Shown here piece by piece: positions 1 to 25,835 of a stretch of 25,835 nt of DNA (positions are counted from its first letter, which is position 1; the number at the start of each line of letters is the position of its first letter). The stretch covers positions 1 to 25,835 of the forward strand of contig DAOUQS010000005.1 of the NCBI GenBank assembly GCA_030625465.1, in the 5' to 3' direction. The notes under the pieces were generated by a model that had not been told where the DNA came from, searched no databases, and worked only from the letters and a program-made list of their open reading frames with translations. The position numbers and the translations under genes were made by a program. This DNA comes from Amylibacter sp. Its GTDB lineage: Bacteria; Pseudomonadota; Alphaproteobacteria; Rhodobacterales; Rhodobacteraceae.

Positions 1-237
1 ACCGCAATTTTCTGTCTGATTTTTGCATGGAACGAATACGCCTTTGCCGTGCTTTTAACCTCTGGCAACGCGCAGACCGCACCTCCGTTTATTCCGACAA
101 TCATCGGGGTAGGTGGCAAAGACTGGCCGGCGGTGGCGGCCGGGGCCACCATATTCCTGATCCCGGTTATGATCTTCACCATATTGCTGCGCAAGCATCT
201 GCTTAGCGGCATTACATTCGGGGCGGTGCGCAAATGA
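1..237 (+). CDS. Carbohydrate ABC transporter permease, MalG-type (C-terminal part)
   Basis: This is the last 78 residues of an inner-membrane permease; the frame is open from the first base of the window, so the start lies upstream. The visible part begins inside a hydrophobic helix followed by WNEYAFAVLLTS, a sequence typical of the segment after the EAA loop in MalG/UgpE-type sugar permeases. A last membrane helix (about TIFLIPVMIFTILL) and a short basic cytoplasmic tail (LRKHLLSGITFGAVRK) end the protein. The tail form LLSGxTxGAVK/R is very common in carbohydrate permeases. Its stop codon overlaps the start of the next gene (ATGA at 234-237), so it belongs to the same operon as the ATPases and the DAK-family kinase. 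The EAA motif that contacts the ATPase is not in the window. The substrate cannot be read from this fragment. Confidence 0.88.
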   Translation, partial: TAIFCLIFAWNEYAFAVLLTSGNAQTAPPFIPTIIGVGGKDWPAVAAGATIFLIPVMIFTILLRKHLLSGITFGAVRK

Positions 238-422
238 GCAACTTTATTTCAGGGCTGTTACGGTTTCGTCGCGGGGCATGGGAAATGCTGGCAACCATCC
301 TGATCGCCGTTGGTGTTTTCATGCTGATGCAGCCTTTTGCGCTGATCGCTTACACTTATTCGTTTATTGTCACCCTTATCGGCACGGTGATGTTCATCAT
401 CGTCAGCCATTTTCCGGAATAG
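234..422 (+). CDS. Small two-helix inner-membrane protein of the ABC transporter operon
   Basis: This 62-residue protein starts on an ATG that overlaps the permease stop codon (ATGA) and ends three bases before the first ATPase gene, so it is embedded in the transporter operon. It has a basic N-terminus (LLRFRRGAW) followed by two hydrophobic segments, roughly residues 18-38 and 41-58, joined by a short turn, which fits a helical hairpin in the membrane. I do not recognise a named family. Known rhizobial glycerol ABC operons also carry a small hydrophobic protein beside two ATPases, so an accessory role in the transporter is a reasonable inference. Coding status is supported by translational coupling at both ends and by the lack of any other use for the space. 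Confidence 0.68.
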   Translation: MSNFISGLLRFRRGAWEMLATILIAVGVFMLMQPFALIAYTYSFIVTLIGTVMFIIVSHFPE

Positions 423-425
423 CGT

Positions 426-1523
426 ATGGCCCAGATTATTGTAAAAAACATCCGTAAGGATTTTGGTAATTTCACCGCCGTGCAAGCCTCGTCTTTCACC
501 ATCGAAGACGGCGAGTTTTTCATGCTGCTTGGTCCGTCTGGTTGCGGTAAAACCACCACCTTGCGGATGATTGCAGGGCTGGAATTACCCACATCGGGCG
601 AGATTTATATTGATGGCGAAGAGGTAGGTCAAAAGCCCGCGTCACAACGCGATATCGCATTTGTGTTCCAGATGTTTGCGCTTTATCCGCATATGAACGT
701 ACGCCAAAACATCAGTTACCCGCTGAAAAGCCAAGGCGTGCCAAAGTCCGAGGTGGTCCGCCGCGTCAACGAAGTTGCGCGCATTCTGGGCATTGAAGAC
801 ATCTTGAACAAACCTGTTAGCGGCCTGTCGGGGGGCGATCGTCAACGTATTGCCTTGGGGCGCGCGATTGTACGTGAACCCAAAGCGTTTTTGATGGATG
901 AACCACTTGGCGCGCTGGACGCGGAATTCCGCGAACACATGTCAGAAGAACTGCGCGCATTGCATGATCGCATGAAGGCAACCACAGTTTACGTGACCCA
1001 TGACCAGTTGGAAGCCATGCAAATGGGCGACAAAATCGTGGTGATGAATCACGGCGTGGTGGAACAGTTCGGCGTGCCGCAAGACATTTACGACTGGCCC
1101 GCAACTTTGTTTGTGGCTGATTTTATCGGCTCGCCCTCGATGAACTTTCTGAAGTTTAACGGTATGATCAAAAAAGGTGCCACGACTGTGAAACTGGACG
1201 GTCACAGCTTTAAAATTCCCAAACAGCTGGAAGATTGCCAAGGTGATCTTGTCTTTGGCATTCGTCCCGAACATGTGACCCTGTCAAAAAACGGCGCTTA
1301 CAAAGGGCAGGTAACCGCAACCGAATATCTGGGGACAACGCAAATTGTGACGATGGAAACGGTTAACGGCATCTTGAAGGCGCGTATCGGATCCGATGTT
1401 GTGATAAATGTTGATGATCATGTCGGGCTGGGTTTCCATCCCGAAACCGTAACTATTTTCGATGAAAACAGCGGACGCGCACTTCTTTCCGAGCAGAACA
1501 AAGGGGTGTTGTCCAATGGCTGA
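426..1523 (+). CDS. ABC transporter ATP-binding protein, MalK/UgpC family (first of two)
   Basis: This 365-residue ATPase would power the permeases encoded at and before the window start. It shows Walker A GPSGCGKT (residues 36-43), the Q-loop in VFQMFALYPHM (Q82), the ABC signature LSGGDRQ (134-140), Walker B FLMDEP (155-160), a D-loop (GALDA) and the switch His192 in YVTHD. The region after about residue 235 matches the TOBE-type regulatory domain of MalK-like proteins, including the FGIRPEHV segment. The signature carries Asp where LSGGQ is usual. The gene starts three bases after the small membrane protein and its stop overlaps the next ATPase gene. Two non-identical ATPases in one operon suggest a heterodimer, as in rhizobial glycerol transporters. 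The substrate is not determined by the ATPase. Confidence 0.93.
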   Translation: MAQIIVKNIRKDFGNFTAVQASSFTIEDGEFFMLLGPSGCGKTTTLRMIAGLELPTSGEIYIDGEEVGQKPASQRDIAFVFQMFALYPHMNVRQNISYPLKSQGVPKSEVVRRVNEVARILGIEDILNKPVSGLSGGDRQRIALGRAIVREPKAFLMDEPLGALDAEFREHMSEELRALHDRMKATTVYVTHDQLEAMQMGDKIVVMNHGVVEQFGVPQDIYDWPATLFVADFIGSPSMNFLKFNGMIKKGATTVKLDGHSFKIPKQLEDCQGDLVFGIRPEHVTLSKNGAYKGQVTATEYLGTTQIVTMETVNGILKARIGSDVVINVDDHVGLGFHPETVTIFDENSGRALLSEQNKGVLSNG

Positions 1524-2511
1524 GGTTGTCCTGAATAACGTGTCAAAATCATTCGGCGCGGATGTTGCCTTGCAAAATGTCACAATGACTATTCCCGACG
1601 GGGCTTTTGTGGTTCTGCTTGGGCCAACGGGTGCGGGCAAGACCACCACATTACGGCTAATTTCCGGTCTTGAAAAACCCGATAGCGGTGACATTTCAAT
1701 CGGCGGTGTATCTGTCAAAGGCCAAACCCCGGCAATGCGCGATGTGGCAATGGTATTTCAACAATACTCGCTTTATCCGCATCTTACCGTGCGTGATAAT
1801 CTGGCCTTCCCACTGCGCTCGCCTATTTTGCAAACGCCCAAGGACGAGATTACCCGCAAAGTCGCTGAAGTGGCCGAGGTTCTACAAATCAGCCACAAGC
1901 TGGACAATAAAGCCACAGCACTTTCGGGCGGTGAAATGCAACGCGTTTCCATCGGGCGTGCCCTTGTACGAAATCCGCAAATTTATCTGATGGATGAACC
2001 ACTTAGTTCGCTGGATGCCAAGCTGCGCACTGACCTTCGGGTCGAATTGAAGCGCATTCAGGCAGGCTTGGGTGCGACCATGCTTTATGTCACCCACGAC
2101 CAGATTGAGGCCATGACAATGGCCACCCATGTGGGTGTTCTGGACAAGGGGCGTCTGGTGCAATTCGGCTCTCCGCGTGAGATTTATGAAAATCCGGTCA
2201 GCATTTATGTAGCCAGCCGGCTGGGCATTCCGCGCATCAACCTTTTACCGGTTGATCTGTTTGGCAATGCACCGTTTGGGGCTGCTACGATCGGGCTGCG
2301 CCCTGAACATATTCATCAGGGTGATGGCCAAGACTGTGTTGTGCAACGTGTCGAGCATTTGGGCGATCAAACCCGGTTGCATCTAAAGCTGAAAGATCAC
2401 GACATTCTAACCGTTACCGATGTTCACACAAAACTACGCCCCAAAGACACTATCGCGATACGCCCGAAAAACCCGCTTTTTTTCGATGCTGATGGCGCAC
2501 GGATCACTTAA
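1516..2511 (+). CDS. ABC transporter ATP-binding protein, MalK/UgpC family (second of two)
   Basis: This 331-residue ATPase partners the preceding one. I chose the ATG at 1516 because the encoded MAEVVLNNVSKSF start is the normal N-terminus of the family and the codon overlaps the upstream stop (ATGGCTGA), which indicates translational coupling. The open frame reaches back to 1462, but those 18 extra residues have no family resemblance. Visible motifs are Walker A GPTGAGKT (36-43), Q-loop Q82, signature LSGGEMQ (136-142), Walker B LMDEP (158-162) and His194 in YVTHD. A shorter TOBE-like C-terminal region includes GLRPEHI. The protein shares the family architecture with its neighbour but is clearly a divergent paralogue, not a recent duplicate. 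The kinase gene follows 11 bases downstream. Confidence 0.92.
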   Translation: MAEVVLNNVSKSFGADVALQNVTMTIPDGAFVVLLGPTGAGKTTTLRLISGLEKPDSGDISIGGVSVKGQTPAMRDVAMVFQQYSLYPHLTVRDNLAFPLRSPILQTPKDEITRKVAEVAEVLQISHKLDNKATALSGGEMQRVSIGRALVRNPQIYLMDEPLSSLDAKLRTDLRVELKRIQAGLGATMLYVTHDQIEAMTMATHVGVLDKGRLVQFGSPREIYENPVSIYVASRLGIPRINLLPVDLFGNAPFGAATIGLRPEHIHQGDGQDCVVQRVEHLGDQTRLHLKLKDHDILTVTDVHTKLRPKDTIAIRPKNPLFFDADGARIT

Positions 2512-2522
2512 GGAGAAATATC

Positions 2523-4154
2523 ATGCCTCAGTTTATTAACACAAAACAAAATCTGGTGACGGAAGCAATCGACGGCATGTTACGCACCGCAGGCGGGCAT
2601 TTGGCCCGTTTGGACGGTTATCCGCATATCCGCGTCGTGGTGCGCACGGATTGGGATAAGTCCAGGGTCGCGCTGGTCTCTGGCGGTGGTTCGGGACATG
2701 AACCGGCACATGCAGGTTTTGTCGGAAAAGGCATGTTAACCGCGGCCGTGTGCGGCGACGTTTTTGCCTCACCTTCTGTGGATGCGGTTCTTGCGGGAAT
2801 TCTGGCAGTAACCGGCACGGCTGGTTGTTTGCTGATTGTTAAAAATTATACCGGTGACCGACTGAACTTCGGGCTGGCTGCGGAACGTGCGCGGGCCTTT
2901 GGTTTGAAGGTCAGCATGGTCATCGTTGACGATGATATCGCACTGCCGGAACTGCCGCAGGCGCGCGGTGTTGCCGGAACGCTGTTCGTGCATAAAATCG
3001 CAGGCGCACTGGCCGAAGCTGGTGAGGATCTGGATGCGGTAACGCAGGCCGCCAACCGTGTGATCGACAATGTTGTGTCCATTGGTATGTCGCTGGATAC
3101 CTGTACAGTTCCAGGTTCCCCCAAGGAAGATCGCATTGCCAAGGGCAAGGCGGAACTGGGTCTGGGCATCCACGGCGAAGCCGGCATTGAACAAGTCTCG
3201 TTTACCAATGCCAAAGATGCGATGGCGATGGTGGTTGACCGTCTGGCCAATCACATTAATGCGGGATCAATTGTTGCCTTGCTGAACAATCTGGGCGGTG
3301 CGACCTTGCTGGAAATGTCTGTTCTGGCAGAGGAATTGATGAAATCCGATCTTGGAAGACGCATTCATTTTATGGTTGGCCCTGCATCGATGATGACCTC
3401 GCTGGATATGCGCGGGTTTTCAGTGTCCTTGCTGCCCGTCAGCAATGGCGATGAAGTTCTATTGAAAGCACCGGTTGATCCCTGGGCATGGCCACCTTGC
3501 GTGAATGTGTCCGGCGTAAATGTGCTGGAACTGCCTGACGGTTTAACACCGATTAAGCCAATGCCGTCACAAAACCCGAAAACTGCGGCGTTTCTGATAC
3601 GTTGCTGTGATGCCTTTATTGCCGCCGAGGCGGATTTGAATGCGTTGGATGCAAAGTCGGGGGATGGCGATACGGGCTCTACTTTGGCGGGCGCATCGCG
3701 CGCTATGAAAGGCGCGATAGACAGGCTGCCACTTGCGGATCTGACCCAGCTTTACCGTGCAATCGGACAGGAACTTAGCCAGACAATGGGCGGCTCTTCC
3801 GGTGTATTGCTGGCGATTTTCTTTTCGGCAGTCGGTGATGCCGCTTCAAGCGGATTAAATGTAGTGGATGCGCTAAAAGCCGGACTGGACCGCGTGCAAC
3901 AGGTTGGCGGCGCAAGTGCAGGCGACCGCACCATGATCGACGCACTGGCCCCCGCGCTGGACGCTTTACCGAACGGGATCAGTGAAGCGGCAAAGGCTGC
4001 GCGAACCGGTGCCGATTACACAGCGAACATCACCAAAGCCAAAGCAGGCCGTGCAAGCTATATCAGCGAAGACAAGCTGAAAGGCCACAATGACCCGGGC
4101 GCCGAGGCAGTCGCACGCTTGTTCGAAACGCTGGATGATTATTTAAAGGGCTAG
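2523..4154 (+). CDS. dhaKL: Dihydroxyacetone kinase family protein, fused DhaK-DhaL (ATP-dependent)
   Basis: This 543-residue single-chain kinase has the substrate-binding DhaK domain (about 1-335) and the nucleotide-binding DhaL domain (about 350-543). DhaK landmarks are GGGSGHEP (54-61), the YTGDRLNFG segment (109-117) and His217 in GLGIHGEAG, which corresponds to the residue that binds the ketose as a hemiaminal. DhaL landmarks are GDGDTG (380-385), which binds Mg-ATP through the aspartates, and TMGGSSG (421-427). Having DhaL on the same chain points to ATP rather than PTS phosphoryl transfer. A good ribosome site (AAGGAG, 8 bases before the ATG) sets the start. It is the last gene of the transporter operon, so it probably phosphorylates the imported compound or its oxidised product. 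Dihydroxyacetone is the default substrate; erythrulose and related tetruloses are known alternatives in the family. Confidence 0.94.
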   Translation: MPQFINTKQNLVTEAIDGMLRTAGGHLARLDGYPHIRVVVRTDWDKSRVALVSGGGSGHEPAHAGFVGKGMLTAAVCGDVFASPSVDAVLAGILAVTGTAGCLLIVKNYTGDRLNFGLAAERARAFGLKVSMVIVDDDIALPELPQARGVAGTLFVHKIAGALAEAGEDLDAVTQAANRVIDNVVSIGMSLDTCTVPGSPKEDRIAKGKAELGLGIHGEAGIEQVSFTNAKDAMAMVVDRLANHINAGSIVALLNNLGGATLLEMSVLAEELMKSDLGRRIHFMVGPASMMTSLDMRGFSVSLLPVSNGDEVLLKAPVDPWAWPPCVNVSGVNVLELPDGLTPIKPMPSQNPKTAAFLIRCCDAFIAAEADLNALDAKSGDGDTGSTLAGASRAMKGAIDRLPLADLTQLYRAIGQELSQTMGGSSGVLLAIFFSAVGDAASSGLNVVDALKAGLDRVQQVGGASAGDRTMIDALAPALDALPNGISEAAKAARTGADYTANITKAKAGRASYISEDKLKGHNDPGAEAVARLFETLDDYLKG

Positions 4155-4177
4155 GGTCCTGACCCTAGCCCTTTAAA
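4142..4177 (+). terminator. Perfect 17-bp hairpin overlapping the kinase stop codon
   Basis: The arms at 4142-4158 and 4161-4177 are perfectly complementary (TTTAAAGGGCTAGGGTC and its reverse complement) with only CT between them; the loop in RNA would be somewhat larger. The stem includes the TAG stop of the kinase gene at 4152-4154. There is no downstream T-run on the plus strand, so classical intrinsic termination is uncertain. It sits between two convergent genes and is symmetric, so it could end transcription from both sides or protect the 3' end of the mRNA. A smaller imperfect stem (TTCCC/GGGAA, 4190-4203) lies just beyond. Confidence 0.6.
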
Positions 4178-4214
4178 CCCAGATGATATTTCCCTGCGGG
4201 GAATAAACTGTAAA

Positions 4215-5240
4215 TTATTCCTTAACCGGTTGGGCAGCAGGAAAGACCCACGATCCGTCAAGAAGTTCAGTACGCGGTTGGTATAGCCGAACCGTGTAAT
4301 TCCACCCTTCCGTTAATGGGACGCAGTTTATACGTTCATCCTTGCAACCACCCAAATGAACCGTAAAAGATCCATCCTTATTTGGCGTATTGGCAATGTT
4401 ATTGATACTATAGCTGTCGAAATCATTTTTTTGGAAATAACCATCTTTATTGTAGACACTGACAGACCAAAAAGCATCAACCGGAACGTCCTTTACCGAT
4501 ATCTGATATTCGCCAATTGGAAGCTGGGGATCGACATTCAGATAATAAGCATCCTCGATTGGCAAGCCACCCCAACCAAATGCGGTGCCCAAAAGAAACC
4601 GGACAGGATCAACTGTAGTTTTGTTTCCAAAGGTCTTTTGGGTGCTAGGCAGGCCCTTTGCCAACTCCAGCAGCGGTTTATAGGTAGCATTATAGCTATC
4701 CATATCATAATTTGGCATGGTGAACGGCTTTGTCGAAGCAGACTCAATCCTCATTTTGTCTTGTAGGGCATTTGTAGCCTTAATATCGGCTTCATCTGTA
4801 GCATTAACAAGGGTGCGTACCGCGATAACAACATAGGGCGTATCAAATTCATCCATGGTCAGGTCAAAAGTGCCGCCGCCATAAAACACCTTGTTGATAT
4901 AGCCATCATTGTTGACAACCATTGTCGATAAATAACGCTCGCCCACATCCGGTATTATTAACTTGGCACCCTTGGAAATATCTATGATCGCAAAACTGTA
5001 AAGCGTATCGCGATTCATACGTATAACACTTTGCCCATCCAGCGGCGTGGGCAACCTATAATGTACAAGTTTGTTCACGCCTTGCGTAATTTTCAGCATT
5101 CGCTCCATTTGCATATTGGTTTCAGCACGGGCGTAATTTTCAAAATTCACAGTAATCGGTGTATCTGCGGCTTGGGTAGGAGTTCCGATAATAAACGGTG
5201 CAGAACATGCCAGGAAAAAACGGGGAAAGAGAGTATTCAT
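4215..5240 (-). CDS. Secreted DUF1254/DUF1214 domain protein
   Basis: This is a 341-residue exported protein of unknown biochemical function. I chose the ATG at 5238-5240 because it gives a signal peptide (MNTLFPRFFLACSAPFI, then a probable cleavage near TQAA-D) and has an AAAGA ribosome site about 7 bases upstream; the open frame reaches to 5300 but that start would bury the signal. The N-terminal half carries the DUF1254 hallmark NRDTLYSFAIIDISKG, and the C-terminal half carries DUF1214 features (AFWSVSVYNKDGYF, followed by YSINN and SFTVHLGG). Members are often annotated only as DUF proteins. The gene stands alone, convergent to the kinase operon, and is visibly richer in A and T than both flanks, which suggests separate acquisition. 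No neighbour gives a functional clue. Confidence 0.9.
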   Translation of the reverse strand: MNTLFPRFFLACSAPFIIGTPTQAADTPITVNFENYARAETNMQMERMLKITQGVNKLVHYRLPTPLDGQSVIRMNRDTLYSFAIIDISKGAKLIIPDVGERYLSTMVVNNDGYINKVFYGGGTFDLTMDEFDTPYVVIAVRTLVNATDEADIKATNALQDKMRIESASTKPFTMPNYDMDSYNATYKPLLELAKGLPSTQKTFGNKTTVDPVRFLLGTAFGWGGLPIEDAYYLNVDPQLPIGEYQISVKDVPVDAFWSVSVYNKDGYFQKNDFDSYSINNIANTPNKDGSFTVHLGGCKDERINCVPLTEGWNYTVRLYQPRTELLDGSWVFPAAQPVKE

Positions 5241-5408
5241 TTTTATATCTTTCAAAATTTTTATATGAACACCTATATAATAGCATGGCGGGCTTGTCAT
5301 GGTTTCGTTTGGTCACCAACAATGAGTGTGTCTATTTTTTCAATCGTCATCGAATGAATCCTTTTTTGAGTAATGGTCATTTGGCCTTGGCCAAAATTAG
5401 GTTAGAGC
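5241..5408. other. AT-rich intergenic region with two small inverted repeats
   Basis: This gap separates the aldehyde dehydrogenase stop from the DUF1254 gene, both on the minus strand. It should hold the promoter of the DUF1254 gene and the end of the polyamine operon. Two inverted repeats lie at its right end: TTTGGCC-TT-GGCCAAA at 5380-5395 and ATTAGG/CCTAAT at 5396-5413. I could not assign clear -35 and -10 boxes. The base composition is strongly AT-rich near 5240-5280. Confidence 0.45.
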
Positions 5409-5413
5409 CTAAT
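5380..5413 (-). terminator. Possible terminator pair after the aldehyde dehydrogenase gene
   Basis: Read on the minus strand, the stem ATTAGG...CCTAAT spans the dehydrogenase stop codon and is followed by TTTTGG and then a second stem TTTGGCC-AA-GGCCAAA. The stems are short and the T-run is only four bases, so termination is possible but weak. The placement, exactly at the end of the operon, is the main support. Confidence 0.35.
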
Positions 5414-6896
5414 ATTTTATCCATGTAGTTTTTAGCGCTATATATTTGTCAAACGAATGGATCGACAAATCGCGGCCGTATCCCGATTGCTTCATCCCGC
5501 CAAAGGGTGTCATAGCGCTTAAAGCATCCACTGTGTTGACCGATACCGTCCCGACATTCAGGGCGTCTGATACGCCAAGTGCGCGCGAAAGATCACGGGT
5601 CCAAACCGATGCCGCCAGCCCGTAAACCGTGTCATTGGCCATGGTGATGGCTTCATCATCGGTGTTGAAGGTCTGCACTGCCAGTACGGGCCCAAAAATC
5701 TCATTGCGGGCAATTTGGTGATCGCTTTCCACATTGTCAAAAATTGTTGGGGTCACAAATGCGTCTGAACCGTTCAGGGTAACACGTTCACCACCTGTGA
5801 CCAGGCGACTGGATTGCGTGCCGCTTTCTATAAAACGCATCACTGTATCGGTGTGGGATTTATCCACCATTGAACCAAGCGTGGATGCTGGATCTAGCGG
5901 GTCACCAGGGATAATCGCTTCGGCGCGGGTTTTCATTCGATCCAGCATTTCATCCTTGATCGAGGCATGGACCAGCATGCGGGAATTGGCGGAGCACACC
6001 TCGCCTTGATTGAAGAAAATACCGAACGCTGCCATATCGGCCGCCGCATCCAGATCGGCATCAGAGAAGATGAGGTTGGGGCTTTTGCCACCGGTTTCCA
6101 GCCAGACCTGTTTCATGTTACTTTCACCAGCGTAACGTTGGAACATTTTGCCTACGGCAGTTGATCCAGTGAAGACAAGGCAATCCACATCTTCGTGCCG
6201 GCCCAATGCCTGGCCCGCTTCTTCGCCATAGCCGGGTACGACGTTCAGAACACCATCAGGCAGTCCGGCCTCAACCGCAAGTTCGGCTAGGAAGAGTGCT
6301 GATAGCGGCGACTGCTCGGCCGGTTTCAGCACCACGGAATTACCGGTGGCCAGCGCTGGTGCCAGTTTCCATGTTGCCATATCCAGCGGAAAATTCCACG
6401 GCACAACAGCCCCGATAACCCCTAGCGGCACCCGACGTATCATAGCAATGTCGCGGCCACCGGTCGGGGCAATTTCATCATAGAGCTTGTCAATTGCCTC
6501 GGCGTGCCACTGAAAGAAATGCGCCGATCCCGGCGCGTCAATGGTCGAGCTGTCTTTGATCAGCTTGCCCATATCAAGCGTGTCCAGCAAGGCAAATTCA
6601 GGGATATTGTCCCGGATCAGGGCAGCGAGTTTCAAAAGAACCTCTTTGCGTTCTGACGGGGTTTTTCCGGACCAGACGCCGCTTTCAAACGCTTGGCGTG
6701 CAGATTTCACTGCCCGGTCAATATCATCACCATTACCGCGCGCCACGACGGTCAGAACCTCGCCAGTTGCAGGGTTCACGGTTTCGAATTTATCGCCCGA
6801 CAGAGCGTCGCAAAACGCTCCATCGATAAAACACTGGTTGCGAAATTTCAAAGCTGCCGCTTTGGCTTTCCAGTCATTGAAAGACATATCGGTCAT
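5409..6896 (-). CDS. puuC: NAD(P)-dependent aminoaldehyde dehydrogenase, PuuC-like
   Basis: This 495-residue aldehyde dehydrogenase probably oxidises 4-aminobutanal or a gamma-glutamyl or acylated form to the corresponding acid. Landmarks are PWNFP with Asn168, the cofactor loop FTGSTAVGK (242-250), the general base Glu267 in LETGGKSPN and the nucleophile Cys301 in NQGEVCS. The N-terminal form (FNDWKAKAAALKFRNQCFIDG) and the end (SGYGRDLSIHSFDKYIALKTTWI) resemble PuuC of E. coli closely in layout. The gene starts 9 bases after the aminotransferase stop, with AGGGA overlapping that stop as ribosome site, so the two are translated from one message. The order aminotransferase then dehydrogenase fits putrescine to 4-aminobutyrate. 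No gamma-glutamylputrescine synthetase is visible, so the direct transamination route is more likely than the glutamylated one. Confidence 0.9.
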   Translation of the reverse strand: MTDMSFNDWKAKAAALKFRNQCFIDGAFCDALSGDKFETVNPATGEVLTVVARGNGDDIDRAVKSARQAFESGVWSGKTPSERKEVLLKLAALIRDNIPEFALLDTLDMGKLIKDSSTIDAPGSAHFFQWHAEAIDKLYDEIAPTGGRDIAMIRRVPLGVIGAVVPWNFPLDMATWKLAPALATGNSVVLKPAEQSPLSALFLAELAVEAGLPDGVLNVVPGYGEEAGQALGRHEDVDCLVFTGSTAVGKMFQRYAGESNMKQVWLETGGKSPNLIFSDADLDAAADMAAFGIFFNQGEVCSANSRMLVHASIKDEMLDRMKTRAEAIIPGDPLDPASTLGSMVDKSHTDTVMRFIESGTQSSRLVTGGERVTLNGSDAFVTPTIFDNVESDHQIARNEIFGPVLAVQTFNTDDEAITMANDTVYGLAASVWTRDLSRALGVSDALNVGTVSVNTVDALSAMTPFGGMKQSGYGRDLSIHSFDKYIALKTTWIKY

Positions 6897-6905
6897 TGTT
6901 TTTCC

Positions 6906-8279
6906 CTAATCCGGAAGTGTTGAAGTTACAGCCTTGATGCTGTCGCGCAGTATCGCCTCAACCTCGGCAATCTGTTTTTCATCCATAATCAAGGTTGGAG
7001 ACAGGATCAGGATGTTCCCCAAGGGGCGCGCAATTAAGCCGCGTTTCTGGGCTTCTTGTGCAACCCGAAAGCCCACATCAGTCTCAGAACTGTATGCCTC
7101 TTTTGTGGCCTTGTCTTTGACAAATTCGATACCCATCATAAAGTGGCTGCCACGCACTTCGCCCACGATTTCTAGATCAGTCAGGCCGCGCAGGGCATTT
7201 TCGAAAATCTTGCCTGTGGTACGCACATTTTGCGGGATTTCATCGCGCTCAAGCACTTCAATATTTGCCAGTGCCGCCGCCGCCGCCGCTGGATGCCCCG
7301 AATAGGTCATACCATGCAGAAACATCGCACCGGGTTCCGAAATCACTTCATAAATCTCATCTGAAATAATTGTGGCCGAAAGCGGTTGATAACCAGAGGT
7401 CAAGCCCTTGGCAGTGGTGATAATATCAGGCTCAATACCGAAAACATCCTGTGAGGCAAACATATGGCCCAAGCGGCCAAAGGCAGTAACCACTTCATCG
7501 GATATATATTTGATATCATGGTCTTGGGTGATTTTACGCATCCGTTTGTGATAGCCGTCAGGGGCGACCAGAATACCGCCTGCGCCCATGATAGGCTCAG
7601 CGATAAATGTTGCGATATTTTCGGCACCTATATTTTTAATTGCATCCAACATGTCATCAGCCAACACATCCAGAAATTCAGCATCGGTCATCCCGTCTGC
7701 TTCGCGATACGCGTAAGGCGCGCGCAGATGGTGCACCAGATTTTCCGCAGCCGTATCCCAGTCTTCACTGTAGGCAGGTGTGGTCATCGCCATCGCAAGG
7801 TGGGTAGAGCCGTGATAGGCACCGATACGTGACAGGATTTTCTTTTTGTTCGGGCGGCCCAGACGGTTGTTATAATGATGCAACATGCGGATGGCCGTAT
7901 CGTTGGCGACAGAGCCGGAGTTGGCGAAATAAACCCGGTTCAAGTTACCGGGGGCCAAATGAGCTATTTTTTCTGCCAAGCGCGCGGCTGCGGGATGGGT
8001 GAAGTTGTAAAAGGTTGAATAATAATCAAGCGTTTTCAACTGGTTTGTAATGGCATCGATAATTTCGGGGCGCCCATGCCCCACATTCACACACCAAAGT
8101 CCGCCGATACCGTCGATCAAATCATTGCCTTCACTATCGGTTACATACGCCCCTTTGGCCGCGACAATAGCCGTGCGGGAAGCGGCTTGTTTCAGGCCGT
8201 CAAGATCGGCGAAAGACTGGATCAGATGTGCATCCTTGGTCAGGATTTCATCGGTGTTGAGTTTGGTGATCTTGTTCAT
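6906..8279 (-). CDS. Class III aminotransferase, probable putrescine/polyamine-pyruvate aminotransferase
   Basis: This 457-residue PLP enzyme of the omega-aminotransferase group has the cofactor aspartate in SDEVVTAFGRLG (Asp261) and the Schiff-base lysine in TTAKGLTSGY (Lys291). Other family features are NSGSVANDTAIR (120-131), GAYHG (153-157) and the C-terminal RPLGNILILSP segment. In this family a change of partners is easy, so the substrate comes from context: it sits in the polyamine transport operon, immediately before a PuuC-like dehydrogenase. That arrangement matches SpuC-type enzymes, which transaminate putrescine with pyruvate to give 4-aminobutanal and alanine. An AAAGGGA ribosome site about 7 bases upstream supports the ATG at 8277-8279. 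Alternatives are 4-aminobutyrate, taurine or beta-alanine aminotransferase; the class is certain, the amine is inferred. Confidence 0.88.
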   Translation of the reverse strand: MNKITKLNTDEILTKDAHLIQSFADLDGLKQAASRTAIVAAKGAYVTDSEGNDLIDGIGGLWCVNVGHGRPEIIDAITNQLKTLDYYSTFYNFTHPAAARLAEKIAHLAPGNLNRVYFANSGSVANDTAIRMLHHYNNRLGRPNKKKILSRIGAYHGSTHLAMAMTTPAYSEDWDTAAENLVHHLRAPYAYREADGMTDAEFLDVLADDMLDAIKNIGAENIATFIAEPIMGAGGILVAPDGYHKRMRKITQDHDIKYISDEVVTAFGRLGHMFASQDVFGIEPDIITTAKGLTSGYQPLSATIISDEIYEVISEPGAMFLHGMTYSGHPAAAAAALANIEVLERDEIPQNVRTTGKIFENALRGLTDLEIVGEVRGSHFMMGIEFVKDKATKEAYSSETDVGFRVAQEAQKRGLIARPLGNILILSPTLIMDEKQIAEVEAILRDSIKAVTSTLPD

Positions 8280-8395
8280 ATTTTCCCTTTAACCTCATAG
8301 TTCAACCTGTCGCTGCCCGAAACGGGTGCGAAAATGGTGTGTTATAAAACAGTGTGTTATGTGCGCGCCCCGCATTAGCTGCGGGGCGCAATGGA
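8280..8395 (-). promoter_or_regulatory. Intra-operon spacer with GC-rich hairpin and a 9-bp direct repeat
   Basis: The gap lies between the binding-protein gene and the aminotransferase gene. A perfect 10-bp stem (GCGCCCCGCA at 8365-8374, TGCGGGGCGC at 8380-8389, loop TTAGC) stands right after the binding-protein stop, without a T-run. Beyond it GTGTGTTAT is repeated at 8337-8345 and 8352-8360. By analogy with other binding-protein operons, the hairpin may stabilise the binding-protein message or attenuate read-through, so that transporter subunits are made in excess of the catabolic enzymes. The repeat could be a regulator site for a secondary promoter. Both roles are inference. Confidence 0.5.
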
Positions 8396-9430
8396 TTATT
8401 TTTTCAGGTTTGTCCAAATCGTGTCATAAACCTTTTGCACATCTTGCGTGCAGGCTTGGACAAAAGAACCAACCGGTGAAGCCGGTGGATTGGACTCGGG
8501 CGAGTTTTTCACGTCATCGCTTAAAAATGGCTCGGTTCCTGTGACACCTGCGGTGTATTGTGCATAGTTTGTCACCGCTGCGGCATTTTCCGGTTCAAGT
8601 AAAAAGTTCATGAACTTCAAAGCATTATCGCGGTTTGGGGCATCTTTCAGCAGAACCATATTATCCATCCAGACAACGTAACCCTGTTTCGGGAACGCAT
8701 ATTCAATATTGGCGCCTTCACTGCGTGCCTTGGCCGAAAAACCGCTCCAGATCATGCCGACGGCAGCGTCACCGGAAACCAGAACATCCTTGGCAATATC
8801 CGACCCGAACGAGGCCCAATACGGTTTGGCTTCCTGTACCAAAGCGTTCAGCGCTTTGAGTTGTTCACGGTCGGTTGAGCATTGCGGGATCCCCAGGTGC
8901 AACGACGCCAACGCCAGTAATTCACCTTGGCTGTCCAGCACGTTGATCTTGCCGCGCAGCTCTGCGGGTGGATTGAACAGAATGTCTGTGGTGTTGATGT
9001 CACCTTTATATACATCACGGTTCACGGAAAAACTGGTTGTGCCCCACTGATAGGGGATTGAGCTGTGACGGCCATTGTCAAAACTTACATCAACCCATTG
9101 CGGCATGATATTTCCGAAGTTGCTTAATTCGGATGGCGTGAACGTATCAAGCATACCTTCACCAGCCATGATCTCGACCATATAATCGCCGGGTACGGTC
9201 ACGTCATAACTGCCCAGCTTGCCCGCTTTTAAGGATGCCAGCATGGCTTCGTTGGAATCGAACGTATCCATCGTCACTTCAATGTCATATTCGGCGGCAA
9301 ATTTATCCAGTAATTCCTGCGGAATATATTCGAACCAGTGATAAACCGACAGCTTGCCTTCGGCATGCGCGGCACCCGCAGCCAGTGCCATCGCCAGTGC
9401 GGACGCTGTTATTTTCAGAAATGTATTCAT
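8396..9430 (-). CDS. potD: Polyamine ABC transporter periplasmic substrate-binding protein (PotD/PotF family)
   Basis: This 344-residue protein has a clear signal peptide (MNTFLKITASALAMALAAGAAHA, cleavage before EGK), so the mature protein is periplasmic. It then begins LSVYHWFEYIPQELLDKFAAEYDIEV, the usual opening of the PotD/PotF family, where an aromatic of the Y-x-W motif contacts the amine. Later segments (SYDVTVPGDYMVEIM, IPYQWGTTSFSVNRD, NVLDSQGELLALASLHLG, MIWSGFSAKARSEG) are also family-typical. A strong AAGGAGG ribosome site directly precedes the ATG, which fits a protein needed in excess. It follows the permease genes and is separated from the aminotransferase by a hairpin. Putrescine, spermidine or a related amine is likely; residue-level selectivity cannot be decided by eye. 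Confidence 0.92.
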   Translation of the reverse strand: MNTFLKITASALAMALAAGAAHAEGKLSVYHWFEYIPQELLDKFAAEYDIEVTMDTFDSNEAMLASLKAGKLGSYDVTVPGDYMVEIMAGEGMLDTFTPSELSNFGNIMPQWVDVSFDNGRHSSIPYQWGTTSFSVNRDVYKGDINTTDILFNPPAELRGKINVLDSQGELLALASLHLGIPQCSTDREQLKALNALVQEAKPYWASFGSDIAKDVLVSGDAAVGMIWSGFSAKARSEGANIEYAFPKQGYVVWMDNMVLLKDAPNRDNALKFMNFLLEPENAAAVTNYAQYTAGVTGTEPFLSDDVKNSPESNPPASPVGSFVQACTQDVQKVYDTIWTNLKK

Positions 9431-9456
9431 GTTATTCCTCCTTGGTTGATAGGTCG

Positions 9457-10266
9457 TTATTTCTTGTTCTGTCCCATCCGTCCGACCAGATAGGACAGGG
9501 TGACAAAAACCACGGATACCAGCAGCAGCAGGGTGGAGATTGCCATAATATTGGGTTTGATACCTTGTTTGACGGCACCGAAAATTGCGGTTGGCAGGGT
9601 TTCGATGCCAGCACCTTTGACAAAGTTGGTAATAATGAAATCATCAAGTGAGATGATGAAAGCTAGCAGAAATCCCGATATGATACCGGGTGTCATCAAC
9701 GGCAGCAAAATCAGGCGAAAGGCTTGAAAACGGGTGGCGTATAGATCAAGGGCGGCCTGTTCATAAACCTCTTCGATGCTTTGCATACGCGCCGCAATCG
9801 GCAGATAGGCAAAGGGGATGCAAAATACGATATGGGCGACCAAAATAGTCATATAGCCTGTGGTGAACCCGATCATTGAAAAGAAGACCAACAGGGCCAC
9901 GGCAGTAACGATTTCCGGCACCATCAGCGGCAGGTTAATCAGGGCAAAGCCAATGGATTTGCCGCGAAACTTGCCTGCGCGCAACATCGCGGTGGCCGCC
10001 ATCGTTGCGATTGAGGTGGATGAAATGGCGGCGGCCACAGCGATCAACAGCGAATTCAATGCGGCTTTCTTGAATTTCTGGGATTCAATGCCCCAGAACA
10101 CATCCTCATACCAGCGCAGTGATAAACCGCCCCAGTTGGTAATCGAATTGCTGTCATTGAATGAATAGATCATCACGATGATCAATGGTGCATAAAGCAG
10201 GAACAGGCACAGATACGTTATCGGCAGGAAGCCCGGAAAGTGGCGGATGTCAAGTTTCTTGGCCAT
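9457..10266 (-). CDS. potC: Polyamine ABC transporter permease (PotC/PotI type)
   Basis: This 269-residue inner-membrane protein has about six hydrophobic segments and the cytoplasmic EAA loop in [21 protein letters not shown]...LPLMTPGI, which docks on the ATPase. The segment [18 protein letters not shown] after the loop is characteristic of PotC/PotI. Its start overlaps the stop of the other permease by one base (TGATG at 10264-10268), showing translational coupling. It forms the translocation pore together with the PotB-like permease and would be energised by the ATPase at the head of the operon. The gene ends 26 bases before the binding protein. Confidence 0.92.
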
Positions 10267-11189
10267 CAGCGCCTCCCTTCCTTGGATTGTTGACGGGCGT
10301 AATACGTCAATACAATCAAGACCATGGACAACAAGATCATTGAAACGGCGGCCCCGAACGGCCAGTTGCCCGCATTGCCTTTGAATTGTTCTTCAATCAG
10401 GGAACCAATCATAAAGTTCTTGGCACCGCCCAACAGATCAGGGGCAAGGAACGCCCCCAGACTGGGAACAAAAACCAGAATACAACCCGCGATGATACCA
10501 GGCTTTACAGTTGGCAGAATGATTTTTTGAAGAATTGTCAAGCGCGAAGCATAAAGGTCTGCGGCGGCCTCGGACAAGGAAAAATTATACCGTTCCACAC
10601 TGGCATAAATCGGCAAAACCATGAACGGCAGGTAAGAATAGAATAGACCTAATTGCACCGCAAAATTAGTATTGATGATGTGGATTGGGTCGGAAATAAT
10701 ACCCGTAGAGATCAGGAATTCGTTCATCGGCCCTGTGTCACGGATCAGGAATTTCATTGAAATAGTGCGGATCAGCAGATTCACCCAATATGGAATTGTA
10801 ATTAAAAACAACCAGATAGACCGGCTGTTCCCGGTGCGGGTGGCGATGAACCATGCGGTTGGAAAGCCGATGATCAGGCAAAAGAATGTGGCGACAGCGG
10901 CTTGCCAGATCGAGCGCCAGAATATTTTGATATAAGTCCATTCGATTTTGGCCGGATCATCACCGAACAGACCGCGATCAAAAAAGAACTGATCATAGGC
11001 GGCAAGGGAAAACTCCCAGATGATCCCGCCGCGAAACTCTTTGGTCAGGAAGGAATAGATCAGCATCATACCAACCGGCAGCACCAGAAAAAATCCGATG
11101 ATCAGCCAAGACGGCAGCATTAACAGATTGCCCAAGCCCGCGTAGGTGCTGTTGTTAGATGCTTTTGATGTGGTTAATGCACCTGCCAT
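10266..11189 (-). CDS. potB: Polyamine ABC transporter permease (PotB/PotH type)
   Basis: This 307-residue membrane protein is the larger of the two permeases. It begins with a hydrophilic tail of about 20 residues, then [26 protein letters not shown] as first helix, the usual form of PotB/PotH. The periplasmic loop after the first helix is long (about residues 50-85), and [13 protein letters not shown] is a family-typical later loop. The EAA loop is [27 protein letters not shown]. Its start codon shares a base with the stop of the ATPase gene (TGATG at 11187-11191), and its own stop shares a base with the next permease start. The three genes therefore form one coupled block. Confidence 0.92.
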
Positions 11190-12256
11190 CAGTCTGCCAA
11201 CAGGCGCGCGGCACCGGCCTCGAAATTCAGGCCCACAACTTCACCAATGGCAGGGACATGGTTGTTTTCAGAGCTCTGCACCCGGACGGTGACCACTTCT
11301 TGATCATCCAATGTGACCTCGACATGCATGTCGGTGCCCAGATAAACTTGGCGCGAGGCTGTGCCTTGCAACAGACCTTTGGCTGGGCTGGTCATTGTAA
11401 CCCTTTCCGGGCGCACGGACAGATGCCCCACCCCTGTTCGGGCCCCGTCCGACGCAGGACAGTTAAACGCGACTCCATTGGGCAAGGTGCAGGTTGCCTG
11501 ACCCTTGCTGACATCGGTGACCGTGACATCAATCAGGTTGGTTTCACCGATAAAGCCGGCGACAAACTTGTTGCTTGGGGCCTCATAAATTTCACGTGCG
11601 GTTCCGACCTGCTGCAACTGCCCGTCCGCAATAACCGCAATGCGGTCGGACATGGTTAACGCTTCTTCCTGGTCGTGGGTTACAAAGATAAAGGTGATAC
11701 CCGTTTCATGCTGTATCTGCTGCAACTCCAAACGCACCGCTTGGCGCAATTTTAGATCAAGTGCTGACAATGGTTCATCAAGCAACAGCACTTTGGGGTT
11801 CGGTGCCAAGGCGCGGGCCAAGGCCACGCGTTGCTGTTGTCCACCGGAAAGCTGCGCGGGCAGACGGTCGGCAAAACTAGTCAGTTGCACCAGTTCCAGA
11901 ACCTCGCCCACACGGGCATTTGCCGTTGCATTATCCTGCCCAAGGCGTAACAAGCCGAATTTGACGTTGTCTGTGACGTTCATATGCGGGAACAAGGCGT
12001 ATTGCTGGAAAACTGTATTTATCGGGCGTTTGTTGGGCGGCAAATCGGCGATGTCCTCTCCGTAAAGCCTGATCGCCCCTTTGGTAATATCCTCAAAGCC
12101 CGCAATTGTGCGCAGCAGCGTTGTCTTTCCGCAGCCCGATGGCCCCAACAGGGTAAAAAACTCGTTATCCATAATACTTAGGGACACGTCCCGTAATGCA
12201 ACAAAGCTTCCGTAAAGCTTGGTCATTTTTTGAATGTCGATGGCAATATCTGTCAT
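11189..12256 (-). CDS. potA: Polyamine ABC transporter ATP-binding protein (PotA/PotG type)
   Basis: This 355-residue ATPase heads the polyamine operon. It has Walker A GPSGCGKT (38-45), Q-loop in VFQQYALFPHM, the canonical signature LSGGQQQ (136-142), Walker B LLLDEP (157-162) and His194 in FVTHD. The segment LPPNKRPINTVFQQYALFPHMNV is a strong marker of the PotA/PotG group. A TOBE-type C-terminal domain follows (LSVRPERVTMTS, then YLGTDMHVEV). The promoter must lie in the 101-base gap shared with the divergent LuxR-type regulator. The gene order ATPase, permease, permease, binding protein equals E. coli potABCD, but sequence features do not separate spermidine-preferential from putrescine-specific systems. 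Confidence 0.93.
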   Translation of the reverse strand: MTDIAIDIQKMTKLYGSFVALRDVSLSIMDNEFFTLLGPSGCGKTTLLRTIAGFEDITKGAIRLYGEDIADLPPNKRPINTVFQQYALFPHMNVTDNVKFGLLRLGQDNATANARVGEVLELVQLTSFADRLPAQLSGGQQQRVALARALAPNPKVLLLDEPLSALDLKLRQAVRLELQQIQHETGITFIFVTHDQEEALTMSDRIAVIADGQLQQVGTAREIYEAPSNKFVAGFIGETNLIDVTVTDVSKGQATCTLPNGVAFNCPASDGARTGVGHLSVRPERVTMTSPAKGLLQGTASRQVYLGTDMHVEVTLDDQEVVTVRVQSSENNHVPAIGEVVGLNFEAGAARLLAD

Positions 12257-12357
12257 TTACAACTAAATCCCCCCAGCGCTGTACAGGTACCCCTAAATCA
12301 GCTTTAATAAGAGTACATGCATTCAAGTCAGGGGTATATACCCCCAAAGAGGTATTC
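12257..12357. promoter_or_regulatory. Divergent promoter/operator region with palindromes
   Basis: These 101 bases separate the divergent polyamine operon and LuxR-type gene and must hold both promoters. Two perfect palindromes are visible: GGGGTATATACCCC at 12331-12344, only 14 bases before the LuxR-type start codon, and CTGTACAG at 12279-12286. A further TACCCC half-site lies at 12288-12293, matching the arms of the first palindrome. The first palindrome would overlap the core promoter or leader of the regulator gene, which fits autoregulation. The second cluster is about 25-35 bases before the potA start codon. I could not assign convincing -35 and -10 boxes. Binding by the neighbouring LuxR-type protein is inferred from position. 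Confidence 0.5.
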
Positions 12358-13167
12358 ATGCAGGTTTTCGCAGAAACAGAAGAATCCCAGCTTGCAACAG
12401 CAATCGCAAGCCTCAATACCAGCGAATTTCCGAACAGGTTAAACGCTTGGCTGCAAACCTGTTTGCCCTATGATAATATTACAATTCTGGCTTATTTTCA
12501 GAACCAGCGGCCCGTATCTATGATGTTTAAAAACCACCAACCTAAAGTTCATGAAAACATAAGTCAGGTTTATCTGGCGGGGGCATATCTATTAGATCCA
12601 TTTCACGACCTGCACGTCAATAATGCACCTGCCGGGGTTTATCGGCTTAGCGACATCGCACCTGACAAATTCCGCAGAAACCAGTATTTTATTGAGTATT
12701 ACAGAAATACAACCATGGTGGATGAGCTTGCATTTATATCTTATCCCTCACCTAATATTTCGCTGCATGTCTGTCTTGGGCGTGATAGCAACTCCAATAA
12801 ACGTTTTGCAATTCGAGAAATAGCCAACGCCCATCGATTATCGCCGCTGGTTACAACATTAACATCTGTTCACTGGAAGGGGCTAATGCCCGAGGGAGAG
12901 AGCGCTGAAGGCGAATTTGCTTCCAATCTAATCAAGGCCACCGATCGGGCACATGGAATTTCTCTTAGCCCCAGACAAGCAGAGGTCACCATGCTTGTCC
13001 TGCGAGGCCACTCTTCAGTTTCAATCGGGTTGAGATTGGGGATCAGTTATCAAACAGTTAAAGTATTTCGCAAACAATTATATCGAAAGTGCAAAATTTC
13101 ATCTCAGGCAGAGTTGTTTAATCTAATGCTTCCAATACTCGGGTCGCTATCAGAAAGCCGAAAGTAG
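12358..13167 (+). CDS. LuxR-type HTH transcriptional regulator
   Basis: This 269-residue protein ends in a LuxR-type DNA-binding domain at about 202-258: LSPRQAEVTMLVLRGHSS, then IGLRLGISYQTVKVFRKQLYRKCKISSQAEL. The N-terminal 190 residues are not recognisable by eye as a phosphoacceptor domain, and I could not identify the acyl-homoserine-lactone residue set. The start at 12358 is chosen because AGAGG stands 6 bases before it; the frame is open back to 12196, but that would run through the divergent promoter region and into the opposite potA gene. The gene is divergent from the polyamine operon, so control of polyamine uptake is the natural guess, with the N-terminal domain perhaps sensing an amine or related metabolite. 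This is inference. Confidence 0.87.
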   Translation: MQVFAETEESQLATAIASLNTSEFPNRLNAWLQTCLPYDNITILAYFQNQRPVSMMFKNHQPKVHENISQVYLAGAYLLDPFHDLHVNNAPAGVYRLSDIAPDKFRRNQYFIEYYRNTTMVDELAFISYPSPNISLHVCLGRDSNSNKRFAIREIANAHRLSPLVTTLTSVHWKGLMPEGESAEGEFASNLIKATDRAHGISLSPRQAEVTMLVLRGHSSVSIGLRLGISYQTVKVFRKQLYRKCKISSQAELFNLMLPILGSLSESRK

Positions 13168-13241
13168 ACCGTCAACCATCCGATCAGAATACAGAAAAAG
13201 TGTTCTTGTTCCGGCCATTGTGATGTCAGAATAGTCACCAA

Positions 13242-13264
13242 GGGGTTGCCTAACCCCATTTATT
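13242..13264 (+). terminator. Probable intrinsic terminator after the LuxR-type gene
   Basis: A 6-bp stem GGGGTT-GCCT-AACCCC (13242-13257) is followed by ATTTATTT, a fair T-rich tail. It lies 74 bases after the LuxR-type stop codon and ahead of the LysR-type gene, so the two regulators are probably separate transcripts. The stem is short but GC-rich. Confidence 0.55.
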
Positions 13265-13374
13265 TGCGCGATCTAGCACAAAGGTGAAATGCTCCTTACC
13301 CCGCTCAAGCGACTTTCTTCTAACAAGACCTTGCTGTAACCTATACTCAGTAGACCTAAGAAAGGGCCATCCGA

Positions 13375-14331
13375 ATGTTACTTCGCTTTACACTTCGACA
13401 GCTGGAATATTTTGTGGCAGTCGGTGAAATGGGAAGTATCGCGTTGGCATCTGAAAAAGTCGGCGTTTCATCCCCTTCCATTTCGTCAGTAATCAGCCAG
13501 CTTGAAAGTGGATTCGGTCTCCAGTTATTTATTCGAAAACACGCGCATGGCTTGTCACTGACCCAAGGTGGGCGGCAATTTCTGGTGCAGGCTAAAAAAG
13601 TTTTGGCTACAGCCGAAGAGATGAACGGCTTGGCAAGCAATATTTCCGGACATGTTCAGGGGCCGCTGAATGTCGGGTGTTTGTCAACATTCGCACAACT
13701 GGTCCTCCCACAATTACGCCGCCGGTTCGAGGCCAAGTTTCCCCAGGTTCGTATCAAACAATCCGAACTGCATCAGGCGGCGATTTTCGAGTGTTTGCAG
13801 AATGCTGAAATTGACATAGCACTGACTTATGATCTGAATACTCCGTCAGATATTACCTTTGTGCCAATGCTGAAATTACCGCTTTATGCCATGCTTTCGA
13901 TTTCACACCCATTGGCCGCGCGCGCGCAGCTATCCCCCGAGGATTTGGCCGATTTCCCGATGATTTTGCTGGATATTCCCTTTAGCGCTGACTATTTTTT
14001 ATCTTTCTTCCACGCCGCTGGGCTAAAACCAAACGTGACTGAACGAACCCAGGACATGGCTGTCATGCGGTCGCTCGTGGCAAACGATTATGGTTATGCT
14101 TTGGCCAACATCAGAACATTTTCAGACAGATCACCTGATGGCAACAGGTTAAAGTTCATACCGTTGACGGGGTCATTACGCCCTCTGCAGTTGGGCATCG
14201 CCTATTCAAAAGCTACCCATATGACTCGCACGGTTCAGGCATTTCTGGATCACTGTTTTGAAGTGGTCTCATCCGGAGATGTTCCAGGGTTGCATGTGAT
14301 GGAAAATCGCTCTGGCACTCAAGACAACTAA
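13375..14331 (+). CDS. LysR-type transcriptional regulator
   Basis: This 318-residue regulator has the standard N-terminal winged HTH (about 5-64): LRQLEYFVAVGEMGSIALASEKVGVSSPSISSVISQLE, then LFIRKHAHGLSLTQGGRQF. An inducer-binding domain of two lobes follows from about residue 90 (GPLNVGCLSTFAQLVLPQL onward). The C-terminus has a short polar extension after the family end. The preceding 207-base gap holds the terminator of the LuxR-type gene and, near 13342, a TATACT hexamer that could be a -10 box without a good -35. The gene is co-oriented with the catabolic operon 126 bases downstream and is its best candidate regulator. The inducer is unknown; if the operon handles lactams or omega-amino acids, one of those would be expected. 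Confidence 0.93.
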   Translation: MLLRFTLRQLEYFVAVGEMGSIALASEKVGVSSPSISSVISQLESGFGLQLFIRKHAHGLSLTQGGRQFLVQAKKVLATAEEMNGLASNISGHVQGPLNVGCLSTFAQLVLPQLRRRFEAKFPQVRIKQSELHQAAIFECLQNAEIDIALTYDLNTPSDITFVPMLKLPLYAMLSISHPLAARAQLSPEDLADFPMILLDIPFSADYFLSFFHAAGLKPNVTERTQDMAVMRSLVANDYGYALANIRTFSDRSPDGNRLKFIPLTGSLRPLQLGIAYSKATHMTRTVQAFLDHCFEVVSSGDVPGLHVMENRSGTQDN

Positions 14332-14457
14332 TGACTTAGGCTTACCATAACTCTGGCTTTGAAAAACAATATTTTTCAGAACCCGATTTTCATGGAATAT
14401 AGTTAATAACGGCGCCGATTCTACTTAGATGCTCCCGCTTTAACAAATAGGCCAGAC
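14332..14457 (+). promoter_or_regulatory. Leader of the catabolic operon with a candidate LysR operator
   Basis: The gap between the LysR-type gene and the aminotransferase holds one clear dyad, TGAAAAACAATATTTTTCA (14360-14378), with perfect 7-base arms around a 5-base centre. LysR-type proteins bind AT-rich dyads containing T-N11-A, and this site lies 79 bases before the operon start codon, a usual distance for the activation/recognition site. The ribosome site of the aminotransferase is weak (TAGGCC). No confident promoter boxes were found. Confidence 0.5.
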
Positions 14458-15834
14458 ATGACATTAAAGCCCAACTCCATACATGCGCGCGATATTGCCT
14501 CGCATTTACATCCCTTCACTAACCTTGACGCACATAATCAGGCTGGCCCGCATATTTTTAAACGCGGCGAAGGTGTGTACGTGTTTGATGATGAAGGGAA
14601 CCGCTTCATAGAAGGCTTGTCCGGCCTTTGGTGTGCATCGCTTGGTTTCAGTGAAAAGCGCCTTGTAAAAGCCGCCACAAAACAAATGGAAACTCTGCCG
14701 TTTTATCATAACTTTGCCCATAAGGCGGTTGAACCTGCGATCGAGCTTGCGGATTTCCTAGTCAAAAACGCACCGGTTCCGATGTCCAAAGTATTTTTTA
14801 CCAATTCCGGCTCCGAAGCCAATGATACACAGGTGAAAATTGTCTGGTATTACAACAATATCCTTGGTCGCCCTGAAAAGAAAAAGATCATAGCGCGGCA
14901 CGGTGCCTATCACGGCATTACCGTTGCATCGGCCAGTCTGACAGGGATGCAATACGCCCACAATGCCTTTGACGTGCCTATCAAAAACTTCCTGCACACC
15001 GATTGCCCGCATTTCTATCATTACGGGCAGGAAGGCGAGTCCGAGGAGCAATTTGCTTCACGTCTAGCCGCAAACCTTGAGGATCTGATCCAGCGCGAGG
15101 GTCCCGAAACCATCGCCGCGTTTATCGCAGAGCCATTCCTTGGTGCAGGCGGCGTGATCGAGCCTCCCAAAGGCTATTATGAAAAAATCCAGCCCATTCT
15201 GGACGAGCATGACATCCTGTTCATTGTTGATGAGGTGATCTCGGGCTTTTATCGCACCGGTGATATGTTCGGGACGCAGACCTATGGGTTGAAGCCCGAT
15301 TTAATTTCCATGGCGAAACAATTGTCTGCCGCCTATCAGCCCATCGGTGCGGTGATGATGAACCAGAAAGTCTATAATGTTCTGGAAGAAGGCAGCCGCA
15401 AATATGGCCTGTTCGGCACTGGCTTTACTTATTCAGGCCACCCAGTCCCTGCCGCTGTCGCACTCGAAACCCAGAAAATTTATCAAGACAGGGACATTGG
15501 CACTCACGTCAAAACCGTTTCCAAAACTTTCCAGAAACGTTTGCATGCGCTGGCAGATCATCCGCTTGTCGGTGAGACGCGCGGGCTGGGGCTGATTGGT
15601 GCGGTGGAGTTAGTTAAAGACAAAGAACGGCGGCTGAATTTTGATCCTGCGCAAGGGGTTGCCCCATATGTATCTGGTCGCGCCACCGAACATGGGCTGA
15701 TTGTGCGTCCGCTGCGCAATGATAGCATCGCTTTCTGTCCGCCCCTGATCATCAACGATACGCAGGTCAATGATATATTCGATGCCTTCGAAAAGGCGCT
15801 TGATGATGGCATTAACTACGTGGCGGAGCTTTAG
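14458..15834 (+). CDS. Class III omega-aminotransferase of the lactam-type operon
   Basis: This 458-residue PLP enzyme is a second, divergent class III aminotransferase. It shows LSGLWCASLGF (54-64), NSGSEANDTQVK (116-127), GAYHGITVAS (149-158), the cofactor aspartate Asp258 in IVDEVISGFYRTG and the Schiff-base lysine Lys287 in SMAKQLSAAYQP, ending with a RPLRNDSIAFCPPL segment. This profile fits omega-amino-acid or amine-pyruvate aminotransferases (4-aminobutyrate, beta-alanine, taurine and similar substrates). It opens the operon and HyuA begins six bases after its stop. If HyuAB opens a lactam to an omega-amino acid, this enzyme would convert that product to a semialdehyde with pyruvate as acceptor. 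That step is inferred; the class is certain. Confidence 0.9.
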   Translation: MTLKPNSIHARDIASHLHPFTNLDAHNQAGPHIFKRGEGVYVFDDEGNRFIEGLSGLWCASLGFSEKRLVKAATKQMETLPFYHNFAHKAVEPAIELADFLVKNAPVPMSKVFFTNSGSEANDTQVKIVWYYNNILGRPEKKKIIARHGAYHGITVASASLTGMQYAHNAFDVPIKNFLHTDCPHFYHYGQEGESEEQFASRLAANLEDLIQREGPETIAAFIAEPFLGAGGVIEPPKGYYEKIQPILDEHDILFIVDEVISGFYRTGDMFGTQTYGLKPDLISMAKQLSAAYQPIGAVMMNQKVYNVLEEGSRKYGLFGTGFTYSGHPVPAAVALETQKIYQDRDIGTHVKTVSKTFQKRLHALADHPLVGETRGLGLIGAVELVKDKERRLNFDPAQGVAPYVSGRATEHGLIVRPLRNDSIAFCPPLIINDTQVNDIFDAFEKALDDGINYVAEL

Positions 15835-15840
15835 AAAACC

Positions 15841-17868
15841 ATGCCTACTCAATGGCAAGTCGGAATTGATATTGGCGGTACATTTACCGATATTATAGCA
15901 CGTCACCCGCCCACCGGTGAGGTGCGCGCCGCGAAGGTAGCAACCCGTATAGATGATCGGGTCAAGGGGTTGGTTTCGGCACTCAAGGCTGTATCGCTTG
16001 ATTGGGATGAGGTGGCCGACCTTATCCTTGGTACAACAATGGTGACAAACGCGATCGTCGAGGACGACATGGCCGATGTTGCCCTGATCACGACCGAGGG
16101 GTTCGGGGATACGCTGGCCATTGGCCGCCAAAACCGCAAACATCTGTACCGCCTTGATCTGCCATCGAAAACCCCGTCGCAAATTCCGCCGGAATTGCGG
16201 TTTGAAGTACGCGAGCGCCTGGATCACGAGGGAAATGTCCTGACTCCGCTGGATGCAAACTCGATTGCAGATGTTTTGGCGAAAATCAAGGCAAGCGGTG
16301 TCAAATCCGTTGCGGTGTCTTTACTGCATTCCTATGCGAACCCGGCACACGAGGTTGCGCTTGGTGAAAAACTACAAAACGATTTTCCATATGTTGCCCT
16401 GTCCCACCAGATAAACCCCGAGGCCCGCGAGTTTGAACGCACCGCGACCACAGCCCTGAGTGCCAGCCTTATGCCGCTGGCCGCCGGGCAAATTGACCGA
16501 ATGGAGGTCATCAAACCAAAAAATTCAAGACTACATTTGTTCCATTCTGCAGGTGGTATGGCCGCCCCAGCCGTGTTGCGCGACCTGCCTTTGGGGCTGG
16601 CAATGTCGGGACCGGCGGCGGGTGTGGCAGCGGCGGGACATGTTGCGCAGAAACTGAAAATAGCAAAGGCACTTAGCTTTGATATGGGTGGCACCACAAC
16701 CGATGTTTGCCTGATTTCGGATGGCAAGGCTATGGTCAGTTCCAGCCGGTCTTTGGGGGATCGTCCGATCCGCCAGCCGATGGTCGCGGTTGATTCAATC
16801 GGGGCCGGTGGTGGTTCTATCGCGCGACTGGATCATGGGGCGCTGGTTGTTGGGCCAGAAAGTGCCGGCGCGTTCCCTGGGCCTGCCTGTTATGGCAAAG
16901 GTGGCAAAAAACCAACGGTTTCAGATGCAAATCTGGTACTTGGTTATCTGGATGCCGACCGTGTGTTGGGGGATAATCTGGCGCTGGATGCTAATGCGGC
17001 ACGCGCAGCTATTCAGCCGCTTGCTGATGACATGGCACTAGACGTTGAAGACGCTGCCCTTGGCATTGTGCGCGTTGCCAATTCAGCAATGGTCCGTGCG
17101 TTGCGACGGATCACCGTGGAGCAGGGGATTGATGGGCGCGATTGCACGCTGATGGCCTTTGGCGGGGCCGGGCCAATGCACGCGGTCGAAGTGGCGCAGG
17201 AATTTGGCATATCAAAAGTGATTGTGCCCGGGTTCTCCAGCATGTTTTCCGCGCTTGGCTGTGTCAGTGCCGAGATGAGCTATACCCGCCAGCGCACCCT
17301 GCGCATGGCGTCCGAAGCTTGGGATAAAACACGATTACGCCAAATGTGCTGCGAGATGCACGACGGGCTGGGCCAGCACATGGCCGAACCGCTGAAGGTC
17401 GCCGGATTAGGTGTGCAAGATTTGCTTATTACCAAGGTTGCACTGGTTCGTTATCGTGGCCAAAGTTATGCCATCGAGGTGCCAAACCCGAATTTCTCTG
17501 ACCCGGTTGCACTGGGTCAGGTATTTCAGGCCCTGCATGAAAAACTTTACGGATTTGCGACTGACGAACCGTGGGAGCTGCAATCTTTACGCATGACCGC
17601 CTCAGTGCCACGCAAATACAAAGCAAAATGGGCAATAGGTCTGAAAGTAACAGATGTTAACCCAACCAAGATCACCAAATGCGCGTTTGAAACCAGTGGT
17701 GCAATCGATACACCGCGCTATGGGCGTGACACTTTGCCAGTTGGCAAAACCCTGTATGGCCCCTTGGTGGTCGAAGATGCATTTTCGACTATAATCGTTC
17801 CGCCATTGGCAATGATGACAGCCGATGCTGACGGAAATCTTGTGATAAATTGCAAAGGCGGCATTTAA
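15841..17868 (+). CDS. hyuA: Hydantoinase/oxoprolinase subunit A (HyuA), ATP-dependent lactam hydrolase
   Basis: This 675-residue subunit belongs to the 5-oxoprolinase/N-methylhydantoinase A family, which couples ATP cleavage to opening of a cyclic amide. Hydant_A_N begins with VGIDIGGTFTD (7-17), an actin/hexokinase-fold phosphate loop, followed by LGTTMVTNAIVE (63-74). The second ATPase half has SFDMGGTTTDV (279-289) and SIGAGGGSIA (319-328), then GPACYG near 347-352. AFGGAGPMHA lies in the last third, before a beta-rich C-terminal region. Length is normal for a separate A subunit. The stop and the HyuB start share a base (TAATG at 17866-17870). With HyuB it forms a cytoplasmic hydrolase. 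Possible substrates are oxoproline, hydantoins, 2-pyrrolidinone, valerolactam and caprolactam; context favours a lactam yielding an omega-amino acid. Confidence 0.93.
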   Translation: MPTQWQVGIDIGGTFTDIIARHPPTGEVRAAKVATRIDDRVKGLVSALKAVSLDWDEVADLILGTTMVTNAIVEDDMADVALITTEGFGDTLAIGRQNRKHLYRLDLPSKTPSQIPPELRFEVRERLDHEGNVLTPLDANSIADVLAKIKASGVKSVAVSLLHSYANPAHEVALGEKLQNDFPYVALSHQINPEAREFERTATTALSASLMPLAAGQIDRMEVIKPKNSRLHLFHSAGGMAAPAVLRDLPLGLAMSGPAAGVAAAGHVAQKLKIAKALSFDMGGTTTDVCLISDGKAMVSSSRSLGDRPIRQPMVAVDSIGAGGGSIARLDHGALVVGPESAGAFPGPACYGKGGKKPTVSDANLVLGYLDADRVLGDNLALDANAARAAIQPLADDMALDVEDAALGIVRVANSAMVRALRRITVEQGIDGRDCTLMAFGGAGPMHAVEVAQEFGISKVIVPGFSSMFSALGCVSAEMSYTRQRTLRMASEAWDKTRLRQMCCEMHDGLGQHMAEPLKVAGLGVQDLLITKVALVRYRGQSYAIEVPNPNFSDPVALGQVFQALHEKLYGFATDEPWELQSLRMTASVPRKYKAKWAIGLKVTDVNPTKITKCAFETSGAIDTPRYGRDTLPVGKTLYGPLVVEDAFSTIIVPPLAMMTADADGNLVINCKGGI

Positions 17869-19481
17869 TGTTTTCCGTTGACCCGATCACACTTGAAGTT
17901 ATTCGCAACGCGCTAACCGCCACCGCCGAAGAAATGTCGCTTGTCGTGATGCGCTCGGCCCGCTCACCCTTGTTGCGCGAGGCTGGCGATCTGTCATCAG
18001 CCCTGACCGACGTGGATGGGTTTCTGATTGCACAAGGCCGCGATGTGCCGATGCATATGGGCGTGATGAGCTTTACCGTACGTGAATTCCTGAAGCGTGT
18101 TCCCAAAGAAAAACTGGCCCAGGGCGATGTCTGGTTTCTGAACCTGCCCGAAGTTGGTGGCAATCACTTGCCCGACGTAAAAGCCATTCGTCCGGTATTT
18201 GTTAATGGCACCCTGCGTGGCTTTGCTGTTTCATTGGCGCACTGGGCTGATATCGGCGGTGGTGTACCAGGCAGTTATGTACCGCATGCGCGCGATGCAT
18301 GGGCTGAAGGGCTGCGTATCCCGCCGCTCAGGGTTTTCACTGCAGACGGTGTGGACGAAGAGAAGCTTGAGGTAATTCTTGCAAATGTACGCGGCGCCGA
18401 TGAACGCCGGGGCGATATTCTGGCGCAATTCGCTGCCACCCGCGCAGCCGATGATCGAATGAACCAGATATTCAGCCGTCACGGAACTGATATGACAGTT
18501 GCGGCAATTGCGGCTATACATGACCGCGCAGAAGCACAAATGCGCGCAGCCCTGCGCGATATTCCCGATGGTACTTATTCGGGTGAAGACTGGCTGGATG
18601 ATGACGCTGCTGGCGGGCCTCCGCTGGCTATTCGCGTTGCGGTTACGATTGCCGGGGATACAGCCCGTTTTGACTTTACAGACACTGATGACGCAGCACT
18701 TGGGCCGATCAATACTACACCCTTTATTACCGCCGCGTCAGTCTATTACGTCATGAAAGCCCTGTTTGGGCCTGGCATTCAACCAAGCGGCGGTTGCTAT
18801 CGCCCGTTTGAAGTGATCACCCGCTCCGGATCTGTCCTTGAACCTGGATTTGATCGTCCGGTTGTTGGCGGCAATCACGAAACTTCGCAACGGGTGGCGG
18901 ATGCGGTATTCAAGGCTTTCGCGCAGGTTTACCCCGAATGTATCACAGCTGGCGGGCCAACAACCTCGGGCTTACTGTTGTTTGGCGGTCGGCGTGCAGA
19001 CGGGGTGTGGACAACACTTTACGAAACTCATGGTGGTGGCGAAGGTGGGCGCATTGACCGTGATGGTGCAAATGCCATTCGTGTACATATGTCTAACGTA
19101 ATGAACACCCCCGCCGAGGTGATCGAAGCCGAATACCCGCTACGCGTAGCTTGTCAAAAGCTGCGCAAAGGCTCGGGTGGTGACGGTGCACATAAAGGCG
19201 GCGAAGGCCAGCACCGCGAATATCAGGTGTTGTGTGAGAATATGTCAGTCACCTCTATGTTCGAGCGTCGCATTGTCGCCCCATACGGGCTTGAGGGCGG
19301 CGAAGACGGCGCGTTGTTCAAGGTCGAAATAATTCGTGCCGATGGGCAAACATCCGAGATGCCCGGCAAGGCAAACTTGCGCTTGAATACGGGCGACACT
19401 GTTAAAGTTCAAAGTTGCGGCGGTGGCGGATATGGCCATGCCGACACATCCAACCAAACAAAATGGGAGATCAGAAAATGA
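17868..19481 (+). CDS. hyuB: Hydantoinase/oxoprolinase subunit B (HyuB)
   Basis: This 537-residue protein is the Hydantoinase_B partner of HyuA. The start at 17868 is chosen because its ATG shares a base with the HyuA stop and MFSVDPITLEVIRNAL is the canonical N-terminus; the frame is open for six codons upstream but those lie inside HyuA. Typical blocks are SPLLREAGDLSSALTD, the metal-site region HMGVMSFTV, the VRGADERRGDI stretch, FDFTDTDDAALGPINT and the glycine-rich end GSGGDGAHKGGEGQHR and CGGGGYG. The first segment after the start (RNALTATAEEMSLVVMRSA) is also standard. Its stop overlaps the SDR start (ATGA at 19478-19481). Subunit B is thought to carry the amide hydrolysis site while A handles ATP. 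No unusual truncation is seen. Confidence 0.93.
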   Translation: MFSVDPITLEVIRNALTATAEEMSLVVMRSARSPLLREAGDLSSALTDVDGFLIAQGRDVPMHMGVMSFTVREFLKRVPKEKLAQGDVWFLNLPEVGGNHLPDVKAIRPVFVNGTLRGFAVSLAHWADIGGGVPGSYVPHARDAWAEGLRIPPLRVFTADGVDEEKLEVILANVRGADERRGDILAQFAATRAADDRMNQIFSRHGTDMTVAAIAAIHDRAEAQMRAALRDIPDGTYSGEDWLDDDAAGGPPLAIRVAVTIAGDTARFDFTDTDDAALGPINTTPFITAASVYYVMKALFGPGIQPSGGCYRPFEVITRSGSVLEPGFDRPVVGGNHETSQRVADAVFKAFAQVYPECITAGGPTTSGLLLFGGRRADGVWTTLYETHGGGEGGRIDRDGANAIRVHMSNVMNTPAEVIEAEYPLRVACQKLRKGSGGDGAHKGGEGQHREYQVLCENMSVTSMFERRIVAPYGLEGGEDGALFKVEIIRADGQTSEMPGKANLRLNTGDTVKVQSCGGGGYGHADTSNQTKWEIRK

Positions 19482-20260
19482 AACTTGAAGGAAAAACAGC
19501 CATCGTAACCGGTGCCGCCAAAGGTATGGGTGCTGCCATTACAATAACGCTTGCACGTGAAGGGGCAGATATTCTGCTGACTGCGCGCGACGTAGCTGCG
19601 CTCGAGCCAGTGGCAGAAGAAGTCCGCGCCATGGGGCGCAAAGCCCATGTAATTGCCTGCGATGTGATCCAAGAGAGCCAGGTTAAAGCCATGGTTGATA
19701 AGGCGCTTGAAGTCTTTGACGGACACATTGATATTCTGGTCAACGTGGCCGGTGTTACCGGTCCGATCGAAACTGCCGTTCAAGACATCGAAGTCGATGA
19801 TTTCGACTACGTTATCATCGCTAATGAGCGTGGTACTTTCTTGCCAATCAAACACGTGGTTCCCACCATGATTTCGCAAAAATACGGTAAGATTGTTAAT
19901 ATTTCCGGCACATCTGGCCTGCGGGGCTACCCGATGCGCACATCCTATAGCGCTTCGAAATGGGCGGTGCGCGGCATCACCCGCACGGTGGCGCTGGAAA
20001 TGGGCCCGCATAATGTGAATGTGAACGCGGTTTGTCCCGGCATCGTGGAAACACCGCGCATGATGAAACTATGCGAAGGCAAAGCCAAACAGCGTGGCTG
20101 GACGGTTGAGCGGGTTTATGAGGAATATGTGCAGGACATGGCTTTGAAACGGGTAACGACCGGCCAAGATATCGCCAACACCGTGCTTTTCCTTGCGTCG
20201 GATGAATCGCGTCAAATTACGGGCCAACACATCGCCGTTGATGGCGGCTGGGACGTTTAA
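19478..20260 (+). CDS. Short-chain dehydrogenase/reductase (SDR)
   Basis: This 260-residue classical SDR has the cofactor motif TGAAKGMG (11-18), NVAG (89-92; NNAG is more usual), the structural Asn116, a catalytic serine in NISGTSG (141-147) and Tyr157/Lys161 in YSASK. The end HIAVDGGWDV is standard. I take the ATG at 19478, which overlaps the HyuB stop and has GGGAGA about 8 bases upstream; an in-frame ATG at 19463 is possible but less well placed. The residue after beta-strand 2 (TARD) leaves NAD versus NADP open. It would oxidise an alcohol or reduce a carbonyl. Its role is the least explained in the operon: the lactam route proposed here does not need it unless the natural substrate carries a hydroxyl group or a semialdehyde is reduced. 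Confidence 0.88.
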   Translation: MKLEGKTAIVTGAAKGMGAAITITLAREGADILLTARDVAALEPVAEEVRAMGRKAHVIACDVIQESQVKAMVDKALEVFDGHIDILVNVAGVTGPIETAVQDIEVDDFDYVIIANERGTFLPIKHVVPTMISQKYGKIVNISGTSGLRGYPMRTSYSASKWAVRGITRTVALEMGPHNVNVNAVCPGIVETPRMMKLCEGKAKQRGWTVERVYEEYVQDMALKRVTTGQDIANTVLFLASDESRQITGQHIAVDGGWDV

Positions 20261-20284
20261 GCAATAGTTTGAAAGGATAGACCA

Positions 20285-21754
20285 ATGAACAAAGCAAGGA
20301 AATTCGAAGCGCCCGGCGGCATACCTTCGCAAATGTATATTGACGGAAAATATGTTGATGCAACAGGTGGTGGGCGGATCGAAACGCTTGATCCGGCTAC
20401 CGGTATGGTGTTTGCAGATTTTCCTGCTGGTCAGGTGGCTGATGTTGACATGGCGGTTGCTGCCGCCAAGTCATCGCTTTGGGGGGCGTGGCGTCAGGTC
20501 GTGCCTGCTGAACGGGGCCGTATTCTGAACCGCGCCGCTGCCCTGATCCGGCGTGACGCTGAGCGCCTGGCAATAATCGAGGTACTGGACAGCGGCAAAC
20601 CCTTGGGCGAAGCGCGCGGTGATGTTGAAACCACTGCGGCGTATTTTGAATATTACGCAGGCATGGCCGATAAACTGCAGGGCGATTCAATTCCTTTGGG
20701 CGTAGATTTTATGTCTTTCACCTTGCATGAACCTGTGGGCGTAACCGCCCATATTATCCCGTGGAACTTCCCGCTGGTGACAACCGCACGCGGCGTGGCT
20801 CCGGCGCTGGCGGCGGGTTGCACGGCAGTGGTAAAACCAGCCACACAAACCCCGCTGACCGCGATGGCTTTGAGCGGCATTCTGGCCGAAGCCGGGCTTC
20901 CTGACGGCGTTTACAATGTGGTGACGGGTCGGGGCAGCGACATTGGTGATGCCCTGACCGGCCACCCAGATGTTAACCATGTAACGTTTACAGGATCGGT
21001 TCCAACCGGGCTTGGTGTGATGAAGACTGCTGCGGATCAGGCCACTTCCGTAACGCTGGAACTGGGCGGAAAATCCCCAGTTGTGGTACTGAAAGATGCG
21101 GATATCGACGCCGCAGTCGCCGGTACTCTCAAAGCGATTTATATGAATGCCGGTCAGGTGTGCTCTGCTGGATCACGCCTTGTGATCGAACGTTCTGTTC
21201 ACGCCCAGATGATGGAAAAACTGGTAGCAGGGGCCGAAGCCCTGACGGTTGGACACGGCCTGGACGCGCCGCAACTGGGGCCACTGGTGTCTGAAAGCCA
21301 CCGCAAAACGGTGGCAAACTACGTGGACTCAGCCCATCAGCGCGGCATTAATATCGCGACCGGCGGCAAAGCGCTGGAGATTGAAGGCTGCGAGGGCGGA
21401 TACTTCTACGCGCCCACTATTCTGGATAATGTGGTCAGTTCCGATATCGTTATTCAGGAAGAAATATTTGGCCCTGTTCTCAGCGTTCAAATCGTGGATT
21501 CACCCGAACAGGCAATTGCGGTATCCAACGATACTCCGTTTGGCCTGTGTGCCGGGATCTACTCAAGCGACATCACCAAAGCCATGCGGTTCGCCCGCGA
21601 TGTCGAGGCGGGACAAGTATTTATAAATCAGTATTTCGCCGGCGGTGTCGCAACACCTTTTGGCGGAAGTAAGTTTTCCGGCTTTGGTCGCGAAAAGGGG
21701 CTGGCAGCGCTTGGCAGCTACTACCGCGTCAAATGCATTACAACACGAATTTAG
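20285..21754 (+). CDS. NAD(P)-dependent aldehyde dehydrogenase (betaine-aldehyde/semialdehyde type)
   Basis: This 489-residue enzyme has the ALDH landmarks IIPWNFP with Asn161, FTGSVPTG in the cofactor loop, Glu259 in LELGGKSPV and the nucleophile Cys293 in NAGQVCS. The C-terminal PFGGSKFSGFGREKG block is standard. It is a different subgroup from the PuuC-like protein of the polyamine operon, closer to betaine-aldehyde and general semialdehyde dehydrogenases. It follows the SDR by 24 bases with AAAGGATAG as ribosome site. In the proposed route it would oxidise the semialdehyde produced by the aminotransferase to a dicarboxylate, for example succinate from succinate semialdehyde. The exact aldehyde is inferred, not read from sequence. 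Confidence 0.91.
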   Translation: MNKARKFEAPGGIPSQMYIDGKYVDATGGGRIETLDPATGMVFADFPAGQVADVDMAVAAAKSSLWGAWRQVVPAERGRILNRAAALIRRDAERLAIIEVLDSGKPLGEARGDVETTAAYFEYYAGMADKLQGDSIPLGVDFMSFTLHEPVGVTAHIIPWNFPLVTTARGVAPALAAGCTAVVKPATQTPLTAMALSGILAEAGLPDGVYNVVTGRGSDIGDALTGHPDVNHVTFTGSVPTGLGVMKTAADQATSVTLELGGKSPVVVLKDADIDAAVAGTLKAIYMNAGQVCSAGSRLVIERSVHAQMMEKLVAGAEALTVGHGLDAPQLGPLVSESHRKTVANYVDSAHQRGINIATGGKALEIEGCEGGYFYAPTILDNVVSSDIVIQEEIFGPVLSVQIVDSPEQAIAVSNDTPFGLCAGIYSSDITKAMRFARDVEAGQVFINQYFAGGVATPFGGSKFSGFGREKGLAALGSYYRVKCITTRI

Positions 21755-21768
21755 AGGAGTGACGACTT

Positions 21769-22626
21769 ATGTACGGCGAATTTAAACTGGAAATGCCGCA
21801 ACAACTGGACGAAGCACTGGCTCTGATAGCTGAAGACCCGGCCGAGGTGCTTTCCGGCGGCACCAACCTGATGATTGAGCTGCGTGCACGCAAACTGCGC
21901 CCGGAGCAAGTTGTCTCGCTTGATGCTCTTAGCGAGTTGCGTGGCATCGAAGTGGATGGTAACAGAATAACCCTTGGTGCCCGAACCACAATTTCCGATA
22001 TTCTACGATGTGATGATATGGCTGAATTCGGGCCATCACTGTTGGATGCAGCAAACCTGTTTGCCGGACAAATGGTGCGCAACATGGGCACTGTCGGCGG
22101 CAATATAGCATGTTCCTCACCCGCGGCTGATCTGGTTCCGCCGCTGATGTCGCTTGACGCCGAGATAACGCTTGTTTCAAGCAAAGGCACGCGCAAAGTG
22201 GCTTTGTGCGACTACTATTTGAGCTACAAGAAAGACGTGCGTGCACCAAGTGAAATGATTACTTCTGTGTCATGGAAAAAGCTCGCCAAGAATAGCTCCA
22301 ACAGTTTTTATAAACTTGCGCGACGTATTGGTGATGCAATCACTGTAACCGGCGTGGCGGTGACACTGACTATGGACGGGGATCGCTGTACAACCGCGCG
22401 CATTGCTCTTGGTGCTGTTGCGCCGACTGTTTTCCGTGCAACGAATGCCGAGAAAATACTTGAGGGGCAGATCTTGACGGATGATCTGATCACAACAGCC
22501 GCACAACAAGCCAAAGCACAAAGCAGCCCGATTAGCGACGTGCGGGCCAGCGCAGAATACCGGCTTCATACCGTCGGCAAACTAACCCACCGCTTGCTTA
22601 CCCAAGCCCGCGACAAGCTGGTTTAA
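21769..22626 (+). CDS. Molybdenum hydroxylase FAD-binding (medium) subunit, CoxM/XdhB family
   Basis: This 285-residue protein is the flavin subunit of a xanthine-dehydrogenase-family complex. FAD-contact motifs are LSGGTNLMIELR (about 27-38) and MGTVGGNIACSSPAADLVPPL (about 105-125), followed by the FAD-domain C-terminal CO-dehydrogenase-flavoprotein-like region (KLARRIGDAITVTGVAVTL, then GAVAPTVFRA). It takes electrons from the 2Fe-2S subunit and passes them to an acceptor, probably NAD or the respiratory chain. A GAGGAG ribosome site lies about 10 bases before the start. Gene order medium, small, large equals that of many three-subunit bacterial enzymes. The name CoxM is a family label only. 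Confidence 0.92.
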   Translation: MYGEFKLEMPQQLDEALALIAEDPAEVLSGGTNLMIELRARKLRPEQVVSLDALSELRGIEVDGNRITLGARTTISDILRCDDMAEFGPSLLDAANLFAGQMVRNMGTVGGNIACSSPAADLVPPLMSLDAEITLVSSKGTRKVALCDYYLSYKKDVRAPSEMITSVSWKKLAKNSSNSFYKLARRIGDAITVTGVAVTLTMDGDRCTTARIALGAVAPTVFRATNAEKILEGQILTDDLITTAAQQAKAQSSPISDVRASAEYRLHTVGKLTHRLLTQARDKLV

Positions 22627-22640
22627 GAAAGGTGACACAA

Positions 22641-23129
22641 ATGAAAAATTCCAAAGAAATTATTTTGAAAATAAACGGGCGAAACGAAAAAATCACTGTC
22701 CCTTCACATCGTACATTACTGGAAGCCTTGCGCGAAACCGGCCATGTAGAAGTGAAATGCGGTTGTGAAAAAGGCGATTGCGGTGCTTGTGCCGTGCTGG
22801 TTGACAATGTGGCGATCGACAGTTGCCTAACGTTGGCATGGACCAGTGAAGGTAAGGAAATCACCACGATTTCAGGCCTTGGAACGCCAGATGAACCGCA
22901 TCCATTGCAAGCCGCGTTTCGCGATCTGGGTGCTGCCCAATGTGGGTTTTGCACGCCCGGGATGATCATTGCGGCGCAGGGGGTGATAAACGACAACCCC
23001 GCACCAACCGATGACGAAATCCGTATGGGGCTTAGTGGCAACCTGTGCCGCTGTACGGGGTACGCCAAAATTCTGGATGCGGTGGGTCACGCGGCATCCG
23101 AAATGCGCAAAAATGGAGAGCCGTCATGA
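22641..23129 (+). CDS. Molybdenum hydroxylase 2Fe-2S (small) subunit, CoxS family
   Basis: This 162-residue protein carries two 2Fe-2S clusters. The plant-ferredoxin-type cluster uses Cys42, Cys47, Cys50 and Cys62 (CGCEKGDCGAC, then SCLTL); the all-helical domain uses Cys101, Cys104, Cys136 and Cys138 (QCGFCTPGM, then GNLCRCTGY). I chose the ATG at 22641, which has AAAGGTG about 7 bases upstream; the in-frame GTG at 22632 is an alternative that would add three residues but has its ribosome site too close. It passes electrons from the molybdenum site to FAD. Its stop overlaps the start of the large subunit (ATGA at 23126-23129). Confidence 0.93.
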   Translation: MKNSKEIILKINGRNEKITVPSHRTLLEALRETGHVEVKCGCEKGDCGACAVLVDNVAIDSCLTLAWTSEGKEITTISGLGTPDEPHPLQAAFRDLGAAQCGFCTPGMIIAAQGVINDNPAPTDDEIRMGLSGNLCRCTGYAKILDAVGHAASEMRKNGEPS

Positions 23130-25456
23130 GCACGATTGTAAATCTGGACGACAGCGTCCCGAACGTTAATTACCGCCAAGTAGGCAAACCTTTACCCCGT
23201 ACCGATGCTGCCGGCAAAGTATTTGGCAAAACGCCCTATGCCGGTGACTACCAGATGCCGGGGATGTTGCATATGCGGGTTGTGCGGGCCGATATCGCCA
23301 GCGCAGAATTGACACATCTTGACGTTGAAAAGGCCCGTGCGCTTGCCGGTGTGGTGGAAATTATCACCGCTGCTGACCTGCCAGACCGCATGGCTGCAAC
23401 CGACATTCCCGGCCAGACCGGGCAAAAACGCATGGACACCGATCAGCAGGTTCTGGTGCGCAAGCGGGTCAAGTATTTTGGTGAACCCATCGCACTGATT
23501 GCCGCTGAAACGCCTGACATTGCCAACCGCGCCGCCGAGTTGGTCGCGTTCACGCTTAAGCCTATCCCCGGAGTTTATGACCCTATTGAGGCGATGAAAC
23601 CCGGTGCGCCGATTGTGCAGGGCAAAGACAATGTCGTAGCGACGCACAAGATCAAAAAAGGCGATGCTGCCGCAGGGCTGGCTGCCGCTGATATTGTGAT
23701 TGAGAACACTTACAAGACTCCGTTTCAGGAACACGCCTTTCTAGAGCCCGAAGTCGGCCTTGCATGGATTGATGAAAACGAAGTGATCAACATCCGTGTC
23801 TGCACGCAGGTGATTGAGCATTTCCGTGCTATCGCTGATGCGGTGGGCGTGCCCCACAACAAAGTGCGCATTCGCGGTGCTCTGGTCGGTGGCGGCTTTG
23901 GTGGCAAAGAAGATGTCACAGTTGAAATTTATCTGGCGCTGATGGCAAAACGGACATTACGTCCCGTGCGGCTGGAATACACCCGCGAGGATTCGCTGGT
24001 CGGTCACGGTAAACGCCACCCCTTTACGTTAACCTATAAAACCGGCCTGACCAAAGACGGAAAAATCTGTGGTTTGGATGTACAAATCATTGCAGATTCA
24101 GGCGCTTATGTGTTTCTTAGCCCCTATGTTCTACTTTACGGGGCAGTCAATGCGCCGGGGCCATATAAGGTTGAAAACCTGAATGTATTTGCACAGGCTG
24201 TGGCAACCAACAACATGTTCACCAGCGCCTTTCGCGGGTTTGGCGGCATGCAATCATGTGCTGCCTATGAACAGCAGATGGATGAATGTGCCAAAGCACT
24301 GGGTATGGACCGTATTGAATTCCGTCGGCTGAATTACCTGAATACAGGCGATGAAATCTCAACCGGATTTGTGCCACCCAGTGCGATCTGGACCGAAAAA
24401 TGTGTTGATCTGGCATGGAAAAACCTTGGCGGTGAGCTGGCCTTGAAAAAGGACGGTCCTATCAAGATCGGGCGCGGTGTTGCGGCCTATCAGCAAAGCT
24501 ATGGTCGCCTGACTTTCTTGCATGATACATCCGAGGCATGGGTTGGGGTCGAGATTGATGGCACCGTAATTGTGCGCTCTGGCGTGACCGATATTGGGGC
24601 GGGGCAAGTTTCGGCGTTGGGCCAGATCGCGGTTGAAATTCTGGGGGTCAGCCTTGAAGATGTGATCATCTATAATAGCGATTCTGCCGTGACACCTCTG
24701 GCAGGAACAACCACTGCAACGCGTGCGCTTTATATGACCGGAAATGCCACAAAAATGGCCGCCGAAGCGGTGCGGAAGCGGCTGGTCGCCCGCGCCGCAA
24801 AGTCTTTTGGCGTAGAACCCGATGTGGTTGATCTGGGGGGAAGCAGGGCGTTTGTGATCGATAATCCGGAAACATCCATGGAATTTATTGATTTAGTAAA
24901 ACTTTGTGCATCCGATGGTATTCACCGCTCTGAATTGGTAAATTTCAAGGCACCATTCTCGGACTATCTGGACCCGGAAACAGGACAAGGTCAGGCCCAT
25001 CCTGACTATGTTTACGGTGCCCACGCAATCGAGGTTTCGGTTGATACGGACACCGGCGAAGTGCGGGTTCTGCGCTCGGTTGCAGTGCATGATATTGGTC
25101 AATGCATAAACCGTGCAGCTGTGGAAGGTCAGATCGAAGGCGGCACCCAGAATGGTCAAGGTTTCGCGCTTAGCGAAGAAATGCTTTATGAAGAAGGTAA
25201 ATTGGTGACCCCTTCGTTCAGTGAATACCTGATGCCGACGTCAATGGATATGCCACGGGTCGAAATCAGTTTGCTTGAATCGCGTAGCGGACTTGGACCC
25301 TTTGGCGCCAAAGGAATTGGAGAACCGGCAATTTCACCTGTTGCACCTGCTATTGCCAACGCAATTGCCGATGCCATCGGAGTACGCGTATTCGAAATGC
25401 CAATAACGCCCGAGAGGGTAGTGAATGCTTTGAAAGGTGCTGTCGGACAAATGTAG
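23126..25456 (+). CDS. Molybdenum hydroxylase molybdopterin-binding (large) subunit, xanthine dehydrogenase family
   Basis: This 776-residue catalytic subunit hydroxylates a carbon next to a ring nitrogen or an aldehyde carbon, taking oxygen from water. The start at 23126 is coupled to the small-subunit stop and has GGAGAG upstream; the frame is open to 23045 but that part only shadows the small subunit. Cofactor motifs are GGGFGGKED (255-263) and AFRGFGGMQ (368-376), with QEHAFLEPE near 201-209. The catalytic glutamate is Glu733 in GAKGIGEPA. The CO-dehydrogenase active-site loop with its Cys (VAYRCSFR) is absent, so this is not a form I CO dehydrogenase in spite of the Cox-like subunit layout. 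No XdhC/MocA-type maturation gene is visible. The substrate is unknown; pairing with HyuAB suggests a cyclic imine or N-heterocycle converted to a lactam. Confidence 0.92.
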   Translation: MSTIVNLDDSVPNVNYRQVGKPLPRTDAAGKVFGKTPYAGDYQMPGMLHMRVVRADIASAELTHLDVEKARALAGVVEIITAADLPDRMAATDIPGQTGQKRMDTDQQVLVRKRVKYFGEPIALIAAETPDIANRAAELVAFTLKPIPGVYDPIEAMKPGAPIVQGKDNVVATHKIKKGDAAAGLAAADIVIENTYKTPFQEHAFLEPEVGLAWIDENEVINIRVCTQVIEHFRAIADAVGVPHNKVRIRGALVGGGFGGKEDVTVEIYLALMAKRTLRPVRLEYTREDSLVGHGKRHPFTLTYKTGLTKDGKICGLDVQIIADSGAYVFLSPYVLLYGAVNAPGPYKVENLNVFAQAVATNNMFTSAFRGFGGMQSCAAYEQQMDECAKALGMDRIEFRRLNYLNTGDEISTGFVPPSAIWTEKCVDLAWKNLGGELALKKDGPIKIGRGVAAYQQSYGRLTFLHDTSEAWVGVEIDGTVIVRSGVTDIGAGQVSALGQIAVEILGVSLEDVIIYNSDSAVTPLAGTTTATRALYMTGNATKMAAEAVRKRLVARAAKSFGVEPDVVDLGGSRAFVIDNPETSMEFIDLVKLCASDGIHRSELVNFKAPFSDYLDPETGQGQAHPDYVYGAHAIEVSVDTDTGEVRVLRSVAVHDIGQCINRAAVEGQIEGGTQNGQGFALSEEMLYEEGKLVTPSFSEYLMPTSMDMPRVEISLLESRSGLGPFGAKGIGEPAISPVAPAIANAIADAIGVRVFEMPITPERVVNALKGAVGQM

Positions 25457-25467
25457 ACTAGTGGATT

Positions 25468-25486
25468 GGTTCCAACAATTGGAACC
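25468..25486 (+). terminator. Hairpin after the catabolic operon
   Basis: GGTTCCAA (25468-25475) and TTGGAACC (25479-25486) form a perfect 8-bp stem with loop CAA, 11 bases after the large-subunit stop codon. No T-run follows, so it may be a weak or factor-assisted terminator or simply a stem that protects the mRNA end. It lies outside the probable insertion-sequence end at 25525. Confidence 0.45.
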
Positions 25487-25562
25487 CGCGATTTCGTGCG
25501 GCGATAATTTCGTCTGGGCCAACTTGGACCTGTCCCGCTTTAGTGCCGCTCCATGAACTCAT

Positions 25563-25689
25563 TTAAGCGGCAATCCCTTCGAAAGCCAAGGGACTTTTCC
25601 AGCCTAGAGCAGAATGTCTGCGGGGCAATCCGCAGTCGTTTGCACATTGGCTCGACCCCAAAATCAACACAGTGATCTTCAATGAAAGT
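25563..25689 (-). pseudogene. IS3-family transposase OrfB, internally deleted
   Basis: The N-terminal piece (about 25612-25689) reads [20 protein letters not shown] then IAPQTF, matching the conserved start of IS3 OrfB (F-I-D-x-H-x-x-x-Y-G-V-E-P-I-C-R, then IAPSTY). The C-terminal piece (25563-25604) reads GWKSPLAFEGIAA and a stop, matching the conserved end of OrfB. The two lie in different frames and are joined near 25605-25611, so roughly the whole DDE catalytic core has been deleted. The protein cannot be functional. Confidence 0.75.
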
Positions 25690-25835
25690 TACCGCTTGCG
25701 AAACGGGCGGTCGAGCTCCGCCTGCGCAAAATATGCAGACGCCTTCTTCAGGATCTCATTGGCCTGGCGTAGTTCACGAACTTCACGCTCAAGGACTTTG
25801 ATCCGTGCCTTCTCTTCGCTCGTCGGCCCTGTGCG
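25689..25835 (-). CDS. IS3-family transposase OrfA, C-terminal part
   Basis: The last 48 residues of OrfA are visible; the start lies beyond the window. The sequence [20 protein letters not shown] followed by [19 protein letters not shown] is the leucine-zipper end typical of IS3-family OrfA. The usual A-rich frameshift site in this region reads CTGAAGAAGGCG here. OrfA would bind the IS ends, but with OrfB deleted the element cannot move on its own. It may or may not be intact upstream. Confidence 0.8.

Follow-up and report, generated by a model that had tools for sequence, protein, structure and literature searches.

A likely histamine-degradation gene cluster of Amylibacter joining a molybdenum hydroxylase to a putative ATP-dependent ring-opening hydrolase

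Among the nitrogen compounds often met in seawater and in food are histamine and other imidazoles. An N-heteroarene acetate, indoleacetate, is degraded anaerobically in Aromatoleum (IaaCE) in two such steps: Mo hydroxylation comes first, and a hydantoinase-like, ATP-dependent enzyme then opens the ring. The hin genes of Pseudomonas putida U, in the available part of their description, encode an aminotransferase-type enzyme, HinC, that converts histamine to imidazole acetaldehyde, two aldehyde dehydrogenases, HinD and HinE, that yield imidazole-4-acetate, and as ring enzymes the FAD monooxygenase HinF (EC 1.14.13.5) and the amidase HinG (EC 3.5.1.8) (PMC6467879). In the titles and abstract openings surveyed, mostly of papers outside subscription journals, none describes the degradation of histamine or imidazole acetate by way of a Mo hydroxylase and HyuAB.

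We report here the gene content, sequence relationships and recurrent linkages of a 25,835-nucleotide stretch of DNA from Amylibacter sp. (contig DAOUQS010000005.1), hereafter the window. We consider it likely to be a histamine-catabolism gene cluster, in which a divergent operon would handle uptake and the side chain, while an eight-gene operon would open the ring. The latter (14458-25456; Table 1) is most likely the half of a bacterial cluster for histamine degradation that deals with ring opening and, as far as sequence comparison can tell, its Mo enzyme and ATP-driven hydrolase most likely stand in place of a different gene set found in related clusters. A sequence-only reading had described eight co-directional genes with overlaps or short gaps, and coordinates (gaps of 6, -1, -4, 24, 14, 5 and -4 bases) and a Pfam profile search, in which all eight products lie well over the respective cut-offs, confirm both the layout and the gene identities. 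The four enzymes that it named are all present, but it left out the short-chain dehydrogenase (SDR), a member of the conserved core. The limits that it set enclose a real operon and are too narrow, as the system probably extends to the co-directional LysR gene (13375-14331) and to the divergent operon for transporter, aminotransferase and aldehyde dehydrogenase (5409-12256). The contig end resembles an IS3 remnant.

Table 1. Features of the window, with refined starts for HyuB (17868), SDR (19478) and MoL (23126)
Feature	Position	Strand	Basis
Aldehyde dehydrogenase 2 (ALDH2), proposed imidazole-acetaldehyde dehydrogenase	5409..6896	-	Pfam PF00171
Class III aminotransferase 2 (AT2), proposed histamine aminotransferase	6906..8279	-	Pfam PF00202
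PotD-type solute-binding protein, proposed histamine importer	8396..9430	-	PotD-like
ABC permease 1	9457..10266	-	Orthologs in histamine-dehydrogenase and HyuAB/Mo clusters
ABC permease 2	10266..11189	-	Orthologs in histamine-dehydrogenase and HyuAB/Mo clusters
ABC ATPase (PotA-type)	11189..12256	-	Orthologs in histamine-dehydrogenase and HyuAB/Mo clusters
LuxR-type regulator, divergent to transporter/AT2/ALDH2 operon	12196..13167	+	Identity to LuxR relatives only
LysR regulator, co-directional with eight-gene operon	13375..14331	+	Pfam LysR_substrate and HTH_1
Class III aminotransferase (AT)	14458..15834	+	Pfam PF00202; NCBIfam PRK06105, 708 bits
HyuA, ATPase subunit	15841..17868	+	Pfam PF01968 and PF05378
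HyuB, metal-dependent hydrolase subunit	17868..19481	+	Pfam PF02538, 570 bits
Short-chain dehydrogenase (SDR)	19478..20260	+	Pfam adh_short_C2
Aldehyde dehydrogenase (ALDH)	20285..21754	+	Pfam PF00171
Mo hydroxylase FAD subunit	21769..22626	+	Pfam PF00941 and PF03450
Mo hydroxylase 2Fe-2S subunit	22632..23129	+	Pfam PF01799 and PF00111
Mo hydroxylase large, Mo-binding subunit (MoL)	23126..25456	+	Pfam PF02738, PF20256 and PF01315

The Mo enzyme belongs to the xanthine-dehydrogenase family, its FAD, two-domain 2Fe-2S and Mo-binding subunits all being matched by Pfam, and MoL stays under the curated cut-offs for PucD (494 versus 784 bits), XdhA (484 versus 780) and 4-hydroxybenzoyl-CoA reductase (452 versus 995). 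HyuA and HyuB, by their domains and by the metal ligands of the caprolactamase subunit CapB, are members of the ATP-dependent oxoprolinase/hydantoinase/lactamase family. Among the CapB residues given in the available part of PMC8453981, the metal ligands Asp41, His99, Asp102 and His124 and the active-site Tyr136 are conserved in HyuB, and the vicinal disulfide of the CapB pocket, Cys410-Cys411, is replaced by Val-His. We retain from the earlier proposal a Mo hydroxylase that would oxidise the ring at a carbon adjacent to nitrogen, and a HyuAB-type enzyme that, these ligands and the tyrosine being kept, would then probably open the product with ATP. Against the caprolactamase equivalogs NF050156 and NF050157, HyuA and HyuB reach 425.7 and 261.4 bits, far under the cut-off of 1000 each. 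In the HyuA tree the window falls in a clade of nine rows, every one of them Mo-linked (support 96/91); the three HyuA loci on viral contigs are all distant.

The genes HyuA-HyuB-SDR-MoFAD-MoFeS-MoL are found jointly in further genomes, in excess of chance: a close MoL occurs in 5 of 385 genomes of the class, and all five have the HyuAB-SDR-Mo core. We call type A the window-like cores and type B the paralogous clusters, whose MoL is 53 to 57% identical to that of the window. Across the remaining complete type A cores, MoL is 69 to 76% and the SDR 73 to 77% identical to the window protein; an SDR at 83% adjoins Mo genes in L185, and the Rhodobacteraceae MAG Vin_22 (L188) has MoL at 86% and, immediately before its Mo genes, an 86% ortholog of ALDH. 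Close relatives of MoL are plentiful: among the protein clusters listed, the top 120, which include that of the window itself, are all at least 75% identical. On plasmids, the 354 records with MoL relatives all fall below 60%. Orthologs of AT or ALDH are absent from the other complete cores, and the substrate of the core can therefore not be read from these two enzymes. Judged from sequence, HyuA, HyuB, SDR and Mo hydroxylase form the conserved core, to which AT and ALDH are optional additions.

A first link to histamine comes from g226, a distant genus of the same class represented by six genomes. There the orthologous core is joined to genes for IclR, a PF02329 histidine decarboxylase and a window-type PotABCD transporter. 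This pyruvoyl-type decarboxylase is present in 6/6 covered clusters (147.7 bits in the G289 copy, cut-off 25), and every copy has the ASSF site, whose Ser-Ser we take to be the self-cleavage site of pyruvoyl histidine decarboxylase; the family is rare, with matches in 2 of 385 class genomes. Three of five covered g226 clusters also carry a histamine-dehydrogenase-like gene, two being without, and in G396 the decarboxylase sits after it. The g226 dehydrogenase at L153 is 57% identical to the Rhizobium histamine dehydrogenase 6de6 and keeps 10/13 pocket residues (changes N110H, F176L and D265N); g226 genomes have 3 to 11 matches to the family each at E 1e-60. Neither HyuAB nor a close MoL adjoins the histidine decarboxylase of G148 (L177) or that annotated in Salipiger sp. 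CCB-MM3 (L200), and type A clusters other than g226 and the window have neither histidine decarboxylase nor histamine dehydrogenase adjoining. In the window's own genome (a MAG 84% complete) PF02329 gave no match. Four histamine-dehydrogenase family matches were found there, none of which keeps the full pocket, and none was therefore called histamine dehydrogenase.

A second link comes from the genes at 5409-14331. On named Rhodobacterales plasmids, orthologs of the transporter, LysR and ALDH2 adjoin a histamine dehydrogenase that shares 78% identity with the characterised enzyme of Rhizobium, and the three are co-located with it in five plasmid clusters. In those five clusters, and in the HyuAB/Mo clusters, respectively, identities to the window are 60-72% and 71-79% for the binding protein, 67-73% and 70-72% for permease 1, 72-78% and 70-77% for permease 2, and 58-61% and 60-61% for the ATPase. 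The ATPase reaches 75% in L148, over a 92-residue end piece only, and other PotA-type ATPases among the fetched loci are mostly below 50%. LysR is 53 to 59% identical to the LysR of the same five clusters, and only 35 to 37% in L036, L057, L081 and L128. The dehydrogenases of L193, L195, L196 and L197 are 77 to 78% identical to 6de6, with 13/13 listed pocket residues.

Nineteen plasmid records carry histamine dehydrogenase at 60% or more, and nine were opened (Leisingera, Parasedimentitalea, Pseudohalocynthiibacter, Pseudosulfitobacter, Paracoccus and Shinella). All nine have relatives of ALDH2, LysR, RidA, DUF1028 and ArgE-like genes, and eight a MSMEG_0569-type flavoprotein; their opened stretches hold no HyuAB or close MoL. 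ALDH2 is 68 to 73% identical to the ALDH of these nine clusters, the operon ALDH 38 to 41%. Close transporter orthologs occur in the Leisingera, Parasedimentitalea and Pseudohalocynthiibacter clusters, while the transporter is only distantly related in Salipiger and in 4/9 clusters (binding protein 34-37%). A 70% ortholog of AT2 occupies the place of histamine dehydrogenase in an otherwise similar cluster of Salipiger abyssi, and each of the three AT2 orthologs found on plasmids has a divergent LuxR gene, to which the LuxR-type gene of the window is 47 to 49% identical. Outside such clusters, AT2 is found in Roseovarius L203 alongside a class II histone-deacetylase-type gene, and the transporter without histamine dehydrogenase in Sinorhizobium L199 and Leisingera L198.

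The sequence-only reading had proposed a different substrate: a cyclic imine would become a lactam (Mo enzyme), then an omega-amino acid (HyuAB), a semialdehyde (AT) and a dicarboxylate (ALDH). Putrescine, cadaverine or a polyamine would be the source of such an imine. AT is indeed close to solved omega-type transaminases, its nearest being 5ghf and 6g4b, the latter presumably the caprolactam transaminase of P. jessenii, and L057 has HyuAB, SDR, a DMGDH-like enzyme, AT (72%) and ALDH (71%) in a single row. The transporter is PotD-like, but polyamine uptake read from the binding protein alone is ambiguous because this transporter also serves histamine-dehydrogenase clusters. According to the available part of PMC10180351, diamines too are oxidised by histamine dehydrogenases. 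The aliphatic ring, which is not supported here, had been deduced from the aminotransferase, of which the other complete cores hold no ortholog. Since the core is seen without AT and ALDH and with histidine decarboxylase, which the imine pathway leaves unexplained, this pathway is no longer favoured. An aliphatic lactam also fits poorly with neighbour-gene orthologs that adjoin histidine decarboxylase and histamine dehydrogenase, with the caprolactamase scores and with the missing vicinal disulfide, and an ATP-costing lactam detour would seem uneconomic where ALDH could oxidise the aminoaldehyde directly. We regard it as improbable. A HyuAB pair is also described from Gulosibacter, where, in the part of the account available, resting cells did not degrade caprolactam (PMC9477822).

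Alternatively, two independent systems may adjoin, one for histamine or polyamine uptake and side chain (5409-13167), the other an unrelated N-heterocycle operon (14458-25456). The operons lie on opposite strands, each AT/ALDH pair would have a task of its own, and the window-type transporter is missing beside type A cores or Mo genes in L034 and L187 (where the transporters, by eye, look to be of amino-acid or LIV type), L035 (one of LIV type, again by eye, and a SBP_bac_8 gene) and L185. However, transporter and core recur in linkage in g226, where histidine decarboxylase accompanies them, and the LysR directly before the operon is that of histamine-dehydrogenase clusters. In L210, moreover, LysR stays with the presumed ring genes, histamine dehydrogenase and transporter not being annotated nearby. 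We therefore hold independence to be unlikely, if somewhat less so than the imine pathway.

Finally, the core might open another N-heterocycle, for example an N-methylated one, histamine being incidental in g226. In type B, a DMGDH-like gene lies immediately 3' of MoL in 4/4 loci; MttB and corrinoid protein genes are found in L036 (type B) and adjoin HyuA in L128, and in L149 the upstream genes include a Rieske gene and a distant relative of the DMGDH-like genes. Yet type B MoL is distant from that of the window, no DMGDH-like gene lies inside type A cores (the L149 gene is a 33% relative upstream of the core), and this reading would not account for the window's own orthologs of histamine-cluster genes, which makes it the least probable alternative. 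An N-methylpyrrolidone-like or N-methyl pathway was set aside, the DMGDH-like genes in L036 and L057 belonging to type B or to L057 itself.

For degradation of histamine we infer the substrate, the order of steps, the hydroxylation site and the roles of SDR, AT and ALDH as follows. The PotABCD-type transporter would import histamine, and AT2, then ALDH2, would convert its side chain to imidazole-4-acetate. The Mo hydroxylase would add oxygen to an imidazole carbon, the SDR may perform a linked redox step, and HyuAB would hydrolyse the resulting cyclic amide (imidazolone or hydantoin) with ATP to an aspartate-type product. The operon AT and ALDH may act on a related amine or complete the conversion of what ring opening yields (for example a carbamoyl-aspartate semialdehyde). 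On balance, we lean towards an undescribed opening of imidazole-4-acetate in which O2 is not a reactant: the Mo hydroxylase would add water-derived oxygen, HyuAB would cleave with ATP, and these genes would have displaced flavoprotein-linked ring genes beside a conserved LysR and side-chain module, as a portable core that recurs with histidine decarboxylase, histamine dehydrogenase, aminotransferase or, in the paralogous type, demethylase modules. If true, this route would take its oxygen from water and could operate at low oxygen, and it would explain what the HyuAB-SDR-Mo core does, the components of which are annotated as hydantoinase and xanthine dehydrogenase. Named strains of Leisingera and Salipiger are offered for work on the side-chain genes.

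Compared with known systems, the plasmid clusters have flavoprotein, RidA, DUF1028 and ArgE-like genes (none with a window match at E 1e-15) where the window has Mo hydroxylase, SDR and HyuAB. The Pseudomonas jessenii CapAB pathway, in the available parts of its descriptions (PMC6061476, PMC8453981), resembles the window in that an ATP-dependent hydrolase of two subunits has an omega-aminotransferase and a semialdehyde dehydrogenase encoded close by, but these parts give no Mo hydroxylase; window HyuAB differs further from CapAB in its scores under the curated cut-offs and its lack of the vicinal disulfide. The hin set of P. putida U, likened by the functions given in the available part of its description, would share aminotransferase-type and aldehyde dehydrogenase side-chain steps with the window, whereas for the ring it has HinF and HinG and we propose Mo hydroxylase, SDR and HyuAB. 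Similar in chemistry is IaaCE of Aromatoleum, likened by description rather than by sequence: there too an N-heteroarene acetate undergoes Mo hydroxylation, then ATP-dependent opening, of an indole ring in that case and, as we propose, of an imidazole ring here.

The sequence-only reading had proposed a co-directional eight-gene operon, and this was confirmed by the gene coordinates, by intergenic gaps of -4 to 24 bases and by Pfam, all eight genes scoring far over the cut-off. MoFAD, MoFeS and MoL are the FAD, 2Fe-2S and Mo subunits of a xanthine-dehydrogenase-family enzyme (Pfam). Ahead of the operon lies a LysR gene, and beyond it a LuxR-type gene, then a divergent operon for a transporter, an additional class III aminotransferase (AT2) and another aldehyde dehydrogenase (ALDH2). 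The pathway proposed by the same reading was upheld in part: the pairing of a Mo enzyme with ring opening by HyuAB stood, while the aliphatic ring gave way to a linkage with histamine and histidine. An imidazole or histamine role for the cluster is probable; this claim, like all substrate claims made here, is drawn from how the sequences are related and which genes are linked. The window is the entire contig C11 of a fragmented MAG, G000 (2.27 Mb, 439 contigs), whose 84% completeness limits how the gene complement can be read. Elsewhere the window also encodes two more PotA-type ATPases, a DAK1/DAK2 dihydroxyacetone-kinase-type protein and a DUF1254/DUF1214 protein.

Coordinates of the features discussed (loci other than the window are designated by L numbers)
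Feature	Locus	Positions	Strand
Operon: class III aminotransferase AT, HyuA, HyuB, SDR, ALDH, MoFAD, MoFeS, MoL (Pfam)	window	14458-25456	+
LysR gene, co-directional with the operon	window	13375-14331	+
PotABCD-type transporter, divergent operon	window	8396-12256	
PotA-type ATPase, DAK1/DAK2 and DUF1254/DUF1214 genes	window	426-5300	
Histidine decarboxylase gene, genus g226	L153	5427-6374	
Histidine decarboxylase gene, genus g226	L147	3529-4467	
Histidine decarboxylase gene, genus g226	L148	16104-17042	
Histidine decarboxylase gene, genus g226	L150	4194-5132	
Histidine decarboxylase gene, genus g226	L151	16214-17152	
Histidine decarboxylase gene, genus g226 (G396)	L155	2683-3621	
Type B stretch	L036	1-14057	
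Type B stretch	L189	6222-16042	
Type B stretch	L191	108-8822	
Type B stretch	L192	1-10309	
Type B list, MttB/corrinoid genes	L128	3823-8912	
Stretch with Rieske oxygenase gene upstream of HyuA (G396)	L149	1368-7387	
Flavoprotein-RidA-DUF1028-ArgE-LysR set	L195	2293-10826	
Flavoprotein-RidA-DUF1028-ArgE-LysR set	L204	1-13514	
Flavoprotein-RidA-DUF1028-ArgE-LysR set	L209	4906-14325	
Flavoprotein-RidA-DUF1028-ArgE-LysR set	L210	6317-11444	
Dehydrogenase-family homologs of G000	L201 (G000:C158)	2988-16870	
Dehydrogenase-family homologs of G000	L202	5016-7073	

HyuA was searched across 385 genomes of the class: besides G000, 12 genomes have a copy of at least 48% identity, and the next best reach at most 41%. 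Close relatives of MoL (E < 1e-180) occur in five of the 385 (G000, G079, G087, G289 and G370), and all five carry the complete HyuA, HyuB, SDR, MoFAD, MoFeS and MoL core. The same six genes were read in five further genomes of the distant genus g226 (G395, G396, G397, G400 and G401); in G399, HyuA is represented on the contig by its end and MoL by a part. These core stretches of the other genomes contain no AT or ALDH ortholog; the aminotransferase in L034 is 29% identical. Of 21 genomes in the G289 family, 7 have MoL (7 of 22 in the order search), as do 2 of the 4 in the G370 family and, at E 1e-120, 4 of 12 genomes reached via named loci. In the order of G000, MoL looks like an acquired, patchy trait: at E 1e-180, G000 is alone among 292 genomes, and MoL is absent from six listed congeners. 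Directly after MoL, at the contig end (25457-25835), lies what we take to be the end fragment of an IS3-type transposase. This fragment, together with the absence of MoL from the 291 other genomes of the order at that threshold, suggests that the operon was gained horizontally. L188, a 4.9 kb contig of the Rhodobacteraceae MAG Vin_22 (one of the four genomes with MoL reached via named loci), carries ALDH, MoFAD, MoFeS and MoL in the window's order, with 86% identity for both ALDH and MoL and one TAG inside the MoL frame.

In a HyuA tree of 61 rows (the window and the best 60 of 106), the window groups with six g226 rows (support 100/95), and these are then joined by G370 and G087 (96/91), a placement to be read with the program's flag for unusual letter composition of the window row, and with long branches, in mind; all nine rows have Mo genes. 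The HyuAB of Bradyrhizobium (L059-L064, L066) is a sister clade, its loci showing neither an SDR ortholog nor a close MoL. Their HyuA is 47-48% identical to that of the window, and a distant class III aminotransferase gene adjoins. Since L185 has SDR and Mo genes without HyuAB within the stretch read, the tightest unit may be that of SDR with Mo.

Two types of core can be told apart by MoL identity to the window: 69-87% in type A and 53-57% in type B. A DMGDH-like FAD/GCV_T gene lies immediately 3' of MoL in all four type B loci (L036, L189, L191, L192). L036 also has genes for an MttB-type methyltransferase and a corrinoid protein, and genes of the same two kinds adjoin a HyuA in L128. Type B is a paralogous set, perhaps for an imidazole or other heterocycle that bears an N-methyl group. 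In L057 the row runs HyuAB, SDR, DMGDH-like gene, AT (72%) and ALDH (71%). At locus L149 of G396, a Rieske oxygenase gene is found directly upstream of HyuA, and divergent from it are a DMGDH-like gene, a zinc alcohol dehydrogenase gene and a Peripla_BP_4 binding protein gene.

A linkage to histidine and histamine is seen in the alphaproteobacterial genus g226, where the core is followed by IclR, a window-type transporter (ABC3 60-61%, permeases 70-77%, binding protein 71-79%) and two more genes. One encodes a pyruvoyl-type histidine decarboxylase, present in all six covered clusters, which come from one genus and are non-independent. The G289 copy scores 147.7 bits against PF02329 (positions 18-290 of 294), the remaining copies are 83-89% identical to it, and the one solved protein related to it is a pyruvoyl-type histidine decarboxylase. 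IclR and the transporter flank the gene in G289, G395, G397, G400 and G401; in G396 it lies 3' of the dehydrogenase gene. These genes look like members of a catabolic cluster, unlike the pyruvoyl-type enzyme of lactic acid bacteria, whose setting is acid stress. The other gene, for a 690-residue flavoprotein, follows the binding protein in three of five covered clusters (G289, G396, G400), and was not found in place in G395 and G397. Among solved proteins it is most like histamine dehydrogenases (896 and 890 bits, against 538 for trimethylamine dehydrogenase), and it shares 57% identity with the Rhizobium enzyme and 10 of the 13 pocket residues listed in PMC10180351. Because this family gives 1 to 11 matches per genome at E 1e-60 (12 genomes searched), the dehydrogenase gene is weak support when taken by itself. 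Stronger support comes from the decarboxylase, which is rare: PF02329 was found in 2 of the 385 class genomes (G289 and G148).

Binding-protein orthologs (60-72%) also occur on plasmids of Leisingera, Parasedimentitalea, Sinorhizobium sp. BG8 and Pseudohalocynthiibacter. Five opened plasmid clusters (L193-L197) have a histamine dehydrogenase, and all five have orthologs of the transporter (58-78%), LysR (53-59%) and ALDH2 (68-69%); the operon ALDH is 38-41% identical to theirs. Each encodes a 689-residue enzyme, and the four copies compared are 77-78% identical to Rhizobium histamine dehydrogenase and match it at 13 of 13 listed pocket residues. In Sinorhizobium sp. BG8 (L199) the transporter is present, and the other histamine-cluster genes are absent within 12 kb. 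G000 itself has four homologs of the histamine/trimethylamine dehydrogenase family, three of them sharing one contig with further PotABCD-type transporter genes; the pockets of all four deviate from histamine dehydrogenase.

Plasmids encode 19 relatives of the 689-residue enzyme at 60% or above, of which nine were opened (L193-L197, L205-L208). All nine clusters have relatives of ALDH2 (68-73%), LysR (47-59%), RidA, DUF1028 (a Pfam family of unknown function) and ArgE. An MSMEG_0569-type flavoprotein is encoded in eight, in L208 merely in pieces, and was not found in Shinella L207. The transporter of L205-L208 is more distant (binding protein 34-37%). At E 1e-180, ALDH2 has matches in 35 plasmid records, of which Acetobacter contributes 15; the one Acetobacter record opened combines, by annotation, DUF1028, an NAD(P)/FAD oxidoreductase, ALDH, Rid, ArgE and LysR. 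Annotation also places LysR with an NAD(P)/FAD oxidoreductase, RidA, DUF1028 and ArgE in Leisingera aquaemixtae (L210), with no histamine dehydrogenase or transporter in the stretch, and with RidA, DUF1028 and ArgE in Roseinatronobacter (L211), where no such oxidoreductase is annotated. Both keep this association, and LysR thus seems to travel with the presumed ring genes. The set with the flavoprotein recurs in Rhodobacterales and Acetobacter plasmids. It is perhaps a flavin-linked route of imidazole acetate ring opening, and we infer that the flavoprotein itself is an imidazoleacetate monooxygenase.

Three plasmid relatives of AT2 (about 70%) each have a divergent LuxR gene, 47-49% identical to that of the window. 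Salipiger abyssi L204 combines flavoprotein (61%, over a cut end), RidA (92%), DUF1028 (80%), ALDH (67% to ALDH2), LysR (52%), LuxR, AT2 (70%) and ArgE (68%); its transporter is a distant relative (binding protein 37%). The stretch contains no histamine dehydrogenase, and AT2 occupies that enzyme's place. Leisingera thetidis L198 has LuxR, AT2, a window-type transporter and short ALDH pieces, and in Roseovarius L203 the AT2 relative accompanies a class II histone-deacetylase-type gene and a LIV-type transporter.

Mo hydroxylases commonly attack a carbon between or adjoining ring nitrogens. Imidazole-4-acetate might be oxidised twice, to hydantoin-5-acetate, whose ATP-dependent opening would give N-carbamoyl-aspartate. 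Alternatively, a single oxidation at C2 followed by opening would yield a ureido enamine, to be hydrolysed to carbamoyl-aspartate semialdehyde and oxidised by the operon ALDH; this second line would account for the ALDH beside the Mo genes. AT may act on a second amine or on a ring-opened amine. HyuB retains the metal ligands and active-site tyrosine of the caprolactamase subunit CapB (residues as given in PMC8453981), whereas Val-His stands in place of the vicinal disulfide in the CapB pocket, which would fit a substrate more polar than caprolactam.

The window and the histamine-type clusters have side-chain and regulatory pieces in common: transporter, AT2, ALDH2, LysR and LuxR. The transporter and AT2 also occur outside histamine clusters, and, apart from those of g226 and the window, type A clusters (some on short contigs) have no adjoining histamine genes. 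The plasmid flavoprotein, RidA, DUF1028 and ArgE-like proteins have no match in the window at E 1e-15, and the AT-HyuAB-SDR-ALDH-Mo operon stands beside LysR, where their genes would be expected. The hin set of Pseudomonas putida U, as described in PMC6467879, contains an FAD monooxygenase and an amidase. In hin these two do the ring work, whereas in the window, on the simplest reading of its gene content, the Mo enzyme, SDR and HyuAB would do it instead.
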